Positions 1 to 64,000 of a stretch of 64,000 nt of DNA are shown piece by piece; positions within the stretch are counted from its first letter, which is position 1; every line of letters starts with the position of its first letter. Source of the stretch: Pyropia yezoensis (lineage: Eukaryota > Rhodophyta > Bangiophyceae > Bangiales > Bangiaceae); assembly GCA_009829735.1 (NCBI GenBank), contig CM020619.1:8856375-8920374 (forward strand), read 5' to 3'. A program made the position numbers and the translations under genes. The notes under the pieces were generated by a model. The model saw only the letters and a list, made by a program, of their open reading frames with translations. It searched no databases and was not told the DNA's origin.

Positions 1-1765
1 CCGTCGCGGGCGCACCAGGCGCGACAGCAGTCTTCTTGGCATCCGCCACGTTGGCTTGTCCCTTCGGCCGCATACCCAGCCGCCACATGGGCAGCAGCAG
101 GAGCACCGCTGTCACAGAGCAGCCAAGCAGCGAGACAAAATAGGCGCCCCAGCCCGAGGATGTTACCAGCCGAGTAAGAGGGTAGCCAGCCACGGAGGCG
201 CCCAAATAGGCAATCCAGCCGAGAAAGCCAATCGTGGACGACACAGCACGGCGGTCCACAATCTCCGCCCCCGCCAGGCCAACCAGCATCTGCGGACCGT
301 AGATGAAAAAGCCAATGCAAAATATCACCAGCCAGTTGACATAGCGCCAGCCGACGGGCACAAACCACAGGGCCGCGACCGATGCCATGACACCTAGCAT
401 CCACGCAATGATAACGGGGATGCGGCGGCCGCGCATAACGCGGTCAGACGTCCAGCCCGACGCGAGGGACCCGAGGAGACCACCAATTTCCATGCCCGAC
501 ACACGGAACGCCGCTTCTTGGGCATTTGCCACGCCCTTGTAGTCAAGCAAATAGATGTGGGCCCATGAAGACACGCCCTGACGCACAAAGTAGACGAAGA
601 AGTAGGACACAGCTAGAAGCCACACATATGGATTGGACACCACATGCTTCAGGAGCAGCTCCTTGGTCGACATCGTTGGCCGTTCCTCCACTGCCGCCGC
701 AGCCGCCCCCCCAGCCTCACCGTTGCCCTTCACACTACCCGCTGCAATTGCTGCCTTTTCCTTCTCTGCTGGCGAAGCACCTTCTGGGTAATCCTCGCGG
801 AACACCTCAATGGGTGGCAGGCCGACAGTCTCGGGCCGATCCCGCAGACGGTTGAACAGGAAGACACCCATGGCAATAGCAATGCTCCCGGGCACAAACA
901 TCCCGTACTGCCACCCCCACCTGCGCACACAGTAGCCCGCGAGGAGTGGGATCAGGAAGCCACCCGTGTTGTGCGACGTGTTCCAAAAACCCCACCAGGT
1001 ACCCCGTTCCGTCTTGGAGTACCAGGTGGTGAGGAGCTTGGCGCAGGGCGGGGCGCCAAAGCCCTGGAACACCCCGTTGAGGGCCCACAGCCCACAAAAC
1101 GCGAGCATGTTGGTTTGCATGCCAAACGCAATGTTGATGACGCCAGTCATGGCAAGGCCTAGCGCCATAAAAACCCGGGTGGAGAACTTATCGGCGAGCA
1201 CCCCAGCGACCAGCTTGGAGAACCCATACGCCAGCGGGAAAACAGACGTGATGACGCCGAGCTGCTCGAGGGAAAAGCCCAGGGACTGCCGCAACCCGGG
1301 GGCGGCGTAGGTGAAAGAGTTTCGGGTGAAGTAGAAGCAGGCGTAGCCGAGAAAAATGGAGTAAAAGATGCGCCGCCGCCAGCCAGCGTACTTGCGGTCC
1401 GTCTCGGGGTTGTCTCCTTGGTGCACGTCTGCAGCTACCACAGCCGTCGCATCGTTGGCGGCGGCGGATCCTAATGGCACGTCGAGGCTGCCGCCGCCGC
1501 CGGGTGCAGGCGAGGCCGACGATGCCCCCGAGGCGGTCACGGCCACGCGCCGCCCGTCAGACTGCTGCCGCCGCCTCGAATCGCTACCGTCGCCGCCGCC
1601 GCCAAGGACGTGCGGGCCCCGGCCAATGGCCCAGCCGACGCGGCGCCCGATGGTGACCGGCCGCCGAAGCCGGCCCACAGGCCGCACGCCACCTGCAACG
1701 CCACATCCTACCCGCGCCGTCGGTGGGCGGGCAACGGGCACGGGCGGCCCGAATGCAAGGGTCAT
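1..1765 (-). CDS. Organophosphate:phosphate antiporter-like MFS permease (GlpT/UhpC/SLC37 type), 3' end outside window
   Basis: The reverse strand reads as one open frame of about 588 codons from an ATG at 1765 to the window edge, with no stop, so the C-terminus is missing. Residues 1-135 are hydrophilic, Arg/Gly/Ala-rich and could be an organelle-targeting extension. After that the permease core begins with a GYACFYFTRNSFTYAAPGLR segment, typical of the first membrane helix of this family. The family hallmark GTWWGFWNTSHNTGG follows at about residues 255-270, then several more hydrophobic spans, a hydrophilic central loop (about 300-345) and a FFIYGPQMLVGLAGAE helix. By family, such proteins exchange glycerol-3-phosphate, hexose-phosphate or phosphoglycerate for phosphate; the substrate cannot be read here. 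It is divergent from PRP8 with about 1 kb between. The frame stays open upstream of 1765, but I saw no earlier ATG. No introns are needed. Confidence 0.85.
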   Translation of the reverse strand, partial: MTLAFGPPVPVARPPTARVGCGVAGGVRPVGRLRRPVTIGRRVGWAIGRGPHVLGGGGDGSDSRRRQQSDGRRVAVTASGASSASPAPGGGGSLDVPLGSAAANDATAVVAADVHQGDNPETDRKYAGWRRRIFYSIFLGYACFYFTRNSFTYAAPGLRQSLGFSLEQLGVITSVFPLAYGFSKLVAGVLADKFSTRVFMALGLAMTGVINIAFGMQTNMLAFCGLWALNGVFQGFGAPPCAKLLTTWYSKTERGTWWGFWNTSHNTGGFLIPLLAGYCVRRWGWQYGMFVPGSIAIAMGVFLFNRLRDRPETVGLPPIEVFREDYPEGASPAEKEKAAIAAGSVKGNGEAGGAAAAAVEERPTMSTKELLLKHVVSNPYVWLLAVSYFFVYFVRQGVSSWAHIYLLDYKGVANAQEAAFRVSGMEIGGLLGSLASGWTSDRVMRGRRIPVIIAWMLGVMASVAALWFVPVGWRYVNWLVIFCIGFFIYGPQMLVGLAGAEIVDRRAVSSTIGFLGWIAYLGASVAGYPLTRLVTSSGWGAYFVSLLGCSVTAVLLLLPMWRLGMRPKGQANVADAKKTAVAPGAPAT

Positions 1766-2730
1766 AGTAGCAGCCCCAGTACCCGCTGACGCCAAGGGAA
1801 GGACAGGAAAGAGCGGGCCTAGCGGGGAAAGTGACTCCAGCGAGTCTGTTCGCGACTGCAGACCCAAATGACCGCGCACCCTACAGACCGTCTGCCAGCA
1901 AGACGGTGCCCCACCGCGTCCCTGCTGGTGGGCGGGTGGACGGGCGGGCGGGTGGGCAGGCGGGCGGGCGGGCGGGCGGGTGGGTGGGCGGGCGGGCGGG
2001 CGAGCGGGCGCACGAGCGGGCAAGAGTGTAACCAGCAAGCCGCTGCCCCGCGCGGCGGCCGCAGTCAGCTAGAAACCTCAAGCCCATAGGATCAGCTGGT
2101 CACGCGGGTGTGCCACAGGAATATCTAATTCGCCACGGTCACGCGCGGGTGGCGGGTCGGACGCCGCGCGCTGGTCGCGGGGCCGGCCCATCCACGTCGG
2201 CTGCCGTGCCTGCCAGGCCGCGCATTCGTCGCTCTGCCGGGACTCTGCTGCTGCCGGGCGCCGTCCGCCGCCGTTGCCCAATCGCCACCTGGGCGCGGGA
2301 ACCGCGATCGCCGGCGCGGCACCGTGTGCGAGAGCGCTCTCGCGGTCGCATTTCCACGCGCCCCACGGGGGCTACAGTCGCACTGGGTGGCGGACTCTTT
2401 GGATCGAAGGGGGTGACGAAAAAGCTCGCGCAAAACGGACTGAGTCTGGAAAGAGATTACGACCGCAAAGTCCGACCTGACAAACAGGCAGACTTGATTC
2501 GTACGTACTGTAAATATCTAATTTCTCGACTTAGCTCGCTTGAGCCGAGGCGGCACGACGGCATCCGAACGTCAGCTTCGTCGCGTCTGCGTCTACTCTG
2601 TCGTAGCCGCTGTCGCCGCCGGCGCGTGGATGTTTGGTCACCGCGCGAGCTGTCACGTCTGACGACCTCTCTATTGTTGAGCCACCTTTCCAGCCACCGA
2701 GGCCTTCTCCCCTTGTGACGTCGAGGGGCT
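1766..2730. promoter_or_regulatory. Divergent intergenic region between permease and PRP8
   Basis: This 965-bp stretch separates the two divergently read genes and must hold both promoters. It contains a strongly G-rich tract on the plus strand at about 1926-2013. No TATA box or initiator could be assigned with confidence. Confidence 0.4.
1926..2013 (+). repeat. GGGC/GGGT-rich simple repeat
   Basis: About 88 bp consist almost wholly of GGGCGGGC/GGGTGGGC units. The runs of three G at short spacing could form G-quadruplexes or GC-box-like sites. It lies upstream of both divergent genes. Confidence 0.7.
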
Positions 2731-5700
2731 GTGCCCCGCTGTCTGGGTCCGGCCTGCCGCTCTGCGGCCGGGCCTGGCCTTGCCTTTCCGATGGAGGGCA
2801 TCCAGGTGACGCACGTAGACGGTACCCCGAGCCCCGCTGTCGCGACAGAGGCCTCCACAAGCCAAGCGGCAATTGCAAAGAAAGCGGCCAAGTGGGCAGC
2901 CCTGTGCAAGCAGCGCTATGCAACGCGACGACGTTTTGGGTTTACCGAGGCCCGCAAGGAGCCCATGCCCCCCGAGCACCTACGCAAGGTGATGCGGGAT
3001 CATGGGGACATGGCCGGCAAGCGCTACTCGCGGGAGAAGCGGGTTTACCTCGGCGCGTTGAAGTTCCTCCCGCACGCGCTGCTCAAGCTGCTGGAAAATA
3101 TGCCCATGCCGTGGGAGGCCGTCCGCTATGTGCCCGTGCTCTATCACATCACGGGGGCCATCACGTTTGTGGCTGCAACGCCGAGAGTGGTCCCGCCCGT
3201 GTATCTGGCCCAGTGGGGCGCCACTTTTGTGCTCATGCGGCGGGAGAAGCGGGACCGGCGGCATTTTAAGCGGATGCGCTTCCCCCCTTTTGACGACGAG
3301 GAGCCGATGCTCGACTACGCGGACAACATCTTGGATGTGGAGCCGCTCGACGCCATCCAGATGGAACTCGACCCGGTCGAGGACGCGTCGGTTCTTGAGT
3401 GGCTCTACGACCCAGTGCCGCTGGTAGACGGCGGCGCCGACATCAGTGGGGGCAACACGGTCAACGGGCCGTCTTATCGGCGCTACCGACTCGACGTGCC
3501 GACATTGGCCACCCTCCACCGTCTGGCGGGGGGCTTGCTGGGCGACGTGGAGGAGCGCAACGCGACGCACTTGTTTGACAAGGAGGCCTTTTTCACCGCC
3601 AAGGCTCTGAACGTGGCACTCCCTGGGGGTCCAAAGTTTGAGCCCCTTCATCGGGACGACGTTGGTGCCGATGGTGCAGCGGTGGAGGATGATTGGAATG
3701 AGTTTAATGACATCCACAAGCTGATTGTACGGCGGCCCATTCGTACCGAGTATCGGGTAGCGTACCCGCAGCTCTACAACTCGCGACCACGGGGGGTGGC
3801 GACGGGCGTTTATCATCATCCCCAGATGCAGTACGTACCAGCCGATGACCCAGACCTTCCGTCGTTTTATTTTGACCCATTGCTGCATCCCATCCCCGTG
3901 GTGCCGACGTTGACGGGGGGCCGTGGCGGCGACGGCAGCCGTCCTGGAGCGGGGGCGCCGTCGTCCAGCCGTGGTCCCCGGCGGCGTCGTCGTCGGACTG
4001 GCAGGCCGTCTACACCCCGCCTGCGGATGGGGCCCGACGGGGTTGAGGTGGACCCCGCCAGCGACGAGGGGTCAGGGGCAGAGGCCGGTGTCACTGGCGG
4101 CGGCGGGGAAGCGGAGGATGAGTTTGGGGACGGATGGAGCCTGCCACTGCTACCTACTTTTCGGGGCGTCCTGGAGGATGAGCCAGTCACTGGCGGGCCT
4201 CACACGGCGGCGGGGCTCACGCTCCTTTGGGCGCCCGCTCCGTTTGATGTTCGCTCTGGGCGTTGTCGACGGACGGTGGACGTGCCGCTTCTCAAACCGT
4301 GGTACCGGCAGCGGCTCGTTGGAGGTCGGGAGTTGCCTGTCAAGGTGCGCGTGAGCTATCAAAAGATGCTCAAGCAGTTTGTTACTAATGAGCTGCATCG
4401 CCGCAAGCCGCGGTCCCGGCCACGCACGCGATTGTTGTCGGCGCTAGCAGCCACCAAGTTCTTTCAGTCCACTGAGTTGGACTGGGTGGAGGCTGGCCTT
4501 CAGGTTTGCCGACAGGGTCACAACATGTTGAACTTGCTCATTCATCGCAAGGGCTTGGATTATCTGCACCTGGACTACAACTTCAACCTGAAGCCCATCA
4601 AGACGCTGACCACCAAGGAGCGGAAGAAGAGCCGCTTTGGCAACGCCTTTCACCTGATGCGTGAGCTCCTCCGCCTGACCAAGCTGGTCGTGGACTGCCA
4701 CGTACAGTACAGGCTAGGCAACGTGGATGCCTTCCAGCTTGCCGACGGTTTGCAGTACGCGTTTGCCCACGTCGGCCAGCTGACGGGCCTCTACCGCTAC
4801 AAATACCGGGTGATGAGGCAGATTCGGCAGTGCAAGGACCTCAAACATATCCTATACCACCGCTTCAACGCGGGTGCCGTCGGCAAGGGCCCCGGCGTAG
4901 GGGTGTGGGCGCCATCCTGGCGGGTGTGGATCTTTTTCCTCCGCGGTATCGTGCCGCTGCTCGAGCGGTGGCTGGGCAACCTCCTCGCAAGACACTTCGA
5001 GGGCCGCGCCACCCGGGTGGCCAAGACGCTGACCAAGCAGCGTGTCGAGTCTCACTATGACCTCGAATTGCGGGCGGCCGTGATGCATGACATTCTTGAG
5101 ATGATGCCGTCGGGTATGCAGGCATCCAAGGCCAAAGTAGTGCTTCAACATCTGACTGAGGCGTGGCGGTCCTGGAAGGCCAACGTGCCGTGGTCTGTGC
5201 CGGGCATGCCAGCTCCGATCGAGGCCATGATCCTCCGCTACGTGAAGGCCAAGGCAGACTGGTGGACGGGTGTGGCGCACCTTAACCGGGAGCGCATCCG
5301 TCGGGGCGCAACGGTGGACAAGACGGTAGTCAAGAAGAATCTGGGTCGGCTGACGCGACTATACCTGAAGGCCGAACAGGAACGGCAGGCAGCCTATCTC
5401 AAGGACGGGCCCTATGTCACGTCCGAGGAGGCGGTGGCAATGTACACGACGCTGGTACACTGGCTGGAGGCTCGCAAGATGGCGCCTATCCCCTTTCCGC
5501 CACTCTCCTACAAGCACGACACCAAGCTGCTGGTGCTGGCATTGGAACGTCTCAAGGAGCAGTACGGGGCGGCGTCACGGCTCAATCAGCTCCAGCGGGA
5601 GGAGTTAGGCCTCGTTGAGGCGGCGTATGACAATCCGCACGAGGCATTGGCGCGGATTAAGCGCTCCTTGCTCACCGCCCGTGCGTTCAAGGAGGTGGGC

Positions 5701-8700
5701 CTTGAGTTTCTGGACAACTACTCCCATCTCATCCCCGTGACCAACATCGAGCCGCTGGAGAAAATTGCAGATGCCTACCTCGACCAGTACCTTTGGTACG
5801 AAGCAGACAAGCGGCGGTTGTTCCCCAACTGGGTCAAACCATCAGATGCTGAACCGCCGCCGCTGCTGGTGTACAAGTGGGCGACGGCGGTGAACAACGT
5901 GAGCGACGTGTGGCGGACCGAGGATGGCGGTGCTACTGTCCACCTGCAGGCGCCCCTGTCGCGGATGTCGGAGAAGGTAGACCTGGTGCTCCTCAACCGG
6001 TTGCTGCGTCTGATCATGGACCACAACTTGGCCGACTACATGACGGCCAAGAACAACGTGGTAATCTCTTACAAGGATATGCAGCACACCAACGCGTACG
6101 GCCTAGTGCGGGGTCTGCAGTTTGCTTCGTTCACCCACCAGTTTTATGGCCTGCTCCTGGACATTCTGCTGCTGGGGCTTCGACGCTCATCTGAGCTTGC
6201 GGGTCCTCCGTCGGCGCCCAACTCGTTTGGTACTTTCGCGGATGCGGTGGTGGAGCGGTCCCATCCCGTTCGCCTGTTTTGCCGTTACGTGGACAAGGTG
6301 TATATGGTACTGCGGCTGGATGCGAGCCAGTGTCGTGAGCTGGTGCAGCGCTATCTGTCGGAGCATCCTGACCCCAATAACGAGAATGTGGTGGGCTACC
6401 CCAACAAGCGTTGTTGGCCGCGGGACGCGCGGATGCGACTGCTGAAGGCAGACGTCAACCTCGGGCGAGCGGTGCACTGGGATATTGCCAATCGGCTCCC
6501 GCGTGCGCTGGCCACCATGCCGTGGGAGTCTTCGATGGTCAGTGTTTACTCGCGCGACAACCCCAACCTGCTCTTTGATATGGCTGGCTTTGAGGTGCGC
6601 CTGCTGCCGCGGTCGCGGTCGGGTGGTCGCGACGAGGATGGTGACGGCGTTTGGGCGTTGCAGGACGCGCGCACGACAGAGCGCACCGCCACCGCGTTCC
6701 TGCGAGTATCAGATGATGCGCTCCAGGCGTATGAGAATCGGGTACGTCAGATCCTCATGTCATCAGGCTCGACGACATTCTCCAAGGTGGCGAACCGGCA
6801 TAACTCGGCACTGATTGGTCTGCTCACCTACTACCGTGAGGCGGCTATTGCCACACAGGAGCTGCTGGACCTGCTCGTCCGCTCGGAGAACCGCATCCAG
6901 ACGCGTATCAAGATCGGCCTCAACTCCAAGATGCCCTCCCGGTGGCCGGCGCAGACATTCTACACGCCCAAAGAGCTGGGCGGCCTGGGAATGGTGTCCA
7001 TGGGTCACGTTCTCATTCCGCAAGCGGACTTGCGCTACTCCAAGCAGACGGATGCCGGCGGTGCCACCCACTTTCGAGCAGGCCTGTCGCATGAAGAAGG
7101 CCAGCTCATCCCCAACCTGTACCGCTATATCCAGCCATGGGAGGCGGAGTTTGCCGACTCCCAGCGTGTTTGGGCCGAGTACGCGCTTAAGCGGAGCGAG
7201 GCCGTGGCAGCCAACCGGCGGTTGACGCTGGAGGACCTGGAGGACTCATGGGACCGCGGGCTCCCGCGTATCCACACACTCTTTCAAAAGGACCGCCACA
7301 CTCTGGCGTTTGACAAGGGCTGGCGCGCCCGCCTGGAGTTCAAGAAGTACGCGCATGCCCGCAACGACCCGTTTTGGTGGACCCATCAGCGGCATGACGG
7401 GAAGCTCTGGAACCTGAACAACTACCGGACGGATATGATTCAGGCTCTTGGTGGGGTAGAGGGCATTCTGGAGCACACCCTTTTCGCCGGGACGTATTAT
7501 CCGACATGGGAAGGCATTTTCTGGGAGAAGGCCTGCTTTGCCGCCGACACTGTGCTGCTTGACGCAGCGGGCGAGCAGGTCCGCGTCACGGACGTTAAGG
7601 AGGGCGATGCGCTGCTTGGAGACGACGGCACCCCGCGGGTTGTCCATGCTGTGGTGGGTGGTTTGGATCGACTCTACGAGATCCGCTTCGGGGCGACAGA
7701 GGAGCCGCTGGTGGTCACCGGCAACCACATCCTATGTTTGGAGCAGACGACGCGGGCGCTGCTCTGTTGGGACGACGAAGGCTCTTTGTGGGCGGTGTAC
7801 TGGTTTGATGGCGACGCGCTCCAGACCAGACGCTTCCACTACGCGGTCCAGGCATCGGCGTGGGAGCCTGCTGAGATTGCTGCGCACTCGTCTGTGGATG
7901 GCCCTGTTGCACACGACTGCTCCACTCTGGATTTGACGGGCTCTCCCGTCCGCGTCCTGGTCGAGTCAGCGGTGGAGGTGCATGGTCGTTCTGTTTCCAA
8001 ACGTTGCGTTGATATGAAGGCGGCCAGGGCCGCCGCGACTGCGTTCATGGACAGCATCGGCCCGGCTCCTGCCGCCACCGGGGGTGATGCTACTGTGGAG
8101 CTCACTGTGGAGCAGTACCTCTCACTGCCGCCGCGGGTTAGCGACTCGTTGCTGTTGTACCAGGCGCCTGCTCTCGAGTGTCTTTCTTCGGACCAGGCTC
8201 AAATACCACCGCCAGTGCATCCCTATGAGCTGGGGTATCGGCTTGGTAGCTCTGTTGGCGATGGCGACAGCCTTTCAACTGGTCGCGATGTGGATCACGA
8301 AGCGTCGTGCGTGTCTTGCGACTCTTATCCGGACACCACGGGCATCTCAAGTGCGTACAAGCTTGCACCCGAGTCCGACCGCCTCCAGCTGTTGGCCGGC
8401 TTCGCCGACAGCTGTGGCAGGTGGCTGGAGTGTGCGCTGCGCCTGGACGTGGCGACGCCAGGCGACTGCCATACCCATCTGCTCGAGGACGTTTCGTTTG
8501 TGGCCCGCAGTGTTGGGATTCACTGTACCATTGGTCGTTCGCATGTTGCGAGTGGAGCGGAAGCACCCACAGCGCGAAGCCCGCCGCAGTGGTTGCAGCT
8601 TTCAGGTAACTTGCAGCGGCTACCGACGCGAATACTGGCGGGCATGTCTGCAACTTCCCTGTCAGCCCGTTCTGCGTCGCCGCGGTCGCATAGGATTCGG

Positions 8701-11457
8701 TCTGTGCGGCGGCGGGAGGTGGCACAGATGTACGTTGGCTTTTTGGTGGATGGTAACAAGCGCTTCCTGCGTCACGACTTCCTGGTCGTCCACAACAGCG
8801 GCTTTGAGGAGTCAATGAAGAACAAGAAGCTGACCAACGCGCAGCGGTCGGGGCTCAACCAGATCCCCAACCGGCGGTTCACCCTCTGGTGGAGCCCAAC
8901 CATCAACCGTGGCAATGTGTACGTGGGCTTTCAAGTGCAGCTGGACCTGACGGGCATTTTCATGCACGGCAAGATCCCATCCCTCAAGGTGTCGCTTGTC
9001 CAGGTCTTCCGCGCCCATCTCTGGCAAAAGATCCACGAGTCGTGGGTGATTGACTTGTGCCAGGTGTTTGACCAGCACTTGGACGCGCTCGAGATTGAGA
9101 CATGTCAGAAGGAGGCCATCCATCCGCGCAAGAGCTACAAGATGAACTCGTCTTGCGCTGACATCTTGCTGTTTGCGAGCTACAAGTGGCCCGTGAGCCG
9201 ACCCAGCCTTCTCTCCGCTCCCTCCTCGGCGGACTCCACGGGTGGCGACGGCGGCCCGGCAGCTACAACGACGACCAAGTACTGGGTGGACGTGCAGCTG
9301 AGATGGGGGGACTTTGACTCTCACGACGCCGAGCGGTACGCCCGCGCCAAGTTCCTTGACTACACCACGGACGCGATGAGCGTGTATCCGTCGCCCACGG
9401 GTGTGCTGTGTGCCATTGACTTGGCCTACAACCGGTACGCCGCCTTTGGGGCGTGGATCCCAGGTATGAAGCCGTTGATGCAACAGGCCATGGCCAAGAT
9501 TATGAAGGCCAACCCGGCCATGTACGTGCTGCGGGAGCGGATCCGCAAGGGCCTCCAGCTCTTCTCCTCAGAGCCGACCGAACCGTACCTCAACTCTCAG
9601 AACTACGGGGAGCTGTTTGGTGCTCAAACCATCTGGTTTGTGGACGACACCAACGTCTACCGGGTGACTATCCACAAGACGTTTGAAGGCAATCTGGTGA
9701 CCAAGCCCATCAACGGCGCCATCTTTGTTCTCAACCCCCGGACGGGACAACTCTTCCTCAAGATTGTACATACGAGCGCCTGGTCAGGCCAGAAGCGCCT
9801 CTCCCAGCTCGCCAAGTGGAAGACGGCGGAGGAGGTTGCGGCGCTGACGCGGTCGCTGCCCATTGAGGAGCAGCCCAAGCAGCTCATTGTGACTCGGCGG
9901 GGGATGCTTGACCCTCTCGAGACTCAGTTCCTCGACTTTCCGAACATCGTCATCCGCGCCAGCGACCTTCAGCTGCCGTTCCAAGCGCTGCTCAAGCTCG
10001 AGAAGTTTGGGGACCTCATTCTCCGCGCTACTGAGCCGCAGATGCTGCTCTTCAATGTCTACGACGACTGGCTGTCCACGGTTTCATCCTACACTGCGTT
10101 CTCACGGACTGTCCTCATCCTGCGGGCGCTGCACGTGGCGGCGGACCGCGCGCATGCCATCCTGCGGCCGGACCCTTCGGTGACGACCGCCCCTCACCAC
10201 GTGTGGCCGACCCTTACCGACGACCAGTGGGTCGGCGTTGAAGTGGCCCTCAAAGACCTGATCCTTGCTGATTATGGCAAGAAGAACAACGTCAATGTGG
10301 CCTCGCTGACGCAGTCGGAGATTCGAGACATCATCCTGGGTGCAGAGATCGCGGCACCATCAGTGCAGCGGCAGCAGATGGCTGCTGTGGAGAAGGCGGC
10401 GGCGGACCAGGCGGCAACGCAGGCACAAATGACGGCGCGCACAACCTCGTCGGTGGACAAACATGGGCAGCTGCTGGTGGTGACGACCACCACGAACTAT
10501 GAGCAAGCCTCGTTTGCCTCTCGGACAGACTGGCGCGCTCGCGCACTTGCTGCCTCTCAGCTGCACCTCCGCACCCAGCACGTGTACGTGCCAGCAGCTG
10601 GGGTTCTGCCAGGTGCGGCGACTTACGTGCTGCCCAAGAACCTGCTGCGCAAGCTCATTACCATTGCTGACCTGCGCACGCAGGTGGCAGCGCTGCTCTA
10701 CGGACGGTCGCCACCCGACAACGCGGCGGTGTTTGAGATCCGGGCGCTGGTGATCCCCCCGCAGACGGGCACGCACACGCGAGTAAACTTGCCAGCGCGG
10801 CTGCCCAGCCACGAGCTGCTGCGCCAGTCGGCGGCTGACGACACCATTATTCATGACACCGAGCTGGACGGCGCGCTAGACGGGAGCCTCGGCGGCGGGG
10901 GAGCGCTATGGCCGCTCGGCTGGATTCACACCTCGCCCACGGATGTCGGCGGCATGACTGGCGCGGACGTTGTCACCACCGCTCGCGGTTTGGCCGACGG
11001 AGGCGGCTGGGCACCCGACCGCACATCCGCTGTGACGGTGGCCTTTACGCCCGGCTCAGTGTCCCTGTCGGCCCACCAGCTCACAGCCGCTGGCTACGAG
11101 TGGGGCCGCGCCCACCGCGCAGACGCGGACGGAGGCCTTAGCGGAGGCGGTGACGACGCGGGCGGCATTGCCGGTCTCTACGACCGGGTGCAGCTGCTGC
11201 TGAGCGACAAGTTCCTGGGCGTCTTTCTCGTGCCTGACGATGGGGGCGGCGGCGGCGGCGGCGCCGGGGTGTGGAACTACAACTTTATGGGCGTGCGCTT
11301 CAACCCGGCCGCTGACTATGCGGTGCGGCTGGGGGTGCCGCTCGAGTTTTACGACGAGGCCCACCGACCAACGCACTTCCTCAACTTTGCCGCCGTGGAG
11401 GGCGACGACGGGGGCGTATTGGCTGTGGAGGCTGACCGGGAGGACGTGTTTGCGTGA
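2731..11457 (+). CDS. PRP8: Pre-mRNA-splicing factor PRP8 (U5 snRNP core) with in-frame intein
   Basis: PRP8 scaffolds the spliceosome active site. The 2908-codon uninterrupted frame matches PRP8 end to end: the PRO8NT region with [17 protein letters not shown] and [20 protein letters not shown] (about residues 50-215), the central PROCN/RT-like region (about 520-1600), then after the intein [20 protein letters not shown], the U6-contacting and RNase H-like region, and the C-terminal MPN/JAB1 domain (about 2615-2890) ending near [15 protein letters not shown]. Removing the 421-residue intein leaves 2487 residues, slightly more than human PRP8 (2335). The excess comes from low-complexity inserts at about 395-480 and Gly/Ala-rich loops in the MPN domain. 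Translation may start at 2731 or at the second Met, 2791; conservation begins after both. The lack of introns in such a long spliceosomal gene points to an intron-poor genome. Confidence 0.97.
7534..8796 (+). other. PRP8 intein (421 aa) with degenerate LAGLIDADG endonuclease region
   Basis: The intein lies between WEKA and SGFEESM of PRP8, the insertion point of the fungal PRP8-a inteins. Splicing residues are all present: Cys1 (CFAADTVLL), a block B Thr62-x-x-His65 (TGNH), block [12 protein letters not shown], terminal His420-Asn421, and Ser as the first C-extein residue, so splicing is expected. The middle holds a homing-endonuclease remnant. One clear dodecapeptide, [10 protein letters not shown], lies at intein residues 286-295 and keeps its Asp; a weaker first motif, [11 protein letters not shown], lies at about 234-244. 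The spacing is short and the first motif irregular, so the nuclease is probably reduced or inactive. At 421 residues it falls between fungal mini-inteins (about 170) and full-length forms (over 500). Base composition resembles PRP8, implying long residence. Confidence 0.93.
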
Positions 11458-14400
11458 CCAGCATTTTTTTTTTTCTTCTCCCCGCGCGGTATTCTTTTGG
11501 GACCCTCTTGTTGTCTATAGAGTTTTTGTTGCGTGGGAATGCTATCGCTTGTTTTTGTTTCCCCCCCTGCACATAGGGTTGCGTGTTTGTGTTTATACGA
11601 CATGGACGGGGGGGGGGTGTGCGCACGCGGCTTGCCCTGTCCCCCTTTTTCTTTCTTGCTCTCTCTCGCCTTTCTTCTCTCTCTCGCCCCGGTGGCGCCC
11701 GACGCGGGCGCCTGGCAGCAGTAGCAGCAGCGGCGGTGGGCGGTGCCACGTCTCCCCCGTCCTCGCCTCCCGCTGGCCGCGGCCGGGTGGCCAGCCAGCG
11801 CGGGCGTGCAGTCCGCGGCGGCGTTGCCGCCGCCGCCGCCCGTTCGAGTGCGGCCGCGGCGCGGCACGCCGTGCTCTTCTTGGCGGGAAAAAAAAAACTG
11901 GACGATCGGCGGGTGCGCCCCCCTGCGCCTGCTCGGGTGCGGGCGGCCCCCCCCCCGCTGCCACCAGGTCCCGAGTGGCTCCGTGCGGGGGACGCGCAGC
12001 CCCCACCCGCGCCCCCCCGCCCCGCGCCGTCGAGCGCGTGAGGGGGACGGAGGCGGGGAAGGGGGACAGTACTCCACCGGCAGTGGCGCCGCTGCCCCCA
12101 CCGGCGGCCGGCGGCGCCAGCGGCGGCCACAGTGGCACGCGCGGCGCGCGTGCGGCCACGGCCCCACACTCGTTTGGCGGGGAGCCGTGGACAGGGGGGG
12201 CGTGGGTGTCGACGAGGGCGCTGTCGGAACCCCCCCACCCCCGCGGATCATGCTGGCCGCCGCTCTGCCCGCCTGCAAAGCCGCCCGCTGCTGCCGTGGC
12301 GCGCCGTCACCACTGCTGCGGCGGGCGCAGCAAACGGGCGCGGGGACGGGCGGCGCCGCCTCCCGTGGCGCCGCCGTGGCGGCGGTCGCCGACTGCCGCC
12401 GCTCTGCCCCTCTTGCCCCTGCTGCTGCGGGCGTGTGGCGCCGCCGCGGGTCACGCCGACGCCGACGGCGGGGCGCTCCAGCTCCCCCCCCCCCCCCCCC
12501 GACGGCACCCCTCCCGCTGCAGTGGGTGCGTGCAGCACGTGCGGTGGCTGCGCGGCCGTCGACGGCCGGCCGGCAGTCGCGGCGCCCGCCGCGGGGGCCG
12601 ACGACAGCGTCGGGGGGAGTGGTCTGGGGGGAGGCGCGGATGGATCAGCGGCTGGCGGATGACGCGGCCGCGGCTGCCGTCGGCGCACACAGCAGGGACG
12701 GCAGGACAAAAAACAGTCGACAACGGGGCGGGACTCAGGCCAAGAGCTGGGGCTCGTTTCCCCTGGGAGGGGTCCCAGCCGGCCGGCGCCGCGACGGCCT
12801 GGTGTCGGGGACCGCGCCCGCGTCGCCGACCCCCCCTCCCGCGCGTGGTGTGGCCCACCATGGGCCCCTGGGGGGTGGCACCCGTCCCCCACGCGTGCCC
12901 CCCTCTCCCCATCAAGAGGGAGGCGCAACGGCCACGACGGCTTCCCCCGTCCCCGCGGGTCCCCTTCCCCCCCCGCCCCCCCCCCCCAATCGAGCGGCAG
13001 GCGCGCTACAAGCCGTGACGGGAGTGGGGGGCAGCGCTTTGCCATTGGCCGGGGGCGACGCCGCCCCCTAGCTAGAGCCTGGAGACCTACCTCTCTGGCA
13101 CGCACCGCGCCTACCTACTACCTTGAGGTTTCATATGGCAGCCACCCGTCCCCGCTGCGGCCGCACGCGCACAGCGGCTGTCGGCGCGAAGCCCGCCCGT
13201 CCGCCCGCCGGCCTGCGGGGTACCGCTGAAGGGCGGGCGTGGGGAAGCCACGGGTGGCCGCCCGCCGGCAGACGGCAGGCCCGCAAGAGAACGGTGACCG
13301 GGCACGCCGAGGGGCGGTGGCTGCCGCGCCCTGACAGCCGGCGGGCCAGGCGGTCGGCCACAAGACGCTCCTCCCACCGCCGACAGCGGGGTCCTCCCAC
13401 CGTCGACGACGGGGTGAGGGACAGCCCAGCAGCGCACCGGCCCCCCCCCCGGCTTTGGTGGACACACCGCGGGCGGCACTTGCCACCCGCAGGGCGGCCG
13501 GCGCAGCGGGCGTCGACCGGAGGTGGCCGTGAAGGCGGGCGGGGTAGGGGGGGGGGGGGTGGGGCGGGGGGGGGTGGCGTAGCGAGAGCAGCCGTGACGG
13601 GGGAAGCTCCCCGCCCGTGCGCGCGGCGGTTTTTGGGTCCCGTCGCGCCGCCCCCCTCCCTCTTCCCGCGGCGAACGCCCTTGCCCTCTCCCCGGCACGC
13701 TTCGTGCCAGCCGTACGAGCACCGCCACGCTCGGCGGTGCCTCGTCGTGCCGCCTTGCCCTCCCGCGGGGGGAAGGGACAGGAGCACTCGGGGCGGCGGT
13801 CCCGCATTCCCCCCCTCCTGTGACAGTTGAGAGGGCGGGTGCGAGGGGGGCGCTGGGGGCTACCGCACCGACGTTGGTGGCCACGCGTTCCCGCTCAACC
13901 TCTCCAGCCGATCCCAACAGACGACGGGGTCGGGGCGCTGGCGCGGCGTCCTGCGCCGGTTTGGGGGCGCCCACAGAGGGGGGGCGCCGTCTCGCCCCGG
14001 GGGTGGTTGCTGCGCGGGTACATATTGGCGCACCCCGGCCGGGCCCCCGCCATGCCGCCCATCCCGCGTTCAAGGGGGAGTTTTGCAGCGTCGCCGCGCT
14101 GCTGCTCCCATCCGATTCCCCACGCCAACACGGTTCTCCGCCCCTGGTGGGGAGCCACGCCTCCCCACCTCCCTCTCTTTTCCCTCTTTTCCCTCGTTCC
14201 CGCGGACCCTCTTTCCTGGATGTTAGGCGGCGGTGGCGGCCCTATATCAAGGATCGACCTCGCACAGGAGTCAAGTTGTTCAGGGCGAGGATAGGCGCCG
14301 GGGGTTGCGGTAGGATGGCGGGGGGGGGGGGTTGCACCACAAGACGATGCTTCAAGAGTGGTCGTTTGTCAAGCCCTGCCGACATCGCGGGGGCTTTTGC

Positions 14401-14528
14401 ATGGCTGTGCCATCCGGTGGTAGCCAGCCAGAAAACACCCAGTACTACCCTCCTTGTGCTGGTGGCCATCCCCTTTGCGGCGGCCACCTCCTTCCGCTCA
14501 GACCTTTCCATCACCCGCGGCTTTGCGA
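11458..14528. other. Gene-free, GC-rich low-complexity DNA
   Basis: About 3 kb downstream of PRP8. After a T-run at 11463-11474 the sequence is dominated by C, G and CCG/CGG tracts. Long frames are open on both strands at once, as expected from composition, and their translations are Pro/Arg/Gly-rich without recognisable domains. I see no RNA gene or mobile-element end here. Confidence 0.5.
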
Positions 14529-14987
14529 TCAGCAGCTGACGCCCCGCGTGCACATGTGGCACCTACCACAGGCGCCTGTGCGCATGGCGTGCCGGATCTG
14601 GGCCACCACATTGTGGTTCGGGTCCGACGTGCAAAAGTCCGCCCGGTCCGAGGAGCTCAGCGAGTACTCTGAGCCGCGGTAGTAGCAAGAGCGGGAGTTC
14701 CCGACGCACCCCGTCCCACCGTTGCGCCTGTTCTTGGGGTGGCCCTTGTCCCCCCCAGACCCCCGCACGGCTGACTTGGCGTACAGGGCGCAGGAGCCGC
14801 CGCCCCAGTTTTGAATGTAGCAGCCCCCAATGGACGAGCGGTCCGTGAGAAGATAGAAGAGGACCGAGTCACTGGCTCGGATGAAGTCCGCGCACGTCCG
14901 CATGCGGGAAGATTGCGCCGATGCCATCGTCGCCACCGCCAGGAAGACGGCGAGCAGAGCGACCGCCGCACGACGGCAGGACGCCAT
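14529..14987 (-). CDS. Small secreted cysteine-rich protein, unknown family
   Basis: A 152-residue protein starting at the ATG at 14987. The first about 25 residues are a textbook signal peptide (basic MASCRRA, a hydrophobic AVALLAVFLAVATMASA core and an Ala-x-Ala type cleavage site). The mature chain of about 125 residues has ten cysteines, including a GACGRCHMCTRGVSC tail, so five disulfides are possible. It is rich in Gly and Ser with no membrane segment after the leader. I do not recognise the family; an extracellular or cell-wall role is inference. An upstream in-frame ATG at 15089 would bury the signal peptide, so the later start is preferred. Confidence 0.65.
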   Translation of the reverse strand: MASCRRAAVALLAVFLAVATMASAQSSRMRTCADFIRASDSVLFYLLTDRSSIGGCYIQNWGGGSCALYAKSAVRGSGGDKGHPKNRRNGGTGCVGNSRSCYYRGSEYSLSSSDRADFCTSDPNHNVVAQIRHAMRTGACGRCHMCTRGVSC

Positions 14988-17900
14988 GGCACGTGGGAGA
15001 GAGCGTAGGCGGGGAAGGCGGGACAAGAACGGGGGAGGGCGGCAGCTGGTGGTGTGCAGTTGGTGGGCGCAGGCTCGATCAGGAGGCAACAGCCACGACT
15101 GGAGTTGGCAAGGTGTGGGTGCTGGGGTGGGGTGCCAACCATTGGGGGGAAGGAGGGGCCCTCACTTTTAAGCTGGTAACGCCGCTGCGGCAGATGAGCA
15201 GAAGCTCGCGCCGCATGTTCGTACGAGGAGGTGAGCGGCTGGCCTGCTCACCTGCAGGTCGCCAAGCTGGCACGGCGGCCCCAGCAAGGCATGGTGCCAG
15301 TTGCAGTGTTGGACAACGGGCAGACGTGGGCAGGGGGGGGGTGGACGCGCACGAAACAGCGAGACCCAAGATCCCGGACAGAGGGACAGGCTGACGCTGC
15401 ACTGTCACTCCCTCGCGCCCGGATCTGCGCAACTGATTGGCGGGGGCTTGCCGCCCGCTGGGCGCGCGACCCTGCACGCCACGAAGGAGCTCTGATGGGG
15501 TGGGGGCGGCCTCGGTGGCGGCGCCCGTGGCGGACGTGGCGGCCCCGCTGGCACCGCCGCCACTGCCGCGCCGGCCGTCGCCTTCGTCGACGTGGACGGG
15601 GTCCCACTGGCATCGCTCGCCACTGCCGCGTACCTTGCCCGTCCTCGCTCGGCGGGACCCAACACTCCGCACCTCGCAGGGAGGGGTGGGGGGTATCCTT
15701 GACAACGGCCGTGGGGAGTTCGTGCGCCCGTGGCTGACGACGGGGACCTCGCCATCGGTTGGGGACCGGGGGGGGGGGGGGGGCGGGTGCGCCAGGAGTG
15801 CCCCGCCGTTCCGCCCCTTCCACCACCACGGGCGGTTCCCCCCGGGGGAAAACGCTGTCGGCCGCGGCACCGTCGGCCGCTCTCCGCCCCCCCCGCCCCC
15901 GCCCCTCCCGCCCGTCTCGGGTTTCTCAGTCCCTCACGGTGCGGCACGAAGTCGCACGGTTTCAACACCCCCCCCCCCCCCCCGCCCCCCCGCCCACGAG
16001 CCCGTCCTCAATGTCGACGTCGGTGGGGAGGGGCACCAGGTGCGCGTCGCGTCGCTTCCCCTCCCACCACCCCCCCGCTCACCTCCGCCCCCCGGCCGCG
16101 CAAGGGAGATGGACCGATGATCGATGGCCGTCGGTCCCGCGGGTGGACGTCCTACCCATCGGCCGGTGTCTCCCTAAAATGCATGGCCCGGCCCGGGCCC
16201 CATCCCTAAAAAATAAAAATTTAAAACGTTATGTAACAGCTCCGATACCAGTAACAGCCAACAGTTTGAACCGTCAGGAGCGCGACGGCGCCATCGTGGC
16301 CAGCGGTAGCGCGAGCCTACGCCTCCCGACGCGGCTCTCCAACGGCACGGCACGAGGCCCCTCCAACTCCACTACAACTGCAGGGCGGAGCCACCCGGAG
16401 AAGAGTGGGAACGGCAGCTGTGCCTGCGTTGCTGTTCTCGTTGCGTGGGACGGTCAGTTCTCCCCCTCCAAGGGCACGGCCCGCGAGAGACGCCAGGATG
16501 CCTCAAACGGAGACTGAACTGCAAAGAAGCTCAATTCTTTTTTAACTACGCGAGGCTAGGGGCGTTGGTTATGGATCTTCTCTCTTGTTACTCCTGCCTC
16601 CAAGACGCAGGTGTGCCAATAGATACACGTTTGTGTATCGGGTCGGCCGGCTCCATGTGCGTCCGTAGATCGGCACAGGAAACCCGCCAACCACTGGGCG
16701 CGAGTATGTGCTCGCGCCCGTAACCAATGAGGGTAAACATCGCGCCCTGTAGAGGAGGCAGGAAAGTCACAGCACACAGAGCGAGAGCCCGACGGGCGTC
16801 AAGCCGGGAAAGTGGGCGGGCGCGCTCTCGCAGCGCCGAGAGCGCCGCCGCGAGAGCAAACGAACGTGCTGACCGTGAGCGGCCGGCGGGTTCCCCCCGA
16901 GCGCCTCCAGCTTATCCCCTCCCGACGGGGGGGGGGAGATCCCCCGCGCCCGTGTGGGAGGAAGAACAGCTGGCCAGCAGCGGCTCCCAATCCGCAACAC
17001 CACCGATCAAAATAGAGCGGGAGACGAGCACTGTCAATAAGCCCACTCGCTGGGCAAAGACATAACAGCTGAACAAATAACAAACAACACATAATGGCCG
17101 TGGCAACTGGGTCGTGCATGTGTAGTGTGCGCAGTCCTACCTCGGTGTCTCCAATTCATAGCGCCGTGCCTCCGCGGGCCTAACGTGGTGTGCCCCCTTC
17201 CCGATGCCACCCAACCCCGCGGCGCACACACACACACACACCCCGCCTGCCGCGCGCCCGCGCACCCGCGCGCGCGCGGCCAGCGGTGCGCAGCCCGCCT
17301 GAGACGCACCCAGCTGCAACGGCCGCTCCGAGTCTCGTGGGTAGTGCGCGTCAAGAGGGGATCGCCACCAGACGACCCCCACCCCCACCCCCCGCCCCCC
17401 CCCACCCCCCCCCCCCCCCCCCTCCCCGCGCCCCCCCGTCCGATCCGGATCCCCGTCCCGGGTCCCGCCCCCGAGCCCGCAGGCGGGGGGGGGGGGGGGC
17501 ACGCTGCGGGACCTTGGAAAATCTCGCGCGAGGCGGTAGGCGTCCCTTTTCAACCCGCCCACCCACCGCGCTCCAGAGCTGTTGAATTTAAACAGAGTTG
17601 GATCTGCCGGGTCGGCGCTTCCCCGCCTGGTACGCACCCGCACAACCAGGTGGGGGCTACCGTTTCTCCAGGCGCCTTGCCGTCGGATCGTCTGGCTTGG
17701 GACGGAGGGGGGAAAGCGCTAAACCTCCACCGCCAGTAGCCGTGGCCCCGCCCGCTCACCATCCTCGTGCCGCCTGCTCCCCCGTCCGTTTGCCCCCCCG
17801 CCCGCCCGCCTGCCCTCCCTCGCACGCGTGCCATACCGCCCAACTGCCGCCAAACGCCCTCGCGGGCCGCCGGTCGTGGCGGCGGCGCCGAAGCAGTGCA

Positions 17901-18671
17901 GTGGTGGGGGCACACCGGACGGGGGAGGGAGCGGGGGTGGCCCGCCCACCCCCCCCCCCGCTCTCATCCCCCGCCCTTCTCCTCTCTCTCCCCAACCCCG
18001 CTGAGCCCCCTCCGCGCGCATGTCGTTGGTGCCGAGCGGTGCCGCCGCGGTCCCTGATGCGCGCGCGAGGCGGCGGGAGCCGGCGGGTGGGGCCGGTCCC
18101 CGGCGGTCGCGCGACCGCGGCGCTGCTTATCGGTGCCTGCAACGATCGCCGCCGCCGACGCCGCCGCCGCCGCCCCCTTCGGCCACCCCCGCCCGCCCCA
18201 GCATGTGGGAAGCAATGTCAAAGCTGCTCCGCAAAGGCCGCAGTCATGGCCCCCTGCACAATCACCCCCTTGCTCCATGGATGGACGCCATTGGCTCGAC
18301 ACTATCCGTCGACGAGGGTCGTAGAGGTCGATGGGGCGCTTGTGATTGCCCATCTCAAGGAGGTCCCACGTGTTGGCGCCCAGCCCGCAGCTGCGGGGAG
18401 GGCATCAACACGTGGGACACCCCTACAGGGAGACTTGCACGTCGTCCCGCGGAGTGTCTTGGTCGGCACCCGGACGGGGCGATGGAGTAGCACATGGGAA
18501 GGGTGCGGCGGGGGGCGGCCGCACGCTCAGTGTCCGCGCACAGTACCCCGCGCAACAGCCGCACTGCACGAGTGGCCAACAGCGTCACCCCGGCCGACGC
18601 GGCAGTTGGTACCACGTCAGAGCAATGGATGACCAAAAAAGAAAAGAGGCGCTCCACCCGCGTAGAGTAGC
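14988..18671. other. Gene-free stretch, low complexity
   Basis: No gene recognised. It contains poly-C/poly-G tracts near 15771, 15969, 17400 and 17485 and short CA repeats at 17226. A long perfect-stem hairpin lies at 18363-18418. Open frames here are composition artefacts. Confidence 0.45.
18363..18418. repeat. Perfect 13-bp stem hairpin carrying CACGTG (G-box) arms
   Basis: GTCCCACGTGTTG (18363-18375) is the exact reverse complement of 18406-18418. The 30-nt loop itself contains the 14-bp palindrome CCCGCAGCTGCGGG (18384-18397). Each arm contains CACGTG. Confidence 0.75.
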
Positions 18672-18674
18672 TTA

Positions 18675-18694
18675 GGGCGTACCCACCAACGTGA
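18675..18694 (+). repeat. Left terminal inverted repeat of the Harbinger element
   Basis: GGGCGTACCCACCAACGTGA, preceded by TTA. It matches the right end with one mismatch. Confidence 0.85.
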
Positions 18695-18887
18695 CCAACG
18701 GCGCATATTTGCCCATATTCGTGCCACGTGTGCGCCACGTGGCGCTTGTGACTAAACGTGGCACAGTTTGAGGTCTCCACCAACGTCGCGCTGACTCAAA
18801 CGGTCCAAAAACGTCGTGTGAACCGAATGTAGTTCGCTATATTTATATCAAGTCATGTGTGCCACGTGGGCGGTCGGATGGCTCTCC

Positions 18888-18956
18888 GATAGTCCATTGA
18901 CTATCGGCGTGACCAACGGAGGCCCCGTTAGTCACGCCGATAGTCAATGGACTATC
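18888..18956. repeat. Subterminal 32-bp-arm palindrome (left side of Harbinger)
   Basis: Two 32-nt arms (18888-18919 and 18925-18956) pair with one mismatch around a 5-nt loop. Each arm begins with its own small palindrome, GATAGTC-CATT-GACTATC. A related palindrome lies near the right end at 37149-37166. This is a plausible binding site for the element's own proteins (inference). Confidence 0.8.
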
Positions 18957-19554
18957 CATTTCAGCCCGATTCAAGCTCCACACGTGGCATATTGACACAT
19001 ATTCGCGTTTCGTTCGCAGAACAGTACTCTCTGCACAAAGTCGCATGTTTGCTTCGACTAAGATAAATTGGAAGCAACCGTGTGGCAAGAAATATGCGCC
19101 CAAGGTGGCGTGTCTGGACACCCCGGATCCCGGCGCCTTCGGGCGAGGACGCGCTCGGAGGCACGCGTCGTTGCACTCGCAATGTACTGTCACATGGCGA
19201 CTTCGCCAGGCACCTCCTTGAAGCGCCAGCGCTGTGCCAGCCACACGTGAGAATCTGGTTAACAACGGCACTCAGTGGTGCTCCCTTGCCTGACGACGCT
19301 GCAACGTTCTTTTGCCTCGGTAGCCTCATTGCTGGTCTCGTGTGGCACCCACAAGAACACCGAGGCACGCACTCCGTAGTTCCCGCCCGGTGGCGCCAGA
19401 CCCCCCCCATTCCCCAGTTCGTGCCACCCTTCAGGTTGACCTTCCCCACCAGCAAAGATTGTACGGCCCACAGGCGTTCCCCGCAAAATTCCAGGGTGCA
19501 TGTACTCTCCTGCTATTGGCCGCGCGACCCCGCCACTCAACGGCCGCACCCGGC

Positions 19555-19833
19555 GGCCCTGCTGCGTTCTGGGGCACCCCCCCGTCCGACCGCCCCCCAC
19601 CCCCCTCGCAGTGCCTCGCACGGAGGTTCCCTCCCCGCCTCACCCCCCACCTGGAGCCGTTCTGGGGCGTGTGCCCCTCCAGCAGCCCCCCGCCCGCCTC
19701 CCAGGGCCGCGCGCGCCGGTCCCCCCCCCGCCACACCCCCCACCTGGAGCCGTTCTGGGGCGTGTGCCCCTCGCGCAGCCCCCCGCCCCCTCCCAGGGCC
19801 GAGCACGGCGGTCCCCCCCCCGCCACACGCCCT
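19555..19833 (+). repeat. About 93-bp tandem repeat, roughly three units
   Basis: Units beginning CACCTGGAGCCGTTCTGGGG start at 19648 and 19741, each followed by C-runs; a more diverged unit precedes them. The right-hand contig begins inside the end of this array, so the repeat may have ended that assembly path. Confidence 0.75.
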
Positions 19834-20211
19834 GTGGGCCCGACCGGTCAGGCAACACGGCCTGCGCCACCGCGACCCACCACTCTGACGGGGACCCCTG
19901 GCCAGGGGTCGTCGCCGTGGTGGCGTCCAGCGCTGTCCTTCCCTCCTCTTCCGTCGCGCCACGCCTGTACGTGCACCGCCTCCCTCTGCCGCGCGTGGGC
20001 CGTGCGAGTGCGCTTTTATTCTTCCTGGTTGATGAGGCGGCTGTGCAGCAGTGTGTCCTTGCGCGCTGGGTACTGACACGTCTGTGCCTCTTTTTACGTC
20101 GTGCCCATCTTTTTTTCGATGTCTTTCCGGTCTGTGTTGCGTTTTGATTGTTTGTGTGTTGTTTGTGTGTTGACTGTATTTTTTCCTAGACCTCTTAGGC
20201 AGGGAGCGCCC

Positions 20212-21987
20212 ATGGACTCAGACGATGACGAGGACGCTATCGTCGCCCTCGCCACCCACCGACACATGACCACACTGCGCTTGCTACATCTGCGCGTCTT
20301 GAGGTCGCGCATTTATCGCAGGCACCGGGGCTCCATCCCCGGCCGGCGCGGCAACAAACGTCGCGACTTTTCTGATGCGGTGCGGCGCATACGCGAGCAT
20401 TACTTTGGATTGGACGGGCAGGAGCCCGTGTACGATGAGAAGGACTTCGAGCGGCGCTTCCGTGTGCCGCGTATTGTCTTCTCCCGTATCTACAACGCCA
20501 TCAAGACTGAGCCCTGGTGGCAGCAGCGACCAAACGCCACCGGCCGGCCACAAGCCCACCCTCTGCAAAAGCTTATTGGCGCCTTTCGTGTTCTTGCATA
20601 TGGGGAGTGCATGGACCGCGGCGACGAGTATGTCGCGTTGAGCAAGACGACGATCTCCTTGGCAACCAATCGGCTGGTGGCCTTTATTCTGCGCACATAC
20701 CAGGACGAGTACTTGCGGGCGCCGACCTTGGAGGACCTGAGGCGCATCATGCGTCGCAACGCTGAGAGGGGCCTGCCAGGATGTATTGGCAGTCTGGACT
20801 GCTCCCACTGGGAGTGGAGCACATGCCCCACTGCACACGCCGGCATGTACCAGGACCGGCACGGGAAGCGCACGGTCGTGCTGGAGACCGTCTGTGATGA
20901 AGACATGTGGATCTGGCACATCTACGCCGGGGCACCTGGCAGCAATAATGACCTCAATGTGCTTGCGCACAGCCCGCTCATGACCAAGGTGACCCAGGGG
21001 CGTTGGCCCCCGTCTGGGCTGTCTTTTTCTGTGAATGGGACCCGCTTTCGCATGCCTTATTACCTCGTGGACGGGATATACCCGCGCTATGCTTTCCTCA
21101 TGTCGCCGCATGCAGAGCCCTCCACTGACAAAGAGCGTGCTTTTAACCGCCTGCAAGAGGCGTTACGGAAGGACGTTGAGCGTCTCTACGCCGTACTGAC
21201 GCGCCGCTTTAATGTAGCTCTGTACCCTGCCCGTGCCCACTCTGTGTCTAACCTCATCTGTACCGCCAAGGCGATTGCCATTTTGCACAACATGGTTACT
21301 GAGCAGCGCCGTGATAGGTACGTGTCGCGCTCTCGCCCAGGGTATGGACAGGGAGGACCAGATGTAGGGGAAGGTGAGGGCACGGAGAGCGGCGATGGAG
21401 GAGATGGCGGCGGAAGCATTGATGGAGCAGACGGCGGTGGAAGCGGCTCTGGAGGTGGCCGACATGACGGAGCCGCCCCACAGTCTCAACGCGGTGGAGG
21501 ACGTGCAGACGGTGGCGATAGAGGTGCAGCTGTAATTGCAGGTGCGCCGGGTGGAGTTGGGGAAGAACCGGGTGGAGTGGAAGAGGGAGTGGGTGGCGTG
21601 GCAGGGGGAGCGGATGAAGTGGGAGGGGGTGGCGGCGGTGGGGGTGCATCTGGAGGTGGTGGGAGAGGGGGTGGCAGCGGTGGGGGTGGTGGGGGTGCAC
21701 CTGGAGGTGGGGGGGGAATGGGTAGCAGCGGCGGGGGTGCCCCCGGAGGTGGAGAGGCAGCTGATGGAGGGGGAGGGGGCGGGGTCGGCGGTGCTGGGGC
21801 ACTCGGGGTCGGAGCCGGACCGGGTCCAGCGCACACCCCGGCCGGCGATCCGGCGGAGGGGTTGTTGCTCCAGGTGCTCATGTCCTGGTCCAACGCAACG
21901 GACAGGGACGTGCATGCGGCGCTGAAGGGCTGCCTCACCGAGCACGTCTGGCAGCACCGCGACCGCTTCCTCCATCCCTATCAGTAG
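20212..21987 (+). CDS. PIF/Harbinger transposase, copy 1
   Basis: A 591-residue DDE transposase starting at MDSDDDEDAIV (20212); an in-frame ATG at 20101 lies in T-rich leader sequence and is less likely. The catalytic triad is visible: Asp196 in GCIGSLDCSHWEW, Asp247 in PGSNNDLNVL and Glu323 in RKDVERLYAVLTRRF, in the spacing of the plant PIF/Harbinger family. An N-terminal helical region with FRVPRIVFSRIYNAI probably contacts DNA. After about residue 375 a Gly/Val-rich low-complexity tail of about 165 residues is followed by a short conserved C-terminal helix. It is convergent with the SANT/Myb-like partner; in this superfamily both proteins are needed for excision and integration. The frame is intact and identical to copy 2. 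Confidence 0.93.
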   Translation: MDSDDDEDAIVALATHRHMTTLRLLHLRVLRSRIYRRHRGSIPGRRGNKRRDFSDAVRRIREHYFGLDGQEPVYDEKDFERRFRVPRIVFSRIYNAIKTEPWWQQRPNATGRPQAHPLQKLIGAFRVLAYGECMDRGDEYVALSKTTISLATNRLVAFILRTYQDEYLRAPTLEDLRRIMRRNAERGLPGCIGSLDCSHWEWSTCPTAHAGMYQDRHGKRTVVLETVCDEDMWIWHIYAGAPGSNNDLNVLAHSPLMTKVTQGRWPPSGLSFSVNGTRFRMPYYLVDGIYPRYAFLMSPHAEPSTDKERAFNRLQEALRKDVERLYAVLTRRFNVALYPARAHSVSNLICTAKAIAILHNMVTEQRRDRYVSRSRPGYGQGGPDVGEGEGTESGDGGDGGGSIDGADGGGSGSGGGRHDGAAPQSQRGGGRADGGDRGAAVIAGAPGGVGEEPGGVEEGVGGVAGGADEVGGGGGGGGASGGGGRGGGSGGGGGGAPGGGGGMGSSGGGAPGGGEAADGGGGGGVGGAGALGVGAGPGPAHTPAGDPAEGLLLQVLMSWSNATDRDVHAALKGCLTEHVWQHRDRFLHPYQ

Positions 21988-22199
21988 ATAAACCCCACGC
22001 CCTTGTTTTGTTTGCGTATTTCTCCTATTCACTTCCATCACTGCAGCGCAACAAAATTTGAGGACTCCTTGAGCCCACGTCGGTGCGGGGGGGGACGACG
22101 TGGTGTCGGTTTTCGCGGCCGCGCCTGTTGGCGAGGCGCGGCGGTGACGACAGCGCGGCTGTGGTGGCAGCCGCGGTTCTGGTTCGAACCACCGGAGAG

Positions 22200-23180
22200 G
22201 GGGACAAGGACCTGGCGGTGGCGCTTTCGGCGGCGCTGGTTGGCGCCGCCGGGGGGAGGGGGACAGGTGCCTGGCCGCCGGGTTTGCCGCGGCGTTTGTC
22301 GGTGGGGCGCTACGTGGGGGGGGACAACGACCTGGCCGCCGGGTTTGCCGCGGCGTTGGCGGTGCGGCGCTCGGGGGGGGGGGGGGGACAACGACCTGGC
22401 GTCTGCGTTTGCGGTGGCATTTGTCGGTGCGGCGCTGGGGGGTGGGGGGGGGAGAAGGACGTGGCCGCCGCGATTGCGGTGGCGTTTGTCGGTGCGGCGC
22501 CGGCAAGGGAGGAAGACAAGGACCTGGACCCCGCTTTTTCCGTGGCGCTTGCCTGTGCGGCGCTGGGGGGCGGGGGACCAGGACCTGGCCGCCGCGATTG
22601 CGGTGAAGATTGTCTGTGCGGCGCAGGGGGGGGGCAACAAGGACCTGGTCGCCACTCTTGTGGTGGCGTGTTTCTGCGCTGTGCTTGGGGGGGGGGGCAA
22701 CGGCGTGGCCGCCGCTTTTGCCTTTGTGTTTTCCTGCCCCGTGCTGGGGAGGAGGGGACAAGGACCTGGCCGCCGCTTTTGCCTGGGCGGTTTTCTGCGC
22801 CGGGATGGGGGGGGGGGCAAAGGCGTGGCCGCCGCTTTTGCCGCGGCGATTTTTCTGCGCGGAGCTGGAGGGCGGGGGGACAAGGACCTGGCCGCCGGTT
22901 TTGCCGCGCCGTTTGTCTGCGTCGGGCTGGGGGGGGGACAAGGACCTGGACGCCGCTTTTGCCGTGGCGGTTTTCTGCGCCGGGATGGGGGGGGGGGGCA
23001 AAGGCGTGCCCGCCGCTTTTTCCGCGGCGCTTTCCCGCGCCGTGCTGGGGGGGGGGGACAAGGACCTGGCCGCCGCGATTGCGGTGAAGATTGTCTGTGC
23101 GGCGCAGGGGGGGGGCAACAAGGACCTGGTCGCCGCTCTTGTGGTGGCGTTAGCCTGCGCGGCGCCGGGGAGGCTGTGAT
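22200..23180 (+). repeat. About 60-bp minisatellite, about 16 units (copy 1)
   Basis: Units centred on a GGACAAGGACCTGGCCGCCG-like core recur every 59-62 bp between the convergent transposase and SANT/Myb genes. Each unit starts with a G-run of variable length, so the frame changes from unit to unit. The GGACCTGG core alternates with variants such as GGCGTGG. Confidence 0.85.
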
Positions 23181-23681
23181 GGGATGGAGGGGATGACAAC
23201 GACAGGGAGAGTGGAGGACAACGACTTGGCGGTTTGGATGGGTGTTTGTGAGGGCCGATGGCTGCATCATCGGAGTGCACAGACACGTTGTTCCAGTGGG
23301 AAAAAAAAAACCCGGCGATGAAGCCCGGGAAAAAAAAAAGCATGACGTACGCCTACCCTACACTACGACGCAGCTTAGGCAACCACTAAAACAACTACTA
23401 CTACCACTACATCTACTGCTACTACAGCACGTACGCAAACGAGGCCGCCAGCTCAGACCGCGCAATAGCGCGCTACGACTCCTCCTCGTCCACGTCCGCG
23501 ACCCCATCCCCGTCCCCTTCCTCTTCGTCATCGTCGCCGTCGCCGTCGTCGCCCTCATCATCATCAGGGTGGCCACTCAGGACGATCGCAGCGCGCTCAA
23601 CACTGTCCTCACCATCGACGTCTGAAGCGTCGACATTGACGACGTCGAAGTCCACCTCGTCGTCCTCAGCTACATCACCCT

Positions 23682-25097
23682 CTACCGACCGCCCACTCCC
23701 ACGGCGTGCGCCCTCAGCACGTCCTCCAGCATTCGCTGCAGGTACAGGGGCGGTTCCAGAAGCAGCTCCCGCTGCAGCAGTGCGGGGGTTGTCACAGTCA
23801 GGTCCACATCCAGGGCGTCGATGGCGTCCTGGGCTTTGGCCGCTTTAGTGGCCATTGAGCGCGTCCCCCGTGAAGGTGGCCGCTCGCCCCGTCTGGGGCC
23901 AGAACTGCCAGCCGCGGTTGCACTCCCCGTGCCGGTACGCGCCGGCGTGCTGTCTGACGACGGCGCGACGACACCAGCTCCCTGACTCTCAGCGCGCTCG
24001 GCGAGGACGGTCTCCGCCGACGCCCTCCCCAGGTCCACCGCCAGCTTCAGCATCATGGAGCGGAACTCGATCCCCTCCGGCGTGCCCCTGTTCTCAGGGC
24101 GCGAGAAGAAGTCGATGGCCACCTTACGGCTCTCCAGACGGTACGCCGCCTCGGCCAGGGCTGCCTTCTTCGCCATGGAGTCCGCTACGCTCAGCATGGC
24201 CTTGTTTGATGTGTTCAGGGAGGCCTCAAATGCATCCTCCTTCTTCTCTACGTGCGCTGCGCGCTTCGCACCTTGCCGCCCCAAGGGCCGGCCTTGGAGC
24301 CCGTCGTACTCCTCCCGCTTGCGCTTGCCTTTTCCCTTGCCTTTGTCTTGGCCGCCGTCGGCGGGTGCACTCTGAGACTCAGTGTCGTAGTCCGACTCGT
24401 CCTCGTCCTCAGCATCGTCAATGAACAGGCGTTCCATCTCAGGGCTGGCGGACGCGCCGCTCCACTTGTCCATACCACGCAACACCTGCCAGCACGGTTG
24501 CCAATTCTCTGGCACGAGGCGCGCACGGCGCACCGGCGCACTCTTGCCTTCCTCCTTCAGCACCTTCTCGTAGTCCACGTCCTTCTGCTCGGCAGAGTAG
24601 GCACTCGTGGCCGTGTACAAACACCGCGCCGCGCGCAGCACAGACTCCTCGTTCATATTCCCCGTCAGGCGCGTGCTAGCAACATGGTAGAAATGCGCAA
24701 AGCGCTGGCAGCAAGGACCAATGTTGCGCTGAAACTCGTTCTTGGCCGACGTTGGAGGGCGATTACTCCACCGACCGCGCATTTCAAACGATGTCAGCTT
24801 GGGTGGCGTGCGGCGAACAAACGCGAACCAGATGCTAGACCACAGAGTGGGCGCCTGCTGGCTCGTCCCCACGCTTGCATCTTGCGTGCACTGCTTGTAC
24901 GCCTCACAAAGCGCGACGCGCTCAGGGGTAGTCCAGACCCTGCCCTTGCCAGCCTTCTTGCCATTCTTGCTTTTCCCGGGCCCACCACCACCAGCCATCA
25001 CCTCCTGCACAGAGGCGTTGTCAGGCGTCTGCGCAGCACCGGAGGGTGGCGGACCGCCATGCCTTGCCTCGCCAGCCGCAGAAGGTGAGGCACTCAC
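23682..25097 (-). CDS. SANT/Myb-like Harbinger partner protein, copy 1 (C-terminal part, frame-broken)
   Basis: This frame carries the DNA-binding domain of the second Harbinger gene: RVWTTPERVALCEAYKQCTQ and a W-rich trihelix (LWSSIWFAFV, MRGRWSNR), followed by a conserved block around MDKWSGASASPEMERLF, an acidic stretch, a Lys/Arg-rich nuclear-localisation-like stretch, and a helical region with FFSRPENRGTPEGIEF. The last about 34 residues differ from copy 2 because a G-run near 23784 is one base shorter. Upstream the frame is interrupted relative to copy 2 by an extra C near 25433. Both breaks are absent from the other copy, so sequencing or assembly error is more likely than gene decay. 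It is convergent with the transposase. Confidence 0.75.
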   Translation of the reverse strand: MSASPSAAGEARHGGPPPSGAAQTPDNASVQEVMAGGGGPGKSKNGKKAGKGRVWTTPERVALCEAYKQCTQDASVGTSQQAPTLWSSIWFAFVRRTPPKLTSFEMRGRWSNRPPTSAKNEFQRNIGPCCQRFAHFYHVASTRLTGNMNEESVLRAARCLYTATSAYSAEQKDVDYEKVLKEEGKSAPVRRARLVPENWQPCWQVLRGMDKWSGASASPEMERLFIDDAEDEDESDYDTESQSAPADGGQDKGKGKGKRKREEYDGLQGRPLGRQGAKRAAHVEKKEDAFEASLNTSNKAMLSVADSMAKKAALAEAAYRLESRKVAIDFFSRPENRGTPEGIEFRSMMLKLAVDLGRASAETVLAERAESQGAGVVAPSSDSTPARTGTGSATAAGSSGPRRGERPPSRGTRSMATKAAKAQDAIDALDVDLTVTTPALLQRELLLEPPLYLQRMLEDVLRAHAVGVGGR

Positions 25098-25407
25098 ACG
25101 CCCCGCTGCACCAGCTGCAGGGGGCGACGGACGGGCAGTCCCTTCCCGCCCAGCAGCACGGGGAGACGGAGCCGCAGGCCCGACCCCACCATCAACAGGG
25201 GGCGACGGAGCTGCACGTCCTGCCCCGCCACCACGCCGGGACCCCCCAATACAGCGGGGAGAATTAGCAGGTCCAGCCGCCGCGCTTGCGCGTCGCGCCG
25301 CTGCCGCCGCAGAGACCTCTCGGGCCCGTTCCGTGTCTTTGATCTGCTTTATGATAGCAGCCCGCGCCGCGGCTGCGCCAGCTCTCCCACTGCGCGCAAT
25401 GGCATCA

Positions 25408-27038
25408 TCAGTGACAGCCTGCCTCGCCCTCGCCAGTGCTAGCGTCTTGGGCCACTCGCTTGGCGGCCGCCGCGCGGGCTTTGTCCTCCACCTCGTCGCA
25501 CCGGGTCATAAAGTCCTGCGACGAGCCAGCAGCCAAAGGGGCGCCACTGCGTGAGCCGCTGCTCCCACCACCGCGTGTACCGTCGCGCGCGCCGCCTCCG
25601 CGCCCACTTCCGCGACCACGAGCACGACCTCGGCCAGTCACTGGTGCTTGGGCGAGTGACGGGCTTGCTGGCGTAGCAGGGGAGCCGGGGGGGGCTCGTG
25701 CACGAGCTGAGGTGGCGGCGTGGGTGACGGCGGGGGCGGGGGCGGCGGAGGGGGTGGCGCCACCAGATGAGGCGCTGGCCCTTGCGGCGGCAGCCACAAT
25801 GTTGGCTGCGTAGCTCTCGGTAGGAGATTCCATGTCGCCGGGTGGGTTGCGGGGTGCCCTCCAAAAAAAGGCTGCACCAGCGGAGGGGGCAAGGGAGGGG
25901 GTCCCGCCACGCTGGGCAGCAGCGCCCAATGAAATCCGGGCGGCGCCGCCCCGGCTGAACGCTCAGACCGGCTGCTGCTGCAGTTGCCGCAGGTTGAGGG
26001 ATTGAAGATGCGAGGCTCAGTGCAGGCGGTAGGGCAGACAGAGGTAGGCCTGGGTTGCTGGGAGGGCTCAGCGTAGTGGCTGGATGAGACCGTAGAGGCC
26101 CTGCCGTCGTCGGGGTTGGCGCCGCCACCAAGAGGGGTGGTGTCGTCTGGTGGGGAGGCGCCGCCGCCGCCCTCAGGTCCAGAGGGGTTGATGGACCGGC
26201 GGCCGGTAAATGCGTCCTCCTCCGCTGAGGACGCTCCGGACTCGCCGGCGGAGTGGGCGTCGGCCGCTTTGCAGGCGGCCGCGACTGCCTCCTCGGCTCT
26301 GTTGCGCGCGACACAGGCGACGTAGTGTCGTCGTTCCTGCTCGAGCGCCGCCTCGGCGGCGGCGACCGGCTGGAACTTCTTGCTACGCTGCGCGAGCCAC
26401 AGCCGCAGCGGCGCGCCCGGTGGCCGAACCGCGACGGCGACCGGTCCCCCAGCCCGTCCTCGAGCGCCCGAGCGGCTCGTCGATAGCGCCGCGCCTCGTG
26501 CTCCAGCTCGGACAAACGGAAGCTCAGGATATCGTCCAACGCCGGCCGCGTCACCGCGGGTGGCTTCCAGCCCGCGACTGGGGGTGACGGGGACGTCCAG
26601 CTCGCCGCCTGTGGCGGCGGATTCCAGTGCCCAGGTGGTTGTGGCACGGGGGTCCAGTTCCCCAGCCGTGGTTGAGGGGAGGTCCAGCTCCGCGGTGGCG
26701 GCTGCGCGCCGCGATACAGCGGTGGTGGCGATGGCGGGCCGTTCCGCCCGGGAGGGGGGGGCGGCTCCCTCCACCGTGGGGATGGCGGAGGAGGGCCGCC
26801 CCAGGAGGTGCGGTCCAGGCGCCGGAACGCCGTCTTGCGGATGGCCAGGGGGGGGGAGCGGGGGAGGTCGTGGATGTTGGGGAGGAAATGGGCACGGGGG
26901 CGGGGCGGGGGCGACGAAGGCCGTCTCCGGGAGTGTGGTCGAGTGGTCGGGTAGTCGCTGCCGCGCGGGTGGTCCTCCTCCCGCTGGCGACGAACGCCCA
27001 TCGTCCGACAGCATATATGTCGGTCCCGCGGGGTGCAC
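25408..27038 (-). CDS. Probable N-terminal part of the SANT/Myb-like partner, copy 1 (broken by indels)
   Basis: Pro/Ala-rich frames running into the SANT gene. They include a helical EAALEQERRHYVACVARNRA segment and the piece MESPTESYAANIVAAAARAS at about 25832. Frames jump several times at G-runs, where copy 2 has different run lengths, so no single clean reading exists in this copy. Confidence 0.4.
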
Positions 27039-27630
27039 CCGCGTACAGACTCGATGGCACTCACAGGATAGATGACGTTCTGAACGATGGGGAGGGGAGG
27101 TCGGAGTGGAGACTCACTAGACCAGCGCACAGGAAGTACGGAGCTCGTGCGCGGGGGGAGGTCGGCAGCAAGGGGGTTCCGCGACACAGCAAGAGTCTGG
27201 TAGAGTTTCTGCGACGTTGCTGCAGGGCGCCGTGGGCTATCGACGAGGGTGTCGACTCGGACTTGCTGCGAGTGGACAGGCCGGCGGGCTCCTCAACGGC
27301 GCGCGTGACCCCACTGCGTCCTGTATGCGCGACCTCTTCGCAAAGAGTCAAAGAAAGAGTCACCCGGGGGGGGGGGGGGGGGGGGGGAAAGGGGGCAACA
27401 ACGCAGCCGACCCGTACACTGTCAACGAGCCCCAAATTCGTGGGCGCGCTGGGCAGGCGGGCGCGGCCGCAACTGGACAGACGCCCCCCACCACTCGCGC
27501 TGGCCCAAGATTTTTTTGTGGCCTCGCAGGCAGAGGACGGCAAAGAGAGACGAGGTGCGCCGGATGAAACGAGGGGGTGGAGGAGAGGACACCTTTCGCT
27601 CGAGGCGCCTCTCTCCACGCCGGCCCGCCG

Positions 27631-28130
27631 NNNNNNNNNNNNNNNNNNNNNNNNNNNNNNNNNNNNNNNNNNNNNNNNNNNNNNNNNNNNNNNNNNNNNN
27701 NNNNNNNNNNNNNNNNNNNNNNNNNNNNNNNNNNNNNNNNNNNNNNNNNNNNNNNNNNNNNNNNNNNNNNNNNNNNNNNNNNNNNNNNNNNNNNNNNNNN
27801 NNNNNNNNNNNNNNNNNNNNNNNNNNNNNNNNNNNNNNNNNNNNNNNNNNNNNNNNNNNNNNNNNNNNNNNNNNNNNNNNNNNNNNNNNNNNNNNNNNNN
27901 NNNNNNNNNNNNNNNNNNNNNNNNNNNNNNNNNNNNNNNNNNNNNNNNNNNNNNNNNNNNNNNNNNNNNNNNNNNNNNNNNNNNNNNNNNNNNNNNNNNN
28001 NNNNNNNNNNNNNNNNNNNNNNNNNNNNNNNNNNNNNNNNNNNNNNNNNNNNNNNNNNNNNNNNNNNNNNNNNNNNNNNNNNNNNNNNNNNNNNNNNNNN
28101 NNNNNNNNNNNNNNNNNNNNNNNNNNNNNN
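27631..28130. other. Assembly gap, exactly 500 N
   Basis: A round-number run of N, probably a nominal gap rather than a measured distance. Both flanks are copies of the same transposon interior. Confidence 0.99.
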
Positions 28131-28524
28131 CCCCCGCACACGCCCTGTGGGCCCGACCGGTCAGGCAACACGGCCTGCGCCACCGCGACCCACCACTCTG
28201 ACGGGGACCCCTGGCCAGGGGTCGTCGCCGTGGTGGCGTCCAGCGCTGTCCTTCCCTCCTCTTCCGTCGCGCCACGCCTGTACGTGCACCGCCTCCCTCT
28301 GCCGCGCGTGGGCCGTGCGAGTGCGCTTTTATTCTTCCTGGTTGATGAGGCGGCTGTGCAGCAGTGTGTCCTTGCGCGCTGGGTACTGACACGTCTGTGC
28401 CTCTTTTTACGTCGTGCCCATCTTTTTTTCGATGTCTTTCCGGTCTGTGTTGCGTTTTGATTGTTTGTGTGTTGTTTGTGTGTTGACTGTATTTTTTCCT
28501 AGACCTCTTAGGCAGGGAGCGCCC

Positions 28525-30300
28525 ATGGACTCAGACGATGACGAGGACGCTATCGTCGCCCTCGCCACCCACCGACACATGACCACACTGCGCTTGCTAC
28601 ATCTGCGCGTCTTGAGGTCGCGCATTTATCGCAGGCACCGGGGCTCCATCCCCGGCCGGCGCGGCAACAAACGTCGCGACTTTTCTGATGCGGTGCGGCG
28701 CATACGCGAGCATTACTTTGGATTGGACGGGCAGGAGCCCGTGTACGATGAGAAGGACTTCGAGCGGCGCTTCCGTGTGCCGCGTATTGTCTTCTCCCGT
28801 ATCTACAACGCCATCAAGACTGAGCCCTGGTGGCAGCAGCGACCAAACGCCACCGGCCGGCCACAAGCCCACCCTCTGCAAAAGCTTATTGGCGCCTTTC
28901 GTGTTCTTGCATATGGGGAGTGCATGGACCGCGGCGACGAGTATGTCGCGTTGAGCAAGACGACGATCTCCTTGGCAACCAATCGGCTGGTGGCCTTTAT
29001 TCTGCGCACATACCAGGACGAGTACTTGCGGGCGCCGACCTTGGAGGACCTGAGGCGCATCATGCGTCGCAACGCTGAGAGGGGCCTGCCAGGATGTATT
29101 GGCAGTCTGGACTGCTCCCACTGGGAGTGGAGCACATGCCCCACTGCACACGCCGGCATGTACCAGGACCGGCACGGGAAGCGCACGGTCGTGCTGGAGA
29201 CCGTCTGTGATGAAGACATGTGGATCTGGCACATCTACGCCGGGGCACCTGGCAGCAATAATGACCTCAATGTGCTTGCGCACAGCCCGCTCATGACCAA
29301 GGTGACCCAGGGGCGTTGGCCCCCGTCTGGGCTGTCTTTTTCTGTGAATGGGACCCGCTTTCGCATGCCTTATTACCTCGTGGACGGGATATACCCGCGC
29401 TATGCTTTCCTCATGTCGCCGCATGCAGAGCCCTCCACTGACAAAGAGCGTGCTTTTAACCGCCTGCAAGAGGCGTTACGGAAGGACGTTGAGCGTCTCT
29501 ACGCCGTACTGACGCGCCGCTTTAATGTAGCTCTGTACCCTGCCCGTGCCCACTCTGTGTCTAACCTCATCTGTACCGCCAAGGCGATTGCCATTTTGCA
29601 CAACATGGTTACTGAGCAGCGCCGTGATAGGTACGTGTCGCGCTCTCGCCCAGGGTATGGACAGGGAGGACCAGATGTAGGGGAAGGTGAGGGCACGGAG
29701 AGCGGCGATGGAGGAGATGGCGGCGGAAGCATTGATGGAGCAGACGGCGGTGGAAGCGGCTCTGGAGGTGGCCGACATGACGGAGCCGCCCCACAGTCTC
29801 AACGCGGTGGAGGACGTGCAGACGGTGGCGATAGAGGTGCAGCTGTAATTGCAGGTGCGCCGGGTGGAGTTGGGGAAGAACCGGGTGGAGTGGAAGAGGG
29901 AGTGGGTGGCGTGGCAGGGGGAGCGGATGAAGTGGGAGGGGGTGGCGGCGGTGGGGGTGCATCTGGAGGTGGTGGGAGAGGGGGTGGCAGCGGTGGGGGT
30001 GGTGGGGGTGCACCTGGAGGTGGGGGGGGAATGGGTAGCAGCGGCGGGGGTGCCCCCGGAGGTGGAGAGGCAGCTGATGGAGGGGGAGGGGGCGGGGTCG
30101 GCGGTGCTGGGGCACTCGGGGTCGGAGCCGGACCGGGTCCAGCGCACACCCCGGCCGGCGATCCGGCGGAGGGGTTGTTGCTCCAGGTGCTCATGTCCTG
30201 GTCCAACGCAACGGACAGGGACGTGCATGCGGCGCTGAAGGGCTGCCTCACCGAGCACGTCTGGCAGCACCGCGACCGCTTCCTCCATCCCTATCAGTAG
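28525..30300 (+). CDS. PIF/Harbinger transposase, copy 2
   Basis: Same 591-residue DDE protein as the gene at 20212-21987, with no amino-acid difference that I can find, including the low-complexity tail. Such identity over a G-rich tail argues for one locus assembled twice rather than an old duplication. Confidence 0.93.
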   Translation: MDSDDDEDAIVALATHRHMTTLRLLHLRVLRSRIYRRHRGSIPGRRGNKRRDFSDAVRRIREHYFGLDGQEPVYDEKDFERRFRVPRIVFSRIYNAIKTEPWWQQRPNATGRPQAHPLQKLIGAFRVLAYGECMDRGDEYVALSKTTISLATNRLVAFILRTYQDEYLRAPTLEDLRRIMRRNAERGLPGCIGSLDCSHWEWSTCPTAHAGMYQDRHGKRTVVLETVCDEDMWIWHIYAGAPGSNNDLNVLAHSPLMTKVTQGRWPPSGLSFSVNGTRFRMPYYLVDGIYPRYAFLMSPHAEPSTDKERAFNRLQEALRKDVERLYAVLTRRFNVALYPARAHSVSNLICTAKAIAILHNMVTEQRRDRYVSRSRPGYGQGGPDVGEGEGTESGDGGDGGGSIDGADGGGSGSGGGRHDGAAPQSQRGGGRADGGDRGAAVIAGAPGGVGEEPGGVEEGVGGVAGGADEVGGGGGGGGASGGGGRGGGSGGGGGGAPGGGGGMGSSGGGAPGGGEAADGGGGGGVGGAGALGVGAGPGPAHTPAGDPAEGLLLQVLMSWSNATDRDVHAALKGCLTEHVWQHRDRFLHPYQ

Positions 30301-30512
30301 ATAAACCCCACGCCCTTGTTTTGTTTGCGTATTTCTCCTATTCACTTCCATCACTGCAGCGCAACAAAATTTGAGGACTCCTTGAGCCCACGTCGGTGCG
30401 GGGGGGGACGACGTGGTGTCGGTTTTCGCGGCCGCGCCTGTTGGCGAGGCGCGGCGGTGACGACAGCGCGGCTGTGGTGGCAGCCGCGGTTCTGGTTCGA
30501 ACCACCGGAGAG

Positions 30513-31490
30513 GGGGACAAGGACCTGGCGGTGGCGCTTTCGGCGGCGCTGGTTGGCGCCGCCGGGGGGAGGGGGACAGGTGCCTGGCCGCCGGGTTTGC
30601 CGCGGCGTTTGTCGGTGGGGCGCTACGTGGGGGGGGGACAACGACCTGGCCGCCGGGTTTGCCGCGGCGTTGGCGGTGCGGCGCTCGGGGGGGGGGGGGG
30701 ACAACGACCTGGCGTCTGCGTTTGCGGTGGCATTTGTCGGTGCGGCGCTGGGGGGTGGGGGGGGAGAAGGACGTGGCCGCCGCGATTGCGGTGGCGTTTG
30801 TCGGTGCGGCGCCGGCAAGGGAGGAAGACAAGGACCTGGACCCCGCTTTTTCCGTGGCGCTTGCCTGTGCGGCGCTGGGGGGCGGGGGACCAGGACCTGG
30901 CCGCCGCGATTGCGGTGAAGATTGTCTGTGCGGCGCAGGGGGGGGGCAACAAGGACCTGGTCGCCACTCTTGTGGTGGCGTGTTTCTGCGCTGTGCTTGG
31001 GGGGGGGGGCAACGGCGTGGCCGCCGCTTTTGCCTTTGTGTTTTCCTGCCCCGTGCTGGGGAGGAGGGGACAAGGACCTGGCCGCCGCTTTTGCCTGGGC
31101 GGTTTTCTGCGCCGGGATGGGGGGGGGGGCAAAGGCGTGGCCGCCGCTTTTGCCGCGGCGATTTTTCTGCGCGGAGCTGGAGGGCGGGGGGACAAGGACC
31201 TGGCCGCCGGTTTTGCCGCGCCGTTTGTCTGCGTCGGGCTGGGGGGGGGGACAAGGACCTGGACGCCGCTTTTGCCGTGGCGGTTTTCTGCGCCGGGATG
31301 GGGGGGGGGGCAAAGGCGTGCCCGCCGCTTTTTCCGCGGCGCTTTCCCGCGCCGTGCTGGGGGGGGGGACAAGGACCTGGCCGCCGCGATTGCGGTGAAG
31401 ATTGTCTGTGCGGCGCAGGGGGGGGGCAACAAGGACCTGGTCGCCGCTCTTGTGGTGGCGTTAGCCTGCGCGGCGCCGGGGAGGCTGTGA
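30513..31490 (+). repeat. About 60-bp minisatellite, about 16 units (copy 2)
   Basis: Same array as 22200-23180, differing by a few single G in the homopolymer at the start of units. Confidence 0.85.
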
Positions 31491-31783
31491 TGGGATGGAG
31501 GGGATGACAACGACAGGGAGAGTGGAGGACAACGACTTGGCGGTTTGGATGGGTGTTTGTGAGGGCCGATGGCTGCATCATCGGAGTGCACAGACACGTT
31601 GTTCCAGTGGGAAAAAAAAAACCCGGCGATGAAGCCCGGGAAAAAAAAAAGCATGACGTACGCCTACCCTACACTACGACGCAGCTTAGGCAACCACTAA
31701 AACAACTACTACTACCACTACATCTACTGCTACTACAGCACGTACGCAAACGAGGCCGCCAGCTCAGACCGCGCAATAGCGCG

Positions 31784-34174
31784 CTACGACTCCTCCTCGT
31801 CCACGTCCGCGACCCCATCCCCGTCCCCTTCCTCTTCGTCATCGTCGCCGTCGCCGTCGTCGCCCTCATCATCATCAGGGTGGCCACTCAGGACGATCGC
31901 AGCGCGCTCAACACTGTCCTCACCATCGACGTCTGAAGCGTCGACATTGACGACGTCGAAGTCCACCTCGTCGTCCTCAGCTACATCACCCTCTACCGAC
32001 CGCCCACTCCCACGGCGTGCGCCCTCAGCACGTCCTCCAGCATTCGCTGCAGGTACAGGGGCGGTTCCAGAAGCAGCTCCCGCTGCAGCAGTGCGGGGGG
32101 TTGTCACAGTCAGGTCCACATCCAGGGCGTCGATGGCGTCCTGGGCTTTGGCCGCTTTAGTGGCCATTGAGCGCGTCCCCCGTGAAGGTGGCCGCTCGCC
32201 CCGTCTGGGGCCAGAACTGCCAGCCGCGGTTGCACTCCCCGTGCCGGTACGCGCCGGCGTGCTGTCTGACGACGGCGCGACGACACCAGCTCCCTGACTC
32301 TCAGCGCGCTCGGCGAGGACGGTCTCCGCCGACGCCCTCCCCAGGTCCACCGCCAGCTTCAGCATCATGGAGCGGAACTCGATCCCCTCCGGCGTGCCCC
32401 TGTTCTCAGGGCGCGAGAAGAAGTCGATGGCCACCTTACGGCTCTCCAGACGGTACGCCGCCTCGGCCAGGGCTGCCTTCTTCGCCATGGAGTCCGCTAC
32501 GCTCAGCATGGCCTTGTTTGATGTGTTCAGGGAGGCCTCAAATGCATCCTCCTTCTTCTCTACGTGCGCTGCGCGCTTCGCACCTTGCCGCCCCAAGGGC
32601 CGGCCTTGGAGCCCGTCGTACTCCTCCCGCTTGCGCTTGCCTTTTCCCTTGCCTTTGTCTTGGCCGCCGTCGGCGGGTGCACTCTGAGACTCAGTGTCGT
32701 AGTCCGACTCGTCCTCGTCCTCAGCATCGTCAATGAACAGGCGTTCCATCTCAGGGCTGGCGGACGCGCCGCTCCACTTGTCCATACCACGCAACACCTG
32801 CCAGCACGGTTGCCAATTCTCTGGCACGAGGCGCGCACGGCGCACCGGCGCACTCTTGCCTTCCTCCTTCAGCACCTTCTCGTAGTCCACGTCCTTCTGC
32901 TCGGCAGAGTAGGCACTCGTGGCCGTGTACAAACACCGCGCCGCGCGCAGCACAGACTCCTCGTTCATATTCCCCGTCAGGCGCGTGCTAGCAACATGGT
33001 AGAAATGCGCAAAGCGCTGGCAGCAAGGACCAATGTTGCGCTGAAACTCGTTCTTGGCCGACGTTGGAGGGCGATTACTCCACCGACCGCGCATTTCAAA
33101 CGATGTCAGCTTGGGTGGCGTGCGGCGAACAAACGCGAACCAGATGCTAGACCACAGAGTGGGCGCCTGCTGGCTCGTCCCCACGCTTGCATCTTGCGTG
33201 CACTGCTTGTACGCCTCACAAAGCGCGACGCGCTCAGGGGTAGTCCAGACCCTGCCCTTGCCAGCCTTCTTGCCATTCTTGCTTTTCCCGGGCCCACCAC
33301 CACCAGCCATCACCTCCTGCACAGAGGCGTTGTCAGGCGTCTGCGCAGCACCGGAGGGTGGCGGACCGCCATGCCTTGCCTCGCCAGCCGCAGAAGGTGA
33401 GGCACTCACACGCCCCGCTGCACCAGCTGCAGGGGGCGACGGACGGGCAGTCCCTTCCCGCCCAGCAGCACGGGGAGACGGAGCCGCAGGCCCGACCCCA
33501 CCATCAACAGGGGGCGACGGAGCTGCACGTCCTGCCCCGCCACCACGCCGGGACCCCCCAATACAGCGGGGAGAATTAGCAGGTCCAGCCGCCGCGCTTG
33601 CGCGTCGCGCCGCTGCCGCCGCAGAGACCTCTCGGGCCCGTTCCGTGTCTTTGATCTGCTTTATGATAGCAGCCCGCGCCGCGGCTGCGCCAGCTCTCCC
33701 ACTGCGCGCAATGGCATCATCAGTGACAGCCTGCCTCGCCCTCGCAGTGCTAGCGTCTTGGGCCACTCGCTTGGCGGCCGCCGCGCGGGCTTTGTCCTCC
33801 ACCTCGTCGCACCGGGTCATAAAGTCCTGCGACGAGCCAGCAGCCAAAGGGGCGCCACTGCGTGAGCCGCTGCTCCCACCACCGCGTGTACCGTCGCGCG
33901 CGCCGCCTCCGCGCCCACTTCCGCGACCACGAGCACGACCTCGGCCAGTCACTGGTGCTTGGGCGAGTGACGGGCTTGCTGGCGTAGCAGGGGAGCCGGG
34001 GGGGGCTCGTGCACGAGCTGAGGTGGCGGCGTGGGTGACGGCGGGGGCGGGGGCGGCGGAGGGGTGGCGCCACCAGATGAGGCGCTGGCCCTTGCGGCGG
34101 CAGCCACAATGTTGGCTGCGTAGCTCTCGGTAGGAGATTCCATGTCGCCGGGTGGGTTGCGGGGTGCCCTCCAA
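31784..34174 (-). CDS. SANT/Myb-like Harbinger partner protein, copy 2 (longest open frame)
   Basis: A 796-residue frame. Order: Arg/Gly-rich basic region; a helical segment (DEVEDKARAAAAKRVAQDAS); a Pro/Ala-rich linker; the SANT/Myb-like trihelix from GRVWTTPERVALCEAYKQ; a Lys-rich nuclear-localisation-like stretch; a helical C-terminal domain; and an extremely acidic tail (DDDEGDDGDGDDDEEEGDGD) absent from copy 1. Its first about 40 residues are probably out of frame. Copy 1 reads MESPTESYAANIVAAAARAS at this place, and the two copies differ in a G/GGC run near 34050. In PIF/Harbinger elements this protein binds DNA and brings the transposase to the nucleus and to the element ends. Confidence 0.8.
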   Translation of the reverse strand: MEGTPQPTRRHGISYRELRSQHCGCRRKGQRLIWWRHPSAAPAPAVTHAATSARARAPPGSPATPASPSLAQAPVTGRGRARGRGSGRGGGARDGTRGGGSSGSRSGAPLAAGSSQDFMTRCDEVEDKARAAAAKRVAQDASTARARQAVTDDAIARSGRAGAAAARAAIIKQIKDTERAREVSAAAAARRASAAAGPANSPRCIGGSRRGGGAGRAAPSPPVDGGVGPAAPSPRAAGREGTARPSPPAAGAAGRVSASPSAAGEARHGGPPPSGAAQTPDNASVQEVMAGGGGPGKSKNGKKAGKGRVWTTPERVALCEAYKQCTQDASVGTSQQAPTLWSSIWFAFVRRTPPKLTSFEMRGRWSNRPPTSAKNEFQRNIGPCCQRFAHFYHVASTRLTGNMNEESVLRAARCLYTATSAYSAEQKDVDYEKVLKEEGKSAPVRRARLVPENWQPCWQVLRGMDKWSGASASPEMERLFIDDAEDEDESDYDTESQSAPADGGQDKGKGKGKRKREEYDGLQGRPLGRQGAKRAAHVEKKEDAFEASLNTSNKAMLSVADSMAKKAALAEAAYRLESRKVAIDFFSRPENRGTPEGIEFRSMMLKLAVDLGRASAETVLAERAESQGAGVVAPSSDSTPARTGTGSATAAGSSGPRRGERPPSRGTRSMATKAAKAQDAIDALDVDLTVTTPRTAAAGAASGTAPVPAANAGGRAEGARRGSGRSVEGDVAEDDEVDFDVVNVDASDVDGEDSVERAAIVLSGHPDDDEGDDGDGDDDEEEGDGDGVADVDEEES

Positions 34175-35352
34175 AAAAAGGCTGCACCAGCGGAGGGGGC
34201 AAGGGAGGGGGTCCCGCCACGCTGGGCAGCAGCGCCCAATGAAATCCGGGCGGCGCCGCCCCGGCTTGAACGCTCAGACCGGCTGCTGCTGCAGTTGCCG
34301 CAGGTTGAGGGATTGAAGATGCGAGGCTCAGTGCAGGCGGTAGGGCAGACAGAGGTAGGCCTGGGTTGCTGGGAGGGCTCAGCGTAGTGGCTGGATGAGA
34401 CCGTAGAGGCCCTGCCGTCGTCGGGGTTGGCGCCGCCACCAAGAGGGGTGGTGTCGTCTGGTGGGGAGGCGCCGCCGCCGCCCTCAGGTCCAGAGGGGTT
34501 GATGGACCGGCGGCCGGTAAATGCGTCCTCCTCCGCTGAGGACGCTCCGGACTCGCCGGCGGAGTGGGCGTCGGCCGCTTTGCAGGCGGCCGCGACTGCC
34601 TCCTCGGCTCTGTTGCGCGCGACACAGGCGACGTAGTGTCGTCGTTCCTGCTCGAGCGCCGCCTCGGCGGCGGCGACCGGCTGGAACTTCTTGCTACGCT
34701 GCGCGAGCCACAGCCGCAGCGGCGCGCCCGGTGGCCGAACCGCGACGGCGACCGGTCCCCCAGCCCGTCCTCGAGCGCCCGAGCGGCTCGTCGATAGCGC
34801 CGCGCCTCGTGCTCCAGCTCGGACAAACGGAAGCTCAGGATATCGTCCAACGCCGGCCGCGTCACCGCGGGTGGCTTCCAGCCCGCGACTGGGGGTGACG
34901 GGGACGTCCAGCTCGCCGCCTGTGGCGGCGGATTCCAGTGCCCAGGTGGTTGTGGCACGGGGGTCCAGTTCCCCAGCCGTGGTTGAGGGGAGGTCCAGCT
35001 CCGCGGTGGCGGCTGCGCGCCGCGATACAGCGGTGGTGGCGATGGCGGGCCGTTCCGCCCGGGAGGGGGGGGCGGCTCCCTCCACCGTGGGGATGGCGGA
35101 GGAGGGCCGCCCCAAGGAGGTGGCGGTCCAGGCGCCGGAACGCCGTCTTGCGGATGGCCAGGGGGGGGGAGCGGGGGAGGTCGTGGATGTTGGGGAGGAA
35201 ATGGGCACGGGGGCGGGGGCGGGGGCGACGAAGGCCGTCTCCGGGAGTGTGGTCGAGTGGTCGGGTAGTCGCTGCCGCGCGGGTGGTCCTCCTCCCGCTG
35301 GCGACGAACGCCCATCGTCCGACAGCATATATGTCGGTCCCGCGGGGTGCAC
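33949..35352 (-). CDS. Probable N-terminal part of the SANT/Myb-like partner, copy 2
   Basis: This 467-residue frame overlaps the previous gene in another phase. It contains the helical segment with EQERRHYVACVARNRAEE and continues through MESPTESYAANIVAAAARAS, which copy 1 places in frame with the SANT part. The natural protein may therefore be about 1,150-1,200 residues, starting near 35352. Alternatively translation starts at MESPTES and the upstream Pro-rich frame is non-coding. Confidence 0.45.
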   Translation of the reverse strand: MHPAGPTYMLSDDGRSSPAGGGPPARQRLPDHSTTLPETAFVAPAPAPVPISSPTSTTSPAPPPWPSARRRSGAWTATSLGRPSSAIPTVEGAAPPSRAERPAIATTAVSRRAAATAELDLPSTTAGELDPRATTTWALESAATGGELDVPVTPSRGLEATRGDAAGVGRYPELPFVRAGARGAALSTSRSGARGRAGGPVAVAVRPPGAPLRLWLAQRSKKFQPVAAAEAALEQERRHYVACVARNRAEEAVAAACKAADAHSAGESGASSAEEDAFTGRRSINPSGPEGGGGASPPDDTTPLGGGANPDDGRASTVSSSHYAEPSQQPRPTSVCPTACTEPRIFNPSTCGNCSSSRSERSSRGGAARISLGAAAQRGGTPSLAPSAGAAFFWRAPRNPPGDMESPTESYAANIVAAAARASASSGGATPPPPPPPPSPTPPPQLVHEPPPAPLLRQQARHSPKHQ

Positions 35353-37241
35353 CCGCGTACAGACTCGATGGCACTCACAGGATAGATGACGTTCTGAACG
35401 ATGGGGAGGGGAGGTCGGAGTGGAGACTCACTAGACCAGCGCACAGGAAGTACGGAGCTCGTGCGCGGGGGAGAGGTCGGCAGCAAGGGGGTTCCGCGAC
35501 ACAGCAAGAGTCTGGTAGAGTTTCTGCGACGTTGCTGCAGGGCGCCGTGGGCTATCGACGAGGGTGTCGACTCGGACTTGCTGCGAGTGGACAGGCCGGC
35601 GGGCTCCTCAACGGCGCGCGTGACCCCACTGCGTCCTGTATGCGCGACCTCTTCGCAAAGAGTCAAAGAAAGAGTCACCCGGGGGGGGGGGGGGGGGGGG
35701 GGGGAAAGGGGGCAACAACGCAGCCGACCCGTACACTGTCAACGAGCCCCCAAATTCGTGGGCGCGCTGGGCAGGCGGGCGCGGCCGCAACTGGACAGAC
35801 GCCCCCCACCACTCGCGCTGGCCCAAGATTTTTTTGTGGCCTCGCAGGCAGAGGACGGCAAAGAGACGAGGTGCGCCGGATGAAACGAGGGGGTGGAGGA
35901 GAGGACACCTTTCGCTCGAGGCGCCTCTCTCCACGCCGGCCCGCCGCGCAACGTACTCGCGCCGGCATCGGATGGCCTGGGAGGACGGGAGGGGAACGGG
36001 TGGTGAGAAGTCTATCTCGGCGGCCCAAGTGATTGGGTGGGCGGGTGCTCGCTGGGGAGGGGGCGGCCGAGGGTCCTGCGACGGGTGTCCTTTTTTAGAA
36101 AAAATGATCTGGCGACTCGCAGACTAGTGACGCGGGCCAAGTCACGCGCGTGGATGAGAATCCGAACGGCGGGCGCCGGCAAAGCCCATGCTGCCGCCCG
36201 GTGCATGCGGCGGGGGAGTCGGGGGTGAAGAGAGAAGCGAACCATGGCAGCCGCGGCGCGTCTGCCTCTCAGGGTGGCACCCCGGTGGCACCTCGTGCGA
36301 GGGGGTGCGCGTGTGTGGATGATGAACGTAGGTCCCTCTGCAGTCTTGTTGCAACAATGGGGCTGCATGCCGCGGCATGCTCCACGAAAATCTCGCACGG
36401 AGGGGTACGGCGGGTAGCACCTCAACAGCCTAGACGGGTTGGTCCACCACCGCCTACACCGCAAGCACAAAAAAAAACACCAAAAATATCAAACCCAACG
36501 CGCCCAAATTGCAATGGCAAGCTCCAATCGACCGATAACTCTCAGGATCTGCCGCAAACTGTCTTCGAAATGTACAGTTCTGCTCAAAGACAGCTCCCAA
36601 TTCAACCAGTTCGCTTTTGATGGACCTCGAATGCACCACCACTCCATCGTGTGGCCCACACCGCACGACCTCTGGCGATCTCAGAGACGCTCCACCAGGC
36701 CCATACACTGGAAATTTTGCAGGTGTCATGTGCATGGATGTCATGCCGACAACGTTGAGCCCTCCATTGGCGACCACAAGGCGTTGTGTGCACGTGTCCC
36801 AGGAAGGCAACAGATATGCGAGTTATACACAGCCCGCCAAGGCTGCACTCGGTGCATAACCTTCAGATTATTGTTGATTCTGTGAGAGCCGTCCGATAAT
36901 CCAAGTCATGGCTGTGCTGTTGGAGCGATACAAGTGGGCATCGGAGAGGCCTGTGGGACGGATTTGGGCGTCTCTCAGTGCCTGGCCGGTTGAGTTTCGG
37001 TCAAAAGACAGAGTTTTGGTCATCGCTTCATTGCTTCTGCGTGGAGGGCCACGAAGCGCGGACGAGACCGCTGGAAGGCGAAGATGTCGTGTTTTGGGCA
37101 TGTAGCCCATGTCTGGACCTCAAGTACATTGCGGTCAAGAGCACCCCCGATAGTCCAGGTACTATCGCGATAGCCGCACCAATGAGATGCTCGCACGTGG
37201 CACACGTGGCGTTCTAAAATGACCATTTCAGACCTTTAGTC
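35353..37241. other. Right non-coding flank of the Harbinger element
   Basis: No gene seen. It holds a long G-run (about 35681-35704), an A-rich stretch near 36470, and CACGTG-containing sequence at 37195-37212 that resembles the left flank (18725-18750). Confidence 0.5.
37149..37166. repeat. Subterminal GATAGTC palindrome (right side of Harbinger)
   Basis: GATAGTCCAGGTACTATC lies about 95 bp inside the right end. It shares GATAGTCC and ACTATC with the left subterminal palindrome. Confidence 0.6.
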
Positions 37242-37261
37242 TCACGTTGGTGGGCACGCCC
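37242..37261 (-). repeat. Right terminal inverted repeat of the Harbinger element
   Basis: The reverse complement reads GGGCGTGCCCACCAACGTGA and is followed on the plus strand by TTA, matching the left target duplication. Confidence 0.85.
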
Positions 37262-38708
37262 TTACGGCGCTCTAAACGAGGTGTTGTGACGCGAGCTTTT
37301 TGGTTTTGACCGTAGGTGGCGCCGGGCGGAGTTTGTAGAATGAGGCGCGGCGCACGGCCCGGCGCACCGCCCGTGCGCTGCAGTTTGCGTGCGGAAAACT
37401 GGCTGACGCTGCGTCGCGTGGCGTCCCTGCCGAGGGACGGTGGAGCATCCATCCCCGTGTTTCTCTACGTGGACAAAATGCGAGCTTGAAAAGCACTGAC
37501 TGGCACTGGGCCCACACGAAAGCTCGCGTCCTTGCTTGGGATCTCTTCCACCGGATGCGAGATCTTTCGATATCTGCGAGATTCATGGATGCATACACTT
37601 GGCGGTCGACAGAGAGGCGGGGAATGCAGAGCGGTGGCGGCCCGTGTGCACAAAGGCGGGGAGGCCACCCCCTCCCAGGCTGCCGCCCGATAGGACGCGC
37701 CGCGCCCTGGTTCGTCGTCGTAGGTGGCCACTCAGCGGAGCTGTCTACTTTTTTTCCAGCGCACCACGCGTGGCATCCCGTGCACAGCCCCGGCGGGGTT
37801 CACTCCCCCCCCCCCGCGTCTGCGCCGCCGTCGGCGTCGCCGCGCCCACTGGGGGGTCCGTTGGGAAGAGCGCCGCGGCAACCACGCCGGGGATCCCGTG
37901 CCAGGCTGGCCGCGGCAAAGCCGTGGCGGGGGCCCCCGCCCGAGCGCACCCAAGCGCCACTGCAGTCGGGGCCCGTTCCGGCCCCCAGCCTGTCAAGGGC
38001 GCGGCTGGCCAACCCCTGTGGCGCCCCGTCTTGACAGACGATAGGGAGCCACTGGCGAACGGAAAGGGGGGCGGTGGGAGGGGGATGCTGCGGGCCACGT
38101 CCGGAGGGGGCGCCATTGGCATGCTGGACGGCCGTGGCCGTGCCAGCACGGGACTCGGCGGGGGTGAGGTGAGAAAGAAAGAGTACCATAGATGTGGGGA
38201 GAGGGGGGGTGCAGTCCCCTTTTCCCACCACCCCCCTCCAAGTGGGGTGGAGGTGGTGGCGTGGGGAGCGTGGCGTGGACCTCCACCGCGGCTGGGCCTG
38301 GCGGGCGGCGGGGGCGACGCCCGCCCACCCGCGGGGGTGGGCCCCCCTCCACAGGGTCCTCCAGCCCCACACTCCCCATGACACCGCCGCGCGTGGTCGT
38401 CCACGCCTAAAGAGCCTTTTAGTCCCTCCTTAAGTGCCCCCCTGCATCTCGGCCCTCTTGAGGGGCCGCGGATCGACAGCCCACCCAGCGGCGGCGCGGT
38501 CCGCTGTTTAACCGCCCCCCCTCGCCCCCCCCCCCCCGCACCGCACGTGCCCCCATGCACCGCTGCCGTCGTCCTTTCCGCCAGCCGTTCCGCACCTTTG
38601 GAAGCGCTCCCCTTCTTGGCGACCCCGCCCGTGCCGGGCACCAAGCAACGCCCGCCTGGTGATCGTGCGCCGCCCGCGGGGAAAACCCACCACCCTGCGT
38701 GTACCGCC

Positions 38709-39842
38709 ATGGCCCGCCGCCACGTCACCGCTGCCGTTGTGGCGGCCGCGGTCGCCGCGGTGACCCTCCTCGCCGCCGCGGCGGGGGCGCCCGCCTCGGC
38801 CCACCCCGTCCCGACGGGCCGCCTGCCGCCCACGACGACGCGCCCGCTGCTGCCCGACGACGTGGCGGCCACGTACCAGACCAAGTTTACCCACGTTGGC
38901 GTCCAGTGCCCCACCTCCTTTACCCTCCGCGGCACGGGAGCACCCCTCCCGGGTGTGGACGCGGCGGCGGCGCGCTCGTATGCCGGCCACCGCATTGCGG
39001 AGAATGGGGCCCCGTGCGACGACGGCTCGCTGGTGGTGGTACGCACCTCCTCCATTGACGACGCCGTGGTGGTGGCGGCGGCGGGGGACCCCGGCGCGGC
39101 GCGCCGCCTTCGGGAGACCCCGTGGTCTGCCACGAATCTAAACTGGTCCACCTCGGTGGGCTTCCACGTGGGCGATTGGGAGTGCCCAGGGGCGGCTTCG
39201 TGGGGGATAAACGTCAGCGCGATGTTTAGCTATGCGCGTTACAGCGCAAAACTCGCCAGCGGCAACGTCGTCAGCCTACCTGCGGGCTCGCGCAACCTCG
39301 TGTTTGTCAACTCTTCCGTCCTCCTGTGTATGATGACCGCCCCGCCGGGGGTGGGGGCGCCCTCCGACCCGTCCTCCGAGCCGGGCACCACCAACGGGGA
39401 AGACGATGGGGTGGCGGTGGCGCCGGTGCCGGCGCCGACCGCGCCGGGCGGCAGCGACGACACTGCCACTAAGGGGGGAAGCGGCGGCGGCGGCCTCTCT
39501 GTCGGCGCTACCGCGGGCGTGGCGGCGGTGGCGGTGGTGGCGGCGTTGGGCGTTGCCGTCGGCGCCGTTGTGGGCACGCGCGTGTGGAAGCGGCGGCGGC
39601 AGGCGGCGGCTGCGCCCGCCGACGACGCCGCCGCCGCCGCCGCTGCGTCCTTGTCGGGCCGCCCGCCCGCGATGCAGACGCCGATGCTCATCCTCGACAG
39701 CCTCGATGGCGGCGTGCATGATGGGGCGGGCGTCATCCCTGGGGGCAAGGTGAAGCGGAACAGCCTGGGCGAGCCGCCGCCGCTGCCCGAAGAGCTGTGG
39801 GACACGGTCGGGTCGTCGGCTACCAGCGGTGGCAAGGTCTGA
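38709..39842 (+). CDS. Type I single-pass membrane protein, unknown family
   Basis: A 377-residue protein from the ATG at 38709. An earlier in-frame ATG at 38547 would place 54 residues before the signal peptide and is less likely. Layout: signal peptide (MARRHVTAAVVAAAVAAVTL... to about residue 33); an ectodomain to about 215 with a few cysteines (VGVQCPTSF, NGAPCDDG, DWECPGAA, VLLCMM) and N-glycosylation sequons (NWST, NVSA, NSSV); a Gly/Pro/Ala stalk; one membrane helix at about 265-290 followed by the stop-transfer RVWKRRRQ; and an about 85-residue cytosolic tail. The ectodomain end (SLPAGSRNLVFVNSSVLLCM) faintly resembles LPAG...LLRINGC in the Hint protein at 41987-44092, so the two may share a surface-protein fold; this is weak. 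Confidence 0.65.
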   Translation: MARRHVTAAVVAAAVAAVTLLAAAAGAPASAHPVPTGRLPPTTTRPLLPDDVAATYQTKFTHVGVQCPTSFTLRGTGAPLPGVDAAAARSYAGHRIAENGAPCDDGSLVVVRTSSIDDAVVVAAAGDPGAARRLRETPWSATNLNWSTSVGFHVGDWECPGAASWGINVSAMFSYARYSAKLASGNVVSLPAGSRNLVFVNSSVLLCMMTAPPGVGAPSDPSSEPGTTNGEDDGVAVAPVPAPTAPGGSDDTATKGGSGGGGLSVGATAGVAAVAVVAALGVAVGAVVGTRVWKRRRQAAAAPADDAAAAAAASLSGRPPAMQTPMLILDSLDGGVHDGAGVIPGGKVKRNSLGEPPPLPEELWDTVGSSATSGGKV

Positions 39843-40730
39843 GAGGTCGTTGTATTGCCAGGTGTGGTTCTCATTAACGTCTGACTGGCTGTTGTTGCTC
39901 CGTTTCCGTGATGACTCAAAAGTGGGATTTTAGGTCGTCGTAGCGTAGACACACTTCGTGAGTTATGTCCCTGTACATACATATGTATGCCACACAGAGG
40001 GAGGTATTCAAGCATGCGCATCGCCGACCTGGCTCAATGGTTGGGCGCACGTGTTGTATTCTCACATACTGGTCGCTTCATTGTCATTGCCATTGTCTTG
40101 CGAATAATGACGCAGCGAGCACAAAGCGTGGGGGCTCCCAGCTGTCACCTCCTTCATCCCCGGGGGTGAAGCGGGTAGCAGCTGTGCTAGAGACAACCAT
40201 GGCCCCCTCCAGTCTCACAGCCTCCCTTGTTTATGGGCACCACCGGCCAGGTGCGTGGGATTGCCGCACGCGGCCGCACGAGAAGCACCCAACGCTGTTG
40301 GTCGTCCGTTGCTGGCCGCCGTCTCCAGCCCCAAGACCGTCGGATGCAGGCCCAGACGGCGCACCCCCCCCTCCTTCTTCAACGAGCACCTTGGCCCCAA
40401 CGCGTGCGCGTGCGGCGTGCGGGGCGCAACTCCCCATCTCGCCGCTCTTGGCAGCTCGCCAGTGGACACGCCACGGCCCATGGTCAGCAGTGGCCCGTTC
40501 CCCAGCAGGAGCGGTACATAAATAAACGGCAGGGCATTGCCAGCCCGACCATGCCGCGCGGGGGTGCGCGCGCCCCGTTGCCCGGGCACCCACCGCAGGT
40601 GGCCGCCCGCCAGGCCGTCCAAGACGGAGTGTGCACCCCGCGAGGCCGCGGGGGCATTCGCCGCATGCGCGCGGCGTCGTGAACTCAGCAGGCCGCGGCC
40701 GGCCGGCAGTCTGGTGCACAGAAGGAGTCG

Positions 40731-40778
<48 letters not shown>

Positions 40779-41484
40779 CGATTGTCCCCACCGCCGCCGG
40801 CGCTAGAGGTGGGGCGCATGTGCAAGGGAAGCGGTGGGAGGGGGAGGGCGGATCAGGGGCATCGCGACCAGACGGTTCAGAGGGGAGTGGCTGCCGACGG
40901 CCGCGCGGCGGCGGCGCGACCGACCGACCGCTGCCGTCTCTGCATCCCACACCGGGATGGCGGGGTGGGAGCGACCGTGGCCCGACGGTCCGTTTCCGTG
41001 CCACCGGCAGTGTCAATGGCGCCGCCGGCGGGGACGGCGGCGGCAGCGGTGCTGGCGGGCCAGCGGTGGCCGTTGGGGCGTTGCCCCCTCCGCCCTCCCG
41101 GCGGCGCGGTTGCCGTCGGTGGCCCCGTTTGTGGCGGGCAGCGTGGCGAAGGGGGCGTCAGGGGGGGCTGGCGGGAGCGGCGTTGGCAGAGGGGTGGGTG
41201 CTGGCGGCGGCGGCGGCGACGGCGGGGGTGTTTTTATTCAGGCGCCACCCCTGTGCCAACGGCGAGCCCCGCTCCCGTCCAAAAAGCGAGCCCCGCTCCC
41301 GCGCCAACGGCGGGCCCCCACTCCCGTGCCAGCGCCCAGCCGCACGCTCGTGCCGACCGACGCGGAGCCCCACCTCGGCGGCAACGTCAAGCGCAACGTC
41401 CGTGGGGACGCCACGCCTCGCCCACCGTCGGTTCAACGTTGACGACGGGGGCAGCGCCGCCCCCCACTCGTGCGGACACACCGC
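39843..41484. other. Gene-free stretch
   Basis: No gene recognised. It contains the 47-base C tract at 40731-40777 and a tRNA-half-like sequence near 40023 that I reject as a tRNA. Confidence 0.45.
40731..40777 (+). repeat. 47-base poly-C tract
   Basis: An uninterrupted run of C, the longest homopolymer in the window. Run length is likely to be inaccurate in the assembly. Confidence 0.95.
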
Positions 41485-41617
41485 CAGGGGTAAACAGCCG
41501 GCGCTGAGTCCATTTCTGGTGTCAGATTGAACAGGGGACGTCGGGAAGTATGAGAAAACAGGACTTCAAAGAGGGGATCATTTGATCCTAAAAGGATCCC
41601 CTCAGTAGAATAGACAC
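41485..41617. mobile_element. End fragment of the GTGTCTATTCTACC inverted-repeat family
   Basis: It ends with GTAGAATAGACAC followed by TA, like the elements at 47669-48963. The region from about 41500 (GCTGAGTCCATTTCTG) resembles the right half of the element at 47669-48088. The other end was not found. It abuts a short copy (41620-41643) of the GTTGCAGAAA repeat seen at 45638 and 49121. Confidence 0.55.
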
Positions 41618-41986
41618 TATGGTACGTTGCAGAAAAAAGATACATCGAGGATGTTCTCAGCTCGGGCCCAGGAGGCAGACCCCCCGTGGAAGGGTCCATG
41701 GCTGCCATGCTGACAGAGCATGCTGACACGGCCTTGCGCAATCACGCGGTCGCGCGCTCCCATGGCACTTGACAATGGAGAGAACCCCCGTCAGCAGCAC
41801 CTTGAGGGCACCGGCAACTAATGGCCCTCAACTGGCGCCATCCTTTTCGGAAACATTTGCATGTCTCGGGCGTTCGTTGGGGCCCATGTAGTAACTGAGG
41901 CTTGGAAGCGGGGTGGTCGTACATACACAACGCGCCCGATACTGTATCCGTGAAAGACAACTAGTAGCCCCCCTACGCCTCCCCGG

Positions 41987-44092
41987 TTAGTAGGCGGCCC
42001 GGCCCGCCAGGAAGGACGGCACCGCCGCCCACCCGCCAATGGTTGGCAGCCACCGCCCGCCCACCACCCCCCCCCACCCGACCGCCGCGGCGGCGCGGGC
42101 GGGCGCCAGCGCCGCCGCCGCCACCGCCGGCGCAACGGCCGTGGTGTAGACGGACGTGAGGAAGCCGTCCACCACCACCGTCCCCGGTGCAGTGTGGGGG
42201 GCGTACAGGCCCCCCGCGACGGCCGCCGCCGCCAGCCGCACCCGCGTGACGGGCGTCCACACGCCGCCCGCAGCGCCAGCGGGGGTGGCGGGCATGGCGC
42301 TACAGTTGGGGGCCACGCCCCCCCGCGCACCAGCATGCCCGGCCAACGGCGGCAGGTGCAGCAGCGCGTCGCCGACGGCCACGGCGGCGGCAGCAACGAG
42401 GCGGCCGGCCGTCGCAGCGCAGCGGTGCCCACCGCCGGCCAGTCCCGCGGCGGGCCGGCCGGCACACCCCGCGGGCGCGACGGGCACGTAGTGGCCGGCC
42501 GACAGGCGCAGGGCGCCCACGGCGGTGGAGAGCGTCACGTACGCGGCCACCCCGGCGGGGTCGGCGTGGGAAAAGGCGTAGACGGGGGCCACCGCGCCGG
42601 CCGCCGCCGCCGCGGTCGCCGCCACACCAGCGGCGCCGCCGCCGTCCCCCCCACCGCCGGTGCGGACCACGTCCCCGACGCGGAGGGCGTCCATGCGGCG
42701 GGTGCCGCCCCCCGCCAGCTGCACCGTTGCGTCGGCCGGGAAGCACTCGGCGACGGTGCCGCCGGCCGTGGGGACAACGTCCGCATCGGAAACGCCGTCC
42801 CTGTCGTCGTCCGATTGAGCGCCAGCGCGGCCGTCCGCCTCGGTGGGGGGGGAGGCGGCGGCCGGCTGTGCGACTGCCGTGGAGCGCATCCCAGCGTGCA
42901 CGTACAGGCAGTCATCCAGGCGGAGCACCCGCTGGCCGTCGAGGATCCCAAACAGCAGCGTGTCGTCGAACGTTAGCGTCACCGGCCCACACCGCAGGTC
43001 GAGATTGACGGGGGCGTACACGAGGGACGGATCCCGCCGCTGCCACGCCATGACGGAGGGCTGGTCCGACGCCTCCCACGCAAGGGCGTTGCCCCAGCAC
43101 GCTACGAAATACACGTTCGCATTACCGCGTGCGGCGCACGCCACGCCGTCCATGACAACGTCGGTTGTGCGGATGTCGACCATCCAGTCCCCATAGGGGG
43201 AGCTGGTGGTGGCGACAGAAATGGACGTGGCGCGGCAGACCCCGCGGCTGCGGTTGCGGTCGAGGACGTAGGCGCCGCCGGTGGTCAGCGCGGTGCCCGC
43301 TACGGCCCTCCCGTTGCGGGGCACGTCTGGAGAGGGGGAGGGGGACGCGGACACGCGCGGCGAGCCAGCGCCGGTGCGGTCCCCGGCAGGCGGTCGCGCG
43401 GCGGACGCGGTGTGCACGTACGTGCACCCGTTGATGCGCAGCAGGGGGTCCCCCCCCTCGCGTCCCACATAGACCGCCTGCCCCGCCGGCAGTGTCAGCC
43501 GGCCACAGGTCAACGAGGCATAGGCCCAAAACACCACCACGTTGGCATCCCGCTCGGCCTGCCACTCCAGCACCTCTGCGGCGTCGGCATCCGGCAGGTA
43601 GGCGTTGCGGAGCTCCTCCCGCAGGGCGGCGCCAAAGCACCCGTCAAGGACGTTGTCGTTGATGATGTCCGTGTCGGCCTCTGCGCTGCACGGGGTGCCG
43701 TCAACGACAATGTCGGGGGCGTTGACGCGGACCATCCCCGCCGGGTCGGTCACGCGCGCCGCCCGGATGGTCACCGCCGTGGCGGCCGCCGCGCAGGCGG
43801 TGGCGTTGCGGCTGCGGGACGCGTCCAGCGTGTACGCGCCGCCGGTGAGGATGGAGGTGCCGGCCACTTGGCGGCGGGCGGCGGCGGGGAGGGTGTCGCC
43901 GACGCGCCGCGGCGCGTCGGCCCGGGGGGGCGGGGGGGGGGGGGGGGCGACGCCGACGACGGCGGCGGGCGCGCCCACCGCCAGGACCGTCGCCGTCGCG
44001 GCTGCCGCCACGGCGGCGGCGGCGGGCAGCCAGGTGTGCCGTCGGGCGCCGCGGCGGTGGGCGCCGGCGGGCGCCACTCGCGGGGCGTTCAT
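41987..44092 (-). CDS. Secreted/membrane protein with two ectodomain repeats and C-terminal Hint (Hog-type) domain
   Basis: A 701-residue protein from the ATG at 44092; the frame is open further upstream, but that part is low complexity. Residues 20-50 are a hydrophobic signal peptide or anchor. Two homologous units of about 150 residues follow (about 74-235 and 255-410), each with GG-AY-LD-(N)RSR near the start, a VDG/MDGV-C motif and a C-terminal C-YVH. After a linker the Hint domain begins at Cys450 (ECFPADATVQL), with LRVGDVV, FSHADP, LSAGHYVPVA (His of the active-site motif), LYAPHTAPGTVVVDGFLTSVY and a hydrophobic tail. By homology Hint domains cleave the chain at the initiating Cys through a thioester, releasing the N-terminal part. 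Cys and His are kept; the usual Thr before His is Ser, and the SCY motif reads SVY, so activity is likely but untested. Confidence 0.85.
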   Translation of the reverse strand: MNAPRVAPAGAHRRGARRHTWLPAAAAVAAAATATVLAVGAPAAVVGVAPPPPPPPRADAPRRVGDTLPAAARRQVAGTSILTGGAYTLDASRSRNATACAAAATAVTIRAARVTDPAGMVRVNAPDIVVDGTPCSAEADTDIINDNVLDGCFGAALREELRNAYLPDADAAEVLEWQAERDANVVVFWAYASLTCGRLTLPAGQAVYVGREGGDPLLRINGCTYVHTASAARPPAGDRTGAGSPRVSASPSPSPDVPRNGRAVAGTALTTGGAYVLDRNRSRGVCRATSISVATTSSPYGDWMVDIRTTDVVMDGVACAARGNANVYFVACWGNALAWEASDQPSVMAWQRRDPSLVYAPVNLDLRCGPVTLTFDDTLLFGILDGQRVLRLDDCLYVHAGMRSTAVAQPAAASPPTEADGRAGAQSDDDRDGVSDADVVPTAGGTVAECFPADATVQLAGGGTRRMDALRVGDVVRTGGGGDGGGAAGVAATAAAAAGAVAPVYAFSHADPAGVAAYVTLSTAVGALRLSAGHYVPVAPAGCAGRPAAGLAGGGHRCAATAGRLVAAAAVAVGDALLHLPPLAGHAGARGGVAPNCSAMPATPAGAAGGVWTPVTRVRLAAAAVAGGLYAPHTAPGTVVVDGFLTSVYTTAVAPAVAAAALAPARAAAAVGWGGVVGGRWLPTIGGWAAVPSFLAGRAAY

Positions 44093-44730
44093 TGCAAAAG
44101 GGGGCGGGGCAGGGGCGCGGGGGAGCGGGGGGGGGGGGAAGGGGCGGATGACCCGTCCGACCGGGACAAGGGATAAGGGGGGTGCGGGAAGCCCACAGGG
44201 GAGCAGCCGAGCCCCACAGACCCACAGACTAGCGTGGGGAACAAGGGGGGGGGGGGGGGGGGGGTGGGGCGTGGCTGGACGGCGGCCCGGAGAAGAGGCA
44301 AAGTCGACAATAGTACGGCAGCGGCGTCCGCGTCGCCGGCCTGCGCAAGCCGTCGGCGGCAGTGGCCCAGATGGCTGACCGACGTGCCGCCGGTGCACAG
44401 GAGGGGGGGGGGCAGCCGCTCTTGTAGCCACACCGCCAGACCCGCTCCTCCCCTGGAGCGACCGCCCCGCCGCTGCGGCTCCAGGCGTGACGGACGGGGC
44501 AGAGGGGGGGGACGGGGCGAGGCGAGCGCTTCCCGCCCCCCTCCCCCCCCCCCCGCCCCCCCCACCACGGCACCCGTCCCTCCCCGCTGCGATACCCCCT
44601 GTGCGGCAACGCCAGGCAGCCCATCTCCGCCCTCCCCCCCCCCCCCCCCCCCCACCCCCTCCCCCGGGCACGCCGGTGTTTGGGGGGGAAATGACGTCGA
44701 CGCCGGCCGGCGACGCCACCGGCGCGCGGC

Positions 44731-44782
44731 AGCAGCGGCAGCGGCAGCGGCAGCGGCAGCAGCGGCAGCGGCAGCAGCGGCC
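44731..44782 (+). repeat. CAGCGG microsatellite
   Basis: About eight units of CAGCGG/CAGCAG in tandem. Confidence 0.85.
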
Positions 44783-45008
44783 GGGGCGACAGCGTCCTTG
44801 CTGGCCACCGCCGCCAACGCGGCACCGTCCTCGTCATCCGGGGCCATTGGCGCGTTGGCTGGTTCTGAGTCCTCCGCCCCCCCCCCCCCCCCCCCCCCCC
44901 ATCCCCTATCCCCCACTGCCCGTTTCCCAAGGACCCCTGCCTTCTCCACCACTCCCGCCGCGGCCGCGGGGGGGCGGCGGTCGGCGCAGCAGCCGCGTGC
45001 CGCGCGTT

Positions 45009-45036
45009 CCCCCCCCCCCCCCCCCCCCCCCCCCCC
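45009..45036 (+). repeat. 28-base poly-C tract
   Basis: Uninterrupted C run; its length is likely unreliable. Confidence 0.9.
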
Positions 45037-45565
45037 GCCGCGCGCGCGCCATCCCGCCACACGGGTGCTCCCCAGTGCTCCACGGGCGCCCCTTCCCAAC
45101 TCCCCCCGCCACCCGCGCCGTTTTTTTTTTTGTTTTTTTTCTATTCTTCCCACTGACGAGGCGGCCGCCGCCACCGCCCCTACCACCCCCTGCCGCCGCC
45201 GCGGCCTCGTCGGGTGACGAGCCGGCGGGTGACGAGGCCCCCGTCGGTCGGCGGGAGCGGCGGCACGCTGGGGAAGCAGTGGGGAGCGGCGGTGGCGTGC
45301 GCTTCGGACACGCTGCGTCCGCACCCCTCCCGTCCCTCTTCCCACCCCCCCCCCCCCCCCACCCCCTCGCATCCTCTGCCGAGCACGTGCGGAGAAGAGA
45401 TGGGTATGTTAGAGCATCGTCTGGCCATATGTACCCATCCAGGTGGACTAACGGGGTGACTAAGACGAGGCCATATATTCGTTTTAGGTATTTACGTCCT
45501 ACTTACCTTTCATCAGAACTTGAAAATCACTTCAACCAATCAGACACGCGTATCGCCAGACGCCC

Positions 45566-45627
45566 GATAGTCGGTTGACTATTGATGTGACCGAAACTCG
45601 CTGTTTTGGCCACCCCGATAGTCCACG
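45566..45627. repeat. Remnant of the Harbinger subterminal palindrome
   Basis: GATAGTCGGTTGACTATT followed by GATGTGACC and a second GATAGTCC at 45617 has the same order as 18888-18956, but is diverged. Probably a relic of a related or non-autonomous Harbinger copy. Confidence 0.55.
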
Positions 45628-47560
45628 GTATCTCTGGTAGGTTGCAGAAAACAGATATTGCAGTTTTCCGAATTTTGTCCCATGAGAACAAGAGCAAGAG
45701 CTAGTGTACAAGAGCAAGGGCCAATCGCATGCTCGCAGCTGAGGGCTTACCAATGGCGTGCTGCAACACGTCTGTCGGAAGAACCTGATGATTGGCTGTG
45801 GCCACAACTGCTCTCGCAACGAACGCTGGTTGGTGAAAGCACTCTTGATTTTTCATCGGATCTCGCCGGTTGGCCCTTTATCTCAAGTCATCTCTGTCAA
45901 GAACAGTCCGAAGCGCTCAGCCGGTGCTTGTTCTGCCCCCGAAGTGGTCAGAAATCCCGAGAGAACCCCCGATCACACTGTTCGTACAACAAGGGACCCT
46001 CATGCAGAGCAGTCATTGGCCAGAGAGGCAGCATCAGAGTCATATCATTGGTCAAACACAGTTTGCTCTTGCTCTTGTCCACATGGGACAAAATTGGGAA
46101 AACTGCAATACTCGGAGCGTTCTTTTCTCATTCCACCGAGAACCTTCGAGCCACAAGCCTGAGCCAATCAGGTGCCTTGACGGTATGCCCCGGTGTAATG
46201 CGCCCCACATGAGCGGTGGTGGGTCCGTTTCGGGAAACCATGCCAGGACGCCCATCAACTGAAGAGCGAGTACAGCACGTGGGGAGGGCCACGACACGGC
46301 GGGGGGGGGGGGATGGTGCCGCGGCCGCCGTCGACGACGGCTGCATCGACGGCGGCAACGGCGGCGGCAACGGCGGCGGCAACGGCGGCGGCAACGGCGG
46401 CGGCAAGGACAGCAGCGGCAACGGCGGCGGCAAGGACAGCAACGGCGACGTGGACGGCGATGGCTGCAGCGACGTTGCGTTTGGGGCGGGGGGGGCGGGG
46501 GGGGTGGGGGGGGCGGTGACGGAGAAGGCGACGGCGACGGCGCCGGTGGCGTCGGCTCCTGTGGCTGCGGCCAGCGCGGCGGTCAAGAGTGTGGCGGGGC
46601 CACCCCGCCTGGCCGGTGCCAACGGTGGCGGCCACCTCGCCTGCCGCGGTGTCCGTGGTTACGGCCGCTGCATCCGACGTGGCGGCAGTGGTGACCGCGG
46701 CGGCGGCTGTGGCGACGTCGGTCACGGCGCCGGCGGTCGACGCGGGGGTGGCGGTGGCCATCGACGAGGCGGCGGCCACGGCGGCCGCCGCGGCAGCCAT
46801 CGAGGCGGTCGCAAAGACGGGCAGGCCACAGGCGGCTGTGATAACGTGTTTTGGGGAGGGAGGAGGCGGGGACGGTGTTTGGGGGGGGGGGGGACGGGGG
46901 CGGCGGGCAGACGGCCGTGTGGACTTTTGGGTGGGGGTGAGGCAGGCCACAGGAAGCTGTGGCCACGTTTTTTTTGGGAGCGGTGGTGCCGCCGCCGTTG
47001 TGGGGAAGGGGGAGGAGGGCGGCAGGAGTGCGCAGGGGGAGGGTGGGGGGACGGTGGGGGCGCTTTGTGAGGGGGTCAGTCGGGTCGCTGGGGACGGCGG
47101 GGTCGGTGTTTTGGCTTGGGGGTGTGGTTGCGGTGGCAGCGCTAGGGGGTGGAGGGGGAGGGTTCCAAGGGCTGATAGCTTCCCTTTTTTTGGAGAGGGG
47201 GGGCAGGGGATGTTGATGGCTCTCAGCGTTGGGGGCATTCTGATGACGCATGGCAGCGGGGTTTTTGTTTGGGCGAGGGTGGCTACGGCGATGGCGGGGG
47301 GTTTGATAGCTGGATGGGGGGGCGGGAGGAGGGTCCGTCGGCGCAAGGGGAAACGGGCAGGGCAAAATCACTGTTTGAATTGGAGTGGAGTGGGTGGTGG
47401 CGACAACAGCGGCGGTAGTGTTAGCCGCCGGCGCCGGCACCCGCGTCAGCGCCGGCGTTTTTCTTTCCGTTGCGGGCGCAGGGGGGCAGGCGCGGTGGCT
47501 CCGCTGGGCAGAAGGGATATGAGGGACGCACCAATAATGGGGCGCGACGTCGGGAGCCTT
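45626..47560. repeat. Unclassified GC-rich repeat, copy A (interrupted by a MITE)
   Basis: Homologous to 49101-50300. Both start with a GTTGCAGAAA..AGATA segment, then CGGAGCGTTCTTTTCTCATT, about 150 bp including AGCCAATCAGGTGCCTTGAC, and GGCCACGACACGG, followed by a long GGC-rich body and a shared end near GTGTTAGCCGCCGG / GGTCCTAGCGCCGCCGG. A short terminal peptide frame on the minus strand (HTVKAPDWLR) is shared by both copies, but no known protein domain is visible. A 12-bp (GGCAACGGCGGC) array lies at about 46341-46395. Confidence 0.65.
45658..46108. mobile_element. 451-bp MITE with 44-bp terminal inverted repeats and TA duplication
   Basis: The ends read TTGCAGTTTTCC[G/C]AATTTTG and stay paired for 44 bp with three mismatches, to ..AAGAGCAAGAGC. 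TA flanks both sides (45656-45657 and 46109-46110). Removing element and one TA gives GATACTCGGAGCG, matching the uninterrupted GATACACGGAGCG of the paralogous repeat at 49136. No coding capacity. The interior has several CCAAT/ATTGG motifs. TA duplication suggests mobilisation by a Tc1/mariner-like transposase. Confidence 0.9.
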
Positions 47561-47668
47561 GAGCCTCCATCACCGTCATCCACACCTTGTTTGATTCCCG
47601 CCTTACACTCTTTTCCAGCCGCAGCCCTCCCTGACGTATCGGTCGAACCGCTACCCCCAGACTTGGTA

Positions 47669-48088
47669 GCGTCTAGTCTACCGGGAAAAAGGCTCAAAAG
47701 TGCCGGTCCTGAGGCTCAAATGATCCTCACGAAAATCGTCGATTCTGACCCCTGGAGGCACTGTTCGACCCCATGCCTTGACGTCACCGCCGGCACACTT
47801 TAGCTGCGCCGGTGAGCCGCCTGTCACCTTCATCCGTTGTCTCACATCCTCGTCCCCCTCGGAGCCTGCCCACGCCACCCCACCCCATACTGCACCTCTC
47901 CCGTTCCATACGCGCACTTACCTTAGTTGGGATGCTCCCGAGATCTCCCAAGACCAACCAGCCTGCGCTGAGTCCGTTTCTGTGGTCAGAATGAGCAGGA
48001 GACCACGGAAAATACGAAAAAAAAGACCCGAAAAAGTGGCTCAAATGACTCGAATCGGCTCAAATGAGCCGGTCGGTAGACTGGACAC
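47669..48088. mobile_element. 420-bp inverted-repeat element (GNGTCTA..TCTACC family), element A
   Basis: Left end TA-GCGTCTAGTCTACCG, right end CGGTAGACTGGACAC-TA. Non-coding. Its right TA (48089-48090) is also the left TA of the next element. Confidence 0.7.
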
Positions 48089-48090
48089 TA

Positions 48091-48428
48091 GTGTCTATTC
48101 TACCGAAAAAGAGGCTTAATAAATCCGGTCCTAAGGACTACTTACTCTCAGTGAAACATGCGTTTCTGATCCGGTGGAGGCACGACGGATGGCCCAAATC
48201 CATGGCGATCCTGGTCGTTGATTGAAAGTCGCTGGCGGAGCGGCCCCACGAAGCGCTCCTGGCCGCTCACAGGTGCGTCGCGCATCCCAGGGGTTCACAA
48301 AATGCGCTGACTCCAATGCTATTTTCAGAATGAGTAGGCGATTTCGGAAAGCATCCAAAAAGAAGCATCCGAAAACCGGATTCATTAAGCTGAAAAGGGT
48401 AAATTACTCCGGTCAGTAGAATAGACAC
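48091..48428. mobile_element. 338-bp inverted-repeat element (GTGTCTATTCTACC family), element B
   Basis: Left end TA-GTGTCTATTCTACCG, right end GTAGAATAGACAC-TA. The inner parts are those of element A in the same orientation (GGTCC..AAGG on the left, CTCATTCTG reversed on the right). Confidence 0.75.
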
Positions 48429-48682
48429 TAGAAGCTCGTGCACTGGCGCCGACCTCAGGAGCTGTGCGAGAGTCCTTCATGCGTCACAACGCGACGCAAC
48501 GTGCACAATAGGGGCAAGTGGGAAGGGGACCGCGCGGGCCTTTCTGTGGAAAGGGTGGGCCGCGTCGGAACCAGCACCACAGGTACGAAGCAGATGTCAC
48601 CCACGGGGTGCAATAGAGCAAACTTGGCGAAGCCGTGAACAGCAATCAGAGGCAGAACAGCACCCCTCAATACGACACATTA

Positions 48683-48963
48683 GTGTATTTACTCAAACCG
48701 ATAAAAGTAATGAATAATGATGAAATGAAAAATGAAGGCAATTAATGAATGCATTAATGAACGCCGCGACAGAAAATGATTCATTTTTAACAACTCTGGC
48801 CAGGAGCGCTTGGTGGGGCCGCTCCGCCTGCGACACCAAATCAACAAACAGGATCACCATCCATCCATCGGGCCTCCACTGGATCAGAAACGCATGTTTC
48901 ACTGAGGATTACATGATTCCCAGCACTGGATTAAATGATCCTCTTGTCTGGTAGAATAGACTC
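48683..48963. mobile_element. Inverted-repeat element of the same family, element C (reversed)
   Basis: The right end GGTAGAATAGACTC-TA is well defined, and about 110 bp inward is the reverse complement of element B's left part (e.g. GTGAAACATGCGTTTCTGAT). The left boundary at TA-GTGTATTTACTC is less certain. The interior is AT-rich. Confidence 0.55.
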
Positions 48964-49056
48964 TAGTCCACGGACCAGAAGAGATCTCCCTGGGATACTT
49001 TTGATTGGCTGTCGCTTTGTTACAAGAATATGCAACTTCGTTCCGGATCGTTACAT

Positions 49057-49096
49057 GGTAGTCCATCGTCCGATAGTCATGTTGGTGAGTACGCCC
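49057..49096 (-). mobile_element. Terminal remnant of a Harbinger relative
   Basis: 49077-49096 matches the Harbinger terminal repeat at 17 of 20 positions and is preceded by a GATAGTC motif. TTG follows instead of TTA. No partner end found. Confidence 0.5.
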
Positions 49097-49100
49097 TTGT

Positions 49101-50300
49101 GAGATGTATGTAGATATGATACGTTGCAGAAAGAAGATACACGGAGCGTTCTTTTCTCATTCCTCGGAGAACCTTCGGCGCACAGGCCTGAGCCAATCAG
49201 GTGCCTTGACGGTATGCCACGGTGCAAAGGGCCCCACATGAGCTGTGGTGCGTCCTCTTCGGGGAACCGTGCCAGCGTGATCATCAAGTGGGACAGCGAG
49301 AGGGGGGTACGCGCTGTGGAATAGGCCACGACACGGGGGGTCGTGCCGGTGCCGCGAGCAGCGTCGACGATAGCAGGCACAGCGACGACGACGGTGACGA
49401 CGACGACGACGATGCCGACGACGGCGACGGCAGCAGCAGCGACAGCGGCGACGGCGGCGGCGGCTGCGGCGGCGGCAACGTCGGCGGCGGCGGCGACGTC
49501 GGCGGCGGTGGCCACGTCCGCGGCAGCGGCGACGACGGAGAGTTTCGGGGGGCGAAGTGGGGGACGGCGGTGTCGGTGGCGGCGACGGCGATGGCGGCGG
49601 CGGAAGTGCCAGCGGCGACGACGAGTTTTGGGGGGGGGATGGGGGGGATGGCGGCGGCGACGTCAGCGGCGGCGGCGGCATCGACGGCAGCAGCGACGAC
49701 GGCGTGTTGGGGGGGAGGCGGGGGAGGGCGGCGACGGCGATGACGGCGGCGGCGGGGACGGAGACGACGCTGGTGGCTTCGGCTGCTGTGGCGGCCGGCC
49801 CGGCGACCGAGGCGGAAGTGGTGGCCACCCTGCCTGTGCCGGTGCCCACGGTGGCGGCGACCCCGCGCGCCTCGGTGCCCATGATGGCGGCCGCAGTGGC
49901 CGACGAAGCAGCCATGGTGACCGCGGCTGCAGCGGCGGTGATGGCTACGAGTTTTGGGGGGAGAGAGGGGCAGAGGTTGACGACCGTTTTTGTTGGTGCG
50001 TAGGGGGTGGGCGCCTGGTCGTGGCCGCGGGGATGGTGTTTGATCGAGGGAGGGTACCCGCGATTGCGACGCGCGCTGTTCAATGGCCGTTGGGTTGATA
50101 GTGGGAGGGAGGGAGCGGGGGTGGATATGGGGAGAGCACTAGGCGGCCAGGGGGCGCGGCAGCTGGGGTAAAGTAACTGTTGTACTTGGAACGGGGTGGG
50201 CGACGGCGTCGATGGTGGCGGTGGTCCTAGCGCCGCCGGCGCTGATTTTGTTGTCGTAGGGGGGGCAGGTCTGCCCCGGCCGAGCTCATAGTGGCTGTGA
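49101..50300. repeat. Unclassified GC-rich repeat, copy B (uninterrupted)
   Basis: Paralogue of 45626-47560 without the MITE. The body is GGC/GAC trinucleotide-rich (e.g. 49385-49545). TA at 49138-49139 is the empty site of the MITE in copy A. Confidence 0.65.
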
Positions 50301-51999
50301 GGCGGACGAGGAGGCTCTCCCGGGCACGCGGAATCTGTTTGGCTGGGCTCAGCACTTGGCTTGTCGCCGGTGGGAAGAGGGGATGTGAAGTAAAGCGGGA
50401 GAAGGGCGTTGCTGGAGCTGTTTTTGGGGGGTCTCAGGCGAGACACAGTCTGCTTTACGGACAAGAAAGCAGCAAGGGCCTTCGTGCTGCCCGGCTCTCC
50501 TCTCAGTCGAGGCATCAGCACCCCCATGCCACAGATGCGCGGGGCGCAGTCCCCATCGCCCGCACTGGTCGCGCACGTTGGCACATGCCGACAAATATCC
50601 CTCTGGGCCACGCTTCCCGCTGGGCCGCCCTTTGTGCACAGAAGGTGCCCCGCCAAAATCCCGGCATCGGGGAACGCGGCGGTGGGCGTGGGGCGGGTGG
50701 ATTTTTGTCTCCCCAAGGCGTCCAGTCCAGGAGAGGGGTCCAGGAGGGAGAAGGGGGGGGGGAGGCTCCTTCATAAAAAGGCAGGGGAGGCCCAGCCAGA
50801 CACACCGAGTTAGTACACTGTGAAGCGGCTCTTAGAGAAAAGCTGGCCGTCCATTGGCCACACATGCCAATTACGAGCAGCCATTGGCTGGCATGGTGTT
50901 TGTCATTCACTTTTAGAGAACGGACGCTCGGAATCCAGAATTCAAATTCACACGGAGAAGAACGTGGCCGTCCCTGAGCAGTGCTTGTGGTGAAAAAGGC
51001 CGACGCGCGCGCGAATCGCGAAGTGCGCAGCCTTCTTGATTGCAGGACCTGACCGCCGATGTGCGCGCGGTGCCTTCGTTCGCGTCCCATCCGTTGCCAT
51101 GCTGCCCTGCGTTGCAAAAGTGTGTTGCCCGCCTGGTGCCTGACTGCCTTCCCCCTGCCGCTCCTTTGCTCGACGCGCTAGCGACTTGTTCTCTTCACTC
51201 CTCCATTCCATTTGAAGTTTTGAGGAGAGAGCGGCTACAGTCAGGGCACCTGTATGCTCACACTTTCCCGGGAAACACCTTGCGCACGTCCACTGCCGAA
51301 AAACTACGGAAGGGGGAGGCCAGAAAAAGAGCGGGTGCACGTAACTGCGGCCGTCAGTCTCGCTGCAGACACCATGGTGGTGCACCTTCTCGATCGCCAC
51401 ACAGCACAACACACCTTGGCGAAGCAACCTGAGTCCACAGACTCAACATACTTCTGGGCTCAATCCATGACGTCCTCCGTTGGTTGGTCCTCCTCTGGTA
51501 GATAGGCGGCGCGGCGGCGGCAAGAGGGCCTACAGAACGCTAGCGCGTCAGGATCGCCTGCAGGCTCCCGCAGTCCATCTTCGCGAAGCACGAGAGACTC
51601 TTCATGATTGCGTCAGGTCGGTGACGGGGCCCCCCTCCGGAACAACCCGTGAGCCCAGAAAAATTGGGGTCGCGACCCAAACCTTTTTTCAGCCACTCAT
51701 ATTTCTACACGTTGACAATTAGCAGATCTGGAGCGAGGAGCCGTAAGAGCCGCCTTAACTGGATGAGCAGAGACGCCTGAACAGGCAAGGGGCACATAAA
51801 GACCAGAGCACGATTCACGATTCTCTGGCTCACGGGCCCAACTTAAATCCCATTTTATATTAGGGAAAGCTTGGAAGCCACCTGCTGACTCAAGATAGGC
51901 TTGAGTCTGGGACCTCCGGGACGTCCCCTAGTTGTTGAGTCTGAGACCGACGTCGGAGCATGTAAATCCGGGGAGTTATCTCGAGAGTAGGCACCTCAC
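50301..51999. other. No gene recognised
   Basis: Mixed-composition DNA with moderate frames on both strands, none with a recognisable domain. No RNA gene or element end identified. Confidence 0.4.
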
Positions 52000-53460
52000 G
52001 TGGAGGAAATTGAACCAATTGGGGAGCACGCGCCGGGCGGATCGAAGAGTCAGCAGCTCCCAGCGACCAGTGTGCCGAGCACTCGTTCGCTCGCATGCTC
52101 TCTGCCCCCTGCCATTTGCGTTACTCACTTTCCTCACGCCAGTAGCACTGTACACGCTTCCACCCCTCCCTCCCCTGCACCAGATCGCGGTGTGCATACT
52201 CCGTGTTGTCGTGTTGGCGCAATAACCGGTCCACCACCCGATACCTTGGAGGGCCTGCGGGTCGCGGGAGAGCACGACCCTGCGCTTCGCGAGATCGCTG
52301 AAATGCTATCGGTGCAGGAGGCAGCGCTCGGCCTGTGCCCTGGCGAGGCTGACGAGCCTCTGGGGGAGTGGCTGGTGAGGGTGGTGGGGCTGCTGCGGGC
52401 AACGGACTCGAGTGAGGGCGGCAGTTGGGCTGATGTTGAGAGCTTCCTCTTCTCTTGTTCGTCGGCTTTGGGAGTGGGTGGAGTGCGGCGGGACGATGTG
52501 GACGAGCTCCTTGAGATGGCGGATTTGGCCCATCTCACAGATATTTGTGGTCAGGGCAACCGTGCTGCTCGGCACGCCCGTGACCTTATTGGGCTCATTT
52601 TTGAGAAGAGCATTGCTAGTGCCTTTTTTTCTTCAGGATGTGCGAATGACTCCCACACATTTTGATGAAGTCGTTGCATTGGCTTCTCCTCACCTCCCGC
52701 GGGGTCAGCGTGGCCCAGCGGCTCAGCCAGCGGCCTGGCGCGTGTTCGCTGTTCTCTTTTGGTTCGCGCCGGGGGGGCGACAGAGGGTGGTCGCGAGAGC
52801 AGTGGACGTCGCCACGTCAACACTGGGCACGTTTTGCGCCTTGGTGGTGCAGGCTCTCTGCCTGAGACTCCCAGTACTTGCGTGGCCCGTGTCTTCAGAG
52901 CGTGAGCGGATATCCGTGGATTTATCCCGCCTGACGGGGGGAAATCTCACTGGATGGAAGGGGCTGTTTGTTCGATTTGTTCTGTGCCCCCCTAGGGAGA
53001 CGATCGCCGTCTGCCATTAGGTTACAGTATCAGAGACACGAGACTTTGACTGTGGAGGACCAGGTATTACGACACGACGTTCGACTGACACACAAACATC
53101 TGTACTTCTACTTCCTTCTCGCTCCTGGACTTAGTTGTGGAGCCGTGGACGGGTGCCGTGCAGCAGTATTAACCCCTTTTGGGGATTACAAAGAGGATTA
53201 TCTGAACAAGAATGCGACCTCTTCTCTCCAGTTGTTGGCCATTACGGACACACGTCGTACACGCTACTTCGTGGGCGGGCTTCCCGGGTCTTGTGGGGAC
53301 TCAACAGCATTGAAGGGGCGCTCGTGGTTCTAGTCCATGTTGCGGCCGGACGGTGTACTTCGACCGCTGTCTGTCGGTGAGTTCATCCTTGGCGACGCCG
53401 GCTTCGGTCTCATGCCTTTCATCGTACGTAACATTTGCGCTTCTTCATTCTCTAAGAGGG
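52000..53460 (+). pseudogene. Decayed second PIF/Harbinger-type transposase
   Basis: Three adjoining plus-strand pieces carry the features of this family in order. RMTPTHFDEVVALASPHLP and a helical domain lie near 52645-52950. GAVDGCRAAVLTPFGDYKED with the first Asp, a QLLAITDT..FVGGLPG segment and PGSCGDSTALKG with the second Asp lie at 53140-53330. SVGEFILGDAGFGLMPFIV lies near 53370-53430. They lie in different frames or are separated by a stop (phase changes near 52635 and 53020, TAG at 53331-53333), and the region holding the catalytic Glu is missing where low-complexity DNA begins at about 53455. An intron near 53020 is possible. It differs from the intact transposase at 20212, so it is another Harbinger lineage. 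Confidence 0.7.
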
Positions 53461-54320
53461 GCGGGGGGGGGGGGGCATCAACACAGTTGAGGAGGAAGAA
53501 GGACAACGAAAGAAGCAGGGGCTGCCGACGCCACCGCCGCCCCACCCCCCCACCCGCCACCCCGTTGGGCTCGCCACCCCCGCCGGCAGGGGGGGAGCAC
53601 CCGCCACTCGGGGAAGCACTGGCGCGCAGGCGCAGTGAGGGGGCGCCCGTGCCGGCGGGCGCCGGCGGCAGATGCAGCACCGGCCAGTGAGTGGCCATCG
53701 CTGCCGCCGCCCAGGAGCGGCGGCTGTGAGGGCACGTGGGCCCGCCCCCGCCGCGAGCGAGGGTTAGCCCGCCCGTGGCCTCCCCACCACCAGCGGCGGC
53801 CGCAGTACCTTCTCTGGCGGTGACTGTCGCGGAGGCAGCCCCCGTCGCCCCCCCGCCCCAGGCGGCAGGAGCAGACGCAGTACCTCCCCCCGCCGCCCCC
53901 CCTGCGCGCAGAAGAAAGTGTGGCGCCGGCGGCAGCGTCTTGGGCGACTGCCCATGCTCAAAATGGAATAGATACGACACCAGAAAGAGCGCAGCAGCAG
54001 GCACGATGCTGCCTCCCCTGACAAACCAGAGCACGGGCTGTGTGCATTGCCACCGCCGCGGGCGGCAGCCGGCCGCCCCACCATCACGCCCGTTCCAAGC
54101 CACTCCCTTGCTGTACGTGTACGTGTAACGCTGCTTCCATTGGTGGGTCCATAACCCGGCGTCACAAACCGTACAGACATACGAAAATAACGCCGTCTAA
54201 AGGTGTATCTCCTGCTATTCTGTAGGCGCGTGATGTTGTTGCTGTGCAGCAAAGACAGGTTTTCGGATGGGCCTGAGACTTTGCACACGTCATCAGGATG
54301 ACCCTCCCGTGGTGGCAGTA
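53461..54320. other. Low-complexity GC-rich DNA
   Basis: G- and C-runs follow directly after the decayed transposase. No gene seen. Confidence 0.45.
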
Positions 54321-54491
54321 TTGCTGTTTTCCCAATTTTGTCTGACCTGGTTAAAGTCAAGACTGGGTCCGGGTCAACTGCCCATTGGTCGATGGGCTCT
54401 TTCCGGATGAACGGATGGCTTGGAGGTTGTTTCCCAGTCTTGAACTTGATCTTGACTTCGACCGCATCGGACACAATTGGGAAAGCAGCAA
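54321..54491. mobile_element. 171-bp MITE of the TTGC[A/T]G..CCCAATTTTG family
   Basis: The left end TTGCTGTTTTCCCAATTTTG and right end (reverse complement TTGCTGCTTTCCCAATTGTG) pair over about 44 bp, including GTCAAGA. TA precedes the left end; the right flank is GATA, so the duplication is imperfect. Almost the whole element is one long hairpin. Confidence 0.7.
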
Positions 54492-54513
54492 GATAAAAAC
54501 CCGAACGAGAATA

Positions 54514-55519
54514 GAGACTTTCAGCAGGTAGGATCTGGGTATGTATCAGGGGTTGTCAAGCGTACCACTTTTCGTAAAGCGTACGAGTATTGAGTGAATT
54601 TCGAAAAAAGCGAACGCGTCGACTGCGAGCAAGAGACTTTCTTGAACTCGCTTAAAAGAGCGCACTTTCCTCACGTACTTTTACTCGATGCTATCTGGCT
54701 AGCGTACTGTCAAAATTGCCGCAAATAGCGTACCGCGAGCGTACTTGGTGGCAAAATGGCCAGAACAATGTCTCACAAAGACTTCTTCAGTACTGTGAAT
54801 TCCCCAATTGATCTCAATGCAGCTGATATCCGTAGACGAAACGATGGTAATTACGTAATGGCCGCTATGTTTTGCCCGACAGCGTACCTAGCAAGAGTAC
54901 GTTCGAGCATGATGCTGGAGCGTACATTTTGCCCGCTGGTGGGCGCGCATGCGTACCAGGCAAAGTCTGTTTTCAGAGTGTACATGTAGCACGCGAAAAA
55001 ATACGCTGGTAGTACGCTTGTTTTGAGCACGCTTGGCGACCCCTGGTATGTATGCTGTGGGTATATGACCTCACACGTAAGCCAAATACGGCCCTCCGAC
55101 CCAGATCCGGCCAGCAAAATGTACTTATGCAGCCCTCTCTACAGGGATGGATCTGGGTATGCCTGGCACTCGTCTTCTCAGGCTTGGCAGCAGAAGGTGA
55201 GAGCTCGGGCTCCCGCCGCCCGCCACTACCGCCCCCCCCGCATGACAGAACCAGTTGTCATATGCACACGATGCCCGTCGAATGTCTCACAAGCGGGGCC
55301 AACTCGCGGCCTCCACGGTGTCTCCACCCTCAACATTGTAGGTTTTCTTCACGCTGACGTCGTGCCATGCAACTTTTCGAGAGTACTCGGCCGAGAGTTC
55401 TTACCAAGATTTTTGCCTGCTGAAGGTGTTCTCGGTACGGATCTGGGTATCAAGTGAGGGTGCAGAGCTACCCAGGAGATACCCGCAACATTCCCAGATC
55501 CGTACGTGCTGAAAGTCTC
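54514..55519. mobile_element. 1006-bp inverted-repeat element flanked by TA
   Basis: Both ends read GAGACTTTCAGCA, then GTA and GGATCTGGG, paired over about 30 bp with few differences. TA flanks both sides (54512-54513 and 55520-55521). GATCTGGGTAT recurs internally at about 55147 and 55439, and GTAC-containing motifs are frequent in the left half. No transposase frame. Tc1/mariner-type target duplication. Confidence 0.7.
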
Positions 55520-58500
55520 TAATGATACCGAGCTCGCTGTAAAGGGTTGATTGGCAGGCCGGTGAAGAGCAAGTCTATCGGTGCATCAAATCTCCATCTT
55601 GTTATTGCGCATGTCTATCGGTGATCGAAAACGCCTTGTGGAGATGGGAATCGCTCTTTGGCAAGCGATATCTGAGCAGAATGCATCTCAGGATTGCTCA
55701 TTCTGTATGCCTATGGAAACAGATCAGCCAATCACCCTCGCCCGTGCAGACTCGCGAGAAAAAAAAAAAAATGGACACGAAGTTGTCTCAGTGCTTCGCA
55801 GGCCACTGCTGACTTGTTGGTGTCCCCGCAGTCCGGTTTATTGCCCACCTTGCTTGCAGACGTTTCCCGTCCACAGACAGGTGAGGAAACAGGAAACGCA
55901 AGCACACTCACTCGGCTATCATTTATGCTCACACCTGCGGGTGCCACACGCAGCCACCGCGCAGACTGTCGCTCAGTGCCCCTACTATCGCGACCGACGG
56001 CAACAATAAGTGAGTTCGCGGTCCGTTGTTTTCGGCTTACGGGGACCTCGCCCTGGCGCGAACGGTATCTGTGGGGAAAACACAACTTGGCTGACTAAAC
56101 ATCGGCTATGAAGATTGTTCAGATATTGACCTATGGACGTGCCACGATGGATGTTTTCGAGGAAGTTATCCATAGGAACAAATATTGAATATGTCCTGAT
56201 ATGCAAAAGCATATGGCGTTTCCGATGTAGTTTTTAGCGCACCGATAGATAGACGTGCTCGAAGTGCACATGCTGAAACCCTCGCAAGCAGGGTTGTCAC
56301 GAGTTTAATGAAAGCATTTTAATTTCAATTAAAGCATAGAATAAAGCATAGATTAATTAAACCCCGGAACCGACCGTTGCATTAATCATACAGCACTTAT
56401 GGGCAGTAAGTATACGAAACTCTGATAAGTGAGGACTACTTCGTTGGAGTGCGAAGCTGCAGAGCACCCACCGCTGCCGCTGCTGCGCGCAGAACCGCTG
56501 TCGCTCATTGCACTGCACTTGCCGCCCTGGACGCCATCGCCCGGCGGTACCAGGTGAGTGGTGGTCGTGGGGACGCCGTCGAGGGATAATCGGAAGCGGC
56601 TGCCGATGGCGCGCCCTCCTTCTGGCAGTGGTTGCAGATGGCTCCGCTGCGAGGCCGCAGCTGAAACTCCAGCTTTGTCTCACTGGCCTTTCGGCCAGTC
56701 GTACGGCTGCTGGCAGCGGGTGCCGGAATGTCTCCAACGCCGGCCACGACCGCCGCTGCCGCAGCGTCCGCCCGTGCTGCAGCAGCGCCCGCCGTGGCGT
56801 CTACTGGTTCTGTTCTGCATCCCCCGACGCGATAAGTACACCGGCGCCGGAGGAAGATCCTGCCGCAATGTCAACCTTCATGGTAAGTCTTCACGGGTAC
56901 CGTGAGCCGACCCGACACTCAAAAACGGTAGGCCCCCGAAGCTCTTTTCGTAGCACGGTGGGATGGGGGAGGGATAGAAGGCGCGCAAAGAGGACGTCAC
57001 TGACACTCAATCGTTGCACGGCGACTGCTCCGTTGGCGCCCAACAACGCTTATTCACGGCGGCGCATTGTGGGAGGCGCACAAGTCCAGAGGTAATTAGT
57101 TCAATGTCAAAAACGATATAAAATAATGACAAATCGTTGATTGCTTAAATATTTAATTAAAGCATGCTTTAATCAAAGGCGACTCAAACCATGCATGTGT
57201 TTTGCCAACCATGCTCGCAAGCGTTCGCCCGAAAAATGAATTATATTTCAAACATTGATTCGAAATCTATTTCTCGAGAGTATGTATTCAATGCCAATTC
57301 AACGTTTATTGCAGGTGCAATGTTCGAACACTCATGAGATCTAAGTACACCACGTTCAGGAGTCACGTTCATGGGCCAGACGGCTCCCAAGCACTGCTTT
57401 ACGTGGGCTTCCGCACATGGGGTCGCGCCACGTCGTACAGGTCATGACATGGATATATGAAACCTACTTTTATGGCACCCTTGCCATATATATGGGAGCT
57501 GCGCTCGTCTCAGTGGCCGTAAAGCATGCTTCGCGGTGGGGTGCGTGCTGATTGGCTGTAGGGATGGGGGCTGGATATTGCGCAAGCGTGCCTTACAACC
57601 GAGTCATTACTGACCGCAGATGCGTACAGCATGGTGCGTGGCACAACAGCACAATGCGCTGGCATCATGGCGGGACGTAATGGCACCATTTCATTAAAAC
57701 CGGGGCTTCTCACACCTCAGGTCATACCAGCAACGGAGATCAACTGGGCTGAGTGTTAGAGGTCTCGCTGGCGGTGCGGCGGCTCCCTGGCCGGATCGTA
57801 CTCTTACAATGGCGAAGGGGCTCTGCACTATGGCTATCCATTCCGCAAGACAAGACGCGACTCATAGATAATGGTTCCATCTCTTAGGACCCCGCCATAG
57901 GGGCCACGATCCGGCATCAAAGCCAGCTGCAGCCCCGCGCAGAGCAGAGCACGTGAAAGGGAAGGATGTAGGGGCCCAGTCGTTCAGAAATTGAGTGCTC
58001 TGAAGCATCTAGGATGTGAGGGCAATCAAGTTCGTCCGTAACTATGACTCGTTCTGCCACGTGCTGATTTGAATTCATCCTCTCCTCTAAGCGGCTGTTG
58101 GGCAATTATACAAATACTGTCCAAATTAGCTGTGCTTCGACTAAGTCATTGCAGCCTTGCTTGCGGCACCGTATCTAGAAGGCATGGATGGCACCAATAA
58201 ACTCGATCCACTAATAAATTCAATTAAACTCAGTTTAATTGTAGGTTAATCTGGTGGCGCGTTCCCGTTTTTAATATGTCTGTTGAACTAAATGCTGGGT
58301 GAGCCCCCCCCTTTCCACACCCCCCACTTCTCCCCACTCCTCCTTGTCGTGTTCGTTGTCTCATTACTTGCCTTCGCTGCGCCACGGAGCAGCGGTAGCA
58401 GGACTGGCGCTGCTCGACGGTCAGTCGCTCACTCGAACGCTGCTACATGTGACACCACTGCTGTTCACTGACACTGCAGACTTCCTCGCCGCCGCTCTGG

Positions 58501-60286
58501 CCCCCGACCCTCCCACTCTGATGTTTGCACACGCCAAGTACGGTGGGGCGTCGGTGCGACGCTGATGAACACTAGTGCTGAGACTGCTACGGTCACTGGC
58601 TCCGTCAGCTTTGCCGCCACGACGAAGGTGGGAGCCGACCCATCGCAATGGTCAGAGATCAGTTGTGCAGATGGCAACTGTGGCCGATGTGGTCGAAAAA
58701 TCCCCTGGAATTCTCAGATCCACCGTTTGCTCTTCAACGAGCCCCATCCAGAGCTGATATTAGTCGGAGGAGAACCAGCTGCAGTCAGAGGGGCCTCATG
58801 TGAGGCATGCCATTGGTCATGTGCTGTTTGTTTGTGTTCCTGTCCGGATCAGTCAGAATTGGGCACTCAGCAATAGATGGACCGCACAGGCGACCCCTCC
58901 CGTTGGTGCATGACCCTAAATCACGCGGTCTAAAGAATTTGTGCTGTACTTGAGCAAGTCCGACAACTTTGCCCCAGCCAACAGCAATCCTCCCACAGCG
59001 CCGCAAAGGACGTCTGACCCTCCGCGTTGCCTGCCTTTGCTCCATTCACCTCCTCGGCCTCCCCCTCCTCCTCCCCCCCCCCTTACCCTTCCACAGTCAC
59101 ACCTGAGACCACCCTGAGTTCTTTTTCGATTTTTTGGGGGTCCCGCGGGTCCAGGAGGCAACGGGGGGGAAGGAGAAGGGTATGGGGCAGAAGCTATGAT
59201 ACCAAACGCCAAAGAAAGAGACACAAGAGAGAGAGACTGTGGCGGGGATCGATTACGTAAGGGAGGGGCCAACGGACAAGGTCAAAAATGTTCGAAGAGC
59301 TGACGATAAGCTCCCGGCGTCAGCAGCAGCAGAAGGCTTGACCCGAAGATTGGGAGGCCACTGCAGCCGTCAGAATTGACGAGCCTCTCTTTCAGCATTC
59401 CAATGGAGTTTTCTAACAGCAGCTCTGGAGAGGGGCCTGAGAGTCAGTTCGCGCGCCCTATACGGTGCCTCAAAGCAGACGGACGCCCCCTGTAATGACC
59501 ATTTCTAGCGCGAACCACCTCCCTATCACAGCTTTCGCGGTCGCGGTGGAACTAAAGAAGCCACCGCTTAGAAGGCGCTTTCCCTAAAATCTGCCGTGAA
59601 GGTGACGGGTCGCCCTATAGACGGCACCAGCCATGCGTTCCCCTCTATCCGGGACATGATGCAGGCGGGTAGGGAGGAGAGCGGGCAGCGCCGCTCGCCC
59701 ATTCACGCGCGCGATCAGTGCCAGTGCAGGACCAGACGCGCGCCGCGAGCGCGGCGACCTTGCTAGAACGGCGGCACCGACGGCGCCCTTTCGCGGCGTG
59801 TCTGCGGCGTGCCGCCCCGAAAGTTGGAGGTAGCGAGCTGGCTGTTTCGGGGGGACCGAGCGCGCCGCGCCACTCGAGCCATTGTGGCGTTCTCTGTTGG
59901 TCCTCCGGAAGTAGGGAACCCCATGCGGGAGGTAAGCCGCTGTCCCTCACCGTCCGCGACGCGTGTGGTATGGGAAGGAGGAGATAATGGTTTGCAAACT
60001 CCTACGGTTTGACAGGAGCACTCGGGAGGAAAGGGGCATGGGGTGGGGCGGACGGATGTACAAGGTTGCCTCTAACTGGACAGATGTGCTCGGTTGGGTT
60101 GAGACGACGCGGGTGCAAAACAATGAGTGAGAAAGGGACGTGCCACAGGGAGAAGGTAGGCGGCTGAGATGCACGTATACATACTGCCGCGCACAACGAA
60201 AAGAGGGCTCCTGCAATGGCCACTCACATGTCACTGTGCTTTGGTTGGAATACATAACAAGATTGCATACGTGGAAATCGTCGATT
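55520..60286. other. Gene-poor stretch with AT-rich islands and a MITE end
   Basis: AT-rich islands at about 56290-56360, 57105-57180 and 58200-58255 share TTTAAT/AAAGCAT motifs. The first two are roughly inverted to each other and bracket about 800 bp of GC-rich sequence with good-looking splice donors (CAG-gtgagt at about 56550, ATG-gtaagt at 56883) but no recognisable protein. No other gene seen. Confidence 0.4.
58795..58873 (-). mobile_element. End fragment of a TTGC[A/T]G-family MITE
   Basis: Read in reverse it starts TTGCTGAGTGCCCAATTCTG and continues with CTGATCCGGACA and CATGACCAATGGCATGCC, matching the left part of the element at 60438. TA follows at 58874-58875. The other end was not found. 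Confidence 0.6.
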
Positions 60287-60380
60287 GGCCCCGTGGCGTA
60301 ATGGATAATTAAGCGTAGCTAACACCGAACGCGTTCGTTTCCGATGCGAAAGATTCAGGGTTCGAGTCCCTGCGGGGTCG
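60287..60380 (+). tRNA. tRNA-Arg(CCG) with a 21-nt insert in the D-arm
   Basis: Acceptor GGCCCCG (60287-60293) pairs with CGGGGTC (60373-60379), discriminator G60380. Anticodon stem TTCGT/GCGAA (60334-60338, 60346-60350), loop TTCCGAT with anticodon CCG at 60341-60343. T-arm CAGGG-TTCGAGT-CCCTG (60356-60372). D-stem GCGT (60296-60299) pairs with ACGC (60329-60332) only if 60308-60328 is removed; the remaining D-loop AATGGATA is canonical and the mature length is 73 nt. GCGT inside the insert (60313-60316) can pair with the same ACGC strand, as in a bulge-helix-bulge intron, though a complete motif is not evident. TTTT at 60391 is a Pol III terminator. It decodes CGG, a codon expected to be common in such GC-rich genes. 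Confidence 0.9.
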
Positions 60381-60437
60381 GGGCGCGATGTTTTGCACCA
60401 TACCTGATGCTTTGGCGGTGTTGTTTGAGGGTGAGTA

Positions 60438-60897
60438 TTGCAGTTCTCCCTATTTTGGCCGATCCGGACTTGAACAAGAACAACAGTCCACTGACCAATG
60501 ACATGCCTCACAGGATACCTCTCTGACCAATGAGAGCTCTGAATCAGCCTCCATTGTTGTGCAAGCAGTAAGATCTGCGACTTTCCCGGGACTCCGAGCA
60601 CATGGAGGGGAGAACCCGAGTGGAACAGACACCAAGACAAGCTGCACAACTGTTGCGGAGAGGAACAGTCGATGTGGGGGGAATCTTCGGCGATCTCAGC
60701 CGAGAGAACAACAGTGTTTCGACCAATCAGCGATTGGTAAGAGGCCCACTGTGGCTGCAGCCAATCATCTGCTCAGGGCGATCGGGCCCCTAGAGCACGC
60801 GATTGGCTCGCCCTCACCTGCCAGTTGGGATTGGCTCACACAGTTGTTCATGCAGTGTAGTTCTTGTCCGGATCGGCCAAAATTGGGAGAACAGCAA
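60438..60897. mobile_element. 460-bp MITE of the TTGC[A/T]G family, CCAAT-rich
   Basis: The ends TTGCAGTTCTCCC and (reverse) TTGCTGTTCTCCC pair over about 40 bp, including TTTTGGCCGATCCGGAC. TA precedes the left end; the right flank is CA. At least seven CCAAT/ATTGG motifs occur inside. It lies 58 bp downstream of the tRNA. Confidence 0.75.
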
Positions 60898-61257
60898 CAG
60901 TGATGACCGATTGCACGACACGTACAATCTTTCTCCTTGCTGTGACATCCTTTCTTGGGCACGGTGTCTAGTAACCAATGCAGGTCGACCGACCTCTACA
61001 GTGCGATCAACGCATGTGTCAGCATTCGATCGTTGTCACCGACCAATCAGAGGGCGGAATCAAGTTACAGTCCTTGGGCTTACGGTCGCCACAAAGGATG
61101 TCCATCAATGGAAAAAGACTGAATGCAAACACCAAAAGCAATCACGTTGCTCTCTACAGCGTGAAAGTAGCAAACATTTTAAAACTTCGAGAGATGCACC
61201 AGCTATGGGGAGCTACATGCAACGTCGCTTCAGGACAGCCACATCTGCTCCGGTGAG

Positions 61258-61604
61258 TAGGGTTGTGCAACACGCCCCTTTTTGCCAGGCGTGTCGGCGT
61301 GACACGGTACAACACGGTACAACACGCCTTTTCGCGCCGACCACGCCCAACACGCCCGAAGCGATCCCCCCTCATTTGCCAAACTAACTCCATTTGATGT
61401 CGCATTTGCTGATTTAGCGAATGAATTAAAGCCTCGGGCGACACAGAGTGACAACTCTCCCAAAATCTGGCGCCTCTCATCTCTAACACGTCCTGAACAC
61501 GCCCTTCCTATTGGCGGGCGTGTCGGCGTGATACGCCTAAGACACGACTTAAACACGCCCGGGGCGTGTTCGTGAACACGCCCCAGTCGTGTTGCGCAAC
61601 CATA
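61258..61604. mobile_element. 347-bp hAT-type MITE with 8-bp target duplication
   Basis: Starts TAGGGTTGTGCAACACG and ends as the reverse complement of TATGGTTGCGCAACACG. It is flanked by CCGGTGAG (61250-61257) and CCAGTGAG (61605-61612), a 7/8 match. The TAGGG start and 8-bp duplication are hAT hallmarks. AACACGCC and GGCGTGT motifs recur about nine times inside, like the subterminal binding repeats of hAT elements. No coding capacity. Confidence 0.85.
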
Positions 61605-62714
61605 CCAGTGAGTGGTTGTTAAGGGAGACCCTGTCCGCGTCCGCACTTCACAGATAGCGACGGCACACCCTTTTTTTTGTAAAGTGAGGAGCACAGGCAA
61701 GCAGTGAATGAGGTGCTTGGTCAGCTATCATTGGAGCGACAGCGCGTGATCCACACTGACAGCGATACGCTGCAATTGAGTTTTCTGCTGAGCTCTAATT
61801 GAAACTTCTGTAAGCTTGCATGTTGCTTTCTGCCACTTCCAGGCAGTGTTCACTCTGACATGGTTCAGTCACAAGCCGCATGGCCTTCACATACTTTAGG
61901 TACCACTCTGAGTCGAACACGCTAGAGAGCGGGTACGCGTGGCTCGGCTACGTGAGCGGCACCGCAGCCCCATCTCGTTCCGCACCCGCTGGAGCACTGC
62001 TGCCCCGCGCTGCGCGCCCCCCGTGCATCAAGATATCGTGCATGACCAGACGGTCTTCATCCAGCACAGTCGTTGGGCCGGCCGCCAGCCGATCTGGTGG
62101 TTGGCTGCTTTCGTGAAGAGCTTATGTACGGGGAAGAAGGAGAAGAAAGAAAAATGTAAAACGTTTTGTGATTCCGACAGATGGAACGAGCTCACGCACT
62201 GAGACGGCGCTAAAGCACGCAGAAAAACCTAGCTCCAGCCAACCGCGTGGCGCAGACTAGAAGGACGCGCCGTACGAGAGGTGTGGCATTAACTCGATCC
62301 CTTGCGCCCTTTTTTCTGCCTGCATCGCAGCTCAGCCGGCCTCTCAGGTCTCGGGGGGGGGGTTTCTGCGGCGCCCAGATGCTCACCGGGGCCCCCAGAC
62401 AAAGCCGTTCTGGCCACTCTTGCACACGCCTGCCCGCGCCGGCTTCTTCCTCGTACCCCCCCCGACCGCAGCCCTCGCGCTGGGGATTGGTGGGCGTGGA
62501 GCAGTTGGAGAGGAAGCGGTTTGCTGGGAGACGGAGGAGAAGAGCGAAGAGGGGCAGCGGCGCAAGTGAGCTCGGCAGATTGCCGCGAAGTCCCAGCGTG
62601 GCAAGACGGGAACCCGTACAGGGGACCGTGCTCAGGGAGTGTTTTGAAGCACCAACCTGCAGGCGCAGCGCCTAAGTAAATGGGATGTAAACGTTCGGAG
62701 TAAGGAAAAAAGCA
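61605..62714. other. No gene recognised
   Basis: Mixed composition; frames at 62247-62679 are Arg/Ser-rich without domains. Confidence 0.4.
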
Positions 62715-62799
62715 GATTTCAGAGAGTCGGAATCGAACCTGGGCCCTTGAGGGGCAAGCGGATTGGCGCGCTCAGACCACTAGGCAACCGGGCGAAATC
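62715..62799 (-). ncRNA. tRNA-like Pol III unit, degenerate
   Basis: Read in reverse: acceptor-like GATTTCG (62799-62793) pairs with TGAAATC (62721-62715); a box A-like TTGCCTAGTGG and a perfect box B GGTTCGATTCC follow in order; TTTTTT ends the unit at 62711-62706. A TCAAG segment in a GCCC/GGGC hairpin recalls the Leu(CAA) anticodon, but its loop is two bases short and the T-stem does not close. A tRNA pseudogene or tRNA-derived element is likely; a heavily disrupted real tRNA cannot be excluded. Confidence 0.4.
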
Positions 62800-63006
62800 C
62801 CTGACATCGCGGGCCAGATTTCAGGTTTTGGCCCCATCTCATTACGAGTACCTACCTTTTAGGTCAGTCAGTCGGTGATTTTGTACTACTACAAAACGGT
62901 GCAAAGTGGAATGCGTTTAGATTTGTTGAACAGGGATGCTCGCAACGAGGCCGCCGGCGCATGCCCAAGAGGCACATGTGGCCGGCTGCAGACCTTGATC
63001 GGAAAA

Positions 63007-63028
63007 GGTCGGCCCGAATAGGCCGACC
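63007..63028. repeat. Perfect 8-bp hairpin
   Basis: GGTCGGCC-CGAATA-GGCCGACC. Function unknown. Confidence 0.7.
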
Positions 63029-63097
63029 TGTCCTGAGATACATGTAGAAATCCCTCCACATCGATAAGTACTTGCGAAATAGTAAAGTACCCCTCGA

Positions 63098-63158
63098 AAG
63101 GGCGTGGCACAATTGGTAGTGTTAGGACTACCGAGTGTCACGAGGAGTACTCGCCCTT
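63098..63158 (+). other. tRNA-like fold: perfect acceptor and D-arm, no canonical T-arm
   Basis: AAGGGCG (63098-63104) pairs perfectly with CGCCCTT (63152-63158). TG and a canonical D-arm GCAC-AATTGGTA-GTGT follow the 5' strand. Only 28 nt remain for anticodon and T-arms, and no TTCGA loop is present. It may be chance, a decayed tRNA or a truncated one. Confidence 0.3.
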
Positions 63159-64000
63159 GCCTCCGATCCTAGAACCGGATCAGGTCACGACTCGGGGTGG
63201 GGGCTCCCGGCCACACGATGAGCCAATCGTGGGCTCAGCTTGGGTGGCGATCCGCCACCCAGGTGCAGTCTTTTCCACCGCACACCGTGCGGCGTTGCTG
63301 CGAGGGAGTGCACGTGCGCGTGGGGTCACGAGCGGCCCCTCCCCCCCTCCGTCAACAGGGGCCGCCCGCTTGCACGCAGGCACTTAGCCGTGGTGGGGCC
63401 GGGCAGGTACGGGGGGTATCTCATGCCACACCCTGATATATGCCCCCATGAGGCCCGAAACACCGATATTTCTGACGACCACTTGATCTCCTAATGAGGA
63501 TCACGTAATGTTTTTCAGCGTAGATTAAAAAGTAGAGCCGCCCAAGAGTACCCCCTACTTACGCGATTCCCATTCCGCCGTTGAGAGGTGCCTGAGGTCT
63601 TTTCTCGTGCAGAGTACACGGCAACCGTCCTGGACGAGGGCTCCGTATCGCGGCAGGGGTGAAGGTGGGGGGGGGGGGCGGTTTACCCCGCGCCAGAACC
63701 GTACACTTTGTTCGCCAGACCTCCGGCGCCGCCGCGCCTGCCGCCGCGGTTGTATCTCGCAGCCTCGTCGAGGGATGGGCGAGAGAGACAATGGAAGTGG
63801 CCACCACACGGCCGCAGACATCGGACGCATGTCAACCACGCACTCCCAGCTAGACACTCCCGTGCCCCTTGGGAGCCCGCTCGCACGTCGAGGCCCTTGT
63901 GTGGTGCAACACATGCGCTCTTCCATCCCGACGACACAGGTACACCTCCTTCATATTGGCAAGCCTCGCCGCGTTCCGTCGCGACCGTGATGGTGCTGCC
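63159..64000. other. No gene recognised
   Basis: GC-rich with a G-run at 63668-63678; no recognisable protein or RNA. Confidence 0.4.

Follow-up and report, generated by a model that had tools for sequence, protein, structure and literature searches.

The D-loop of a tRNA-Arg(CCG) gene in the 64,000-nt stretch of Pyropia yezoensis DNA analyzed here (hereafter the window) is 21 nt too long, and its sequence leads us to regard the locus, with moderate confidence, as a working nuclear tRNA-Arg(CCG) gene that carries a 21-nt ectopic D-loop intron. The gene would be transcribed by Pol III through its internal A and B boxes; the tRNA splicing endonuclease, or a comparable activity, would excise the insert at 20a/21, 21/22 or 22/23, and ligation of the two exons would give a 73-nt tRNA predicted to read CGG. 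We favor this reading because the stems are paired, ARAGORN recognizes the spliced form, the tertiary bases are compatible, homologues leave a 21-nt gap at the insert and the boxes are perfect, and further because of the CGG usage in the window, the D-arm introns of Cyanidioschyzon merolae and the noncanonical inserts of the Guillardia nucleomorph. Counted against it are the lack of a canonical four-pair bulge-helix-bulge (BHB) motif at sites that keep the D-loop GG, minimum-energy folds that are not cloverleaves, a decayed tRNA-like neighbor and the view, stated in a review, that short D- and T-arm insertions mark supposed pseudogenes. The identity of the gene, the position of the insert and its intron-like reading are supported; the interpretation as a whole is partly supported.

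Anatomy of the interrupted gene

The gene occupies positions 60287-60380 on the forward strand, in agreement with the coordinates and letters of the first-pass annotation, and all four of its stems are paired when checked from fixed offsets. The acceptor stem (GGCCCCG/CGGGGTC) forms seven pairs, including one G-U; the D-stem (GCGT/ACGC) forms four; the anticodon stem (TTCGT/GCGAA) forms five, including one U-G; and the T-stem (CAGGG/CCCTG) forms five. The sole abnormality is the D-loop, with 29 nt between the D-stem strands versus the usual 8 or so. A canonical eukaryotic intron at 37/38 is absent, the anticodon loop TTCCGAT having its normal 7 nt with CCG as the anticodon, and the gene is not permuted (3′ half before 5′ half), as its halves stand in normal order.

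On the forward strand, the 5′ exon (60287-60307), which aligns to three tRNA-Arg genes described below, comprises the acceptor 5′ strand (60287-60293), U8, G9, the D-stem strand GCGU (60296-60299) and the D-loop portion AAUGGAUA. The insert ATTAAGCGTAGCTAACACCGA (60308-60328, forward strand), delimited by sliding the deletion and by the gap against homologues, is the candidate ectopic intron. Within it lies a GCGT (60313-60316, forward strand) whose pairing with 60329-60332 could replace that of the exon strand 60296-60299. The 3′ exon (60329-60380, forward strand) supplies the D-stem 3′ strand ACGC (60329-60332), the anticodon arm (60334-60350, with CCG at 60341-60343), the variable loop (60351-60355), the T-arm (60356-60372), the acceptor 3′ strand (60373-60379) and the discriminator G73 (60380).

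Once 21 nt are removed, 73 nt remain, which ARAGORN identifies as tRNA-Arg(ccg); the unspliced gene is returned as tRNA-??? (aaca). Thus, with one segment taken out the tRNA is complete and has the expected isotype, and that segment lies outside 37/38, in the D-loop at 20a/21 to 22/23. The cuts 60307-60327, 60308-60328 and 60309-60329 give an identical product, so the junction is ambiguous by two bases. It had been proposed beforehand that removing 60308-60328 restores a standard 73-nt tRNA-Arg(CCG), and ARAGORN, the stems and the homologue alignment all uphold this. Rfam gave no match for the locus at cut-off, its tRNA model scoring 28.4 bits against the 29 required; this model takes the GCGT of the insert as a D-stem strand.

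The accompanying proposal that the D-stem forms only if the insert is removed had to be abandoned. The two D-stem strands already stand at their proper offsets and pair across the insert (−26.2 kcal/mol, compared to −22.8 kcal/mol without that pairing), so the locus can equally be described as having a 29-nt D-loop. This continued pairing is what speaks for a transcript that keeps the insert, that is, a tRNA-like RNA with a 29-nt D-loop serving in translation or as some other small RNA. We consider such retention very improbable: the GCGU of the insert is a slightly better partner for ACGC (−26.9 kcal/mol) and competes with the exon strand for the D-stem, and we know of no nuclear tRNA with a 29-nt D-loop.

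We assessed the locus against chance with a strict cloverleaf scan that required fully paired acceptor, anticodon and T stems (G-U allowed), at least three D-stem pairs, and U8, A14, GG, U33 and TTCRA, with an enlarged D-loop permitted. Over both strands of the window, the scan returned the tRNA-Arg(CCG) locus as its single match, and it returned 0 matches in 16,643 Markov-resampled sequences (63.5 kb and ~15.5 kb, alternating).

Homologues for comparison came from a search of genome contigs, which produced four matches; a single one, in L005, is a tRNA-Arg and was useful. ARAGORN sees no tRNA in contigs L002 and L004, and the match in L003 falls outside both of that contig's tRNAs. In viral contigs, the spliced D-arm had 0 matches, and a match with a 10-40 nt gap occurred in L001 only, where ARAGORN finds no tRNA and which we take as chance. 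The useful contig, L005 (positions 1-8000, labeled Maritimibacter MAG NZVC01000054.1), carries 45 tRNA genes, distributed over both strands of its 8 kb. Several of their anticodons have A34, typical of eukaryotes, from which we infer that L005 is eukaryotic DNA in a bacterial bin, very probably a contaminant in a bacterial MAG from a reference collection.

The comparison set consists of three intact L005 genes that ARAGORN names Arg(TCT), Arg(TCG) and Arg(CCT). Aligned with them by MAFFT, the window gene shows a single 21-nt gap, drawn at 60307-60327, and no other. When all 21-nt deletions were tried, this being the only length that fits 73-nt homologues, the top identity (55/73, to Arg(TCT)) was obtained at starts 60307, 60308 and 60309, with 54 as the next best; the spliced form matches Arg(TCG) and Arg(CCT) at 50/73 and 49/73 positions, respectively. 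The D-arm GTGGCGTAATGGATAACGCGTT of the L005 Arg(TCT) gene is the D-arm of the spliced window gene, without the insert. The homologue gap and the deletion identities mean that the insert is placed by sequence and not by folding.

Signs of function and of decay

Both internal promoter elements are intact, with 0 mismatches to the consensus: the A box TGGCGTAATGG (60294-60304, forward strand), which lies upstream of the insert, and the B box GGTTCGAGTCC (60359-60369, forward strand). When mismatches are tolerated, chance often produces box pairs (on average 2.4 in each random window); with a perfect B box and no more than one mismatch in the A box, the average is 0.07. A short TTTT (60391-60394, forward strand), a possible Pol III terminator, starts 11 nt past the last base of the gene.

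After removal of the insert, the tertiary contacts we checked are all compatible: 8-14-21, 9-12-23 (G-G-C), 10-25-45, 13-22-46 (U-A-A), 15-48 (A-U), 18-55, 19-56, 26-44 and 54-58, where the list of pairs follows tRNA numbering and the letters were read from the sequence. A20 and G73, which are usual for Arg tRNAs, are both present. Apart from the insert, no lesion was found in the stems, boxes or checked tertiary positions, although a very recent pseudogene would look alike.

Such a recently disrupted pseudogene, in which one tRNA-Arg(CCG) copy among several has received a 21-nt insertion in its D-loop and no later changes have yet accumulated, is the main alternative, with a lower but appreciable probability. 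According to a review, short D- and T-arm insertions in eukaryotic tRNA genes mostly affect one of many synonymous genes and are usually taken as pseudogenes, and a decayed tRNA-like locus lies ~2.4 kb from the window gene. Yet the stems, boxes and checked tertiary positions carry no further damage. Within 6 mismatches of 21, the window contains no second copy of the insert, whose edges share just a two-base AA repeat; together these leave no obvious mobile-element signature.

In the decayed neighbor (62787-62729, reverse strand), the A box TTGCCTAGTGG and the B box GGTTCGATTCC are both perfect, their starts are 48 nt apart, and a T run begins 17 nt after the B box. We rejected this locus as a second disrupted tRNA: removing any one segment of at most 11 nt from the stretch between U8 and the T-loop fails to recover both its D and anticodon stems, and its three 7-bp acceptor candidates are displaced, the one with the right 3′ spacing having its 5′ side 10 nt off and, by eye, an unpaired T-stem. 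Its sequence may represent a tRNA-derived SINE head or a decayed tRNA and may illustrate local decay.

The working-gene reading also agrees with codon usage. Within the Prp8 frame of the window, arginine is encoded most often by CGG (95/231 codons over 2719-11454, intein included), so some tRNA must read CGG; this codon is readable by anticodon CCG, or by UCG through wobble. Prp8 is a single open frame (2719-11457, forward strand) of 2912 residues with no stops, and its PDB matches are Prp8 chains. Inside it, at 7534-8796 (forward strand), lies a Hint-type intein of 421 residues, its ends set by motif, which sits after the residue matching human 1506 and of which Pfam recognizes the first 73 residues; a 2006 paper describes Prp8 inteins as then known from fungi only. 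Elsewhere in the window, a 948-residue ORF (41987-44833, reverse strand) contains a hedgehog-type Hint module (Pfam Hint) and is of the kind of the Hog-domain ORFs reported for Porphyra in PMC2362128. The GC content of the window runs from 0.55 to 0.73 per 4-kb block; two reports give 63.6% (PMC3594237) and 70.06% (PMC8752119) for Bangiales. Judged by these features, a GC-rich, compact, intron-poor nuclear genome of a Porphyra-like Bangiales alga would be a compatible source, although the comparison yielded no direct sequence match.

A direct repeat (about 19818-27387 and 28131-35702) has copies 8.31 kb apart that are 96-100% identical in nine listed blocks, with a 500-N gap (27631-28130) between them. 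The first copy encodes a Harbinger-like transposase (Plant_tran/DDE_Tnp_4), together with an ORF whose NAM-associated match falls below the Pfam cut-off. The whole region, 19818-35702, is either a tandem repeat or an assembly duplication. The gap and the 8.3-kb near-identical repeat indicate an imperfect assembly, which lends the idea that the insert is an assembly or sequencing artifact what weight it has. We give that idea very little credence: both features end over 24 kb from the tRNA locus, and read errors do not usually take the form of a clean 21-nt insertion between perfect flanks.

Folding and the bulge-helix-bulge motif

The canonical motif was defined as a central helix of 4 bp flanked on each side by a 3-nt bulge that holds the cut site. 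With these bulges, no more than 2 of the 4 central pairs form at any of the three equivalent cuts, so a canonical BHB is unsupported in the precursor, and this absence counts in favor of a pseudogene. Letting bulge size and cut point vary at the equivalent cuts, 4 of 48 choices give three pairs, with no flanking pairs. When the GG is kept and the loop has 8-12 nt, three pairs form in 24 of 368 choices and four in none. Canonical bulges account for 23 of these choices, and two of them reach three pairs, both with shifted cuts (60305-60323 or 60307-60324 removed) that leave a loop of 11-12 nt. Removal of 60305-60323 with canonical bulges gives three central, one outer and two inner pairs, the best result in that geometry; we keep this cut as a less favored candidate, which would produce a 75-nt tRNA with an 11-nt loop unlike those of the homologues. 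Full four-pair helices, among the matches listed from 2,304 choices, require removal from 60301 or 60302 to 60318, and we rejected these cuts because the D-loop GG is lost.

Partial motifs mean little, since random inserts tested in the canonical geometry often reach three or four pairs (8,277 of 20,000, the other 11,723 giving one or two), which makes the test for a relaxed BHB a weak one. With relaxed bulges or shifted cuts, three of four pairs are possible at the locus, no better than chance.

The first-pass annotation had further noted that the GCGT of the insert can pair with the D-stem 3′ strand as in a BHB. The pairing itself stands (GCGU 60313-60316 with ACGC 60329-60332), and GCGT is present in 2.3% of shuffled inserts; the likeness to a BHB does not. 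In BHB geometry, the upstream exon pairs with the 3′ part of the intron. Here, the 5′ part of the insert is joined to the downstream exon, so the topology is wrong for the motif.

Minimum-energy folding does not return the cloverleaf for either form. For the spliced molecule, the minimum is −29.6 kcal/mol compared to −28.3 kcal/mol for the cloverleaf; for the precursor, it is −31.9 kcal/mol compared to −26.9 kcal/mol for the better of its cloverleaf-like forms. The stability of the precursor is unremarkable (z −1.41): 17 of 200 shuffles fold as well.

Relation to known disrupted tRNA genes

The literature comparisons draw on PMC3978253, PMC9602550, PMC4090602, PMC4033280, PMC8450103, PMC8752119, PMC3594237, PMC2362128, PMC13353863, PMC1635734 and PMC5880011. 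In the reviews consulted, ectopic introns in eukaryotic tRNAs are reported from few lineages, and among the matches listed by word searches of open-licence PMC, none showed an ectopic intron in a tRNA gene of Porphyra, Pyropia or any other mesophilic red alga. The eukaryotic splicing endonuclease is thought to measure the mature domain and thereby arrive at 37/38, so every new ectopic case tests this model. The account of tRNAscan-SE 2.0 consulted describes its noncanonical intron search for archaeal candidates, which suggests an annotation blind spot: eukaryotic genes with noncanonical tRNA introns may be dropped or called pseudogenes.

A mesophilic red algal case would suggest a trait dating from the early red algae and would offer another test organism. 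Going further, we offer only as a tentative and rather doubtful extension that the gene is perhaps the sole source of a CGG-reading tRNA, that its D-loop intron, which has no full canonical BHB, is spliced independently of the motif and that red algae inherited ectopic tRNA splicing from their common ancestor. If true, such splicing would not be peculiar to a hot-spring alga or to nucleomorphs.

The nucleomorph of Guillardia theta is of red-algal ancestry. Reviews report that its tRNA genes contain inserts of 3-24 nt at noncanonical places, with excision confirmed by RT-PCR. Like the inserts described there (Kawach et al. 2005, as cited in reviews), which include D- and T-arm positions and in many cases have no defined BHB, the window insert interrupts the D-arm; unlike them, it is known from sequence and belongs to a nuclear gene, whereas theirs belong to the reduced genome of an endosymbiont and have excision confirmed. 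The position of the insert is also of the kind seen in the D/T-arm-insertion tRNA pseudogenes that a review describes in other eukaryotes, but the window gene differs from these in showing no other decay.

For C. merolae, reviews and PMC9602550 give a D-arm intron at 12/13 in tRNA-Ile and a D-loop site, 20/21, that serves as a permutation junction, bearing out the first-pass statement that D-arm ectopic introns are known in this alga. The C. merolae sites are described as forming various BHB motifs, whereas the window gene has no full canonical BHB, and upstream TATA boxes have been proposed for C. merolae tRNA genes in a review, whereas both internal boxes are intact here. What the window gene shares with C. 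merolae (Soma et al. 2007, 2013, as cited in those texts) is a small intron-like D-arm insert in an otherwise complete nuclear tRNA gene.
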